Positions 1 to 50,747 of a DNA stretch of 50,747 nt are shown piece by piece. The DNA comes from a virus: IMG/VR virus record IMGVR_UViG_3300042514_001293, positions 1-50,747 of that record; one strand, 5' to 3'. How positions within the stretch are numbered: the first letter of the stretch is position 1; each line of letters starts with the position of its first letter. Under the pieces are notes generated by a model, which saw only the letters and a list, made by a program, of their open reading frames with translations, was not told the origin of the DNA and searched no databases. Position numbers and translations under genes: made by a program.

Positions 1-2
1 AA

Positions 3-1439
3 GTCGGTTTCGATACCTCGGTCGCTTCGCGACTGGTGGGCTACCGGAACTACTGGGCACTGTACTTCTCTAACTCGGCGATCAACTTCCCGAACGGCAC
101 CTCGCCCGACGTGGTGGGGCTGAACGAACGCGAGAAGGTCACCGGCTACTATTCGACGGAGGACGACGACCGCACGATCATGTTGACCGAGTACTTCGAG
201 CGCGTGATCCCCCGCGATGTCGGCCTCGGCGATTACCCGTTCCCCGTCTGGGTACGCCTAGCGGTCGCCGCCGACCGCACCGTGGTCTTCGGCGAGATTA
301 TGCCGTGTGCGCCCGCGACCTACTGGGCCTACAACTGCTCCGATTCTAAGGTGCTCAACAACGCCTACGCTCACGACGTGATGCCGTGGCAGGACCAGAT
401 GAGCAATATGTTCACCAACCTCCTGTTCGCGCAGAAGGCAGGCCTGATCAAGGTCATGTCGATGGATCTGGATCTCATCAACGATCCCGAGTTGGTGAAA
501 CAGATCCGCGAAATTGCCAGCGGCGAGTCGATCTACACCAAGCCCCTGCTCATTGAGTACAAGGGCGTGCAAGCCGCCGAGATGGGGCTCGATCCCCGCC
601 GGGTTATCTCGATCAACGAGACCACCGCCCTCGCCGACCCGACGCTCTACTTCCGCTCGATCCTCCAGGTGCTGTCTCTCGCTGAGCGCATGCTCGGCAC
701 CAGCGCCAATGAGTCGGCCCAGTCGGAGCCCCGCGAAATTTCCGCCACCGAATCCAGCACCATCGCTCAGTCGGTTAACACCGGCATCGGCTTCATGTCT
801 GCCGGCATCGATGAGGCGATTTCCGCCAAGAAGCGCCAGGTCTACGAAGCTCTCATCGCCTGCGGCCACAGCCGCATCGTCGTCCCGGTCGCCAACCGCT
901 ACACCAATTCCACGATCAAGGCCGCTGGGTTTGAGCCCATGACCGAGGAGCAGGAAGGCGAGGGGATGAGTGAGAACTATTCAGCCACGGTGCCCCGTCG
1001 GGTTACTGTGATGGGCGAGAAGCAGGCGCTGATGTTCGACTACAATTTCTCCGCCCGCGACGGCAGCGAACGCCCGACCGATCCAAAAGCCGCTGAGGTT
1101 TTGGTCCGACTGCTCCAGCCGTTGGTGCAGATGCCTGGCTTGGTTCAGGCCATGGGCAAGACGGGCATGTACGACTTCATGAACTCCATCATCCGTCTGT
1201 CGGGTGCGGGAGTTGACGTAAAATTTGAAACTCAGGACGGGGAAGGGGACGATATGCCTTCCGGCGATGCCGTGACCGACAACAAAGCCGAGCTTGAGCA
1301 GACCATCTCGAAGCTCATCGGAGCCATCGAGCAGGACCGCGCCGAGATCGCTGCCATCAAGCAGGCCATGGGCATGCAAGAGGCCGCGCCCCAACCGTCG
1401 GCTCCTCCGCAGGAAGCGCCGCCGCCGCCGCCGCCCTGA
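3..1439 (+). CDS. Portal protein (C-terminal part, 5' end missing)
   Basis: The frame is open to the left edge (codons read back from position 36 to position 3 without a stop), so this is the C-terminal 479 residues or so of a longer protein; the GTG at 36 is not a trustworthy start. The body is alpha/beta-rich with long helices, including AYAHDVMPWQDQMSNMF and SAGIDEAISAKKRQVYEAL, and the last 60 residues are a coiled-coil stretch ending in a Pro-rich tail (PQPSAPPQE then six prolines). Position directly before a scaffold-like gene and the major capsid gene is where podovirus portals (the dodecameric DNA entry/exit ring) lie. The call rests on context and overall style rather than on a decisive motif. 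Confidence 0.65.
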   Translation, partial: VGFDTSVASRLVGYRNYWALYFSNSAINFPNGTSPDVVGLNEREKVTGYYSTEDDDRTIMLTEYFERVIPRDVGLGDYPFPVWVRLAVAADRTVVFGEIMPCAPATYWAYNCSDSKVLNNAYAHDVMPWQDQMSNMFTNLLFAQKAGLIKVMSMDLDLINDPELVKQIREIASGESIYTKPLLIEYKGVQAAEMGLDPRRVISINETTALADPTLYFRSILQVLSLAERMLGTSANESAQSEPREISATESSTIAQSVNTGIGFMSAGIDEAISAKKRQVYEALIACGHSRIVVPVANRYTNSTIKAAGFEPMTEEQEGEGMSENYSATVPRRVTVMGEKQALMFDYNFSARDGSERPTDPKAAEVLVRLLQPLVQMPGLVQAMGKTGMYDFMNSIIRLSGAGVDVKFETQDGEGDDMPSGDAVTDNKAELEQTISKLIGAIEQDRAEIAAIKQAMGMQEAAPQPSAPPQEAPPPPPP

Positions 1440-1448
1440 TAGCACTCT

Positions 1449-2813
1449 ATGTCTGAAACCACTACCACACCCGCTGCGGAAATCACACCTCCAGCAGCCG
1501 AACCACAAGTCCCAGCAACACCTCCGCCGCCTCCGCCACCAGCGGAAGACAACAATCTGCTGAACACCATCCTCGGTCTCATCAAGCCCGAGGACAAAAA
1601 GGTGACGGTCGATCCGGTTGTTAAAAAGGAAGAGGCTCCCGCCGTCGCCAAGCCAGCCGCTCCCGAAACTCCCCCGAAGAAAATCGGAGTGAAGAAAAAG
1701 GAAGCCGCTCCCACTCCTGCTCCCGTCTCCGACGACAAGCTCGACGAAGCGGTGCGACGTGCGATGGTGAGCCACCAGGCCCAGACGCCGCCGCCCGCTG
1801 CCAAGGCACCTGATCCTGAGCCTGCCCTGCCGGACGACATCACCGCCGACGAGCGAGATGAACTCGATCTCTACAAGTTCGCCGAGTCGAAAGACCCCGC
1901 GAAAAAAGGGCTCCACGCCAAAGCCCTGAAGTTTGTCGCTGATAATAAAAAGTTCCTGGAGAAACGACTGGAGGAGGAGGGCGACGACTACGATCCCGCC
2001 AAAGATCCTCAGTACAAAAAGTTTCTCGATGCCAACGAACCGAAGCTATCTCAGACCGAGAAGCGTCGGTTCATGATCCAGCGGGAGACCGCCGGACTCA
2101 AAGAGGAAGCGTACGAGAGAGCCCGCAGCGAACTCATGCCCGAGATCGAAGCGACGAAAAAGAAGCTCCTCGAGATCGAGGAGAACCCGAAGATCCACTC
2201 GCGGCTCAGTTCGTACAGCGATGAACTCGCGTCGGTCATGCCCGAAGAGGTCGTCACCTACTGGAAACAGAACAACAAGGACTTCGCCAAGATGAAGGCG
2301 CAGTTCCCGATTGAACACGACGCGGTCGTCGCCTCGGTCAGCGGGGCGATCAAAGTTGCCCAGGAATTTCTGAAGATGAGATCGGGTCTCACTGACTTCA
2401 AGCAGAGCAGCCCCGAGCACGACTACATGCTCAAGTTCGTCGACAGCCAGGCCAAGGTCTTCGACTCTCGTGGCGGCGACGCTCGCGTGCGCGACGGCAA
2501 ACAGTTCGCCCACCCCTACCAGATGAAGCCCGGGATGGAGCGGACCCACTGGACCTTCGACAACGAGGACATCCTCGGGATGCTGAAATACCAAGCGGCC
2601 CGAGAGGCAAATGCTCGCATCAAAGCGGAATATGGCCGCATCGATCAGGCGAACGATGCCCGTAAACGGCGCTCGTCGACACAGAAAGGTGCAGAACCTG
2701 CTGAATCTATCTCTCCCTCGATCAGCTCGGCGTCTTCACCCGGTGCCTCTCAGGCTTCCGGCGGTGGCGAAAACGGCTTGCTGGCCTCGATCCTCGGCTT
2801 CGGCACCAAATAG
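1449..2813 (+). CDS. Probable capsid scaffolding protein
   Basis: A 454-residue highly charged protein, 9 bases after the portal stop. Residues 1-33 are Ala/Pro/Thr-rich with seven prolines in a row; residues 45-120 are Lys/Ala/Pro-rich; from about 130 onward it is acidic and helical, with long Glu/Lys runs expected to form coiled coil. This composition, and its place between portal and major capsid genes, match phage scaffolding proteins, which shape the procapsid and then leave it. A short hydrophobic helix motif recurs at both ends (NLLNTILGLI at 36-45 and GLLASILGFG at the C-terminus); scaffolds often bind capsid through a C-terminal helix. No protease motif was seen. The gene is followed by an intrinsic terminator. 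Confidence 0.65.
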   Translation: MSETTTTPAAEITPPAAEPQVPATPPPPPPPAEDNNLLNTILGLIKPEDKKVTVDPVVKKEEAPAVAKPAAPETPPKKIGVKKKEAAPTPAPVSDDKLDEAVRRAMVSHQAQTPPPAAKAPDPEPALPDDITADERDELDLYKFAESKDPAKKGLHAKALKFVADNKKFLEKRLEEEGDDYDPAKDPQYKKFLDANEPKLSQTEKRRFMIQRETAGLKEEAYERARSELMPEIEATKKKLLEIEENPKIHSRLSSYSDELASVMPEEVVTYWKQNNKDFAKMKAQFPIEHDAVVASVSGAIKVAQEFLKMRSGLTDFKQSSPEHDYMLKFVDSQAKVFDSRGGDARVRDGKQFAHPYQMKPGMERTHWTFDNEDILGMLKYQAAREANARIKAEYGRIDQANDARKRRSSTQKGAEPAESISPSISSASSPGASQASGGGENGLLASILGFGTK

Positions 2814-2844
2814 TACCAAAGAGAAATCTTCCTAGAAAACACTA

Positions 2845-2879
2845 AGCCCTGCCCAGTAATTATTTGGGTAGGGCTTTTT
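2845..2879 (+). terminator. Intrinsic terminator after the scaffold gene
   Basis: Stem AGCCCTGCCCA (2845-2855) pairs with TGGGTAGGGCT (2865-2875) through one G-U pair, leaving a 9-base loop, and is followed by a T run (2875-2879). It separates portal/scaffold transcription from the capsid gene. Confidence 0.85.
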
Positions 2880-2884
2880 CGTGT

Positions 2885-2920
2885 TAGTATGCGTTGTTAA
2901 AAACTAACAACAACATACTA
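2885..2920 (+). promoter_or_regulatory. Near-perfect hairpin/dyad ending on the capsid start codon
   Basis: TAGTATG (2885-2891) is complementary to CATACTA (2914-2920), and inside it GTTGTTA (2893-2899) is complementary to TAACAAC (2905-2911). The result is a 14-bp stem with a small internal loop (C opposite AA) and a 5-base AAAAC loop. The A of the capsid ATG is the last base of the stem. As RNA it could hide or present the start codon; as DNA it could be an operator. The inner arms are also the GTTGTTA/TAACAAC half-site found before other units in this window. Confidence 0.6.
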
Positions 2921-4617
2921 TGGCACTCACCGACAAAGTTCGTATCGTCAGCATTCCTGACTCCTGCGGCGGCACCCTCACGGCTGCTTCCATCACCGGC
3001 CTCACTCCCGCCGTCCTCGCGGGCTACTCCAAGATCGAGCACGACAAAGCCCGCGTCATCGCGGAAGCCGTCGAAGCCCGCACGATTGGCGTGGTTCCCA
3101 AGACCCTGAACGACCTCCTCTTCTCGCGTATCACCGAGATCGACAAGGCCGCGCTCAACAAACGCAGCATTTCCGGTCAATCGCTGATCCTCCCGTTCAG
3201 CTACCGTAACCGCCGCACCAACCTCGGCCACGAGTACTTCAACATCTCCGCTGGTGTCGCCACCACGGGTGCGGGTACCGGGACCATCCCAGCTTCGGCT
3301 TGGGACGTGACCGTCAACGTCGGTGCTTCGCCCCGCGCTTCGGCCCTCACGGACCTCCACCGCTACTTCCTCCCCGGCGAGTACGTCTACGTCGAGAACG
3401 TGAAGAGCTCCGGTGTTGCTGGAGTCGACCGCGACAAGCGCGTCACGGCTTTCAAGATCATTGCCGCTTCCACCGTCGGTGGCGTGTGCAAGGTCACCCT
3501 CGCCGCCAACCGTACCGCCGCCTGGTGGGCTGCCTCTACCTCGCCCGAAAAAGCGATCTACCAACCGACCTTCGGCGTAGTGCATATCGGCACCAACAGC
3601 ATCGGCGACCACGAGTCCTGGTGCTACAATCAACCGAGCGACTTCAGCCGCTCGATGATCATCGACTGGCACCAGACCAGCCGGTACACGCAGTGCTACA
3701 ACGACGAATACGAGCGTATTCTCGGTGAACTGCTCTCCGGCAACGTCAACGAAGTCGAGAAGAACTACAACTGGCTCTCGATGAAAGAGCAGAACGCCCG
3801 TCAACGTAAAGTGTACGAGGACAAGTGGGCGAAGGATCTCTTCTTCGGCGATGTGATCGACGAGAAGCAGCAGAACCCCGAGCTCTACGCCCAACTTCCG
3901 CCCGTCGTCGACCCAGAAGACGGCACGGTCTACGGCTACAAAGCCCGCGCCCTCGGTCTTCGCACGCTCCTCGCCAACGAGTCCCGCGTCGTCGACAACC
4001 ACGGCGGTCCTCTCGACCTCGACATGCTCTTCTCGCTTTCGTACGAGGTCATGCGTAACCGCAAGGCCACGGGCGACAGCGTCGACGTGATCGACTGGAT
4101 GACGGACAAAGACACCGCCCAGCTCCTCAACATCGCCTTCATGGACTTCTTGAAAAAGAACTATGGAGTGTCGACGACCCAGTACGTGGAACAGGGTAAG
4201 GTTCTCGACGGCATCAAAGTCGCCTATCGCTACAATCGCTACACCTTCCCCGGTGTCGGTTTCGATATCGCGGTCTTCGTCGAAGAGTTCTTCTCCGACC
4301 GCGTCCTTGCGTTCGCCAACGGTGCCAACAGCAGCGTGGACTTCCGCGCTTCTGGCCGCTCCATCTGGCTGATCGACTGGTCTGACTTCAACATCGGCGT
4401 CGTCGCCACGGCCTCGGCCAAGCGCGAGTACAAGGGCAAAGTCACCGCTGAAGCGAACTCGCTGTTTAGCTGCGTGATCGCTCTCAACACCAAGCACTAC
4501 GATCTGCGTTCTACGACCTGGAGCACCCAGCTCGGCGATGCGGCCCGTCACTTGGTCATCGAAAACTTCAGCCTGGCTCGTCCGACGATCACGCTGAACC
4601 CGGCGGCTCCGGTCTAA
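2920..4617 (+). CDS. Major capsid protein (probable)
   Basis: A 565-residue soluble protein without signal peptide or membrane span, lying between scaffold and connector genes. It has its own leader (terminator upstream, A/C-rich leader ending CATACTATGG with no Shine-Dalgarno). The Arg/Asp-rich N-terminal region, a central stretch of charged helices (SMKEQNARQRKVYEDKWAKD) and a beta-rich C-terminus (DFNIGVVATASAKREYKGK) are compatible with an HK97-type shell subunit. At 565 residues it is longer than T7-like capsid proteins (about 345), so an inserted or decoration domain is possible, perhaps the Gly/Ala/Thr-rich part near residues 105-145. The identification rests mainly on position, size and isolated transcription. 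Confidence 0.7.
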   Translation: MALTDKVRIVSIPDSCGGTLTAASITGLTPAVLAGYSKIEHDKARVIAEAVEARTIGVVPKTLNDLLFSRITEIDKAALNKRSISGQSLILPFSYRNRRTNLGHEYFNISAGVATTGAGTGTIPASAWDVTVNVGASPRASALTDLHRYFLPGEYVYVENVKSSGVAGVDRDKRVTAFKIIAASTVGGVCKVTLAANRTAAWWAASTSPEKAIYQPTFGVVHIGTNSIGDHESWCYNQPSDFSRSMIIDWHQTSRYTQCYNDEYERILGELLSGNVNEVEKNYNWLSMKEQNARQRKVYEDKWAKDLFFGDVIDEKQQNPELYAQLPPVVDPEDGTVYGYKARALGLRTLLANESRVVDNHGGPLDLDMLFSLSYEVMRNRKATGDSVDVIDWMTDKDTAQLLNIAFMDFLKKNYGVSTTQYVEQGKVLDGIKVAYRYNRYTFPGVGFDIAVFVEEFFSDRVLAFANGANSSVDFRASGRSIWLIDWSDFNIGVVATASAKREYKGKVTAEANSLFSCVIALNTKHYDLRSTTWSTQLGDAARHLVIENFSLARPTITLNPAAPV

Positions 4618-4621
4618 CCAG

Positions 4622-4867
4622 TTGATTACCTACCGAGGCGAGACCTTCTCCGGTTATAACATTCCCAAGCTAACACCGGGCGGATCTAAAAAATCCGCCG
4701 TGTTGGCGAAGGAAGCCGGAGAGGTCCGCCTTGTTCGTTTTGGCGATCCGTTGATGACGATCAAAAAGCACATCCCGGCTCGTCGTAAAAGTTTCCGTGC
4801 CCGCCATCACTGCGAATCTCCAGGCTCTAAACTTAGTGCCCGGTATTGGTCGTGCAAAGCGTGGTAA
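4622..4867 (+). CDS. Small basic protein resembling DUF6321 phage family
   Basis: An 81-residue basic protein beginning with TTG (no ATG or GTG fits better; the capsid stop is 4 bases upstream). The pattern YRGETFSGYN...TPGGSKKSAVLAK...VRLVRFGDP...ARRKSFRARH...SARYWSCKAW matches a small family I remember from podoviruses of marine and freshwater bacteria (DUF6321): a YRG-GYN start, an RRKSFRARH centre and a C-terminal YW..K.W. Its function is unknown; position next to the capsid gene and the basic charge suggest DNA packaging, head completion or DNA contact. It lies upstream of the terminator at 4891 and so is co-transcribed with the capsid gene. Confidence 0.75.
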   Translation: MITYRGETFSGYNIPKLTPGGSKKSAVLAKEAGEVRLVRFGDPLMTIKKHIPARRKSFRARHHCESPGSKLSARYWSCKAW

Positions 4868-4890
4868 GGAGAACGTGTGGTTTATGTGGG

Positions 4891-4932
4891 ATTGGCCTCG
4901 CTGCTTTAACGGCGGCGGGGCCAATTTTCTTT
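4891..4932 (+). terminator. Intrinsic terminator after the capsid unit
   Basis: ATTGGCC (4891-4897) pairs with GGCCAAT (4919-4925). The stem extends inward through CGC/GCG and GC/GC with single mismatches around a TTTAAC loop, then runs into TTTTCTTT. It ends the capsid transcription unit. Confidence 0.8.
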
Positions 4933-4968
4933 GACACGTTTTAAATAACCAATCACACCCAGTAACAA
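4931..4968 (+). promoter_or_regulatory. TTGACA box plus spaced TAAC repeats before the 126-residue gene
   Basis: A perfect TTGACA lies at 4931-4936 just after the terminator, followed by AAATAACC (4943-4950) and AGTAACA (4961-4967), two TAAC cores 17 bases apart, and then directly the ATG at 4969. There is no convincing -10 box at standard spacing. The order (TTGAC box, TAAC-type half-sites, start codon with no Shine-Dalgarno) repeats at 5990, 19620 and 25665. Confidence 0.45.
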
Positions 4969-5349
4969 ATGACGAAGTTCTATTTCACTGAGAACACCGC
5001 CGTGGCGTTGCTGCACGCGGGGAAGAAATTTGAATTTGAACCGTTCGCATTTTACAACGCCACGAACAGTTGGTGGGGCATTCTGAAGACGGACGTGGCG
5101 GCGGATATCGCGGCGCTAGACGAGCTCGCGGCCAAGGGCCGGATCGCTGCAATCACCGAGGAGGACTACCTCCGGTACCAGCAAAAAAAAAAGAACGTGA
5201 GCGACTTGATTACCTCGATTCAGTTGAAGTCGCCGCTCGATCCCGAGCAGCCCAGCCCCGTGGCTGCCGAACCTGCGGTAGTCCCCGCACCTAAGAAGGC
5301 TACCTCTTCTGTGGAAGAAGTACTCACCCCTCGGCGCACCCGCAAATGA
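4969..5349 (+). CDS. Hypothetical virion-associated protein, 126 residues
   Basis: Residues 1-75 look folded (FYFTENTAVALLHAGKKFEFE, then acidic helices); residues 85-126 are a Pro/Ala-rich, low-complexity tail ending in RRTRK. A run of ten A at 5183-5192 encodes QKKK in the middle of the gene and is a possible slippage site. The stop overlaps the next start by 4 bases (ATGA), so translation is coupled to the connector gene. Position between capsid and connector suggests a head-completion or decoration role, but no family was recognised. Confidence 0.7.
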   Translation: MTKFYFTENTAVALLHAGKKFEFEPFAFYNATNSWWGILKTDVAADIAALDELAAKGRIAAITEEDYLRYQQKKKNVSDLITSIQLKSPLDPEQPSPVAAEPAVVPAPKKATSSVEEVLTPRRTRK

Positions 5350-5993
5350 CCTGGCTTGAATTTAATACCACCGTCCGAGTCCACCTGGTCTCGCACAACC
5401 GTCGGCAGGGTATCCAGCCCCTCATCGATATGTTGATTAAGGCTGCGGTCTGGGACTTGCAGGCATCGATCCCGTTCTACGCGTCGATGACCCGGCGTTC
5501 CATTGCCGGAACGAGCCTAAAAAACAACGGATTCTACGCTTCGGGTACCCTCCCTGCCGGATCCAAAATCAGCGACGTCTACGTGCAGGACGTGACCGAC
5601 GGCACCCTCCGGGCGCGCTTCAACATCATCACGGACAAAGCCGAATTTGAGCGCATGCAGACCGGAGAGGCGGGCGCACTCACCCACTTTTTTTACTACG
5701 TCCCGACCACGGGGGTCTTCTTCATTTCGCCCAACCCCGTGCTGAACGGCTCGATCCTGAAGATCGAGTACGCCAACAAGAAACTCGACTACGAGAACGA
5801 CGACGACGTCCTGTTCGACGAAAAGGCCGCAGAAGCGGTCTCGAGTTACGTCAATGCGCGGCTCTCGGCTCAGGTCGACCGCGACCCCGGCGTGGCCGGG
5901 ATGCACCAGAACCTGTACGTGGCGAACAAGCGGAGGCTCTACAGCGAGCTGAATGACGCGCTCCTCGTGCCAAAACAGGACAAACTTACTTGA
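5346..5993 (+). CDS. Head-tail adaptor (gp11-like tail tubular A) candidate
   Basis: A 215-residue protein coupled by ATGA overlap to the gene before it. The N-terminal helices (MTWLEFNTTVRVHL...LIDMLIKAAVWDLQASIPFY), a beta-rich middle (TRRSIAGTS, VQDVTDGTLRARF) and a C-terminal helical bundle rich in acidic residues are like phage adaptor proteins that sit under the portal; T7 gp11 is of similar size (196 residues). This is a call by context and fold style, not by a diagnostic motif. Its TGA stop overlaps the TTGACC box of the next leader. Confidence 0.5.
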   Translation: MTWLEFNTTVRVHLVSHNRRQGIQPLIDMLIKAAVWDLQASIPFYASMTRRSIAGTSLKNNGFYASGTLPAGSKISDVYVQDVTDGTLRARFNIITDKAEFERMQTGEAGALTHFFYYVPTTGVFFISPNPVLNGSILKIEYANKKLDYENDDDVLFDEKAAEAVSSYVNARLSAQVDRDPGVAGMHQNLYVANKRRLYSELNDALLVPKQDKLT

Positions 5994-6024
5994 CCGCAGG
6001 TGTTATCCGATAATAAAAGGTAAC
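5990..6024 (+). promoter_or_regulatory. TTGACC box with GTTATC-N11-GGTAAC dyad
   Basis: TTGACC at 5990-5995, then GTTATC (6002-6007), 11 bases (CGATAATAAAA) and GGTAAC (6019-6024), then AA and the GTG start at 6027. The core TGTTATCCGATA is shared base for base with the leader at 19629, and the spacing matches that of the dyad at 25679. It is a likely late promoter/operator; an AT-rich TAATAA lies about 15 bases after the TTGACC box and could serve as a -10. Confidence 0.6.
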
Positions 6025-6026
6025 AA

Positions 6027-6395
6027 GTGGCTTTCTCATTTAAATTCACTCAGGGAGACACCGCTTCGATCCGCCTAAACGTGACCGAGGATGCCTCGCC
6101 GTTCGCCGCGTACAACCTCACCGGCGGCAAACTTTACTTCACCCTCAAGGAGACCAACGACCAGAGCGACGAGGTCGCGCTGATCAAGAAGGATAGCGCC
6201 ACGGGCGGTATCACTTTCTCCAACGCTCTCACCGGAGAAGCGGTGTTGTACCTGACGGCTGCGGACACCTCGGCGTGTCCCACCGGAATCCCTCTCATCG
6301 GCGACGTTCAACTAAAAACATCGACGGGAGAAATCTTCACGGTCGCTAGCGGGAAAATCACTTTCCGCGAGCAGACTACTCGCAGGACTTCGTAA
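6027..6395 (+). CDS. Small beta-rich tail or baseplate-like protein
   Basis: A 122-residue beta-rich protein beginning FKFTQGDTASIRLNVTED, with LTGGKLYFTLKETNDQSDEVALIKKD in the middle and VQLKTSTGEIFTVASGKITF at the end. The pattern of a GDT.S..L.V start, a modification-free beta sandwich and a closing G.I.F strand resembles the N-terminal domain of baseplate upper proteins and other small phage tail proteins. The start is GTG at 6027, placed two bases after the GGTAAC half-site with no Shine-Dalgarno; no upstream alternative exists because the previous stop and the dyad intervene. Confidence 0.6.
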   Translation: MAFSFKFTQGDTASIRLNVTEDASPFAAYNLTGGKLYFTLKETNDQSDEVALIKKDSATGGITFSNALTGEAVLYLTAADTSACPTGIPLIGDVQLKTSTGEIFTVASGKITFREQTTRRTS

Positions 6396-6407
6396 CCAAA
6401 CAAACAT

Positions 6408-6809
6408 ATGGCCGGCTCAAAATCTGATTATCTCGAAAACAAAATGCTCGACCTCGTGTTGGGCAACCAGGCGTACACCCCGCCTGCCTCGCTGTACTTC
6501 GGTCTCTACACCGCGAATCCTAGTGATTCCGGTGGCGGTACCGAGGTATCTGGCAACGCCTACGCTCGCGTGGCTATCGTCAATGACTTGACGAACTTCC
6601 CCTCGGCCTCCGGCGGATCGAAGCAAAACGCTGCGTCCGTCACTTGGCCCACGGCAACTGCCGGCTGGGGCGTCGTCACGGCAGTGGGCATCCATGATGC
6701 CGCGACCGGGGGCAATCTCCTGTACTGGACGACCATCTCGTCCAAGACGATTGATTCCAACGACACCGTCTCGATTCCCGTTAATAACCTGACGATCACG
6801 GAAGACTAA
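6408..6809 (+). CDS. Phage tail protein of the Gp80-like / tail-fibre-associated family
   Basis: A 133-residue protein whose pattern is widely seen in phages: SDYLENKMLDLVLG near the start, then ASLYFGLYTANPSDSG, GTEVSGNAYARVAI, a SVTWPTATAGWG core and a closing AATGGNLLYW strand. It is predicted to be an all-beta virion component attached to the tail. The leader is AACAAACAT before ATGG. Its TAA stop (6807) is in the same frame as the next gene, with only seven sense codons between the stop and the next ATG. Confidence 0.8.
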   Translation: MAGSKSDYLENKMLDLVLGNQAYTPPASLYFGLYTANPSDSGGGTEVSGNAYARVAIVNDLTNFPSASGGSKQNAASVTWPTATAGWGVVTAVGIHDAATGGNLLYWTTISSKTIDSNDTVSIPVNNLTITED

Positions 6810-6830
6810 TCGCGGGTCTGTACATCCGCG

Positions 6831-9098
6831 ATGAGGGCTTCCTTGGAGGTTACGAAGCGTCCCACGGCGGTCGTGACCCTTTTGTCACGACCCGCTGCGG
6901 CGGTTGCGCGTGCTATCGCCCCCGCGATGGGCGTGATGCTGCGTCTCGTTGCCCCGATCAGCGCATTGCTCCGCATCTTCCTCGACACCTTTCCCGCTGC
7001 GGCAGGAGGCGTGTCCACGGTCGCGGTCATCGCCGCCGGATTCAAGCGGGTCGTCGGGCTGATGATCAGGGGCGACAACACGGTCATGGTCATCAAGTTT
7101 CCCGCCTGGGCCGACGTGGTGAACCTGTTCACCTACGGCATATCGCGACCCACTGCTTTGATGGCGGCACAGCGACGCCTGACCCCGACCTCGTCTGGGG
7201 CAGCGATGGTCGTCATCAGTTCGCTGGCGTGCTTCGCGGCCATCGTCGATGCGAACGCGTCAGGCGCGTCCTACCCGTATGCGGTCACCGCTGCTGAGGC
7301 CAAAATTCAGCCGGCTTCTGTCTCGGGTGCTTGCTTCAACACCGCAGGAACGGCGGTCGATGCGAAGCTAAACACCTCCGTCTGCCTGTGCTCGGCCACG
7401 GTCACGGTCGACACCGCCTCGCTGCTTAGAACGAGCCCTCAGTCCACCGGCACTTCGACGGCGGATGCCGTGACCGCTGCTCAGGTTCCGTTGAGTTCCG
7501 CCGCGCCGGACGGATCGGCAGTAGTGACCTGCACCACGGCGGCGCAGGCCCGCATCAATGCGACGGAGAGTTCCGGTGTCGCGACCGTGACCACGCACAC
7601 GGCAGTAGCTGCCGCCATCCCCGCTTCGATTTCCGGTTCGGCTGCTGTCCTGGCGGATACCGCTTCAGTGGCTCGCCTGACCCCCTCCGCAGACGGCGCG
7701 GCGAGCGTCCTAGCCGACACCGCTGCGCAAACCGGGATCAACCCGACCCAGTCCGACGGTTCGTCGACAGTTTACGCGGACCTCTTTACCTTTGCCCGAG
7801 TCTCCCCGACCGCTGAGGGCGGCTCCACGGTCAGCGCGACGACGGCGGTTGCCGCGATTATCAGCCCGGTGATCACCGGCACTTCGACCACCTACGCCGA
7901 CCTGTCGACGCTGGCTCGGGTGTCCCCGACGGTGACGGGCGGAGCGGCGCTAAACGCTACAACCGCAATTGCGGCCTCGATCAGTGTCGCGTCTGACGGA
8001 TCGGCCACTTTCATCTCTGATAGTGCTGCCGAGGCCAACGCGTCCGGCTCAGCAAGCGGTCTCTCCTCGGTCTCCGCCACCACGGCTGTCGCAGCTGGGA
8101 TCGATCTGGCTCCCTCCGACGGTGTCGCGACGACCTTCTCGGAGTTGTCCACGTTTACCCGAGCCACCGGATCTTCTGCCGGGGTGGCTACGATTACGGC
8201 GGAGCTGGCGACCTCCGTCCCGCTGGTGGTTTCTTCGGACGGGACCAGCACGACTTTCTCTGAGACGGCATCGACCTGTCGGATCAGCCCCGTAGTTGAT
8301 GGGCTGCTCTCGATTTCGGCAACGACCGCGTCGGTGTGCGCAATCGCGCCTAGCTCGTCGGGCGCTGCGACGGTCCTGGCTGACACAGCATCTTCCTTGG
8401 CAGTCAGTGCCGTGGTATCGAGTGCGGCTGAGGTGGCGACATCGATCAGCGCGGATGCCCCGGTCATCGCGGTCGTCGACGGCGCGGCTACGGCAAGCGC
8501 ATCGATCTCGGCGCTCGCATCCATCAACTCGGTATCGGCGGATGGAAGCGGCGCGGCGTCCGTTGCCGATTTAATCGCTCAGCGCCGTCTCGGCTCCGGT
8601 ACTTTCTCGGGCTCCTCGGAGGTGTTGGTTACTGCCAGCGCGCTGAATCAGCTCACCGCGTTGGCCGACGGGACGTCGTCCGTCGCAGCGACCACGACGG
8701 TACTGAACCAGATCGTGGCCTCGTCCTCTGGCGCGGCTTCCGTGTCCGTAACCCTTTCGTACTTCTACGCCCTCTCGCCGAGCGTTACGGGATCATCCTC
8801 GCCGTACATAATCGCCGCGAAGTCTGCGGGGATTAACTCCGCAACGATTGCTAATTCCAGCTCGGTCGTCGGTTCCGCCGCCTGCACTCTTGGCCTCACG
8901 GGTAACCTCGTCTACTGCGCCGGTATCGCCTCGGGCTTCACGGTCTGGACCTCCGCGCAGGTCGCTCCTTTCACCATTCAAGACTCATCCACGACCGCAG
9001 TGGGCAGTACGACCATCCGTTTCGGTCTGAAAGCCTCCGACGGCCAGGGCTGGGCCACCACCAACGGATCTTCGTGGGTCACTAATTTGAACGCATAA
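6831..9098 (+). CDS. Long tail appendage protein built of about 26 repeats of 20 residues
   Basis: A 755-residue Ala/Ser/Thr/Val-rich protein. From about residue 130 to 670 it is a run of 20-residue units of the form G.S.V.A.TA..A.ISP...D, for example GSSTVYADLFTFARVSPTAE followed by GGSTVSATTAVAAIISPVIT. Regular short beta units of this kind usually build a solenoid or fibrous shaft. The first 130 residues are more hydrophobic but appear to be degenerate copies of the same unit. The last 80 residues (LGLTGNLVYCAGIASGFTVW...) are non-repetitive and may be the tip or trimerisation part. The reading frame is continuous with the gene before it except for one TAA, so the ATG at 6831 may not be the true beginning of the repeat domain. 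Confidence 0.7.
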   Translation: MRASLEVTKRPTAVVTLLSRPAAAVARAIAPAMGVMLRLVAPISALLRIFLDTFPAAAGGVSTVAVIAAGFKRVVGLMIRGDNTVMVIKFPAWADVVNLFTYGISRPTALMAAQRRLTPTSSGAAMVVISSLACFAAIVDANASGASYPYAVTAAEAKIQPASVSGACFNTAGTAVDAKLNTSVCLCSATVTVDTASLLRTSPQSTGTSTADAVTAAQVPLSSAAPDGSAVVTCTTAAQARINATESSGVATVTTHTAVAAAIPASISGSAAVLADTASVARLTPSADGAASVLADTAAQTGINPTQSDGSSTVYADLFTFARVSPTAEGGSTVSATTAVAAIISPVITGTSTTYADLSTLARVSPTVTGGAALNATTAIAASISVASDGSATFISDSAAEANASGSASGLSSVSATTAVAAGIDLAPSDGVATTFSELSTFTRATGSSAGVATITAELATSVPLVVSSDGTSTTFSETASTCRISPVVDGLLSISATTASVCAIAPSSSGAATVLADTASSLAVSAVVSSAAEVATSISADAPVIAVVDGAATASASISALASINSVSADGSGAASVADLIAQRRLGSGTFSGSSEVLVTASALNQLTALADGTSSVAATTTVLNQIVASSSGAASVSVTLSYFYALSPSVTGSSSPYIIAAKSAGINSATIANSSSVVGSAACTLGLTGNLVYCAGIASGFTVWTSAQVAPFTIQDSSTTAVGSTTIRFGLKASDGQGWATTNGSSWVTNLNA

Positions 9099-9100
9099 CC

Positions 9101-12058
9101 ATGGCCTACACACTCAACGACTCTGTACTCGCAACCGTCACCGCAGACTTTGCGACGGATGACCACTTTGGTCTCGACGGAACGACGAACGGTCCACGCA
9201 AAGTTCTGTGCTCCCGCTTTGTCCTTAACGACAAGAGCTACGCGGATCCGTCGTGGATCACCTCGTTGGCTGCGTCGAAGGTCGGTCTGGGTAGCGTCGA
9301 GAACAAATCCAGCGCGACGATTCGCGGCGAGATTACGTCGGGCAACGTCACGACCGCGTTGGGTTTTACGCCGTATGACGCGACCAATCCCAGCGGATAC
9401 ATCACCTCATCTGCGCTGTCCCCGTATTTGACCAGCGCCACCGCCGCCAGCACGTACCAGACGGCACTCGTATCCGGCACGTCGATTAAGACGATCAACG
9501 GCAACTCGGTCCTCGGCTCGGGCGACATTACGATAACGGCGAGTTCCGTCACGAACGCAGCCGTCATTTCGGCGCTCGGCTTCACGCCCTACAACGCGAC
9601 GAATCCCAACGGATACACGGCGAACGTGGGCACGGTTACGGGCGTGACGGCGACCGGCCCCGTGGTATCATCGGGCGGCACGGCTCCGGTGATCAGCATG
9701 GCGGCGGCGACCGCGAGCGTGCCGGGCTACCTCACCGCAGCGGACTGGGCGACTTTTAACGGCAAGCAAGCGGCGTTGGGTTTCACGCCCTACAACAGCA
9801 GCAATCCGAGCGGATACATCACGTCGAGCGGTTCGATCAGCGGCAACGCGGCGACAGCAACGACGGCGGCAAATGTCAGCGCGGGAGCAGACCAAGCCAT
9901 CGTAAACCAAAACAACGGAAACGCCTCAGCTTGGTATGGTCGCATAGTGTCCAAAAACTCTACCAGCGACCGAGCCGCTTTCTTGGGAACGTATGGTTCG
10001 ATAGCTGGCGTTTTTGCGCATAACAACGCAATGACCGCGTGGGCTGATCTATACATTAACACCGTAGATGGCAGCAGCGGCGGCATTATTCGGATGACCT
10101 CCAGCGTGTTTATGGCGGGCAATCAAGCTCTGCACGCCGGTAACTACACCAGCTATTCCCCATCCCTGACCGGCTCCGGGGCGAGCGGGACGTGGGGCAT
10201 CAGCATTAGCGGCAACGCATCGACCGCTTACGGGCTCAATGTTCACACCGCCAGAAACAACGAGGCGAACAAGGTCGTCAGAACGGACGCCAGCGGGTAC
10301 ATTCAAGCGGGATGGATTAACACCGACTCCGGCGACAACGGCACGACAGCAATTAGCCGGGTGTATGCCTCTCACGACGGGTATGTCCGCTACTACACAC
10401 CGACGAATTTCAGAACGGTTCTTGATGTTCCGACGAGGACGGGCGGCAGCGCGAGCGGGAGCTGGGGCATCTCCGTCACGGGCACCGCATCGAACATCAC
10501 GGCCTACACGATCAACCAGAGTCTCGGCACCGGAAACGGCCCCACCTTCGATCAGGTCTACGTCGCCGGTTGGTTCCGCAACGTCGGAGATCAGGGGTTG
10601 TACAACAGCACCCACGGACACCACTTCTACGCAACCAGCAACCAATACTTTAACCTGGCCGGGAATGACGGTTCCGTGTGCGGTTTAATCCTTCGTACCG
10701 GAGGTCATCAGGGCGCGATTCGCGGTTACGTGTACGCAAATAATGGCAACAGCGTCGGCTTCCTCTCTCAGGACGCTAACTGGCAGATTCGCTGCACCAA
10801 CAGCGAGGTCGAACTCTACGACACTACCTACGCTAACGATTTTCGGACATACATCACGTACGACCGCAACGACACGTCTTACTTCCTCGATCCCAATTCA
10901 AGCAGCACACTAAGGACGATTACCAACAGAGGGTGGCTCTACATCAACGAGAACTACGGGCACTCCGTGGTGGGGGTGTACGCTTCGGAACGGTATCAGG
11001 GCGTGTTTGCGATGGGAGACTCGTACAAACTTCCTGCGGACGGAACGAGTACCGGCGGATTGTACGGTCTTGCTTGGTCGCACCCCAACGCGGGCGGCGC
11101 GGCAAGCAACCTCAACGATCACGGGCTTTTGGTCATAAATGCCGGTTCTTTCAAGGCCGCGATCTCAGCCAGCATCCGGTGCGTGACGGATATGCGTGCC
11201 CCGAATTTCACGGACTACAACGACTCGGCGTACTACATCGACCCCAATTCAGACTCTAACTGGCAAGGTCTGACGCAAAGAGGTAAGGCCCAAACTGGTC
11301 TGACCGGGCGGAGTAACTGGAGACGCCCAGCTATCACAAGCGATACCGCTTACTGGGGCGGTCAAATGGGTTGGGGACAAGAAAACCTAGATACTGTCTT
11401 TGACTGGGGTACTGGCTTTTGGGACACTTGGGGCAACCCCGCCAATCAGCCGACCGGCACCTCTCATTGGACGGGGATTAACTGCCAGCACCATGTTTCG
11501 TATGGCTGGCAGATGGCCGGGGGCGCTGGTGATCCAGCCCTAACTTTCATCCGAGCCCGCTGGGGCGGTGGATGGACACCTTGGTACAAAGTCGCCATCT
11601 ACGGAAGCAACACCGAGGCGAACCGAACTTTCTACGCGCAGCAGTTCATCGATGCCGAAAATACGGGATACTATTGTGACCCGAACAACACCAGCCGCCT
11701 AAATGCGGTGGTCGCGGACAACCTCTACGCCTATGGCACGGTCACCGCGTACTACTCCGACGACCGCCTCAAGACTCGTTTCGCCAACATCGTCGGCGCA
11801 CTCGACAAGGTCTGTTCGTTAAACGGGTTTTTCTACGTCGGTAACGCAGTGGCCCAGAGCCTCGGTTACAAATCGAAAATGGAGGTCGGTCTGTCGGCTC
11901 AGGAGATGCAGCGCGTCCTGCCCGAGGTCGTCGTACCCGCGCCCGTCGATGAGACGTACCTGACGATCCAGTACGACCGCGTCGTGCCGCTCCTCGTCGA
12001 GGCCATCAAAGAACTTCGTTTAGAACTCAACCAGCTCAAGTCCCTCGTAAAATTATGA
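9101..12058 (+). CDS. Tail fibre/spike with C-terminal S74 self-cleaving chaperone
   Basis: A 985-residue fibre starting 3 bases after the previous stop. Residues 85-250 hold three copies of GFTPY..(T/S)NP.GY, a common phage tail-fibre repeat; 360-900 contains receptor-binding-type beta units with a recurring YY.DPN(S/N) motif (SYFLDPNSSS, AYYIDPNSDS, GYYCDPNNTS). The last 100 residues are an intramolecular chaperone of the peptidase S74 type: SDDRLK (Ser886, Lys891) is the expected catalytic dyad and cleavage site, followed by GLSAQEMQRVLPEVV and YDRVVPLLVEAIKEL. In this family the domain helps the trimer fold and then cuts itself off. The stop overlaps the next start by 4 bases. Confidence 0.9.
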   Translation: MAYTLNDSVLATVTADFATDDHFGLDGTTNGPRKVLCSRFVLNDKSYADPSWITSLAASKVGLGSVENKSSATIRGEITSGNVTTALGFTPYDATNPSGYITSSALSPYLTSATAASTYQTALVSGTSIKTINGNSVLGSGDITITASSVTNAAVISALGFTPYNATNPNGYTANVGTVTGVTATGPVVSSGGTAPVISMAAATASVPGYLTAADWATFNGKQAALGFTPYNSSNPSGYITSSGSISGNAATATTAANVSAGADQAIVNQNNGNASAWYGRIVSKNSTSDRAAFLGTYGSIAGVFAHNNAMTAWADLYINTVDGSSGGIIRMTSSVFMAGNQALHAGNYTSYSPSLTGSGASGTWGISISGNASTAYGLNVHTARNNEANKVVRTDASGYIQAGWINTDSGDNGTTAISRVYASHDGYVRYYTPTNFRTVLDVPTRTGGSASGSWGISVTGTASNITAYTINQSLGTGNGPTFDQVYVAGWFRNVGDQGLYNSTHGHHFYATSNQYFNLAGNDGSVCGLILRTGGHQGAIRGYVYANNGNSVGFLSQDANWQIRCTNSEVELYDTTYANDFRTYITYDRNDTSYFLDPNSSSTLRTITNRGWLYINENYGHSVVGVYASERYQGVFAMGDSYKLPADGTSTGGLYGLAWSHPNAGGAASNLNDHGLLVINAGSFKAAISASIRCVTDMRAPNFTDYNDSAYYIDPNSDSNWQGLTQRGKAQTGLTGRSNWRRPAITSDTAYWGGQMGWGQENLDTVFDWGTGFWDTWGNPANQPTGTSHWTGINCQHHVSYGWQMAGGAGDPALTFIRARWGGGWTPWYKVAIYGSNTEANRTFYAQQFIDAENTGYYCDPNNTSRLNAVVADNLYAYGTVTAYYSDDRLKTRFANIVGALDKVCSLNGFFYVGNAVAQSLGYKSKMEVGLSAQEMQRVLPEVVVPAPVDETYLTIQYDRVVPLLVEAIKELRLELNQLKSLVKL

Positions 12059-12414
12059 TCACATACTCATGGAAAGTAACCGGCGTGAAAACGCTTACTC
12101 AAGGCACTAACGCCAACGCCGTCGTCCAAACGTACTGGAAAAAAATCGGCACCGACGAAAACGGTAAAGTCGGTGAGTTCTCCGGCGCGACTCCGTTCGA
12201 TGCGTCCAACATCCCCGCCGACAAGTTCGTGCCGTTCGACCAACTGACCGAGGCAATCGTCGTTGGCTGGATTCAATCGGTCGTGGTCGGGAGCTACGAG
12301 AAACACGTCAACGACCAGATCGCCAAGGCACTCGCGCCGCAAGCGGTCGAGGCGTCGATGCCGTGGGCACCGCCCACTGAACCCGTCACGCCCACGCCTC
12401 CGGCCCCCGTCTGA
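12055..12414 (+). CDS. Small tail-associated protein, 119 residues
   Basis: Starts inside the stop of the fibre gene (ATGA), so it is translationally coupled. Short beta-rich N-terminus (YSWKVTGVKTLTQGT, QTYWKKIGTDENGKVGEFSG), a helical C-terminal half ending in a Pro/Thr tail (TPTPPAPV). Small proteins that directly follow a fibre gene are often fibre-assembly or capping factors; nothing in the sequence decides it. The sequence style TW.V..........N.V....W...G.D..G..G...G.. resembles small unnamed proteins near fibres in aquatic phages. Confidence 0.65.
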   Translation: MITYSWKVTGVKTLTQGTNANAVVQTYWKKIGTDENGKVGEFSGATPFDASNIPADKFVPFDQLTEAIVVGWIQSVVVGSYEKHVNDQIAKALAPQAVEASMPWAPPTEPVTPTPPAPV

Positions 12415-12668
12415 TGAACCTCCCGATTCAGCCCATTCAGGCGAAGACCATCGGTGGGCAGGTCGTGTTCGGCCTCAAGCCGGTCGCGGTGACTATCAGC
12501 GGGGTGCAGACTCAAGTGGTCGTGGCCTTCTTCGGCGACGATGCCTTGGCCTCAGCCGTCCCTCTGAGTAGCTTCGACATTACCCCCGAGGAATACTCGG
12601 CGTGGGGGATCGACGACGGCTACCTCATCGACCTCGCGTGCGCCAAACTAGACTGCGTAAAGGCGTAA
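12414..12668 (+). CDS. Hypothetical 84-residue protein
   Basis: Begins at the last base of the previous stop (TGATG overlap). The sequence MNLPIQPIQAKTIGGQVVFG then a beta hairpin and an acidic C-terminal half (EEYSAWGIDDGYLIDLACAKL). No family recognised. Compact operon position between small tail genes implies a virion or assembly role. Confidence 0.6.
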   Translation: MNLPIQPIQAKTIGGQVVFGLKPVAVTISGVQTQVVVAFFGDDALASAVPLSSFDITPEEYSAWGIDDGYLIDLACAKLDCVKA

Positions 12669-12672
12669 ACCC

Positions 12673-13275
12673 ATGCCACTCGTCGCAGCTCCAAGATACG
12701 ACAGCCACTACGTCTCTACCGGCAGCGGCGTGACGGGCACCACCGTGACCGGGGGCGCGACGTTCACGGGTATGCTGTCGGATAATAGCGACGGAAACGA
12801 CTGGAATTCTGGGATCGGGAGCCCGCGCATCTACGTCATCGCGTGGGATGTAACCAAGCCCAACGGCTCGACCCTCCGCGTGATGGACTGGATTCCCGGT
12901 GGGCCGATTGGCAGCGTGGGGCAAGAGAACACGGTCTCTCATAGTGGTAGCTTCGTCGCGGATCAGGCCGGTACCTACAATTACTCGTTTGAGTGCATGG
13001 ACGCTCGTCCGTGGTTCACCCGCGCAGGGTACGGGAGTTTCAGCATCGCGCAGGCGTGGGCCTACGTCAGCGTGCCCAACCCGCTAGGGCTGCGGCGCGA
13101 CGGCACCGACATTCGCGGGCTCTACGAGCACCGGCACGACAACACCGGAAAACGCGCCGACGTCGGCATCCGCTACGGTGGTACCGACATCTCAAATTAT
13201 TTTCAGCCCGGAGCCAACGGCTACGACAGCGGCTTCCGCTCGGGCGGCTCTTCGCTCGGATCGCTCTTCGGCTAA
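12673..13275 (+). CDS. Tail protein with two G-D-I...(F/Y) end motifs
   Basis: A 200-residue beta-rich protein. Residues 10-135 look like an immunoglobulin-type sandwich (STGSGVTGTTVTGGATFTGM ... FVADQAGTYNYSFECMDA ... AYVSVPNP). The C-terminal third contains two related elements, LRRDGTDIRGLYE and IRYGGTDISNYFQPG, a pattern (G.DI..LF) common at the ends of phage tail appendage proteins. The Gly/Ser-rich end (FRSGGSSLGSLFG) is probably flexible. It closes the fibre cluster; the following leader has the TAACA decamer element. Confidence 0.6.
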   Translation: MPLVAAPRYDSHYVSTGSGVTGTTVTGGATFTGMLSDNSDGNDWNSGIGSPRIYVIAWDVTKPNGSTLRVMDWIPGGPIGSVGQENTVSHSGSFVADQAGTYNYSFECMDARPWFTRAGYGSFSIAQAWAYVSVPNPLGLRRDGTDIRGLYEHRHDNTGKRADVGIRYGGTDISNYFQPGANGYDSGFRSGGSSLGSLFG

Positions 13276-13298
13276 TTTTGCTTGTAAAGCAGGCACAC

Positions 13299-13318
13299 GG
13301 TAACAAAAAATAACAACG
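13299..13318 (+). promoter_or_regulatory. Tandem decamer GGTAACAAAA / AATAACAACG
   Basis: Two TAACA cores at 13301 and 13311, exactly 10 bases apart, in the leader of the 132-residue gene (ATG at 13330, preceded by CAACCACACAT, no Shine-Dalgarno). Read on the other strand this is GTTGTTATTTTTTGTTACC, the same half-site seen in the integrase and methyltransferase leaders. Confidence 0.45.
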
Positions 13319-13329
13319 CAACCACACAT

Positions 13330-13728
13330 ATGGATACCACACTACGTAACGTCATCAGTCTGTTCGGAACCCTTCGATCCCTTAACGGGAAAGAAGTCGA
13401 AACCACGGTGGAGGGTCAGAAGAAAGTCAGCGTCGAACCCTACCACTTTTCCTCCAAAGCCTGCTGGGCTGTCGCCAAGAACTTGAGTATCCTCAAGCCG
13501 CACATCGAGGCGTTTGAGGCCGCTCGTACCGCCTTGGCCGGCGGTCTCGGCGACGTGAACGGCGACGCCATCAAGCGCGAGCAGTTCATCAAGGGTCTCA
13601 ACGACCTCCTCGACCAACCGGTCGTCGTCGACGAAATGCTTAAGATCCCACTGGTCGGACTTAATTTAGATAAGAACGCCATCCAGCCCGGGGTGCTCGC
13701 CGACATCACCCACCTGATCGTAGAGTAG
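13330..13728 (+). CDS. Hypothetical 132-residue protein heading the lysis/nozzle unit
   Basis: First gene of a new transcription unit (decamer element upstream). Mostly helical, soluble and mildly basic in the first half: LFGTLRSLNGKEVETTVEG, then FSSKACWAVAKNLSILKPHIEAFEAARTAL and a closing VLADITHLIVE. No signal peptide or membrane segment. No family recognised. Its place just before the holin-like genes would fit a lysis regulator or a small virion protein, but that is only context. Confidence 0.65.
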   Translation: MDTTLRNVISLFGTLRSLNGKEVETTVEGQKKVSVEPYHFSSKACWAVAKNLSILKPHIEAFEAARTALAGGLGDVNGDAIKREQFIKGLNDLLDQPVVVDEMLKIPLVGLNLDKNAIQPGVLADITHLIVE

Positions 13729-13736
13729 CCATCACC

Positions 13737-14195
13737 ATGGATATCACCACTCTCTTCGCTGGCCCGTTAGGCGGAATCCTCGGATTGGGTGGTGCCATTT
13801 TCCAAAAGTGGATGGGCATGAAGGAGGCTAAGCAGAACCATGAGTTCAAGGTAGCCGAGATGGAGATGTCTGCGAAGATTGATGTGCAGAAAGCGGACAT
13901 CACGTACCGGCAGACGGTCGAGGAGGCCAATGCCGCGTCGTTCGCAGCGGCGATCAAAGCACAGGGGTCTCTCGCCTCAACCGGGGTGACTGCGAACATC
14001 ATGACCCTGTTCCGCCCGGGACTGACACTGGCCCTCTGGATCACTGCTACGTCCATGAGCATCATCTACCGCAACGAAGATCCTGCGATGATGGAGTTCA
14101 TCATCACCTCGACTTTTTCGATGTTCTCAATGGCGACAGGCTACTGGTTCGGCGTGCGCTCCGAGGAGAAATTTAAATCGAGCTCAAAAAAATAA
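13737..14195 (+). CDS. Holin-like membrane protein (three-span type)
   Basis: A 152-residue protein with a hydrophobic Gly-rich N-terminus (LFAGPLGGILGLGGAIF, residues 6-22), a charged coiled coil (about 28-75), and two membrane spans (about 88-108, FRPGLTLALWITATSMSIIY; and 117-142, FIITSTFSMFSMATGYWFGV), then a Lys/Ser tail. The order, with an RPG-type turn entering the second span, resembles the 'holin of three transmembrane segments' found in gene-transfer agents and phages. Such proteins make the membrane hole that times lysis. It sits next to a second holin-like gene. Confidence 0.6.
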   Translation: MDITTLFAGPLGGILGLGGAIFQKWMGMKEAKQNHEFKVAEMEMSAKIDVQKADITYRQTVEEANAASFAAAIKAQGSLASTGVTANIMTLFRPGLTLALWITATSMSIIYRNEDPAMMEFIITSTFSMFSMATGYWFGVRSEEKFKSSSKK

Positions 14196-14208
14196 GGAAT
14201 CCAACCCG

Positions 14209-14541
14209 ATGCTGAACGAACAGAAGGATCTCATGGAAGTGGCTCGGCTCTGGCGAGAGACCGGCTGGCTCACGGCTGTCATCGGTGGCGCGGGCATGAC
14301 CGCCCGGTTGCTGGCTAACCCAATTCAAGGCACGACGTGGGACAGCATCCGCCGCATCCTGATGGCGGCTATCGTCAGCACCATCGCGTGGTTCATCGTC
14401 GAGCAGATCGACGGGCTGAGCTCCCTAGTGAAAGCAATCACGTACGGGGTAGCCGGCGTGGTAGCGCCAGAGCTGTTAGAGGGGATCACGACCCTCGCCA
14501 AAAAATACGCCAAGAATCCGACCAAGGTCCTCAAGAAATAA
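14209..14541 (+). CDS. Second holin-like protein (LydA/holin superfamily style)
   Basis: A 110-residue protein with three hydrophobic stretches (about 22-37, GWLTAVIGGAGMTARLLA; 46-65, RRILMAAIVSTIAWFIVEQI; 72-92, VKAITYGVAGVVAPELLEGI) and a Lys-rich C-terminus. The GW.....GG.G...R start and three short spans recall the LydA-type phage holins. A weak AAGGAA precedes it. Paired holin-like genes often act as holin and antiholin. The stop overlaps the next start as TAATG. Confidence 0.6.
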   Translation: MLNEQKDLMEVARLWRETGWLTAVIGGAGMTARLLANPIQGTTWDSIRRILMAAIVSTIAWFIVEQIDGLSSLVKAITYGVAGVVAPELLEGITTLAKKYAKNPTKVLKK

Positions 14542-15140
14542 TGAACCCGAAGGTCATTACTGCTCTACTTGCTGCGGTCGTCATCTGCTTCGCTGGCGTC
14601 GGAGCGTTGACCGTGAAGTCAGTCTCCGGGCACATCGCCGCGAGCGACAAAGAATTTGCCCTGACGAGCAACGTGCTGAGTCCGATGTTCGACATTTACG
14701 GACTCGCAATCGTGGACTCTCAAGCCAAGGCGAGCAAGGGGCTGATCGACGCAAAGGAGTTCTGTGCCTCACTAACCGGGCTGGAGTCTGAAGCCGAGCG
14801 GTTGATTAGCGAGTTCGGCAATCCGCCCGAGTTGGTCGCGCAGCACGGGCTCGTTAAAGCCTACTTGCGAAAAGTGCGCGTGGCCTGCGACAGCGGACAG
14901 ATCGAGACGCTGAACTCTGCGACGATGACCGCCGAACTGTACAGCGTCATCGAGCCGATGACCGAGTCGATCAACAAAATGCTAGCTAACAATCTGGCGA
15001 TCTCTCGCGGGCACAAAGACTCGGCAGACCGGGCGCTGATCACGTTTGAGCGGTTCGCCTCGGTGGCTGCGGGGCTGGGCATCGTCTTCGCCATCGCGCC
15101 GTGGATTGGCCGCAAAACTAAAAAAAGGGGGAAGAGGTAA
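14541..15140 (+). CDS. Two-span membrane protein with periplasmic helical bundle
   Basis: A 199-residue protein. The ATG at 14541 is chosen because it overlaps the previous stop (TAATG) and puts a membrane span at residues 4-25 (ITALLAAVVICFAGVGALTV). Next come about 140 mostly helical residues (KEFALTSNVLSPMFDIYGLA ... AITERLISEFGNPPELVAQ style) and a second span at about 171-190 (FASVAAGLGIVFAIAPWIG) followed by KTKKRGKR. The layout resembles the four-helix-bundle sensor part of chemoreceptors but lacks HAMP or any signalling domain. Next to holins it may be a spanin-like or lysis-timing factor; classical spanins have one span, so this is not a match. Function unknown. Confidence 0.65.
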   Translation: MNPKVITALLAAVVICFAGVGALTVKSVSGHIAASDKEFALTSNVLSPMFDIYGLAIVDSQAKASKGLIDAKEFCASLTGLESEAERLISEFGNPPELVAQHGLVKAYLRKVRVACDSGQIETLNSATMTAELYSVIEPMTESINKMLANNLAISRGHKDSADRALITFERFASVAAGLGIVFAIAPWIGRKTKKRGKR

Positions 15141-17036
15141 ATGGCCCGCGAAACTACCTTTTCCGTTCGCGCCACCCAAGGCGGTCGGCTGATGAACACC
15201 CCATCCGTCGACAACGTCGGAGTGGGGAACTACGCCATCAAGACGAACTGGCGGCGCGAGAACGACGCCGAGGTTCCTCGCGAGGGGCACCTCCCGTTCA
15301 AAGGGAACACCGCTCTTTCCAACGACTCGGCCCAGACTCTATCCATCGGCTCCGACATCATCGGCCTGTGGGAAGCCACTCGCCCCAACGGAGATCGCGC
15401 CATCGTCGCCGCCAGCAAGACAACGATCTACCGCTTCGACTACACCACCGGAACGTGGCTGACCATCGGCTCCGGCTTCTCGGCGAGCACCACCAACTGG
15501 GAGGGCGAACAGCTCGACGGCTACCTGATCCTGAATAACGGCATCGATCTCCCCGTCACGTTCCGCGTCGAGTCCAGCGAGGTATCCCCGATCTACGAGC
15601 TGCGGGAGAACGGGATCGCCTCAGTCGGGCACATCGCGACGCACAACGGGTTTCTCGTTTGTGCCGACATCTCCGAGGTCGCGAGCACCCACCTGACGAC
15701 GTTGATGAACAGCGCGACCCCGTACGGGGTGGTGAGCGCGGCCAATGTTAACCGGATCCGCTACAAACTTTCATGGAGCGACTTTGGCGCACCTCGCAAC
15801 TGGTCGCCGGTCGTCTCCGGTACGATCCAGTCCGCGACCAAGAACAAGGTCACCCTCGTGTTCCCGATGCCCGTCACCTTCGGCGTCGGCAGCAAGCTCG
15901 GCATCATCGGCGCTGGCCCCAATGGGACGACCCTCGGCGGTCAGTCCGGCTACGACGACGGCGTCACCGTCACAGCGGTCAACGGATCCGAACTCACGCT
16001 GAACCTGACGGCGGATGCGTCTCTGACCTACCCGCTGAACGTCTCCGTCACGCGCTTCGCTGACGTGTCCACCTTCGCCGGCAGCAGCAGCATCAAGGAT
16101 GACTCGTCCGCCATTCTGGCGGTCCGCTCGCTGAAGCAGGTTCTCATCGTCTACCGCGAAACCGGCATCTGGATCGGGCGTTACACGGGCTCCGTCGAGA
16201 CTCCGTTCCAGTTTCGGCCCGCGTATAAGGGTCCAAACGTGCTGGCGCATCCTCGCGCCATTGCCGACATCGACGGCGACTATCATCTCTTCGTCGGCCC
16301 CGATAGCGTGTACCGCTTCGATGGAGCCGGGAGCCCCGCTATCCACCGGACAACCACTGACGCGAGCGCCCTGCTCTTTGCGTCGATTAGTGCGGCTCCG
16401 TCCGACTCGGCAGAGAAAGTCTTCGTCTCGCACAACTCGATCACGCGTGAGTGGTGGTTCCACTACTCGGGCGGCGTGCTCGCCTACAGCTACCTTTACG
16501 ACTCGTGCAGCACCATCGACACGCCGTACACCGCTGCGGTGATCGTGCGAAAGCCGAATTCCTCCGATAACATCCCGTGGTCCGTCACTGCTGCGGGCGG
16601 TAAAGTGCTGCAACACGCCGTCCTCGACTCTGGGCCGATCTGCTACACCCGCTCCAGCGTACTGGGGGTAACCACCCCCGTCACCTGCGTGCTCAAACGC
16701 GGCGAGATCACGCTCAACGACGATGAGTCGGAGAAGGACATCAACAGTTACCTGCCGCTGTTTGCGGCGATCCCGCAGGCGACCGGAAGTCAGTTGACGG
16801 TGACCCTTTTTGGCCGAGACAACATCGCTCAGCCCCCGGAGACCCTGTGCTCCGTCACGTTGGAGGACGCGACGATCAGCCCCTTGATCGAAACGCATTT
16901 CAGAAACGTGTACTTCAGCGACTCGATTACCTACGTGCCCGGATCCACGACCCAGGTGGCAAAGCTGCTCGGCTGCACCTACAGCTTCAGCCGCGTCGGC
17001 TCTCGCGGCGTAACCCGACACGATGGCACTCTCTGA
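15141..17036 (+). CDS. Tail nozzle / tubular protein B-like
   Basis: A 631-residue beta-rich protein, start directly after the previous TAA with a good Shine-Dalgarno (GGGGGAAGAGG), unusual among the plus-strand genes. The beginning ARETTFSVRATQGGRLMNTP and repeated blades such as ATRPNGDRAIVAASKTTIYRFDY, LDGYLILNNGIDLP, KQVLIVYRETGIWIG and YHLFVGPDSVYRFDG suggest a beta-propeller. This is the architecture of podovirus nozzle proteins (T7 gp12, 794 residues), which form the end of the short tail. Identification is by pattern and context. It overlaps the next gene by 14 bases. Confidence 0.6.
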   Translation: MARETTFSVRATQGGRLMNTPSVDNVGVGNYAIKTNWRRENDAEVPREGHLPFKGNTALSNDSAQTLSIGSDIIGLWEATRPNGDRAIVAASKTTIYRFDYTTGTWLTIGSGFSASTTNWEGEQLDGYLILNNGIDLPVTFRVESSEVSPIYELRENGIASVGHIATHNGFLVCADISEVASTHLTTLMNSATPYGVVSAANVNRIRYKLSWSDFGAPRNWSPVVSGTIQSATKNKVTLVFPMPVTFGVGSKLGIIGAGPNGTTLGGQSGYDDGVTVTAVNGSELTLNLTADASLTYPLNVSVTRFADVSTFAGSSSIKDDSSAILAVRSLKQVLIVYRETGIWIGRYTGSVETPFQFRPAYKGPNVLAHPRAIADIDGDYHLFVGPDSVYRFDGAGSPAIHRTTTDASALLFASISAAPSDSAEKVFVSHNSITREWWFHYSGGVLAYSYLYDSCSTIDTPYTAAVIVRKPNSSDNIPWSVTAAGGKVLQHAVLDSGPICYTRSSVLGVTTPVTCVLKRGEITLNDDESEKDINSYLPLFAAIPQATGSQLTVTLFGRDNIAQPPETLCSVTLEDATISPLIETHFRNVYFSDSITYVPGSTTQVAKLLGCTYSFSRVGSRGVTRHDGTL

Positions 17037-19623
17037 CAAAACCCAGTTCGATGACCGCATCGCGGCCACGTTCTCGACGATCCCGTCGAAGTATCCGCCG
17101 CTGCCCAACGATGTCCTGAAGCGGTTCCCGTCGCTGGAGAGCTGGCAGACGGAGCAGTCGCGCCTCATTGCTCGCGTAAGAGAGGCGCTGGACTCGATGG
17201 GCTCGGACTTCGGGATTCCCCTCAACAAGGCGCAAGCTACCCAGGAACTCCTGTCGAAGACGGTGGCGACGCAGTACGACGAGCTGTCGGCCCGCATCAC
17301 GTCCGAGACCACGATCCTAGTGGACGAGAACCAGGCACTCGCGCAGCGCACGACCACGATTGAATCCACGATCAACACGCCGACTACCGGTCTGTTGGCT
17401 CGGATCAACACGGTTGAGACCACCTACGCGACCAAGGACTTCGCTCTAGCGAAGAAGGAAGAAGCCATCACGGCAGCGGTGACATCGGCGAACGGCTACA
17501 CGGCTGGACAGATAACGTCTCTGTCTTCGGTTTACGCCACGCCTACGTTCGTCGAGACGAAAAAGTCCGAGGCGATAACCGCTGCGGTGACTTCGGCGAA
17601 TAGCAGCACTGACGGGAAAATCAGTGCTCTGTCCTCGGTCTATGCCACTCCTTTGTTCGTTGAGACGAAGAAGACTGAAGCCATCGCGGCAGCGGTGACT
17701 TCGGCGAATAGCAGTACTGACGGGAAAATCAGTGCTCTGTCTTCGGTTTACGCTACGCCTACGTTTGTTGAGACGAAAAAGTCCGAAGCAATCTCGGCAG
17801 CGGCGACCGCAGCGACAGGCTACACCGATGGTCAGATAAGCAGCCTGTCCTCGGTTTACGCCACGCCTTTGCAGGTCACGTCCACAGTTAACAACCTCAT
17901 CTCCGCTTCCGTCGGGAGCACATCCGGTACTATCGGAGCAGCCATCGAGACCGAGCGACTGGCGAGGGCAAACGCCGACGGTAACCTGTCCGGTAAATTC
18001 AGCCTCAAGGTGACCGCCGGAAACGTGGTCACGGGCATGAACATCACCAGCTCCACAGGGGCTGGGACGGATGTCAGCTCGGTCACGTTCCTCGCGTCTG
18101 AGTTCAAGATTTTCAACTCAACCACCGGCATCGCGCCCTTTGCCGTGGTAGACGGGGTGGTGATTGCGCAGAACATGTTGATCAGCGGAACGCTCCTGGT
18201 TAGCGGCAGCATCGCCGCGAGCCGGTTGAACTTCGTCCCCGTTAGCTCGACCAACGTAGTCGCTTCGATCAACGCCACGGCTGAAGGCATCCAGATCAGC
18301 GGTTCTAGAATCCAGATTAACGGCAGTACTACATTCTCAAGCGGGTACGATCCTTCGACGAAACTCACACCCGGCAGCGCAGCGGCTGACATCAACGCAA
18401 ACACCACGACAATCAGTGGTGGGAAGATCACGGCGCGTTCTATTTCAGCGAGTCAGATTCAGGCGGGAACGATTACGGCTAACGAGATCTTTGCTGGGAC
18501 GATTACGGCAGCGCAGCTCAACTTTACGCCCGTCACATCAACCAACGTCATCGCCTCGATCAACGCGACGATTGAGGGCGGGTTGCGGATCACCGGGTCA
18601 AAGATCGAGATCAGTGGCAGTACTACATTCTCAAGCGGGTATGATCCTTCAACGAAACTCACACCCGGCAGCGCAGCGGCTGACATCAACGCAAACACCA
18701 CGACAATCAACGGTGGGAAAATTACGGCAAATAGTATCACCGCTTCCCAGATAGACGTATCGACCCTTTCGCTGAGCTCTAGTCAGATCGGCGGGACCGC
18801 AGTTACCCTATCCGCAATTGGTTCGGGGCTAAACATCACCAGCGGCGGGGTAATTTTGAGCGGAACTTCGGCTATCCGAAGCAGTAACTACGTTACCGGT
18901 TCGGCGGGTTGGGCGATAAAGGCCGACGGATCTGTTGAGTTCTCCAGCGGTACGTTCAGGGGAAGCCTCTCCGGTGCCACGGGTACGTTTGCTGGAGCTC
19001 TCGACGTCGGAACAGGGAGGGAACGAAAGCGGATAGAACCTTCAGGGTTGTATGTCGGTGATCTGGTTGCATTTAATAATGTTGGGTTAGACACGGTCCT
19101 TTATTTTACCAGCTATATTACTGCGTCGAGGACGATGTACTTTCGCAGTGGCGGATATACGCCTGAGATTCGCATAGGCGATAGCTTGTACACGGTTTTT
19201 GAAAATCTTGGTTTTTCCGCAAGTCACGACGGGGCTTTTGCTCGTAGTATGACCGTCGGCCTCAGCGGGTTGACTGTACGGGGCGGTGGATTGAACGTAC
19301 AGAACGGCGGGGTAAACCAGGCGACGATCAGTGCCGCCGGCGACGCAACTTTTTTAGGGGCCGTTACCACGACCAACAACACCTACTCGGGCAGTTTCTC
19401 CAGCAACGGAAACGCCACGTTCGGATCGCTGACGAACACGCCTTTCTCCAACGCAGCCATCGATGCATTTACCAACACGACCTTCTATTTTCACCCGAAC
19501 GGCAACAACAGCGTGAGCGGCGGTGAAGACGGCGGCACAGTGGGCGCGACCACCGGCACCTACATCGCAATTCGGTACAACGGACGCACCGTCTGGGTGC
19601 CCTTCTTTACTGCTTTACCTTGA
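17023..19623 (+). CDS. Repeat-rich tail fibre / central fibre protein (J/DUF1983-like)
   Basis: 866 residues, overlapping the nozzle gene by 14 bases. Residues 1-139 are a helical attachment region. Residues 140-283 (17440-17871) are four tandem copies of a 36-residue unit, FVETKKSEAI..AVTSAN... ending SSVYATP(T/L), probably a coiled or trimeric shaft. Residues 310-560 resemble DUF1983, the C-terminal module of tail-tip host-specificity proteins, and hold two copies of GSTTFSSGYDPSTKLTPGSA. The end (NGNNSVSGGEDGGTVGATTG) is a Gly/Asn-rich tip. It probably contacts the host surface together with the S74 fibre. Confidence 0.7.
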   Translation: MALSDKTQFDDRIAATFSTIPSKYPPLPNDVLKRFPSLESWQTEQSRLIARVREALDSMGSDFGIPLNKAQATQELLSKTVATQYDELSARITSETTILVDENQALAQRTTTIESTINTPTTGLLARINTVETTYATKDFALAKKEEAITAAVTSANGYTAGQITSLSSVYATPTFVETKKSEAITAAVTSANSSTDGKISALSSVYATPLFVETKKTEAIAAAVTSANSSTDGKISALSSVYATPTFVETKKSEAISAAATAATGYTDGQISSLSSVYATPLQVTSTVNNLISASVGSTSGTIGAAIETERLARANADGNLSGKFSLKVTAGNVVTGMNITSSTGAGTDVSSVTFLASEFKIFNSTTGIAPFAVVDGVVIAQNMLISGTLLVSGSIAASRLNFVPVSSTNVVASINATAEGIQISGSRIQINGSTTFSSGYDPSTKLTPGSAAADINANTTTISGGKITARSISASQIQAGTITANEIFAGTITAAQLNFTPVTSTNVIASINATIEGGLRITGSKIEISGSTTFSSGYDPSTKLTPGSAAADINANTTTINGGKITANSITASQIDVSTLSLSSSQIGGTAVTLSAIGSGLNITSGGVILSGTSAIRSSNYVTGSAGWAIKADGSVEFSSGTFRGSLSGATGTFAGALDVGTGRERKRIEPSGLYVGDLVAFNNVGLDTVLYFTSYITASRTMYFRSGGYTPEIRIGDSLYTVFENLGFSASHDGAFARSMTVGLSGLTVRGGGLNVQNGGVNQATISAAGDATFLGAVTTTNNTYSGSFSSNGNATFGSLTNTPFSNAAIDAFTNTTFYFHPNGNNSVSGGEDGGTVGATTGTYIAIRYNGRTVWVPFFTALP
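17440..17871 (+). repeat. Four tandem 108-bp repeats inside the fibre gene
   Basis: Each unit encodes 36 residues ending in SSVYATP(T/L). Units 2 and 3 are most alike (both contain NSSTDGKISALSS); units 1 and 4 carry GYT.GQI.SLSS instead. In-frame expansion or contraction by recombination would change shaft length. Confidence 0.85.
18322..18718 (+). repeat. Pair of nearly identical 103-bp direct repeats
   Basis: 18322-18424 and 18616-18718, offset 294 bases, encode the same stretch from GSTTFSSGYDPSTKL to the Asn-Thr-Thr-rich end (differences are a few silent or single bases such as TACGA/TATGA and TCGACG/TCAACG). This is a recent or gene-converted duplication in the DUF1983-like part. Confidence 0.85.
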
Positions 19624-19652
19624 CCTGATGTTATCCGATACGCATAAGTAAC
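19620..19652 (+). promoter_or_regulatory. TTGACC box with GTTATC-N11-AGTAAC dyad
   Basis: TTGACC at 19620-19625 (overlapping the fibre stop), GTTATC at 19630-19635, 11 bases, AGTAAC at 19647-19652, then AATCAACCG and ATG at 19662. TGTTATCCGATA is identical to the element at 6001. CATAAG at 17 bases from TTGACC could act as a -10. Confidence 0.6.
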
Positions 19653-19661
19653 AATCAACCG

Positions 19662-20168
19662 ATGCCCTTTGAAATCATCACGACCGATGAGCAATCCGCC
19701 CTGGACACGGTGCTGGTGCGTCTGCGTGCGGCTGAGTGGCGGGAGCTGGATCAGATCGAGGAAGCCCTCGAGCAGCTAGACCAGCAGCACATCCCGCTGC
19801 GGCACATTTTTACGCCTGGGCTGTACACCCGGGAGTGTTTTATCCCCAAGGGCACTTTGCTCGTCACGCGGATGCACCTGAAAGAGCACCCGTTCGTGGT
19901 GCTGAAGGGTGAAGCAGCGGTCTGGACCGTCGAGACGGGCTGGATGAAGCTGACCGCACCGCACCTCGGGGTGACCCAGCCCGGTACGCGTCGCCTGATC
20001 TACGCGCAAGAGGACGTGGTCTGGGCGACGTCGCACGTCACCGACAAAACCGACCCCGATGAAGTGATCTTGGAGGTCACTTACAGCCGCGAAAAGTACG
20101 TCGCGCTGGGCACGGCCAAGACCGACGCCCGAGACCTATTTTACAACAAGCCCCTGATCCAAGGATAA
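19662..20168 (+). CDS. Cupin-like protein
   Basis: 168 residues. The middle has the layout of a single cupin barrel: HIPLRHIFTPGLYTRECFIP, then KGTLLVTRMHLKEHPFVVLKGEAAVW and a following APHLGVTQPGTRRLIYA strand, with His residues (RMH, KEH, APH) at positions where cupins bind a metal. An N-terminal helix (LDQIEEALEQLDQQ) precedes it. Small cupin proteins occur in several podoviruses next to internal virion genes; their function is not established. It starts a new unit after the dyad element, apparently co-transcribed with the ejection proteins downstream. Confidence 0.6.
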   Translation: MPFEIITTDEQSALDTVLVRLRAAEWRELDQIEEALEQLDQQHIPLRHIFTPGLYTRECFIPKGTLLVTRMHLKEHPFVVLKGEAAVWTVETGWMKLTAPHLGVTQPGTRRLIYAQEDVVWATSHVTDKTDPDEVILEVTYSREKYVALGTAKTDARDLFYNKPLIQG

Positions 20169-20172
20169 CGCC

Positions 20173-20709
20173 ATGAGCCTCACCGAACTGATTACTCCAC
20201 ACCTCTACCTCGCCACGTCCGCGTGGACCGCTGCCGCCATGCTCGGCTCTGCCGTCGTGGGTAGCGCCACGGCAATCTACGGCGCGAACAAGTCGGCGAA
20301 AGCTCAGGCCGAAGCTAACGCAGCCAACCAAGCCGCGCAGGCCGAAGCTAACCGCCTCAATTATCAACGCTGGCTAGAGAGCCAGGGCGTGGGTTCCGAC
20401 GGAAAACCGGTCAACACCTGGCTCCCTCGCTACGCGACGATCACGTCACCCAACGTAGAAGTCCCAAGAGGCTTCAGCCTTTTCGGCAAACCGAAATACG
20501 GCTCCGCCTCGGTGGGTGCGAACGGAGTGGTGAACGGAATGCAGATGGCTCCGGGCGCTGGCGGCGCTGGTCCCTCGGGAGGCGGCGCTGGCCCATCAGG
20601 CGACATGGGGCAGATGCAGATGGGCGGGAACACTCCCTACCTCAACGCCGCCGGAAACACAATGTACGAGGAAGACGGCCTGCCCTACAACCCGTACCAA
20701 AAGTCTTAA
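20173..20709 (+). CDS. Small internal virion / ejection protein candidate
   Basis: 178 residues. A hydrophobic stretch at about 16-36 (WTAAAMLGSAVVGSATAIYG) is followed by an Ala/Gln/Glu-rich helix (KSAKAQAEANAANQAAQAEA), the signature of the smallest ejection protein in many podoviruses (a membrane-inserting hydrophobic helix followed by an alanine-rich coiled coil). The C-terminal half is Gly/Pro/Met-rich (AGGAGPSGGGAGPSGDMGQM) and likely disordered. Only 4 bases separate it from the cupin-like gene. Confidence 0.6.
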   Translation: MSLTELITPHLYLATSAWTAAAMLGSAVVGSATAIYGANKSAKAQAEANAANQAAQAEANRLNYQRWLESQGVGSDGKPVNTWLPRYATITSPNVEVPRGFSLFGKPKYGSASVGANGVVNGMQMAPGAGGAGPSGGGAGPSGDMGQMQMGGNTPYLNAAGNTMYEEDGLPYNPYQKS

Positions 20710-20715
20710 CCTACC

Positions 20716-23076
20716 ATGCCTGCTCCTACGTTAGATGCAGCTCTCAAAGAGCTGTCGCTCGATCCAGATTTCGCAAAGCTGCCGAAAGAGTGGCAGACCA
20801 ACATTGCGCAAAAGCTCGTCGACGGCGACGGACCCGGCGCGTTGGCGTACGGTCGGCAGACCGTAAAGACTCCGCTTACGGTCCAGAACATCCCCGAGCT
20901 GGCTCCGCAGGAAATGGCGGAGTACAACCGCCGCAAGGCGGCAGGCGATACCCGGAGCTGGGAACAGTGGGCCGCTGATCACCAGCTCGCTGACCCCAAA
21001 TGGCTGAATTCGCTGCAAGTGCTCGCCCCGATGAACAACGACGGCGCGCAGGGCTCGCCCGAAGAGCTCGCCGCCCTAGATCGCTGGCGCGGGAAAGCCC
21101 AGAAAGTCGTCGACGGCGGCAGCTCTAGCACGAATGCGGAGGATTACCTCCTTAATCAGGCCATCAATAAGGGTCTCGCCGACATCGAAAAGGACAAAGA
21201 GCGTGCCGAGATGGCGGGTAAGCTCCGCGAAACGTACGACCCGATATTCAAATCGGGGACGGCAACGCTGGCGGGCCTCTACGACGGCACCCAACTCGAA
21301 AAAGAGAACAAGATCACGGATGAGGCTACGGCTAAATTTCTGGCGGGGCTTGATACCCAGCGCGGCGAGAACACTGCTGCCCTCAATACCTTTACGGCTG
21401 CGGAAAAAGCGGCGCTGGCAGACCAAGTAGCAGGTAAAAAGACCGCTCTCGGTGCCGAGGTTGCCGCCCGACAGGCCGCGCTCACCGCTCAGACCGAGGC
21501 CCAGCGAAAAGCAATCGGAACCGAGGTTACCGCCCGACAAGGCGCGCTCGCCACCCAGACTGCGGCCCAGCGGAAAGCAATCGAAGCCGAGCTGGCGACC
21601 AAGAATGCCGCCTTAGCCACCGATCTGACTACCCGGCGCGGGGCAATCGGCACGGAGGTTGATGCACGGAATGCTGCTCTAGCTACGTTGGGCGCGTCCC
21701 GCAAAGGCGCGATTGCTAGTGAGGTCGGCGAGTACCGAAGTGCCCTCGCCACGGAGCTCGACCAGAAAGGCGCGGCGCTCACGACAGAGATTGCCTCTCT
21801 CGGAGCGGCGATCACGACCGCCACCGCATCCCGCAACACCGCACTCGCGGCTGATTTGGTATCCCGCAAAGCAGCCCTCGAAGACGAGGTCGTCAAGCTG
21901 CGTGCGGCTCAGGAGCCACTCAATGCTGAGCGGCTTAACGCCGCCCAGGCTCAAAGCACGGCGGTAAATCTGGCTTCTCAGGCTGCGCAGGATCGTACCC
22001 TCGCTCAGTTCGCCCAGGATGGTTACGTCGGCGGATCTTCCGGCACGGACGCTGCGCTGATGCGCGCCTCTATCGCGGGTCGCCAAGGCGCGGCTGAAGC
22101 CATCGGCAACGCCCGCGTGGCGAACGCTGGCGATGTCGCGGGAATTGAGCGGTACTCCGCCAAAGAGGGTCGCGGATTGGCGGACTACGGTTCGGGCGAG
22201 ACCCGCACCATTGCCGACACCGACACCTCGCAAAATTTCGATTTGTCGAAGTACGGCGCGGGGCAGGGCAGAGAGTTGTCAAATTACGGAGCGACCGAAA
22301 ACAGGGACGTCTCCAACTACGGCACGAAAGAGGGCCGCACCTTGGCCGACATGCTTTCTAACGACACGCGCACCATCGCGGACTACGGCTCCGGGCAGAA
22401 TCGCGAGCTCACCGACTTCGGATCAACCGAAGGACGCAGGCTTACCGATTTCGGCGCGGGTCAATATCGCACAGCGGACGACTTTGCATCGAGCGAGGGA
22501 CGGAAGGTGTCCGACTACGGGAGCGGTCAATACCGCACGGCGAACGACTTTGCATCAAGCGAGGGACGGAAGGGGGCTGACTACGCAAGCGGTCAGCAAC
22601 GGATGGTGGCGGACTTCGGTACTAACGCGGCCCGCGATCAGGCCGGCAAAGCATCGCTCGGCTTAAAAGAGATCGGCGAATTTACCGCCGATGAGAAGCG
22701 CGGCATCGGCGAGCAGGACACCAAAGCAAAGGTCTCGCTCTTCGCGAACGACACGAGCCGCCGCCTGGCGAACTTGGACAGACCCTCGTCGCTCATGAAC
22801 ACGCAGCTGAAGATGTACAAGGACGCGGATGACTACGGTCAGTCTGGCTTCGACCGCACGATGAACAACCTCAAGCTCTTCTCCACGAGCGGAGGCAACG
22901 CCCCGACGGTGAAGCCGTACGAGATGCCCGGTGGCAGCGTCGAGGGCAGCGCCTACCAGAATCTCGGAGCAGGCTTAGCCAGCATGGGTATGAACTATTT
23001 CAGCAGTGGTAAATTCAAACCCAAGACGAGCGGTATCGGCACGGCGGCAGACTTCGACCCGGTTCCGAAAAAGTAG
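20716..23076 (+). CDS. Internal virion protein with Ala-rich coiled coil and DYGSG repeats
   Basis: 786 residues. Residues 1-200 are helical and charged; about 230-400 is a long regular coiled coil of Ala/Glu/Arg heptad-like units (ARQAALTAQTEAQRKAIGTE and variants); about 475-650 is a run of short units of the form (G/E).R..(S/A)D(Y/F)(G/A)SG, for example EGRKVSDYGSGQYRTANDFA. The end is Gly-rich. The size, composition and place among ejection proteins suggest a component that forms the DNA-translocation tube through the cell envelope (analogous in role to T7 gp15). No catalytic motif was recognised. Confidence 0.6.
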   Translation: MPAPTLDAALKELSLDPDFAKLPKEWQTNIAQKLVDGDGPGALAYGRQTVKTPLTVQNIPELAPQEMAEYNRRKAAGDTRSWEQWAADHQLADPKWLNSLQVLAPMNNDGAQGSPEELAALDRWRGKAQKVVDGGSSSTNAEDYLLNQAINKGLADIEKDKERAEMAGKLRETYDPIFKSGTATLAGLYDGTQLEKENKITDEATAKFLAGLDTQRGENTAALNTFTAAEKAALADQVAGKKTALGAEVAARQAALTAQTEAQRKAIGTEVTARQGALATQTAAQRKAIEAELATKNAALATDLTTRRGAIGTEVDARNAALATLGASRKGAIASEVGEYRSALATELDQKGAALTTEIASLGAAITTATASRNTALAADLVSRKAALEDEVVKLRAAQEPLNAERLNAAQAQSTAVNLASQAAQDRTLAQFAQDGYVGGSSGTDAALMRASIAGRQGAAEAIGNARVANAGDVAGIERYSAKEGRGLADYGSGETRTIADTDTSQNFDLSKYGAGQGRELSNYGATENRDVSNYGTKEGRTLADMLSNDTRTIADYGSGQNRELTDFGSTEGRRLTDFGAGQYRTADDFASSEGRKVSDYGSGQYRTANDFASSEGRKGADYASGQQRMVADFGTNAARDQAGKASLGLKEIGEFTADEKRGIGEQDTKAKVSLFANDTSRRLANLDRPSSLMNTQLKMYKDADDYGQSGFDRTMNNLKLFSTSGGNAPTVKPYEMPGGSVEGSAYQNLGAGLASMGMNYFSSGKFKPKTSGIGTAADFDPVPKK
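22459..22590 (+). repeat. Two tandem 66-bp repeats
   Basis: 22459-22524 and 22525-22590 encode 22-residue units beginning GQYRTA(D/N)DFASSEGRK. They are the best-preserved copies of the degenerate DYGSG-type repeat array of this protein. Confidence 0.8.
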
Positions 23077-23117
23077 TCGTTAAAAAATCTGCGACAACCC
23101 TTCAGTAAACTTACACC

Positions 23118-25652
23118 ATGGCACTAGAAGCACTCAGAGACGTATTCATCCAAGCTGGTCAGAACTACGCTAATCGCGCCAGGCAGGACGAGTTGCTGGC
23201 GCAAGAACGCGCTCGTCAGGACGAGCTCTACACGCGTCAACGCGGCGACACCGAGAAGGACATGAACCGTCGTCGCGACGAGCAGATCGCTTCGGAGGGT
23301 CGGGCGGAGGCAGCTAGGATCTTAGCCGAGAATCGGGCACTCATCAATCGGGTGCGGAGCGATGGGGCGGAAGCACAGAGGCAGCTGCGGATCAAATACG
23401 CACAAGTCACCGGAAACTCCAGCGTGCTTAAGGTCAACGAAAAGGGGGAGTTCGACGTCTCACCTACTGCATTCGACGACATGTACCTAAAAGGCATGGA
23501 CGAGGCGAAGTATGCGTCGGATCTTAAAGATGCGACGCGTGCTCTAGAGGTGAAGAAAAAGACGTTCGAGCTGTGGCAGCAAGGCGACGATAGGGAAAAA
23601 GCCAGAGGCCGTGCGGCTGTAGTAGACCGGATCGAAAGTATCAACAGAGAGCTAGCTAGCGTGGAAGGAGCACTATTCACAAGCCATGCAGCCTTGGCTG
23701 CCCGCATCACGGAGGGACGAAACAAACTGGTTAAGGGGGCAGTAGAAAGAGTCGCCGGTCCAGCCGGTAGCGTAGCCAGGGCAAAGTACCTAGCTGAGAA
23801 TAAAAAAAATCTAAGTGGTGACGAGTCGGACTTCTCGATCTTGTATAACGGCGGACAGCTTGCGATGGTTCAATCTGAGCTGGATGCATACGTGAAGATG
23901 GAAGGTTCAAAAGATCCGGGCGCAAACGCGCTACTTCAAAAGCAAGTCGCCCTACTCAGACAGTCCACAGACGCGCATGATTTTGCGCGCAAAATAGAAG
24001 CTAATTTGACTCCTGGCTCCGGGGGTCAGTGGTCTGCTGGTTATTCTGACCTCGGCGCTGCCCCCGGCGACACGTCGTACTTCGCTCGACCAAAGGCGGA
24101 GGCGAATGCCGAGAATCCGCCAGCTACAACTCCGCTGCCCCCGGGCGCGCCCGAGGGCGGGGTTGCAGGTATTGATGCCGTTAAGAGCAGGTTGAACATT
24201 GTTCCAGCGGCTGCGTTCAGCCCCGATCCTGCTTACCGATCTTCCTCAAACGACGTATCCAACGACCCCGATCCGTTCGTCGACTCAGTCGTTGCCGGCT
24301 CTGGCAACGGTACCCCGCCAGCCGCCGCGAATACCTCACGTTCTGGGTTTGTTGATCCGTCTACTGGATCAGCCTATGTCGACGACTCGATTGAACCTGC
24401 GTCAGGCCGCAGCTTTTTCAACCGAGTAACCCAGCCACTCGCCGATAACCCAGGGACCACCACTGCTGCGGCTGCCGCCCTCTTAACTAATCCTGACTTG
24501 GTCAGTAGGTCGGGCGCGTTTTTTAAAAAGGGGGTAGAGGCGGCAAAAAGTTTAGGGCCGCGTCTGAAAGAAACCTGGCGCGCTGCGAACGTGAAAACCC
24601 TGGCAGACAGCGGCATCGGGGCGAAGATGTTGCAGGGTCGGTCGTATGGGGCGCTCGCTGCGGGGGCGGCGGCACGCGGTATCGGACGAGGTTACCTCTT
24701 GGGCCAAGCCATCGATACGGCATTACCCTACGGCTTGGATTTTCTCGGGCTGACCAACACTAAAGAAATTTACGGAGACAGAACCCCGAAGGTTTCAGAA
24801 ATCCTTGCCGACGCTTACTTGGCGGAGACTGAGAAGAAAAAACCGCTGAATTTTGGCGACGAGTACCTCGCGAGGCAGAACGCCATTCGGTCTGCGCGCA
24901 TACCGCCGGATGAAAAAGAAAAACTCAGTGCCGCTTTGGTGTCGTTTAAAGACAAAATGTTTAGCAGTGGGTTCAACTTTCAGTCGCCTCGGTCCGCTAT
25001 CGACGCGGCGGCAGGTATCGACGCGGCGGCAGGTATCGCCGAAACCCCGGCACCCGCGCAACCGCGAGGCGACGCACTGAGGTCGGTAATGAGCCCTTTC
25101 GTGCGTCCTACTTCCGCTCCACTTCCCCCGATGGCCCGCCCAATGGGTCCGTCGATTACCCGTTCTCCCGAGGAAATTACACCCGCTCCACTTCCCCCGA
25201 TGGCCCGCCCAATGGGTCCGTCGATTACCCGTTCTCCCGAGCAGGAACGCATCAATGCGTTCTTTGCGCCGGCTCAAGATCCACTTGCGCTTGTTTTCTC
25301 TGACAAGCCGATGACGTTTGGAGAGTCGTATGCCCAACGCTATGAACAGATAAAGAACTCATACTTAAGCGAAGAGGAGAAAGCGCAGTCCTTAGACGCT
25401 CTCGAACGCACTAAGGACGCGTTAATTCAACAAGGTCTTACCGAAGATTCTCCAGATCCAGTACAACCCAACAGGGGTTCTGATTACTTCGAGCGTCTTC
25501 GCCGCATACGCGATGGCGGTGAAGCCCCGGTGACTACTGCCGCGCTATCACCTTCGCCGATCACCCGTGCCTCCGAGACATCTGCGCGGAAGGGCTCTGA
25601 TTACTTTGAGCGTCTTCGCCGCGTCCGCGATGGCGGGCCCCCGACACAGTAG
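23118..25652 (+). CDS. Internal virion / ejection protein, 844 residues
   Basis: Residues 1-60 form a highly charged helix (RARQDELLAQERARQDELYT), and about 100-260 is further coiled coil. The middle (about 300-430) is Pro/Ser/Ala-rich and likely disordered; 440-560 has Ala/Gly-rich, mildly hydrophobic stretches (TTTAAAAALLTNPDLV; RSYGALAAGAAARGIGRGYLLG) that could insert in a membrane. The C-terminal 230 residues carry three duplications: DAAAGI twice, a 20-residue unit ending SITRSPE twice, and GSDYFERLRR(I/V)RDGG twice. No enzyme domain recognised. Codon use contains more rare-looking codons (AGG, TTA) than the neighbours. Leader CTTACACCATGG without Shine-Dalgarno. Confidence 0.6.
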   Translation: MALEALRDVFIQAGQNYANRARQDELLAQERARQDELYTRQRGDTEKDMNRRRDEQIASEGRAEAARILAENRALINRVRSDGAEAQRQLRIKYAQVTGNSSVLKVNEKGEFDVSPTAFDDMYLKGMDEAKYASDLKDATRALEVKKKTFELWQQGDDREKARGRAAVVDRIESINRELASVEGALFTSHAALAARITEGRNKLVKGAVERVAGPAGSVARAKYLAENKKNLSGDESDFSILYNGGQLAMVQSELDAYVKMEGSKDPGANALLQKQVALLRQSTDAHDFARKIEANLTPGSGGQWSAGYSDLGAAPGDTSYFARPKAEANAENPPATTPLPPGAPEGGVAGIDAVKSRLNIVPAAAFSPDPAYRSSSNDVSNDPDPFVDSVVAGSGNGTPPAAANTSRSGFVDPSTGSAYVDDSIEPASGRSFFNRVTQPLADNPGTTTAAAAALLTNPDLVSRSGAFFKKGVEAAKSLGPRLKETWRAANVKTLADSGIGAKMLQGRSYGALAAGAAARGIGRGYLLGQAIDTALPYGLDFLGLTNTKEIYGDRTPKVSEILADAYLAETEKKKPLNFGDEYLARQNAIRSARIPPDEKEKLSAALVSFKDKMFSSGFNFQSPRSAIDAAAGIDAAAGIAETPAPAQPRGDALRSVMSPFVRPTSAPLPPMARPMGPSITRSPEEITPAPLPPMARPMGPSITRSPEQERINAFFAPAQDPLALVFSDKPMTFGESYAQRYEQIKNSYLSEEEKAQSLDALERTKDALIQQGLTEDSPDPVQPNRGSDYFERLRRIRDGGEAPVTTAALSPSPITRASETSARKGSDYFERLRRVRDGGPPTQ
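25114..25241 (+). repeat. Exact 59-bp direct repeat, period 69
   Basis: 25114-25172 and 25183-25241 are identical and encode APLPPMARPMGPSITRSPE twice. Immediately before, an 18-base unit encoding DAAAGI is also doubled (about 25010-25040). Identity without silent changes marks a recent in-frame duplication. Confidence 0.85.
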
Positions 25653-25664
25653 GTGGATTTTTTA

Positions 25665-25701
25665 TTGACCGTCTAATTGTTACCGAATCACATCAGGTAA
25701 C
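25665..25701 (+). promoter_or_regulatory. TTGACC box with perfect GTTACC-N11-GGTAAC dyad
   Basis: TTGACC 25665-25670; GTTACC 25679-25684; 11 bases; GGTAAC 25696-25701; then ACG? leader and the ATG at 25705. The arms are perfect 6-base complements. The 13 bases TTGTTACCGAATC are shared with the minus-strand element at 40251. ACATCA or similar is the only -10 candidate. This leader drives the 3050-residue gene. Confidence 0.6.
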
Positions 25702-25704
25702 ACG

Positions 25705-34857
<9,153 letters not shown>

Positions 34858-34860
34858 CCG

Positions 34861-35232
34861 ATGGCACTCGACCGACATAAATTCGGAAGAGCGGTGCAAG
34901 CGCGCTTTCTTTTTGACGCACAGGAAAAGGGCATGGACGTCTGCATTCCTTTTGAGTCGCTGCCCGGTTTCGACTGCGTCGTGGATACGGGCAAGAAGCT
35001 GCTTCGGGTGCAGGTCAAAGGGGCTCATATTTCGAGACGTCGAAACAGCTACACCGTAAATTTCAGACGGTACGCGAGGAAAGCAGCGCCCAAGTTTGAT
35101 ATCTGCGCGGTGTGGATGGCGGACGCCCAACGCTGGACGTTCCTCCCGCCTACTTTCGCGAAGAAACGGATCGTTCGGATCACTGCTGACGGCAAGTATT
35201 CGCGGACGGGCTGGGAACTTTTTTACAAATGA
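34861..35232 (+). CDS. PD-(D/E)XK nuclease (intron-endonuclease / resolvase type)
   Basis: 123 residues. The order E32 (PFESLPG), D38 (FDCVV) and Q51-V52-K53 (RVQVKGAH) gives a D-(X)n-QXK active site, and the following RRNSYTVNFRR strand and FDICAVWMADAQRW complete the pattern I associate with the PDDEXK_5 group (group I intron-associated homing endonucleases and related phage nucleases). The usual Glu of EXK is Gln here, which is tolerated in this group. The role may be Holliday-junction resolution or genome processing. It starts 3 bases after the giant gene and overlaps the next start by ATGA. Confidence 0.7.
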   Translation: MALDRHKFGRAVQARFLFDAQEKGMDVCIPFESLPGFDCVVDTGKKLLRVQVKGAHISRRRNSYTVNFRRYARKAAPKFDICAVWMADAQRWTFLPPTFAKKRIVRITADGKYSRTGWELFYK

Positions 35233-35603
35233 CTCCCGCTACACTGCCCGACACGGGCTCTCGCACGAGCTACTCAACAGGCGCAGTCCGAGATGCCTCG
35301 GAAGGGAAGGGGCACTTCCATTCGATTCCGCCTTCGGCCCTGCGCCGGATTGCCAAACGCTTTGAGGACGGTGCCCGCAAGTATGCCAAAAATAATTGGA
35401 TGAAAGGCATCGCTCTGTCCCACTACCAAGACTCGCTGATGCGCCACACGCTGGCATGGGCTGAGGGCGACACCACGGAGGACCACATCGGTGCCATTCT
35501 TTGGAACGCCTCGGCCATGGACTGGACCGAGTCCCAGATCGTGGCGGGTAAGCTTCCGGCTGAGCTGAACGACCTGCCTTACCGCAATGCACCACACTCT
35601 TAA
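35229..35603 (+). CDS. dATP/dGTP diphosphohydrolase-like protein (DUF5664 type)
   Basis: 124 residues. The run AVRDASEGKGHFHSIPPSAL, then RFEDGARKYAKNNWMKGI, SHYQDSLMRHTLAWAEGD and TEDHIGAILWNASAM matches the common phage family annotated as dATP/dGTP diphosphohydrolase N-terminal domain (formerly DUF5664), a MazG-like all-alpha fold; the E/D/H residues of the two helices would bind Mg. In phages with 2-aminoadenine DNA a related enzyme makes dGMP, but no PurZ-like gene is visible here. Start ATG overlaps the nuclease stop (ATGA). First residues are poorly conserved, so the true start could be later. Confidence 0.75.
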   Translation: MTPATLPDTGSRTSYSTGAVRDASEGKGHFHSIPPSALRRIAKRFEDGARKYAKNNWMKGIALSHYQDSLMRHTLAWAEGDTTEDHIGAILWNASAMDWTESQIVAGKLPAELNDLPYRNAPHS

Positions 35604-36234
35604 CGCCTCGATCCCCCAGCACCTTTACGGTCTCGTAGACAAAGGCATCCTGCGGGGAAACATCGCAGACACCAATCACTACGATCCCTGCGTGATCTTC
35701 GGGGTGACTTCGATCCCGTCGAGGGCACTGCATTTTTCGATCCTGACCGAGGCCGGCAGCCAGTGGGCGAGGATCCCGCTGCACAAGTTGCGGCACACTG
35801 AGCCGGAGGAAGGAGCTCCGCAGCACCCGTTGCCGGAGTTGCAGTCTTGGGACTGCCACGGCTGGGATTTCTCGGTGGTGGCCTACGAATACCTGCGGGA
35901 AATGGGCTGCGAGTATCGGACGAGAGACGGGGTGATGGTCCCGGCCAGCTACTGGTTCACCCTCGACCACACCGACAACGGCTACAGCCAGTACCCGAGC
36001 GAGCACAAGTGCTACCACCTCCTCCTCTTGGAGGATGGCAGCGGCCAGATCGCAGCGCAGCCCAACAACCGGATCCTGTGGCGGGACGACTCCTTCGTGC
36101 GTCCGAAGTCGAAGAGCCTGTCCGAGTACCGGGTGATGCCGGACGAGACGTGGCACGCGGAGCTCGGTCGCAACCCCGATCTCAACCCTTTTTGTGGTGG
36201 TCCAAAGGATACGACCTCAGTGCTGCCGGCGTGA
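35587..36234 (+). CDS. Conserved-looking phage protein, 215 residues, unknown function
   Basis: Overlaps the previous gene by 17 bases. Aromatic-rich, with PCVIFGVTSIPSRALHFSIL, a WDCHGWDFSVVAYEYL centre, YWFTLDHTDNGYSQYP and HLLLLEDGSGQIAAQPNNRI. This looks like a compact globular enzyme-like fold with conserved Trp, His and Asp, but no catalytic motif can be named. Proteins of this style recur in phage genomes next to nucleotide-metabolism genes. Its last 15 codons (CGGPKDTTSVLPA) lie inside the 5' half of the tRNA-like element that begins at 36191. Confidence 0.6.
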   Translation: MHHTLNASIPQHLYGLVDKGILRGNIADTNHYDPCVIFGVTSIPSRALHFSILTEAGSQWARIPLHKLRHTEPEEGAPQHPLPELQSWDCHGWDFSVVAYEYLREMGCEYRTRDGVMVPASYWFTLDHTDNGYSQYPSEHKCYHLLLLEDGSGQIAAQPNNRILWRDDSFVRPKSKSLSEYRVMPDETWHAELGRNPDLNPFCGGPKDTTSVLPA

Positions 36235-36283
36235 CGACGTTGGGGCTGAACTGAGAATGGAGGTTCGAGCCCTCCCCACAAAT
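36191..36283 (+). other. tRNA-like element with a 28-base anticodon loop; possible attachment site
   Basis: The element folds almost as a tRNA: acceptor TTTGTGG (36191-36197) pairs perfectly with CCACAAA (36276-36282), U8, D arm GTC-CAAAGGATAC-GAC (36200-36215), stem TCAGT/ACTGA (36217-36221, 36250-36254; plus C-G outside), variable GAAT, and T arm GGAGG-TTCGAGC-CCTCC (36259-36275). The anticodon loop is 28 bases instead of 7 and contains its own hairpin (CCGGCGT/ACGTTGG). No CCA is encoded. It lies 300 bases before integrase 1, so it may be a tRNA-derived attP, an inactivated phage tRNA, or a tRNA with an insert. The 5' half overlaps the CDS before it. Confidence 0.5.
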
Positions 36284-36354
36284 TTAAGCTCGTGTGAAAG
36301 TTCAAGCAGTGTACCAATCGGTGCCGATGAATCGGCCCCCTGAATTTGAGCGAG

Positions 36355-36384
36355 AAAGTTACAGTCCTCGGACTGCAACTTTTT
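36355..36384 (+). terminator. Hairpin terminator 1 after the late block
   Basis: AAAGTT-A-CAGTC (36355-36366) pairs with GACTG-C-AACTTT (36371-36382) around a CTCG tetraloop, with one A/C mismatch, then TT and CCC. The T tail is short, but the stem is long. Confidence 0.65.
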
Positions 36385-36484
36385 CCCACAAACGCAGGCA
36401 AACGCCGGTTGTCGAATATCCACTAAATCCTGCTGTGAAACAACTATTGTTATCCGGTACATCCCCGTTGGCCGCCCCAGAGAC

Positions 36485-36511
36485 AAACCCTCTTTTAGAG
36501 GGTTTTTTTTG
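36485..36511 (+). terminator. Strong intrinsic terminator before integrase 1
   Basis: AACCCTCT (36486-36493) pairs with AGAGGGTT (36497-36504) around a TTT loop, followed by an uninterrupted T run to 36510. It insulates the integrase promoter from late transcription. Between the tRNA-like element and this terminator (36284-36484) I see only terminator 1, a GTTATCCGGTAC half-site at 36439 and no gene. Confidence 0.9.
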
Positions 36512-36530
36512 TGCTCAGAGGAGAACGGAG

Positions 36531-36560
36531 TTGACCGAGATTACCGGTTGTTACCCAGTG
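36531..36560 (+). promoter_or_regulatory. Promoter-operator of integrase 1 (TTGACC plus tandem TTACC decamers)
   Basis: TTGACC (36531-36536) is followed by GATTACCGGT and TGTTACCCAG, two TTACC cores at 36541 and 36551, exactly one helical turn apart. The integrase ATG follows at 36583 after an A/C-rich leader. A protein bound to the decamers would cover the -35 to -10 region. The mirror-image promoter at 40251 has the same order (TTGAC, TTACCGGTTGTTACC). Confidence 0.6.
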
Positions 36561-36582
36561 GCAAACGAAACCAACACGAAAA

Positions 36583-37827
36583 ATGCAACCAGATGCAAAC
36601 GGAAATAGCCAAAACAGCATGAGTTTTGGGTCACAAATCAAGCCGGGCGCTCGCGAATATGCCAACGACGCACCCATCATTAGCCGGGTCTCCAAGATCT
36701 ACCGTCCCGACCGGGCCAGTCCTCATCTGGTCCAGTGGGGGCGCGGCCAAGACCGCCGAACCGAATCGTTCAAAACCCCCGAGGAGCAGGAGGCACGGTA
36801 CGCTGAGATAGCCGGACGCCTTCAGCGGAATGGAGACGACTTCGTCTTCAATCGGCAGGCCCAGATCGACTGGGCTGCGTTCATGTCGACGATTGGCGAC
36901 GCATCCTGGGTGGATGTCGTCGCGGGTTGGCGCGAGAACCTGAAGCGCCATGAGCTGGTCCGATCCCGCAAGACGGTAGGCGAGGCGGCGAAGGAATACA
37001 TCGCCCACTGCCTGTCGCTGAGGGATACCGGGCAGATGTCGCCCGATACGTTTCGTCAAAAAAGACAGAAGATCAGTTTCCTCGGTACGAAATTCAACAC
37101 GGTCCCGCTGTGCGATGTAACTACTGAGATGCTTGAACAGTGGCTCGATGAGTTGCTCGGCGAGCTCGGCCTGTCGGCGGCGGGCACCTTTAACAACTAC
37201 CTCAAACCCGTCCGTACTTTTTTTAATTTCAACAAGAAGCACGTCGCGCTCAACCCCGCTGTTGGCATCCCTCTGCGCAATGCTAGCATCGATGAAGTGG
37301 GGGTGCTCACCCCGAAGCAGACCGCTCGACTGTTCGCTTATGCCCTGAAGCACCGGCCCGAGACCCTCGGTCGGCTCGCTCTGGAGGCATTTGCAGGGTT
37401 ACGTTTCACTTCCGCTGCAACGCTAGCGAAGGAGGAAATTAACTTCGAGGACAAAGGGATCACCCTTCTGGCGCGAAAAATTAAAACTCGCCGTCGTCGT
37501 TACATCGACGGGTTGCCTGAGAACTTTTGGGCTTGGATCGATAAGACGACCGAAGCGTGCTGGCGAATGAAGAGGAGTCAGTGGATGCACATAAAGACCG
37601 ACGTGTTTGAAGGGGCTGACGTACCCCATCCGCAAAACTGCCTGCGCCACTCGTTCTGCACGTACCACGTCTCGGCTTACAAGAACCCGGGGCTGACGGC
37701 GACTCTCCTCTGCCACCAGAATCAGGCTCAGTTGTGGGGGCACTACAACGGAATCGCTAGCCAAGCAGCAGGGCTGACCTACTTCTCGATTAAGCCCGAG
37801 AACGTGGAGCAGATCGCGGCGGGCTAA
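36583..37827 (+). CDS. Tyrosine recombinase / integrase 1 (N-for-H box II)
   Basis: 414 residues. N-terminal arm-binding part (1-120), core-binding helices (about 125-225: VGEAAKEYIAHCLSL, TFNNYLKPVRTFFNFNKK) and catalytic domain (about 235-405). Visible catalytic residues: Arg274 (FAGLRFTS), Lys in the KIKTRRRRYI hairpin, Arg355-His356 in NCLRHSF, His387 (WGHYNG) and Tyr388 as the most likely nucleophile. The first His of the usual HxxR is Asn352. I remember this NxLRHSF.(S/T)YH form from integrases of Verrucomicrobiota and relatives. With the tRNA-like element upstream it is a good candidate for the phage's own integration enzyme. Its start has no Shine-Dalgarno. Confidence 0.8.
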   Translation: MQPDANGNSQNSMSFGSQIKPGAREYANDAPIISRVSKIYRPDRASPHLVQWGRGQDRRTESFKTPEEQEARYAEIAGRLQRNGDDFVFNRQAQIDWAAFMSTIGDASWVDVVAGWRENLKRHELVRSRKTVGEAAKEYIAHCLSLRDTGQMSPDTFRQKRQKISFLGTKFNTVPLCDVTTEMLEQWLDELLGELGLSAAGTFNNYLKPVRTFFNFNKKHVALNPAVGIPLRNASIDEVGVLTPKQTARLFAYALKHRPETLGRLALEAFAGLRFTSAATLAKEEINFEDKGITLLARKIKTRRRRYIDGLPENFWAWIDKTTEACWRMKRSQWMHIKTDVFEGADVPHPQNCLRHSFCTYHVSAYKNPGLTATLLCHQNQAQLWGHYNGIASQAAGLTYFSIKPENVEQIAAG

Positions 37828-37846
37828 GCCGTCTCGTCTTTCCCTT

Positions 37847-37868
37847 GAGCGGTGAAGAAAGGCCGCTC
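37847..37868. terminator. Possible terminator between convergent genes
   Basis: GAGCGG (37847-37852) pairs with CCGCTC (37863-37868); flanking CCC/GGG extend the stem across a 2x2 mismatch. No clear T run on either strand. It lies between integrase 1 and the end of the minus-strand operon, where a bidirectional stop is expected. Confidence 0.3.
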
Positions 37869-37905
37869 TTGGGTAAGCTCGATGTCCGCGTGGAACTCGG
37901 GGTCT

Positions 37906-38112
37906 CTAGTACAGGTTGGCTACGCGGCGGTTCGCCCAGAAGTGATCGGAGCCCTCGCGAACGGCGTCGGCTAAATCGCGGTAGTAGCCTACTGAGGTAG
38001 GGGAATCCCGGTGGCGTTTAGGGGTACGCGCCTGCTTCTTGGTTGATGCGCGCTGCCACTTATCGCGGGAGAGACGCCTCGATGTGGGCTGTTCTTCGGT
38101 TGGCTTGGTCAT
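37906..38112 (-). CDS. Small basic protein, 68 residues
   Basis: The last gene of the minus-strand operon. The ATG at 38112 is chosen because it overlaps the upstream stop as ATGA. Sequence MTKPTEEQPTSRRLSRDKWQ, a Lys/Arg-rich middle (STKKQARTPKRHRDS) and a C-terminal helix (GYYRDLADAVREGSDHFWAN). No family recognised. The charge suggests nucleic-acid contact; a role as an excisionase-like accessory protein next to the integrases is only a guess. Confidence 0.5.
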   Translation of the reverse strand: MTKPTEEQPTSRRLSRDKWQRASTKKQARTPKRHRDSPTSVGYYRDLADAVREGSDHFWANRRVANLY

Positions 38113-38411
38113 GCTGCGACTTGTGCTGAATGTGGCACGGCTCGGTATTGGTACAGCCCCTTGCCGAGGTACCTCTTGTCGACTGTCCAAGAACCGAAGC
38201 GCGGTTTTCGCATGTGTCGCAACTGGGCGGACACCGAAGCGGGCGGGTCTCGGGTAACCTTGCTGATCTGGGATAACGTACGCCAGGCACCGTCGCCCAT
38301 TAAATCTCTAACCCGTACGTGCTGATGCACGAGCCGAGCCCGATCACGCGTGTCCTCGTAACCGGCCCCGGTGAATTCTAGTTGGTGGTTCATAGTGAAA
38401 ATCTCAGGCAT
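38109..38411 (-). CDS. Winged-helix DNA-binding protein
   Basis: 100 residues; ATG at 38411 overlaps the stop of integrase 2 by 8 bases (a later ATG at MNHQ is possible). The core VRDLMGDGAWRTLSQISKVT, then PPASVSAQLRHMRKPRFGSW and a wing-like VDKRYLGKGLYQYR is a winged-helix fold of a type common in phages (G.WRTL..I...T..P.ASVSA.LR.LRK..FG). Such proteins occur as replication accessory factors or regulators. Coupled to integrase 2, it may control recombination direction or transcription of the operon. Confidence 0.7.
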   Translation of the reverse strand: MPEIFTMNHQLEFTGAGYEDTRDRARLVHQHVRVRDLMGDGAWRTLSQISKVTRDPPASVSAQLRHMRKPRFGSWTVDKRYLGKGLYQYRAVPHSAQVAA

Positions 38412-39417
38412 GCACGTATCCCTCGGTCGTAACCGTGGAGGTATGACCCAGCTTGACGCGGATCTCGTCGATGGTGTCGCCGTGCGCAGCTCGGCGGGAT
38501 GCGAACGTGTGGCGCAGGCAGTGGAATGATTTACCCTCGATGCCGAGGCGGCGCAGGATCCGCCCGAAGTACGTGCTGTGCGTAGCCCGCTTGTTCAGAT
38601 CCTCCGTGAGCGCGGCGTGAACGGGGAATACGTACTGGCTGGAGTTGCGAAAGAGGGTACGCAGCAGCGCCTCGGTCTCGCCAAGGAGCGGCATTTCGAT
38701 CCGGCGGTCACGCTTGTCGGTCCAGACGATGAGCCGGCCCTGCTTCGCGAAGCTGGCCCACTCAAGCTGGGAGATGTCGGATAGGCGCAGCCCGTAGTTG
38801 AGCGACAGATGAATCGCGACCTTCCAGAACGGGTCTTCGATAGTCGACAGGACATCGAGATCCAGCTCGGTGAAGGGCTCGCGGGTCTGCTTCTCCTTCT
38901 GCTCGAAGGTAAGCCGGTGCATGCGCACTTTGCTGAGGCCAGCCGGATTGCGGACGATGAAGCCCTCGTCGGTGCAGACCTTAAAGAAATTATCGAGCGA
39001 CGAGCGTCGTGCGCTGCGAGTCGAAGCAGTCGTGCCGTCGTGGGCGTTGACGTAGTCGTCGACATGGTGGAACGAGGCCATCGTGATCGGCTTGTCGGCT
39101 AGCTTGGTCACGACGAGGAACCGCCGGATGTTGGCCTCGTAGCCGTACAGCGTAGTGGGGGACAGACACAGCTTGGTGTCGGCTAGGGCGCGCCACTTCA
39201 CGAGGGCTTGCTCGCCGGTGATGCGGCTGTCGCTAGTGAGTCGTTGGATGGCCTCGGCAGTAAGGAGCCTCGCCTTCGCGGTGAACTCGATGTCTTCTAA
39301 CTTGGCGGCTTTGGCTAGCCGTTTCGCCACGGCACGGTCTTTGGTGTCGAGGTTGATGGGGGTACTTCCGGTCAGGTGGGCGAAGTAAATGCCCTTATGG
39401 TTGGGTTTCAGTTTCAT
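38404..39417 (-). CDS. Tyrosine recombinase / integrase 2 (canonical)
   Basis: 337 residues with a full set of catalytic residues: Arg211 (NYGLRLSD), Lys near KRDRRIEMP, His299-Arg302-His303 (FHCLRHTF), His325 (KLGHTS) and Tyr334 in EGYVHA, three residues from the end. Residues 80-165 form the core-binding domain (LSPTTLYGYEANIRRFLVVT). It overlaps the upstream gene by 23 bases, so it is part of the early operon. It differs in length, box II and order from integrase 1. Possible roles: integration or excision partner, dimer resolution, or inversion of a segment. Confidence 0.88.
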   Translation of the reverse strand: MKLKPNHKGIYFAHLTGSTPINLDTKDRAVAKRLAKAAKLEDIEFTAKARLLTAEAIQRLTSDSRITGEQALVKWRALADTKLCLSPTTLYGYEANIRRFLVVTKLADKPITMASFHHVDDYVNAHDGTTASTRSARRSSLDNFFKVCTDEGFIVRNPAGLSKVRMHRLTFEQKEKQTREPFTELDLDVLSTIEDPFWKVAIHLSLNYGLRLSDISQLEWASFAKQGRLIVWTDKRDRRIEMPLLGETEALLRTLFRNSSQYVFPVHAALTEDLNKRATHSTYFGRILRRLGIEGKSFHCLRHTFASRRAAHGDTIDEIRVKLGHTSTVTTEGYVHA

Positions 39418-39874
39418 TTGTGTTGTAGATGTCGAAGCCGCCGCCTCCGCGACGCCCGACGTTTTGCTTTAACTCTTTCCCGATCTTCGACAGGCGGATC
39501 TTCGCCTCATCGATGACCAAATACTTTTCGCGGGCGCTGATCCGCGTCTCGCGAACGCTGCACATGCGGCGCATGTGGCGTTGGATGGAGTGCTCCCGGA
39601 GGATGACTCCCTTCTCTTGCCGAAGTTCTCGCTCGGCGATCTTCGCCTGGGTCATCAGCTCTTGGTACTTCGTGTCCAGAGCATTGGCTTTCAAGGTGGC
39701 TTCCTTCTCGCGGGCTTTCGACTCGACGATGCGGAGTTCGTACCGAGCGATTGCCGACCGCATCTCGTCGATGGCCCGGTCTTGGTCGCAGATCAGGGAC
39801 ATCTCCTGCTCCATGTTGTCGAACAGGTAGCCGAATTTCTCTGGGATCTTGGTCAGCATGGGGATGGCGCTCAT
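39395..39874 (-). CDS. Coiled-coil protein, 159 residues
   Basis: ATG at 39874 is chosen because it overlaps the upstream stop (ATGA). After a short start (MSAIPMLTKIPEKFGYLFDN) the chain is almost entirely charged helix (IDEMRSAIARYELRIVESKA, EATLKANALDTKYQELMTQA), then Arg-rich helices and a Gly-rich end (GRRGGGGFDIYNTNETE). No family recognised. Might bind DNA or act as an assembly scaffold for the recombinase region. Confidence 0.6.
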   Translation of the reverse strand: MSAIPMLTKIPEKFGYLFDNMEQEMSLICDQDRAIDEMRSAIARYELRIVESKAREKEATLKANALDTKYQELMTQAKIAERELRQEKGVILREHSIQRHMRRMCSVRETRISAREKYLVIDEAKIRLSKIGKELKQNVGRRGGGGFDIYNTNETETQP

Positions 39875-40224
39875 GGTTTGCGAAGGTGCTCGGCGTACGT
39901 GGTGAGGAGTTCCTGAAAGTAGAGCCAATCTGGGCCGCGCTTAAGGTAGTCGAAGCGACCGAGCTTCAGGTAGCGGTTGGCGTTGCGGACTTGGTCGCGG
40001 TTGGCGAAGTCGACGCCGCACACTTTGCAGAGCGACTCCATGTGCCGCACGTTCACGTCGTCCCAGCTCGTTAAGAGCGAGAGACGACGGATGTCGGCGA
40101 GCGTGAGCGCACCGCGTGAGGCGACTACGATCTCGGCTTCGGTGAGTGCGTTTCCTCGGCGGTCCCTAGCCATCAGGCGAACCAGTACCGGAGGAAACCG
40201 TTTAAGTTTCGTCCATATTCCCAT
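39871..40224 (-). CDS. Helix-turn-helix-like phage protein, 117 residues
   Basis: The central part, NALTEAEIVVASRGALTLADIRRLS followed by TSWDDVNVRHMESLCKVCGVD, fits a pattern I know from phage proteins of this size (LT.AEIA...GL....V..IS....W..V.......C..CG.D), with an HTH in the first half. The remainder (NRYLKLGRFDYLKRGPDWLYF) is basic and helical. It is the first gene downstream of the tandem-decamer promoter at 40251, so it may bind that or a related site. Overlaps the next gene by ATGA. Confidence 0.65.
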   Translation of the reverse strand: MGIWTKLKRFPPVLVRLMARDRRGNALTEAEIVVASRGALTLADIRRLSLLTSWDDVNVRHMESLCKVCGVDFANRDQVRNANRYLKLGRFDYLKRGPDWLYFQELLTTYAEHLRKP

Positions 40225-40250
40225 GTCAGTTTGTGTGAACTGGAACGATT

Positions 40251-40273
40251 CGGTAACAACCGGTAACAGTCAA
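40251..40273 (-). promoter_or_regulatory. Promoter-operator: TTGACT plus tandem TTACC decamers
   Basis: On the minus strand TTGACT (40273-40268) is followed by GTTACCGGTT and GTTACCGAAT, two GTTACC cores 10 bases apart. This mirrors the integrase 1 promoter. It sits in the gap before the 117-residue HTH-like gene and would start transcription of the integrase 2 sub-operon. Confidence 0.6.
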
Positions 40274-40308
40274 GTACCGAACGGTGCGAGGTGGGGTTGT
40301 GCGTGTTC

Positions 40309-41088
40309 TTACTGGTCAGTCGGAATCTGCATTTCCTTTTTCCGTAAATCGGAAACGCGGATGACCTCACGGGCAAAGTCGGCTTGAGCGAGCTGCTCGG
40401 CCAGCAGCTCCGTGCCGCAGTACTCGCTGTCGATGTAGGCATCGAACTTGGTTACCATGAGCTTCAGAGCGGAGAGCAGGTTGGCTTCCCTTTCCCCTGC
40501 CATACTGAGGAAGCGGGCTTGCTCCTCAACCTCGCTGATCAAATCAATCTCGCGATCATCGCGGGACATGAGGAGTAGCTTTTGCCACTTGGCGTTGTCG
40601 GCCTCGACCTTCTCGGCACGGTTCGTCTCTTCGTTCAAAATGGCCTCGAGGTCTTGGCAGTGGTGAATGCGGTTCTGCTGGCCCTTCACGAACTGGTGAA
40701 TGATTTCGGGCGTGCCGCCCCAGGCCTTGAGCACCGACCAGTCGGCGAGTTCAGCTTCGGCTTTCTCGGCGCGGTTGACGATTTCAGTCATGCGCTCCCC
40801 GAACAAGTGCGCAATCTGGCCCTCGGTAAGCGTGCGGAGGCAGTGAGCGTGCAGGTTGTGCGGGTCTGCGAGCCATTCCTTCAACCGCTCCACCTCAGCG
40901 CGGAGGCGGCGGCGGTCCGCATCTGCACCAAATCTCAGGCGTTCGGTTTTGGTGAGTTCGGTTTCGAGGGTGCGGGCAACTGATGCTGGCACATAATCAA
41001 TAGCATTGGAGCATCCGGTTACATCCTCCTGATAAATTTGGATGCACTCGGCATCTGTTCGTGGCGTGGGTGATTTGGGTGGGTTCAT
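40309..41088 (-). CDS. TPRTDA coiled-coil protein, paralogue 1
   Basis: 259 residues. Begins MNPPKSPTPRTDAECIQIYQ, then VPASVARTLETELTKTERLR and long coiled coil (RRRLRAEVERLKEWLADP; AEKAEAELADWSVLKAW; NRAEKVEADNAKWQKLLLMS). The start motif TPRTDA followed by VP..(V/F)AR.LE.EL is a recurring phage/prophage pattern I associate with Verrucomicrobiota and relatives. It shares the start motif and coiled-coil style with the next gene upstream, a local duplication. Function unknown. Overlaps that gene by ATGA. Confidence 0.65.
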   Translation of the reverse strand: MNPPKSPTPRTDAECIQIYQEDVTGCSNAIDYVPASVARTLETELTKTERLRFGADADRRRLRAEVERLKEWLADPHNLHAHCLRTLTEGQIAHLFGERMTEIVNRAEKAEAELADWSVLKAWGGTPEIIHQFVKGQQNRIHHCQDLEAILNEETNRAEKVEADNAKWQKLLLMSRDDREIDLISEVEEQARFLSMAGEREANLLSALKLMVTKFDAYIDSEYCGTELLAEQLAQADFAREVIRVSDLRKKEMQIPTDQ

Positions 41089-41615
41089 GGTTTTGCCTCG
41101 TTGAGAACTGTAAGCATCTTGGCTGCGGTCTCACCATCGCTACCATCGTGAAAGAACTGCACGCTGGCACGGTTGATTATGTCGTTACGCCGCTCCACCT
41201 CGGCGCGGAGGCGGCTCGCTTCGTTGGCGTTGTGCTCGCGCTCCTGCGACATCTCGGCGGCAACGGTTTTCCACCGCTCCACCTCGGCGCGGAGGCGCGT
41301 GAGTTCGGCGGTGGCGCAGCACCAGCACCCGACACCTGCTTTTCGTTCTGCGTCGGTGTGGTTTAAGCAGGTGTGCATCCAGCTCCCAAGTGCTTTCAAC
41401 CTCTCGCACTCCTCCTTCGCGGCGGCGAGTTTCGTTTCTGCTGCGTCCCACTTCCGGCACGCGAGGGCGTTTAACGAGCAAGCGCCCGCGAGTTCGCGTT
41501 CAATTAGCTTCATCTCACCGGCGAGCGAATACATGGTTGCGCCGTTTGCGAAGTAGGCTGCATCCGTTCTCGGCGTCGGCGCGAGGGTGGGCGTAGGTTG
41601 ATCGGGTGGGTTCAT
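41085..41615 (-). CDS. TPRTDA coiled-coil protein, paralogue 2
   Basis: 176 residues; the ATG at 41615 (MNPPDQPTP) overlaps the upstream stop (ATGA) and has a GGGAGGAGG Shine-Dalgarno. The start TPTPRTDAAYFANG matches paralogue 1; the rest is coiled coil with LTRLRAEVERWKTVAAEMSQ and ASRLRAEVERRNDIINRASV (LRAEVER twice) and a Cys pair (VGCWCCATAE). The coding DNA contains a repeated GCTCCACCTCGGCGCGGAGGCG segment. Function unknown. Confidence 0.65.
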   Translation of the reverse strand: MNPPDQPTPTLAPTPRTDAAYFANGATMYSLAGEMKLIERELAGACSLNALACRKWDAAETKLAAAKEECERLKALGSWMHTCLNHTDAERKAGVGCWCCATAELTRLRAEVERWKTVAAEMSQEREHNANEASRLRAEVERRNDIINRASVQFFHDGSDGETAAKMLTVLNEAKP

Positions 41616-41968
41616 TCGTCCTCCTCCCACTTGCCAATTGTTTTTAAGAAAGCTTTGGCGCGTTGGGCGGCGGTGGCGTGGACGATAGCGCATCGCATCT
41701 CGGGTTGGCCGTGCGCTAACCATAGCCATCCGCGAAAGGCGGCTTCTCTATCGTCCCGCAACACCCCCTCCGCTTGGTGCATGGCGTTCAAGTCTTTGAG
41801 GTAGTCGGGGATGTCATGCTTGAACACTAAAAGCCCACTAGGATTCATAACCCAAGTTTCCCAATCACGGGAAACCCAGCCTTCTTTCTTGGCTAGGCAG
41901 TCGGGGTGATCGTGCATCTTCCAGCCACACGCTTCAGCGATGGCGATACGTTGTTGTTTAGGGTTCAT
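41612..41968 (-). CDS. Phage ABA-sandwich-type protein, 118 residues
   Basis: Begins MNPKQQRIAIAEACGWKMHD, then IPDYLKDLNAMHQAEGVLRD and ATAAQRAKAFLKTIGKWEE. This order (N..QR.AIAEA.GW, DYL.DLNAMHEAE, ATAAQRAEAFL.T.G.W) fits the phage family described as the ABA sandwich domain, typical of phages of PVC and related bacteria in my memory. Function unknown. Start has a strong AAGGAGGATAACAA Shine-Dalgarno. Coupled by ATGA to the gene on either side. Confidence 0.75.
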   Translation of the reverse strand: MNPKQQRIAIAEACGWKMHDHPDCLAKKEGWVSRDWETWVMNPSGLLVFKHDIPDYLKDLNAMHQAEGVLRDDREAAFRGWLWLAHGQPEMRCAIVHATAAQRAKAFLKTIGKWEEDE

Positions 41969-42381
41969 TTGTTATCCTCCTTCTTTGGGCGGTTGAGGCA
42001 GAAGTACTCGGCCTTGACCTCCTCGATCACACGGATCTCGGGGTAGTTATCGGCGAGTTCGATGGAGTCCTCGCCGTAGATGACGCCGTCCTTCCACGAG
42101 TACATCAGGGTCGGGGTCACGATGGTCTCGTCGGGGCAGTTAATGTGCAGCGCGTGGAACGGATGACAGGGTAGGGTGGGGAACCAGTCGTTGGACTTGA
42201 AGTACGCCGAGCTGCGGAAGGCGGCGGCGCTGCCCGCGATGGACTTGGCCGCGTCCTCCATGGGGAGGGTGACCCCGAGCTCGTCGGTCACGCGGTCGAG
42301 TTGAGCGACCGCACACGGGGCGAGGGTGAGGGTGGGGATTAGCCCGAGGGATTCTCGGGGTACGTATTTTATTAGGTCCAT
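41965..42381 (-). CDS. Hypothetical protein, 138 residues
   Basis: Starts MDLIKYVPRESLGLIPTLTL; the middle has an amphipathic helix and KSNDWFPTLPCHPFHALHIN, then an acidic C-terminal domain (EDSIELADNYPEIRVIEEVK). Several His/Cys residues (CHPFHALHINC) could bind metal, but the spacing matches no motif I know. Two bases separate it from the 92-residue gene upstream. Function unknown. Confidence 0.6.
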   Translation of the reverse strand: MDLIKYVPRESLGLIPTLTLAPCAVAQLDRVTDELGVTLPMEDAAKSIAGSAAAFRSSAYFKSNDWFPTLPCHPFHALHINCPDETIVTPTLMYSWKDGVIYGEDSIELADNYPEIRVIEEVKAEYFCLNRPKKEDNK

Positions 42382-42383
42382 AG

Positions 42384-42662
42384 TTAGGCAGCGGTGCGGT
42401 GTTCGGAGTCCTCTTTGATGCGGGCGATCAACTCAAGGTCGTCGACGGGGAGATCCTCCATGGCCCTAGCGGCGATGAACTTCAGGTCGGCGGCGCAGCG
42501 CATGATGCAGTCGACCTTGGTCTGGAGTTCCCGTCGGGCGACGTCGTCGTAGGCATAGCCCGCCTCCTTCTCCCAGATGCGAGCGAGGTTCACCCAGTGG
42601 GCGCGTTGACGGAGGAGTTTATCGCACGTACGGGCGTGGATTTTTCGGTAGTCGGGTGTCAT
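42384..42662 (-). CDS. Hypothetical helical protein, 92 residues
   Basis: ATG at 42662 (MTPDYRKIHARTCDKLL) is chosen; the longer upstream frame is low-complexity Ser/Pro/Arg-rich and runs through the Gp88-like gene. All-alpha, with KLLRQRAHWVNLARIWEKEA and CIMRCAADLKFIAARAM. Lies directly after the Gp88-like stop at 42664 with no gap. Function unknown. Confidence 0.6.
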   Translation of the reverse strand: MTPDYRKIHARTCDKLLRQRAHWVNLARIWEKEAGYAYDDVARRELQTKVDCIMRCAADLKFIAARAMEDLPVDDLELIARIKEDSEHRTAA

Positions 42663-42663
42663 G

Positions 42664-43395
42664 TTAGGTGATGGCGGCGAGTTTCTTTTTGCTGTACCCC
42701 GTGATCCCAGCCTTTCGCAATTCGCGAATAGCGAAAGCGGCGGCGGTGCCTTTGCGTTGGTTGCCGTGGAGCAGAAGGGCGAACGACTCGCCTCCGTCGT
42801 AGGCGTGCGTGTCGTCGTGATCGATCTCGAGACCGAGGGCGGCGGCTTGCTCCTCGGCGAAGACCACCTTGGCGGTCTTGAGCCCACCCGTGGACGCATC
42901 GTAGCGGCCACCGAGCGAGGCGGTGAGGATCAGGTTGTCGGGGATGAACTCCTGCAACCGACGCCAGAGGTTAACCGACTTGGTGTACGAGTAGAAGCGT
43001 ACGTCCCAGCGGGCGCGGGCGACGTCCATCCACGCAAGGAAGTACGCCTCGCTGAAGTAGTCACCGCCCACATGGATCCGAACGATCTTGGCCTTCCTGG
43101 GCAGGCTGGCGGCGATCAACTGGGCCATGCCCTCGCGGGTCGCGGCGGCTTTGAGGAGCTCGAAGTTAGCCCAGCGTGACTTGCGCACGGATGGGTACAC
43201 CGCTTCGGCCTGCGCGGCGAAGCAGACGAACTCTTGCTGAGGACCGTGCGACATCTTGCCGGTCGTGCGGTCAGCCTTGGCAAGGCACTTCAGTGCGCCG
43301 GGGCAGGTGTACCCTGCTGGCAGACTGAAGGTGTAGATGTCTTTCGTGAGTTTCGCGTTACCTTTCTGGAACGATAGCTTTGATTTGGTTTTCAT
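42664..43395 (-). CDS. Gp88-like protein
   Basis: 243 residues from the ATG at 43395 (MKTKSKLSFQKGNAKL), overlapping the methyltransferase stop as ATGA. FSLPAGYTCPGALKCLAKAD, then GPQQEFVCFAAQAEAVYPSV, SRWANFELLKAA, VRIHVGGDYFSEAYFLAWMD and VRFYSYTKSVNLW form the pattern of the phage Gp88 family (a CPGA...C...C cluster followed by a GGD/YF motif), often near DNA-modification genes. Its function is not known; the Cys set suggests metal or cluster binding. A tandem-decamer element lies 18 bases before its start, inside the methyltransferase end. Confidence 0.75.
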   Translation of the reverse strand: MKTKSKLSFQKGNAKLTKDIYTFSLPAGYTCPGALKCLAKADRTTGKMSHGPQQEFVCFAAQAEAVYPSVRKSRWANFELLKAAATREGMAQLIAASLPRKAKIVRIHVGGDYFSEAYFLAWMDVARARWDVRFYSYTKSVNLWRRLQEFIPDNLILTASLGGRYDASTGGLKTAKVVFAEEQAAALGLEIDHDDTHAYDGGESFALLLHGNQRKGTAAAFAIRELRKAGITGYSKKKLAAIT

Positions 43396-44306
43396 TTTAT
43401 TGCATTGTTGTCTGATACCAACGGATAACAACCGCTGGAAAGTTGAAGCGCGTGGGCTTCGTTGAGGAGCGTGCGGAACGCTAAGCGGCACGTAGCTGGG
43501 ACGACTCCGTTGCCGAGGAGGCGGAGCTCATCGGTACGATTGTCGCCGGCGAGGCACAGCTCGGCATAACCCAGCCCACGGGTAGACCCATGAGCGTCTC
43601 GACCCAGCGGGGGTTGAGCGCAAGCGACACGGGGCGGCTCCCATTCGTGCTGAGGTTGACCCGGACGACTGGGCCACTCGCCATCTCGGCGGCGATCACA
43701 CCCACCAACCGATCCTTCCGGTTGCGGTGACTCCCGTCGGGGTTCTTCCCGTCCGGTGAGCAGCCGGTGGTATCCTTCCAGTCGCGTGTCGTGGCGGTGG
43801 GCCAGGACGAAGATGCGCTTTCGCTGGTGGGGCGCGCCCACTTCAGCCGCGCTGAATATGCCCCACGCCGTAGCGTAACCGATTCGGTCCAGCTCTGCGA
43901 TGACGTCGCGTAATCCGAGGGAGATGTGACCCTCGACGTTCTCGAAGAAGCAAAGCTCGGGTCGCATGAGGACAATTCCATCTGCGATCCAAGGCCAGAG
44001 GTGACGGGGGTCGTCTCTGCCGAGGCGCTTGCCGACGGTACTGAACGGCTGGCAGGGGTACCCGCCACTGAGGATATCCACTCGGTCTCGAAAGCTTTCC
44101 CACGGGAAGGATCTAAGATCCGTCCACAGAGGTGCCGAGTCCATGAGTCCCGCTTCCATTTTCGCGACCAAGTTCGCAGCGGCAAAGGCTTCGATCTCAC
44201 TAACAGCGATTGTGCGCAGACCTTGGATTGCTCCTCGGAGTCCGAGATCAATGCCGCCGTACCCTGCACAGAGGCTAACGTGTGTAACGACTTTGGAAGT
44301 ATCCAT
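43392..44306 (-). CDS. DNA (cytosine-5) methyltransferase
   Basis: 304 residues with the standard C5-methyltransferase motifs in order: I LCAGYGGIDLGL (12-23, SAM binding), IV GGYPCQPFS with catalytic Cys85, VI ENVEGH (122-127), VIII QRKRIFVLAH (161-170), and IX/X RTDELRLLGNGVVPATC (258-273). The segment between VIII and IX (about 171-255) is the short target-recognition region (WPSRPGQPQHEWEPPRV). The protein probably protects phage DNA from restriction. The last 20 residues (QLSSGCYPLVSDNNAIK) overlap a decamer promoter and are unlikely to be structural. A second frame of 276 codons overlaps it almost wholly. Confidence 0.9.
   Translation of the reverse strand: MDTSKVVTHVSLCAGYGGIDLGLRGAIQGLRTIAVSEIEAFAAANLVAKMEAGLMDSAPLWTDLRSFPWESFRDRVDILSGGYPCQPFSTVGKRLGRDDPRHLWPWIADGIVLMRPELCFFENVEGHISLGLRDVIAELDRIGYATAWGIFSAAEVGAPHQRKRIFVLAHRHDTRLEGYHRLLTGREEPRRESPQPEGSVGGCDRRRDGEWPSRPGQPQHEWEPPRVACAQPPLGRDAHGSTRGLGYAELCLAGDNRTDELRLLGNGVVPATCRLAFRTLLNEAHALQLSSGCYPLVSDNNAIK
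43413..43432 (-). promoter_or_regulatory. Tandem decamer inside the methyltransferase end
   Basis: On the minus strand GTTGTTATCC and GTTGGTATCA; on the plus strand GATACCAAC (43414-43422) and GATAACAAC (43424-43432), period 10. It lies 18 bases upstream of the Gp88-like start and inside the last codons of the methyltransferase, and so could start a Gp88-led transcript. Confidence 0.5.
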
Positions 44307-44311
44307 GTCAT
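43481..44311 (-). CDS. Possible overlapping gene inside the methyltransferase
   Basis: 276 codons in another frame, with a start ATG 5 bases upstream of the methyltransferase ATG (AACATGACATGGATAC). The product has SSSWPTATTRDWKD (167-180) and LNPRWVETLMGLPVGW (232-247), peptide patterns that I know from annotated phage proteins (SWPTP..RDWKD; LNP.WVE.LMG.P.GW). This makes real translation plausible, because GC-rich shadow frames do not usually carry recognisable family motifs; but those motifs may be database shadows of the same methyltransferase family. No methyltransferase catalytic motif is in this frame. Confidence 0.3.
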   Translation of the reverse strand: MTWILPKSLHTLASVQGTAALISDSEEQSKVCAQSLLVRSKPLPLRTWSRKWKRDSWTRHLCGRILDPSRGKAFETEWISSVAGTPASRSVPSASASAETTPVTSGLGSQMELSSCDPSFASSRTSRVTSPSDYATSSQSWTESVTLRRGAYSARLKWARPTSESASSSWPTATTRDWKDTTGCSPDGKNPDGSHRNRKDRLVGVIAAEMASGPVVRVNLSTNGSRPVSLALNPRWVETLMGLPVGWVMPSCASPATIVPMSSASSATESSQLRAA

Positions 44312-44344
44312 GTTATTTTATTGAGGTCATTACGTGCGGCTAAC

Positions 44345-44364
44345 GGATACCAACCGGTAACAAC
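44345..44364 (-). promoter_or_regulatory. Tandem decamer before the methyltransferase
   Basis: Plus-strand GATACCAAC (44346-44354) and GGTAACAAC (44356-44364), 10 bases apart; minus-strand reading GTTGTTACCG and GTTGGTATCC. Forty bases upstream of the methyltransferase ATG; the intervening leader is A/T-rich (CAATAAAATAACATG). Confidence 0.55.
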
Positions 44365-44383
44365 TTAGGGCAAGGAGAATGGG

Positions 44384-44758
44384 TTAATCGACCTCCTCCA
44401 CCCACGCGGCGGCGAACCCGGGGTCGGCCTCGGCAGCTTTTTCGACGGCCTCTTGCGAGACGGCACCGGCGTCCTTCATCCACAGCCACTCGATGACCTC
44501 TGCGGCGGTGACGAACGAGGCCGCAGTACAGTGGTTGGATTCTCCCTGCCACTGGGTGAATCTACCGAACGAGGCGACGTACCTCCCGCCTTTGGTTCGG
44601 TAGATTCTCACCTCGAACCAGCGGTTGGCGTGGCCGTTGTGGCCGATTGCATTATCTGCGCTGGCGATCTGCTCGCCCGTGAAAGCGAGAGGCGGGAGCC
44701 CGTCGCGGTTGATCGTGTATTTTTCCATGGTGCTGTCGGTTTTTTGTTCTGATTTCAT
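44384..44758 (-). CDS. Phage protein of unknown function, 124 residues
   Basis: Begins MKSEQKTDSTMEKYTINRDG (the second Met is also possible). YTINRDGLPPLAFTGEQIAS, then ANRWFEVRIYRTKGGRYVASF, TQWQGESNH and a VTAAEVIEWLW helix. I have seen this order in early-region phage proteins (DG.PPL.FTGE.IA; RW.EVR.YRT.GG.YV). Function unknown. It ends shortly before the decamer element of the methyltransferase. Confidence 0.7.
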   Translation of the reverse strand: MKSEQKTDSTMEKYTINRDGLPPLAFTGEQIASADNAIGHNGHANRWFEVRIYRTKGGRYVASFGRFTQWQGESNHCTAASFVTAAEVIEWLWMKDAGAVSQEAVEKAAEADPGFAAAWVEEVD

Positions 44759-44771
44759 TTTGTTTTGTGGG

Positions 44772-45008
44772 TTACTCTTTTCGTTTCCAAGTGGTTGGAT
44801 CTACCTCGACGATGCGGTAGTCCGCTGCGTCGTACTCATCGGACATGTCGCCGACGGCGACCGCTTCGGCTACGCTCTCGATGAGGTCATCGATCTCGGC
44901 TTGAGCTGACTCTCGGGTGTCGAATAGCCAGGGCTCATCTTCAGAAATCCATCCGGCGTCGTCCCATCCGTAGGAGAATAGGTGCTCAACTAGGAACTTA
45001 GTTTTCAT
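44772..45008 (-). CDS. Phage protein, 78 residues (KFLVEHLF...YGWDDAGW type)
   Basis: MKTKFLVEHLFSYGWDDAGW, then EPWLFDTRESAQAEIDDLIE and YDAADYRIVEVDP. This is a small alpha/beta phage protein of a common type (Y.VEHLF..GWDDAGW...PW.FD.R..A.AEIDDLI). Function unknown. ATG overlaps the upstream stop by ATGA. Confidence 0.75.
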   Translation of the reverse strand: MKTKFLVEHLFSYGWDDAGWISEDEPWLFDTRESAQAEIDDLIESVAEAVAVGDMSDEYDAADYRIVEVDPTTWKRKE

Positions 45009-45295
45009 GGTGTGCCTTCCGAGTTGGGTTCCGAGTTGGTTACCTCGTCATCCCACTCGGCTTTCTGCGCAGTGACCTCGGCTAGGTTGAGCACCACCTC
45101 TCCAAGAGGGTCATCCATTTCATGCCCGAGGACGTAGATGGAAACGGCTAGCCTGCCGTCGCGAGTGATGATCTGCACGGACGCATCTCCGACGGTGATC
45201 CATACCCCAGTGCTGCCGTCGGGACGTTCCGGTTTGAGGACGACGTCTTGGGTGCAGTCCAGACCATCGAGATTGAGTTCTGGTTTAGTGCTCAT
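45005..45295 (-). CDS. Hypothetical protein, 96 residues
   Basis: ATG at 45295 overlaps the upstream stop (ATGA) and is preceded by AAGGAGG. Beta-rich, with CTQDVVLKPERPDGSTGVWI and VQIITRDGRLAVSIYVLGHE, then an acidic tail (EWDDEVTNSEPNSEGTP). Function unknown; the strand pattern recalls small phage proteins with a single beta sheet. Confidence 0.65.
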   Translation of the reverse strand: MSTKPELNLDGLDCTQDVVLKPERPDGSTGVWITVGDASVQIITRDGRLAVSIYVLGHEMDDPLGEVVLNLAEVTAQKAEWDDEVTNSEPNSEGTP

Positions 45296-45555
45296 GCGTC
45301 GACCCTCCTTGCTAGGCGGTGGTCGTAATCGTCGCCGGGATTGATGACGACGGATCGGACCGGAGTCCCGTCTTTCGGGAACATCCAGATGTCCTGCGCC
45401 AGATAGCCGCTGAGGCAGCACCCCTTGTAGTAAGCGTGGTAGCTGATGCCCACCTCGTCGGGCAAATGGGCCGTGGCTTTGCGGAATTCACCGAGCGTGA
45501 GTTTCGTCGGCGGTGTCGGAGCTGGAGTTGGAGTTGGAGTGATGTCGGTGCTCAT
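45292..45555 (-). CDS. Hypothetical protein, 87 residues
   Basis: N-terminal PT-rich linker (TPTPTPAPTPPTK), then KLTLGEFRKATAHLPDEVGI, YYKGCCLSGYLAQDIWMFPK and a charged end. Coupled to both neighbours. The pattern LTLGEFR..T..LPD resembles the start of small phage proteins of unknown function. Confidence 0.6.
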   Translation of the reverse strand: MSTDITPTPTPAPTPPTKLTLGEFRKATAHLPDEVGISYHAYYKGCCLSGYLAQDIWMFPKDGTPVRSVVINPGDDYDHRLARRVDA

Positions 45556-45791
45556 GTGCTGGCCTTCTTCCGTGCGCGAAGCATCGCGTCAGCGAGCGCG
45601 TAGGCTTCTCCCGGCACCCACCCTGAACTGTTCGACGTGTAATTCCCGGCCATGATTCCGGCTAGAGCCTGACCTGCGAGGTAGTCGCGCAGGGTCATAC
45701 CGTCTTGGCCGTGCAAGGTTGTGGCGCCGCTGGTGCCGCGTGACTCTGGACGAGGAAACGCCGGGCCTCCGTCGTTGATTGGTGTGCTCAT
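45552..45791 (-). CDS. Small phage protein (NDGGPAFP / GMTLRDY type), 79 residues
   Basis: MSTPINDGGPAFPRPESRGT, then GQDGMTLRDYLAGQALAGIM and EAYALADAMLRARKK. This N-DGGPAFP...GMTLRDY...A.ALADAML.AR order is one of the commonest small phage proteins in early regions. Function unknown. Confidence 0.85.
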   Translation of the reverse strand: MSTPINDGGPAFPRPESRGTSGATTLHGQDGMTLRDYLAGQALAGIMAGNYTSNSSGWVPGEAYALADAMLRARKKAST

Positions 45792-46066
45792 GTGATTACA
45801 GCTATGCTGTCTCTGACGTTTATTGATCTGGCTTTACCCGACATGACACAGCGGGGCTGCGTCTTGCGGGTGCGGGACCTGACGGGAACGCGACAATCAA
45901 CGCCGTTAACAATCAGGCATTGATCGCGGTAGTGGATGGACAAGCGCGGCTCACCAGCGGACAGCGAGGCGGGCTTGTTGTAGTGGAAGTAGAACACGGC
46001 GGGCTTGGGCTTTGATACCGTGTAGCCACCGCTCCTCTCCCCGAAGGCGTAGTCGGATAGGTTCAT
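45788..46066 (-). CDS. Hypothetical protein, 92 residues
   Basis: MNLSDYAFGERSGGYTVSKP, then AVFYFHYNKPASLSAGEPRL, a short beta-rich protein with two basic loops (PVRSRTRKTQPRCVMSGKAR). Good Shine-Dalgarno (CGGGAGGAACCCATC) before ATG. Function unknown. Confidence 0.6.
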   Translation of the reverse strand: MNLSDYAFGERSGGYTVSKPKPAVFYFHYNKPASLSAGEPRLSIHYRDQCLIVNGVDCRVPVRSRTRKTQPRCVMSGKARSINVRDSIAVIT

Positions 46067-46284
46067 GATGGGTTCCTCCCGAAGAGCACGTCTCCCGCAT
46101 CTCTGGGAAACGTCGATCCGTAATCGGCGATGAACTGTGCGTCAGACACTTCGTCGTAACCGTCGACGGCAGCTATGCGATAGCTGTGCTCTCTGTTTTG
46201 GTCGTGCTCGAATGGCTCGATCATGACGACACCTACGTTGGTACGTCCGCAGAACCAGACGACTCGTTGTGATGGTGGGTTCAT
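46063..46284 (-). CDS. Hypothetical protein, 73 residues
   Basis: MNPPSQRVVWFCGRTNVGVV, then HDQNREHSYRIAAVDGYDEV and FPRDAGDVLFGRNPS. A compact beta-rich chain; no family recognised. Overlaps both neighbours. Confidence 0.6.
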   Translation of the reverse strand: MNPPSQRVVWFCGRTNVGVVMIEPFEHDQNREHSYRIAAVDGYDEVSDAQFIADYGSTFPRDAGDVLFGRNPS

Positions 46285-46613
46285 GCTCGGCCCTCCGCTT
46301 TGGCGATGGCGGCGCGGGCGAAGTCGAGTGCGTCACGTTCCTCCGCAACCAAATCGACTTCGCCCAGGTCGGCGTGATCACCGACGAGTCGCTTCAGCGC
46401 GATGAGCAGGTCCGTGTTCACGGCGTGGTGGATCGGCTCGGCGGTGGGTACCTCCCACTTGAAGAGCGCGTCGCGAGCGGACTCGATCAAGGTCGTAGCC
46501 CACTTGGCTTCGTCCTCGGTGAGTTGCAGCGACGAGCAACTCTCGTCGATCTGAAACAACACGGCGTCGATTTCGTTTCTCGTAAGGGGTCCAACTTCGA
46601 TGATCATTTTCAT
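46281..46613 (-). CDS. Hypothetical helical protein, 110 residues
   Basis: MKMIIEVGPLTRNEIDAVLF, then CSSLQLTEDEAKWATTLIES and a long helix. Preceded by GAGGAGGAAT. Acidic, all-alpha; function unknown. Confidence 0.6.
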   Translation of the reverse strand: MKMIIEVGPLTRNEIDAVLFQIDESCSSLQLTEDEAKWATTLIESARDALFKWEVPTAEPIHHAVNTDLLIALKRLVGDHADLGEVDLVAEERDALDFARAAIAKAEGRA

Positions 46614-46963
46614 TTTGGTGATTCCTCCTCTGGTAGGTGTTCAACTTTGCCCATCCATGGCTCAGGCCGGATGGCTCGCACCCAATCGGTGAACGACGGG
46701 ATGCGGCCAGCGAAGTCCTCCTTAACGTGCTGCTCTCCGACCCAGCGCGTTGGGATAGACCGACCGTTGGTTAGCGTGATAGCCGCACCGAAGGTGCGCT
46801 CACATTCAAAGATGCCCTGAGCATGGTGGCGCAGGGCACGATGGCGGAAGTCGGCGATGATTTCTTTGCTCGCGTCGAACCACTGATGGATCGCGAGGTA
46901 ATCTTCGATGACTCCGCCCCACTTGCGGACGCTCGACTGAGCGTGGTGGTAGGGGTTAGCCAT
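46610..46963 (-). CDS. DUF6915-type phage protein, 117 residues
   Basis: ATG at 46963 is chosen from the conserved start MANPYHHAQSSVRKWGGVIE. DYLAIHQWFDASKEIIADFR, HRALRHHAQGIFECERTFGA, then VGEQHVKEDFAGRIPSFTDW and IRPEPWM fit the family I know as DUF6915 (HPYHHA.SSVRK.GG...DYL.IH.WFD.SK...ADFRHRALRHHA.GIF.CE..FG). Rich in His (at least eight in the first half), possibly metal binding. Function unknown. Confidence 0.8.
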   Translation of the reverse strand: MANPYHHAQSSVRKWGGVIEDYLAIHQWFDASKEIIADFRHRALRHHAQGIFECERTFGAAITLTNGRSIPTRWVGEQHVKEDFAGRIPSFTDWVRAIRPEPWMGKVEHLPEEESPK

Positions 46964-46964
46964 G

Positions 46965-47396
46965 TTAGAGGGTCTCGTTGTCGACTTCGATCTCGATGAC
47001 GTTCGTCTCGTGGTGCCACTCGATGGTGCCTTCTTCCACGTCGATGACGAACGACCCTTGCGCGCCGTCGTTGTTCTCCCACCCGTCGTGCTTCTCCTCC
47101 AGTTTACCGTAGCATAGATTCTCAATCGCTTCGCGAAGACCTACGGTTCTCGGTTCGCTGACTTTGTATGTGCGGACGTAGGTCGTGCCGCCCATGTCGT
47201 AGCCGCCCACGATATCGCGCTGCTCGATCTTGACGTCGTCGACTACGACCCCGGCTCCGAAGTCAGGCTCGTCGACTTGGCCGTCATCTCCCGACCCGCT
47301 GTAGTTGATGGTGCATTCCTTGACCCCGGCTGCTCGGAGAGCGGCGAGGATGTTCTGCTTGTTATCTTCGTATGCTTTTTTAGTTTCTGCGTTCAT
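46965..47396 (-). CDS. DUF6878-type phage protein, 143 residues
   Basis: The ATG at 47396 (MNAETKKAYEDNKQ) is preferred over an upstream Met in an Asn-rich leader. TINYSGSGDDGQVDEPDFGA and HDGWENNDGAQGSFVIDVEE match DUF6878 (Y.GSGDSG.I..., GWE.NDG..G.F..D). The acidic SGSGDDG and NNDG clusters suggest Ca or metal binding. In my memory this family occurs next to VWA and MoxR genes, as here. The leader is AACAACAACGATAATAATAAT, without Shine-Dalgarno. Confidence 0.8.
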   Translation of the reverse strand: MNAETKKAYEDNKQNILAALRAAGVKECTINYSGSGDDGQVDEPDFGAGVVVDDVKIEQRDIVGGYDMGGTTYVRTYKVSEPRTVGLREAIENLCYGKLEEKHDGWENNDGAQGSFVIDVEEGTIEWHHETNVIEIEVDNETL

Positions 47397-47437
47397 ATTA
47401 TTATTATCGTTGTTGTTGGTTGCTAACAAATCACATC

Positions 47438-48835
47438 TTAACGCCCAGGTTCGGCGGCTCCGACCACGCGCTTGCCAGCCCGCATCTCTTCAAACGCGGT
47501 GACTGCGCTGGACAGGCTAATGAACCGCTTGGCCTTGATGCGCCGAGCTGTGGCAAACGCACTCGTCGTCAGTGCTGCTGAGCTGCTGTCGTTGCAGCCG
47601 GTGATGTACCCATCGCAGACCCACAGGCGCGGCTCGGCTTGCTTGCCCAGCCACGTCAGCGCAGGTCCGTCGATGATGTTACCGCCGCCGACTTGAGCGC
47701 GGACGCGCTCGATGGCCTTGACGTCCGCACGATGCCCGCCTCGGGCGATCACCGTGATCGAACCCGTGTCCGCCTTGCCCGAGTACATCGCCACGGTGGC
47801 GCAGGGCGCAGCCGTGATGATGCGTTCGATGTCCTCCATGGACAGGCTCATCGAACCCGATGCATCGACGAGCACCGTGCCACCGGGTGCTTTGCGCCGA
47901 CGCCCGAAGATGCGACCGTCGATGTTGTAGCGGTGCATGAACCGAGGCACCGTGCCCGAGTCATGCGCCCGCTCCCGCCGACCGACCTGTGCTTCCTTGA
48001 TCGGGTGGGTCAGGGCCACCGAGCGCACGTCTGCCGTGCCGAACTCGATCTCGTGCCTCGTCTTGTGGAGCTCCTCGCGGACCATCCGGGTATCTCGATC
48101 AAGCCGTTCGGTCTCCTCCTTGTTAACCGCTGAGTCCGGGTTCGGACGCGGCGGCGTCATGCCGATGCGGTCATGGACGAACTTCGCCATGCGCAGCATG
48201 TCCTTCCACTTTGGGTAGTTCCGTGGCCCCCGAGTGGGGTGGATCACGGAGTGGGATTCCTCCAGGATCTTCTGCGCCTCCGTTCCAGCGTAGCGCAGCA
48301 CCTTCTTCTGCTCGTCGTTGAGCGGACTCGGCGGCGCGGGTTCTGCCTTTCCGTCCTCGTCGGGCTCCGCTGGAATGCCCGCTAACTGGCGGATGACTTT
48401 CTTCAGGCGCAGCCAGTCACCGGTGCGGTGAATTGAAAGCGCCATCTTCACCAGCGGGGAGATGACGTCGGGCTGGTTGACCAACCGCAGGAGCATAGCT
48501 TCGATCTCGCCCTCGGTCATGTGCCCAACGAGGCGCGGCTGCATGCGCATCCGCTCGCTGAGCAGGGCATGCATCCTGTAGTCCTCGCAGGACTGCAACA
48601 GATCGGGCGCAACCCCGATCTTCTCCGCCTCCTTCGCGGGGGATTTCTTGGGGGTCCACTTGGCATGAGCCATCTCATGCAGGCGGACGAAGTGATCTTC
48701 TGCGCTGTCCGACAAGGGCACGAACATCTCGCGCTTGCTGAGGTCCACCCGCGCCTGAGAGCTGGAGTCAATCGACCACCGCTCTCCGTCAATCGCCTCG
48801 GGTAAGGGGGCGATTGGTACGTACTGGTAGCTCAT
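47438..48835 (-). CDS. VWA-domain protein with N-terminal HEMAH motif
   Basis: 465 residues. Residues 53-57 are HEMAH in RLHEMAHAKW, followed by ED..MH (SCEDYRMHALL, about 82-92), a zincin-like metal site similar to putative metallopeptidase domains found with VWA modules (DUF2201-type). Residues 170-290 are a Pro/charged linker and helices (NKEETERLDRDTRMVREELH). The C-terminal VWA domain has a MIDAS beginning DASGS at 324 (TVLVDASGSMSLSMED) and a later DG near VCDGYI. With the MoxR ATPase directly upstream (TAATG overlap) it forms a MoxR-VWA pair, which in bacteria assembles or inserts metals into other proteins. Target unknown. Confidence 0.8.
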   Translation of the reverse strand: MSYQYVPIAPLPEAIDGERWSIDSSSQARVDLSKREMFVPLSDSAEDHFVRLHEMAHAKWTPKKSPAKEAEKIGVAPDLLQSCEDYRMHALLSERMRMQPRLVGHMTEGEIEAMLLRLVNQPDVISPLVKMALSIHRTGDWLRLKKVIRQLAGIPAEPDEDGKAEPAPPSPLNDEQKKVLRYAGTEAQKILEESHSVIHPTRGPRNYPKWKDMLRMAKFVHDRIGMTPPRPNPDSAVNKEETERLDRDTRMVREELHKTRHEIEFGTADVRSVALTHPIKEAQVGRRERAHDSGTVPRFMHRYNIDGRIFGRRRKAPGGTVLVDASGSMSLSMEDIERIITAAPCATVAMYSGKADTGSITVIARGGHRADVKAIERVRAQVGGGNIIDGPALTWLGKQAEPRLWVCDGYITGCNDSSSAALTTSAFATARRIKAKRFISLSSAVTAFEEMRAGKRVVGAAEPGR

Positions 48836-49533
48836 TAGGCAGCAGCCGCGATGGTGAGCGAGGCGAGTACGTCCTTAGCCCGCACCCCGAAGCACGCTTC
48901 GGCGGCAGAGGTGTGACCGATGCGAGAACGCAGCGCGCCGTAAGCGAACCACGAACGCAGCGAGATCCGCAGCGCGGGGTCAGGGTTAACGCAGCTACCC
49001 TGCGCAGCGTTGCGTAGATCCTCGGGCAACGCGGCGATGGCGTTGGGGTTCGGATCGGTGACCTCTATGGTCACAGGGAAGCGGTCCTGCAATGCAGGCG
49101 GCAGGTCTGCGGGCACCCCGTTCATCGTGCCGATGCACTGGAAATCCTTGTGCGGATAGACGGTCTCACCCGTGGGCAAGGTCATCATGGCCGAGGGGCC
49201 GTCGTCGAGGAGCGACAGGAAGAACGAGAGCGTGTCGCCCGAAGCCTTGTCGATTTCGTTGACCACGAGCCGGTCGCCATTGCGCCACGCCTTGAGAGCG
49301 GGGCCGTCCTGCCAGATGAACTCGCCACCCTTGGGTACGTAGTGCCCGCGCAACTCGGCGGAGGGCATCTCGTCGGTGAGGGTCACGTTGTGGATGCCGC
49401 CTGCGCCGCCCGAGTGGGGCTCGTGGATGGCGACGTACGATTTGCCCGTGCCGGGAGGACCGTATTGCAAGATGCGGCCCGTGTTCTTGATGAGGAGCTT
49501 CGTGAGTTCCCAGTTGGTTTTGTTCTTAGCCAT
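48835..49533 (-). CDS. MoxR-type AAA+ ATPase
   Basis: 232 residues. Walker A GPPGTGKS (25-32), Walker B LVVNEID (89-95), sensor 1 IGTMN (134-138), arginine finger DRF (150-152). The sequence PSAELRGHYVPKGGEFIWQDGPALKAW is the MoxR/CobS substrate-loop pattern. It ends soon after the ATPase core, so it lacks the usual C-terminal extension. It overlaps the VWA gene by 1 base and is probably its partner. Its leader has no Shine-Dalgarno and carries the decamer-type element at 49543-49590. It is likely the first gene of the MoxR-VWA unit. Confidence 0.88.
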   Translation of the reverse strand: MAKNKTNWELTKLLIKNTGRILQYGPPGTGKSYVAIHEPHSGGAGGIHNVTLTDEMPSAELRGHYVPKGGEFIWQDGPALKAWRNGDRLVVNEIDKASGDTLSFFLSLLDDGPSAMMTLPTGETVYPHKDFQCIGTMNGVPADLPPALQDRFPVTIEVTDPNPNAIAALPEDLRNAAQGSCVNPDPALRISLRSWFAYGALRSRIGHTSAAEACFGVRAKDVLASLTIAAAA

Positions 49534-49542
49534 ATTATTTTG

Positions 49543-49590
49543 GATTACCTATCGTTACCTGACGTTTTGTTTTAGTATCCGTTAACAACG
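49543..49590 (-). promoter_or_regulatory. Decamer repeats before the MoxR unit
   Basis: Plus-strand ATTACCT (49544-49550) and GTTACCT (49554-49560) are 10 bases apart, and GTATCCGTTAAC follows at 49575-49586. On the minus strand this is a GTTAACGGATAC box upstream of AGGTAACGATAGGTAAT. It lies 10 to 55 bases before the MoxR ATG and after the stop of the small membrane gene. Confidence 0.5.
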
Positions 49591-49602
49591 CAACGGAAAA
49601 GT

Positions 49603-49713
49603 TTAGTCATCTCTGTCGTCCTCGTCGTCCGACGAGGTGCCAATGAACGGCCACGCGATCGCGATCACTAATGCTACGACTACGAATAGGGCGGCGTTGA
49701 TGATCGGTTTCAT
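49603..49713 (-). CDS. Small single-span membrane protein, 36 residues
   Basis: MKPIINAALFVVVALVIAIA begins the chain: a hydrophobic span of about 18 residues followed by WPFIGT and an acidic tail (SSDDEDDRDD). Start 10 bases after the stop of the DUF6876-like gene. The strong hydrophobicity with a charged tail is unlikely in a chance frame. Possible roles: membrane anchor, superinfection exclusion or small lysis factor. Confidence 0.65.
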   Translation of the reverse strand: MKPIINAALFVVVALVIAIAWPFIGTSSDDEDDRDD

Positions 49714-49722
49714 GGGCCGGTG

Positions 49723-50112
49723 TTAGTACTCCGAGGGCAGCATCAGGGTGAGTCCGCCGAGCTCGTTGCGTACGGCCCAGACCGTGATGCCCTCATCGAG
49801 GGGGAAGTCGCTGTACTCGATGAACTGTGACGCCAGCGTGTTGTCGTTGCCGTCCTCGGCACTCAAGCGCCAGCCGTCGTCGCCCTTCACCAGCTTCCAG
49901 ACTTGGAAGTCTTGCTTACGGAAGACGGGGTCTTGCTTGTACGAGGCAATGGCATCCATCAGCCAGTAAGCGTCGCAGTTCTCGGCGAGGTAGAGCGTGC
50001 CGTCAGTGAGCAGGCAGTTCCTAAATAACGGGGACCACTTGGTCCACGTCTCGGTGCTGGAGAACTGGCCGAGGTTAGTGCGGATCTCCGAGGGTGTGCT
50101 CGTGGTGCTCAT
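49723..50112 (-). CDS. DUF6876-type phage protein, 129 residues
   Basis: The ATG at 50112 (MSTTSTPSEIRTNLGQFSST) overlaps the upstream stop as ATGA. FSSTETWTKWSPLFRNCLLT, then GTLYLAENCDAYWLMDAIAS, DFQVWKL, DGNDNTLASQFIEYSDFPLD and ITVWAVRNE match the DUF6876 pattern (F.GTE.WY.H.....T.G..YLAE...AYWL.D.I....; FQ.W.L; QxIxYTDFPL). Function unknown. Conserved Asp/Trp clusters suggest an enzyme-like or interaction surface. Confidence 0.82.
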   Translation of the reverse strand: MSTTSTPSEIRTNLGQFSSTETWTKWSPLFRNCLLTDGTLYLAENCDAYWLMDAIASYKQDPVFRKQDFQVWKLVKGDDGWRLSAEDGNDNTLASQFIEYSDFPLDEGITVWAVRNELGGLTLMLPSEY

Positions 50113-50488
50113 CGCGCACCTCCTGCCAGTGCGAGGGTCACCACGATCTCGGCGGGCTTGGGTGCCGGTGCCGATACGGGAGTGGAGAGCACGACGATTC
50201 GAGCGTCCCCTAGACGCAGGACTTTCGTTAAGTGGGCGAGAGCGTACGTGCCCTCCTTCTCGACCCAGCGCCAGCGGGCTTTTCTGCCCCGCCATCGGGT
50301 CGCCGTCATGCCTGCGACGATCCAGTCACCGTCTATGCGTCCGGTCGGACGGCGATGACGGGGAGGCGTGCCCGGAATCTTAGGCGGCAGCGGAGCACGC
50401 CACCTCGTTTGGCCCTTCTCATGCATGACGAAGTCTCCGTACACACAGGGGAGGTGACCGTAACTCATCGCGCACCTCCTGCCAGTGC
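50108..50488 (-). repeat. 25-base exact duplication of a translation-coupling unit
   Basis: The same 25 bases occur at 50108-50132 and 50464-50488. On the minus strand each copy encodes ALAGGAR and stop, contains GGAGG and the ATG of the next gene. It is therefore a copied stop/start junction. Confidence 0.85.
50109..50468 (-). CDS. Hypothetical basic protein, 119 residues
   Basis: ATG at 50468 (MSYGHLPCVYGDFVM) overlaps the upstream stop by ATGA and is preceded by GGAGG 7 bases away. Basic and Trp/Arg-rich in the middle (RWRGRKARWRWVEKEGTYAL), then LTKVLRLGDARIVVLSTPV and a C-terminus ALAGGAR identical to that of the next gene upstream. Function unknown. Confidence 0.6.
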   Translation of the reverse strand: MSYGHLPCVYGDFVMHEKGQTRWRAPLPPKIPGTPPRHRRPTGRIDGDWIVAGMTATRWRGRKARWRWVEKEGTYALAHLTKVLRLGDARIVVLSTPVSAPAPKPAEIVVTLALAGGAR

Positions 50489-50692
50489 CGACTCTAAGGC
50501 GTCGGACATCGTGAAGGTCCACGCGTCGGTCAGGGTGAACTCATCACGGAGGCGAAGCGAGCGACGGTCCGCCAGGACCGTGCGAGCTGAACTACATGTC
50601 GTCATGGCTACGATCTCGTTGTGATCGAGGGTGGCCGTATCGAAAGCGGTCGGATATTTGACCGCGCTGCTGCTGACTATTGTTTTTGTCAT
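50465..50692 (-). CDS. Hypothetical protein, 75 residues
   Basis: MTKTIVSSSAVKYPTAFDTA, then EIVAMTTCSSARTVLADRRS and a C-terminal ESALAGGAR. Ser/Thr/Ala-rich; no family. Its last codons and the start of the next gene lie in a 25-base duplicated segment that includes GGAGG and the ATGA overlap. An RNA hairpin precedes its start by about 15 bases. Confidence 0.55.
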   Translation of the reverse strand: MTKTIVSSSAVKYPTAFDTATLDHNEIVAMTTCSSARTVLADRRSLRLRDEFTLTDAWTFTMSDALESALAGGAR

Positions 50693-50700
50693 TGGGTTTA

Positions 50701-50723
50701 TTGACCGACTCGTGATGAGTCGG
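50701..50723. promoter_or_regulatory. TTGACC box and 7-bp hairpin at the right edge
   Basis: CCGACTC (50705-50711) pairs perfectly with GAGTCGG (50717-50723) around GTGAT. The plus strand reads TTATTGACCG at 50698-50707, ten bases identical to 25662-25671. Either a rightward promoter leaving the window or, on the minus strand, a leader hairpin before the 75-residue gene. No T run, so not a terminator. Confidence 0.4.
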
Positions 50724-50747
50724 AAGTTTGTGGCGTGTGCCGAAAGG

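Follow-up and report, generated by a model that had tools for sequence, protein, structure and literature searches.

The stretch of DNA analysed here (the window) is a 50,747-bp IMG/VR phage record, in which late virion-like genes and the gene of a tyrosine recombinase (integrase 1) run rightward, and replication genes and small early genes run leftward (Table 1). Gene starts were taken from a simple coding-potential script, and the names of unassigned virion genes are positional only. A second contig, IMGVR_UViG_3300042519_001902 (68,584 bp), matches the window at >99.99% and carries a 127-bp overlap at its ends, which indicates a circular complete phage genome of 68,457 bp, about 17.7 kb of which are missing from the window. 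Window positions correspond to contig positions plus 25,682 (contig 1-25,065) or minus 42,775 (contig 42,776 on). A search of the window for Rfam RNAs found none, and a tRNA T-arm-like candidate for the attP core (36260-36281) had no exact match in genomes.

Phage relatives of integrase 1 were found only in two Akkermansia phages. Its family is present in 132 of 388 Verrucomicrobiota genomes, and a 164-bp piece spanning the 3' end of its gene recurs with 86% identity in a Verrucomicrobiota genome of 60% GC. Judging by these relatives of integrase 1 in both sources, the host is probably a verrucomicrobium.

Phased half-sites in the leaders of the phage

Ahead of integrase 1 and of many other genes lie copies of the word TTGTTAYC, set 10 bp apart. 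The initial annotation had described such pairs at six places and had seen in them a signal of early and integrase units. All six are present with exact 10-bp spacing: the plus-strand pair before integrase 1 (ATTACCGGTTGTTACC, 36540-36555), the minus-strand pairs at 40252-40269, 43414-43431 and 44346-44363, and the weaker pairs at 49542-49559 and 13299-13316. The limitation to early and integrase units did not hold, as late structural operons carry arrays too, and this shifts the reading from control of early and integrase genes to control of the whole phage. The pair reported within the end of a methyltransferase gene is indeed located there, but it serves as leader of GP88, the gene that follows (start 43395), with all copies of its array on a 10-bp grid.

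Table 1 Arrays, half-sites and genes of interest. Positions are those of the window, or of the second contig where so marked.
Feature	Position	Strand	Half-sites or basis	TTGAC box or remark
Array before gene 2920 (+), 565-aa virion-cluster protein	2894..2910		TTGTTAAAAACTAACAA, head-to-head, 17 bp	
Lone half-site abutting start codon of gene 4969 (+)	4961..4968	-	TTGTTACT	TTGACA, 4931
Three-site array before gene 6027 (+)	6000..6026		GTGTTATC (+), TTATTATC (-), TTGTTACC (-), 10-bp grid	TTGACC, 5990
Array before virion-cluster gene 13330 (+)	13299..13316	-	TTGTTACC + TTGTTATT	Against gene direction
Facing pair before gene 19662 (+)	19628..19654		ATGTTATC (+) / TTGTTACT (-), 20 bp apart	TTGACC, ~8 bp upstream
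Facing pair before 3050-aa gene 25705 (+)	25677..25703		TTGTTACC (+) / GTGTTACC (-), 20 bp apart	TTGACC, 25665
Isolated half-site between late operon end and terminator before integrase 1	36447..36454	+	TTGTTATC	
Array before integrase 1	36538..36555	+	AGATTACC + TTGTTACC, 10 bp apart	TTGACC, 36531-36536
Tyrosine recombinase 1 (integrase 1)	36583-37827	+	Family in 132 of 388 Verrucomicrobiota genomes	
Array before 117-aa gene (39871-40224, -)	40252..40269	-	Two TTGTTACC-type copies, 10 bp apart	TTGACT, 40268-40273 (-)
Array before GP88 gene (42664-43395, -)	43405..43431	-	TTGTTATC, TTGGTATC (-), facing TTGTTGTC (+)	Within 3' end of methyltransferase gene
Array before C5-methyltransferase gene (43392-44306, -)	44346..44363	-	TTGTTACC + TTGGTATC	
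Array before AAA ATPase gene (48835-49533, -)	49542..49588	both	GGATTACC, TCGTTACC (+), 10 bp apart; TTGTTAAC (-), 29-30 bp away	
RHH-like gene 1	contig 37360-37524	-		Early/late divergence, outside window
RHH-like gene 2	contig 37961-38152	+		Early/late divergence, outside window
RHH-like gene 3	contig 38300-38521	+		Early/late divergence, outside window

Half-sites were counted on both strands of the complete 68-kb genome as TTGTTAYC with one mismatch allowed or as exact TTGTTA. By this definition, 44 fall in 6.7 kb of non-coding DNA vs 67 in 62 kb of genes. Non-coding pairs closer than 45 bp have anchor distances of 9, 10 (nine times), 20 (three times), 22, 29, 30, 39 and 40 bp, so that 17 of the 18 lie at 10, 20, 30 or 40 bp (±1). 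Markov models fitted to that DNA predict 0.3 such pairs at order 2, 0.9 at order 3 and 2.5 at order 4; the highest counts in 200 runs of each were 3, 4 and 9, respectively. Paired copies are not equally frequent inside genes, where three of five close pairs fit the grid and all three belong to the GP88 leader in the methyltransferase 3' end. Word counts over the genome point in the same direction (TTGTTAT, 14 vs 1.5 expected; TTGTTAC, 15 vs 3.7; TAACAAC, 21 vs 2.9), and a two-copy pattern with three mismatches gave 8 matches vs 1.8 expected, a number that no shuffle reached. The higher AT content of the leaders relative to the genes and the shortness of TTGTTA could suggest an artefact of base composition or of repeats in the leaders; the phase statistics practically refute this explanation, since all three Markov nulls lie far below the observed phasing and the copies in genes are unphased.

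Unseeded motif discovery in the non-coding DNA returned TTGTTA/TAACAA, beside AT-rich alternatives. In the position matrix TTGTTA is almost invariant and is followed by Y and C; the core is asymmetric, and a pseudo-dyad GRT-N4-AYC is clear in the strongest copies only. A first position matrix had been dropped after it drifted to AT-rich DNA.

Placement, orientation and association with TTGAC boxes

The half-sites occupy 17 leaders of early, integrase and late genes or operons, 8-99 bp before the start codon; those outside the window include the leaders of the DNA polymerase gene and of the gene before the terminase. Direct copies run head-to-tail with a spacing of 10 bp (TTGTTACCGG-TTGTTACC, for instance), and others face each other head-to-head, 10, 20 or 30 bp apart (as in TTGTTATAAAATAACAA and TTGTTACC-N11-GGTAACAC); facing pairs are about as frequent as direct ones. 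No tail-to-tail pair was found among the half-site pairs, and arrays occur in either orientation relative to the downstream gene.

A sense TTGAC box precedes the array (by 4-30 bp; up to 35 bp) in 8 of the 17 leaders vs 0.36 expected (p 8e-10), and is found at only 2 of 57 other gene starts. Eight arrays are thus accompanied by such a box, where the initial annotation had named two. Distances from box to array and from array to start codon vary, and some boxes overlap the stop codon of the upstream gene. The phased sites are restricted to leaders and linked with TTGAC boxes. As -10 boxes were not recognisable in the array leaders, TTGAC is the only signal by which overlap with promoters was judged. 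The eight arrays behind this -35-like box indicate that arrays mostly cover the core promoter, which favours a repressor, and the position of the site on the promoter, just downstream of the box, suggests steric repression.

The presence of the motif in nearly every leader, adjoining TTGAC boxes, would also be expected of a promoter element for a phage or host sigma factor, or for an activator contacting RNA polymerase. However, neither the orientation of the motif nor its distances to TTGAC and to the start codon are fixed. Head-to-tail and head-to-head copies, in either orientation to the gene, argue against a sigma-type element, and variable facing and spacing argue against both an element read by a sigma factor and an oriented stoperator. 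Moreover, about 100 kb of Verrucomicrobiota DNA around relatives of the integrase and the terminase contained no 10-bp pair (one at 11 bp), so the motif is not a common host element. We therefore regard a promoter element as very unlikely. The single helix-phased, cooperative regulator put forward by the initial annotation fits the statistics and the placement, while its option of a sigma-like factor does not, given both orientations and the variable distances. A literature search on LexA/SOS gave no matching motif.

Search for relatives carrying the motif

A search for relatives that carry the motif, covering GenBank phages, IMG/VR and Verrucomicrobiota genomes, found none. Among GenBank phages there was no match by DNA, nor any to the 467-aa in-window part of the product of a 773-aa gene, and when IMG/VR was scanned with five proteins, the only matches were two contigs of this same phage. 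The methyltransferase was too widespread to serve in finding relatives, the terminase had remote matches only in Verrucomicrobiota genomes, and the 565-aa protein had none in 177 Verrucomicrobiota genomes. In the integrase relatives the motif was absent before the integrase. A scan of IMG/VR with the motif itself gave 27 stretches, about the number estimated by chance. Two foreign loci (L116 and L104) carry longer 10-bp arrays of a similar word; they are leads only, as a search pattern with a period of 10 favours tandem repeats.

Candidate binding proteins

The initial annotation had named a 117-residue and a 100-residue protein as candidate binders. The former is unsupported in this role, as none of the libraries searched yielded a relative of it; the latter has little support, its weak PHROG match being to a family of undefined function. 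The 100-residue winged-helix-like protein (38109-38411) would be one candidate if the arrays were sites of a recombination directionality factor of the Apl/Cox type that also regulates transcription: its gene directly follows that of integrase 2, whose end it overlaps, one array immediately precedes integrase 1, and the sites of Apl, Cox and Xis are direct repeats one helix turn apart that are bound with strong cooperativity (PMC7498355). Against this, protomers of these factors bind head-to-tail, whereas head-to-head copies are about equally frequent here. Known members work at att and pR-pL, in contrast to the roughly 17 leaders, those of virion genes among them, that carry arrays here. Among phages, the 100-residue protein has its sole relative in a mycobacteriophage, where a segment of an annotated exonuclease is 47% identical to it; the AlphaFold model of the 100-residue protein was unusable (pLDDT 40). 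We consider this explanation distinctly unlikely.

The binder could also be another phage protein, namely the 117-residue protein, whose gene is preceded by its own array, a repressor with the recombinase fold of MrpR, or an unrecognised protein. The SPBRE elements of SPbeta had been detected in silico long before a master repressor of tyrosine-recombinase fold was recognised as their binder (PMC10516654), and the present phage has two tyrosine recombinase genes. Neither product, however, appears to be a dead repressor: recombinase 1 retains R274, H378 and Y388, common to an Akkermansia phage integrase, and the usual catalytic residues of recombinase 2 are complete, as judged by eye. With these residues in place, and with the 117-residue protein lacking relatives, a binder of this kind appears unlikely.

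Our preferred, if tentative, binder is a phage ribbon-helix-helix (RHH) protein, a choice guided by weak matches. Dimers of the RHH protein omega bind arrays of direct and inverted repeats in equivalent ways (PMC5016525), and RHH proteins oligomerise on viral operators (PMC5569661); these properties, together with three RHH-like genes in the phage, led us to propose such a binder. As our best guess from sequence comparison, the top candidate is the 54-residue product of the first of these genes (protein 1; 37360-37524 of the circular genome), which lies outside the window and heads the leftward replication operon. Protein 1 matched TIGR04563 (E=6e-4, a score that does not reach the curated cut-off) and PHROGs of Arc-like repressors (E ~0.06). 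It is 36% identical to a 'ribbon-helix-helix DNA binding domain protein' of a Streptomyces phage (E=0.02), and its PDB matches include CdbA (E=0.35). The strand sequence RS[VI]SF is common to proteins 1 and 3. In database searches proteins 2 and 3 had no match of their own, and they are RHH-like by eye and in one alignment (A1) only, for which the best PDB match was antitoxin Rv0298 (E=0.015). An AlphaFold prediction of protein 1 made without an alignment gave a single helix and was uninformative. Two observations count against an RHH binder. First, the leaders of the RHH genes hold single or degraded half-sites only, so clear autoregulation is not seen. In addition, the missing tail-to-tail pairs are unlike the prediction for a fully symmetric dimer.

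Discussion

Taken together, the arrays very probably constitute a phage-wide operator system, and their position makes a repressor likely, rather than an activator. In the mechanism that we propose, one phage-encoded regulator would control most promoters of a temperate phage through the half-site TTGTTAYC. Copies 10 (or 20, 30 or 40) bp apart, head-to-tail or facing, would place the bound protomers on the same face of the helix, where neighbours could touch; such phasing in both direct and facing copies is the usual sign of cooperative contact, and it suggests that the putative protomers bind cooperatively. In about half of the leaders the arrays begin just 3' of the TTGAC box, and from there they would extend over spacer, -10 region and short 5' leader; occupancy would thereby block RNA polymerase. 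The number and quality of half-sites may set the strength at each promoter, and repression might serve the maintenance of lysogeny or the timing of early vs late genes. To the statement as a whole, that is, operators of one phage regulator at most promoters, repressing and bound by an RHH protein, we give slightly less than even credence. A broader version, in which one RHH protein, or two sharing an operator code (RSVSF in protein 1 and RSISF in protein 3), would silence and time the whole genome, including its late virion operons, by a 10-bp array code with half-site number, order and facing setting the strength, seems to us rather doubtful.

To our knowledge, almost nothing is known of regulation in phages of Verrucomicrobiota. 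If the proposal is true, this phage would offer a compact, readable operator code for a whole genome and a natural promoter series, with one, two or three half-sites in varied facing, for tests of cooperativity. The tight helical phase of short leader words would also be a practical finder of such regulons in phages without relatives.

None of the systems compared (F55, Apl/Cox, L5 and MrpR/SPBRE) agrees with the arrays in all tested features. The repeats of omega are 7 bp long and unspaced. Omega and ParG are RHH dimers that act on arrays of short repeats, with direct and inverted copies about equivalent and copy number tuning promoter strength (PMC5016525); they serve plasmid partition and copy control, unlike the phage arrays described here. 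Apl of coliphage 186 and Cox of P2 resemble our phage in having direct repeats spaced by one helix turn close to integrase and early promoters (PMC7498355), but they are confined to att and pR-pL, bind head-to-tail only and are described as having low sequence specificity, whereas facing pairs and about 17 leaders are found here. The stoperators of L5 and cluster A phages, more than 20 short sites spread over the promoters and the gaps between genes in a single phage genome, are comparable in their dispersion (PMC9283540); they are, however, single asymmetric 13-mers aligned with transcription and bound by a monomeric two-domain repressor, in contrast to phased multi-copy arrays in both orientations. 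In SPbeta, the SPBRE element is repeated at many intergenic places of one prophage and bound by the master repressor MrpR (PMC10516654), a similar dispersion; its motif is 15 bp long and its binder has a recombinase fold, and a 10-bp phased array, as found here, is not described in the part of that source considered here. This case illustrates that an element dispersed over a genome and first seen in silico can prove to be the site of a master repressor.

By analogy, the closest system in function is F55 of SSV1, a small RHH lysogeny regulator that binds tandem repeats at several viral promoters, either inside or next to them, and maintains lysogeny by repression (PMC5569661). Tandem repeats about one turn apart over several viral promoters, as deduced from TTGAC, are also present in our phage. 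F55, in turn, belongs to an archaeal virus and acts on four promoters with ATAGATAG repeats, whereas here about 17 leaders, including those of late virion operons, are concerned, head-to-head copies occur and the RHH binder is putative. If our proposal is correct, this phage would possess a rare bacterial counterpart to the archaeal regulator.

Recombinase genes and associated sequences

The phage carries two genes for tyrosine recombinases, which are transcribed towards each other (Table). Upstream of the first, integrase 1, the sequence GGAGGTTCGAGCCCTCCCCACA (window 36260-36281) resembles a tRNA T-arm and is a possible attP core; a 28-base stretch had no exact match in 84,980 genomes. The 3' end of integrase 1, together with the hairpin downstream, showed 86% identity over 164 bp to positions 3143-3306 of L146, a locus in the Verrucomicrobiota genome G380. 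This piece lies isolated in host DNA and is perhaps the relic left by a close relative.

Other regions and similar arrays

Comparison within the phage sequence revealed an internal repeat of about 200 bp in gene 17023-19623 of the window (18238-18434 and 18529-18728, 84% alike). Outside the window, in the stretch L088 of the complete phage contig IMGVR_UViG_3300042519_001902, coding potential is almost nil over about 2.3 kb (L088:5707-8018, contig 25707-28018); this region contains TATATATATA and may be an origin or RNA region. Three short ribbon-helix-helix (RHH)-like genes (contig 37360-38521) lie where the leftward early and the rightward late operons diverge. In two foreign phages, 10-bp tandem arrays of similar words are longer than those of the window phage, and the L104 array is directly followed by an integrase gene.

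Table. Coordinates of genes and arrays
Feature	Location	Strand	Remark
Tyrosine recombinase 1	window 36583-37827	+	family typical of Verrucomicrobiota
Tyrosine recombinase 2	window 38404-39417	-	canonical
RHH-like gene 1	L088:17360-17524 (contig 37360-37524), outside window	-	
RHH-like gene 2	L088:17961-18152 (contig 37961-38152), outside window	+	
RHH-like gene 3	L088:18300-18521 (contig 38300-38521), outside window	+	
10-bp tandem array	L116, about 8944-9000		foreign phage; similar word GGTTGTTACC/GGTTGCGACC
10-bp tandem array	L104, about 5374-5560		foreign phage; similar word TTGTTATC/CTGCTATC
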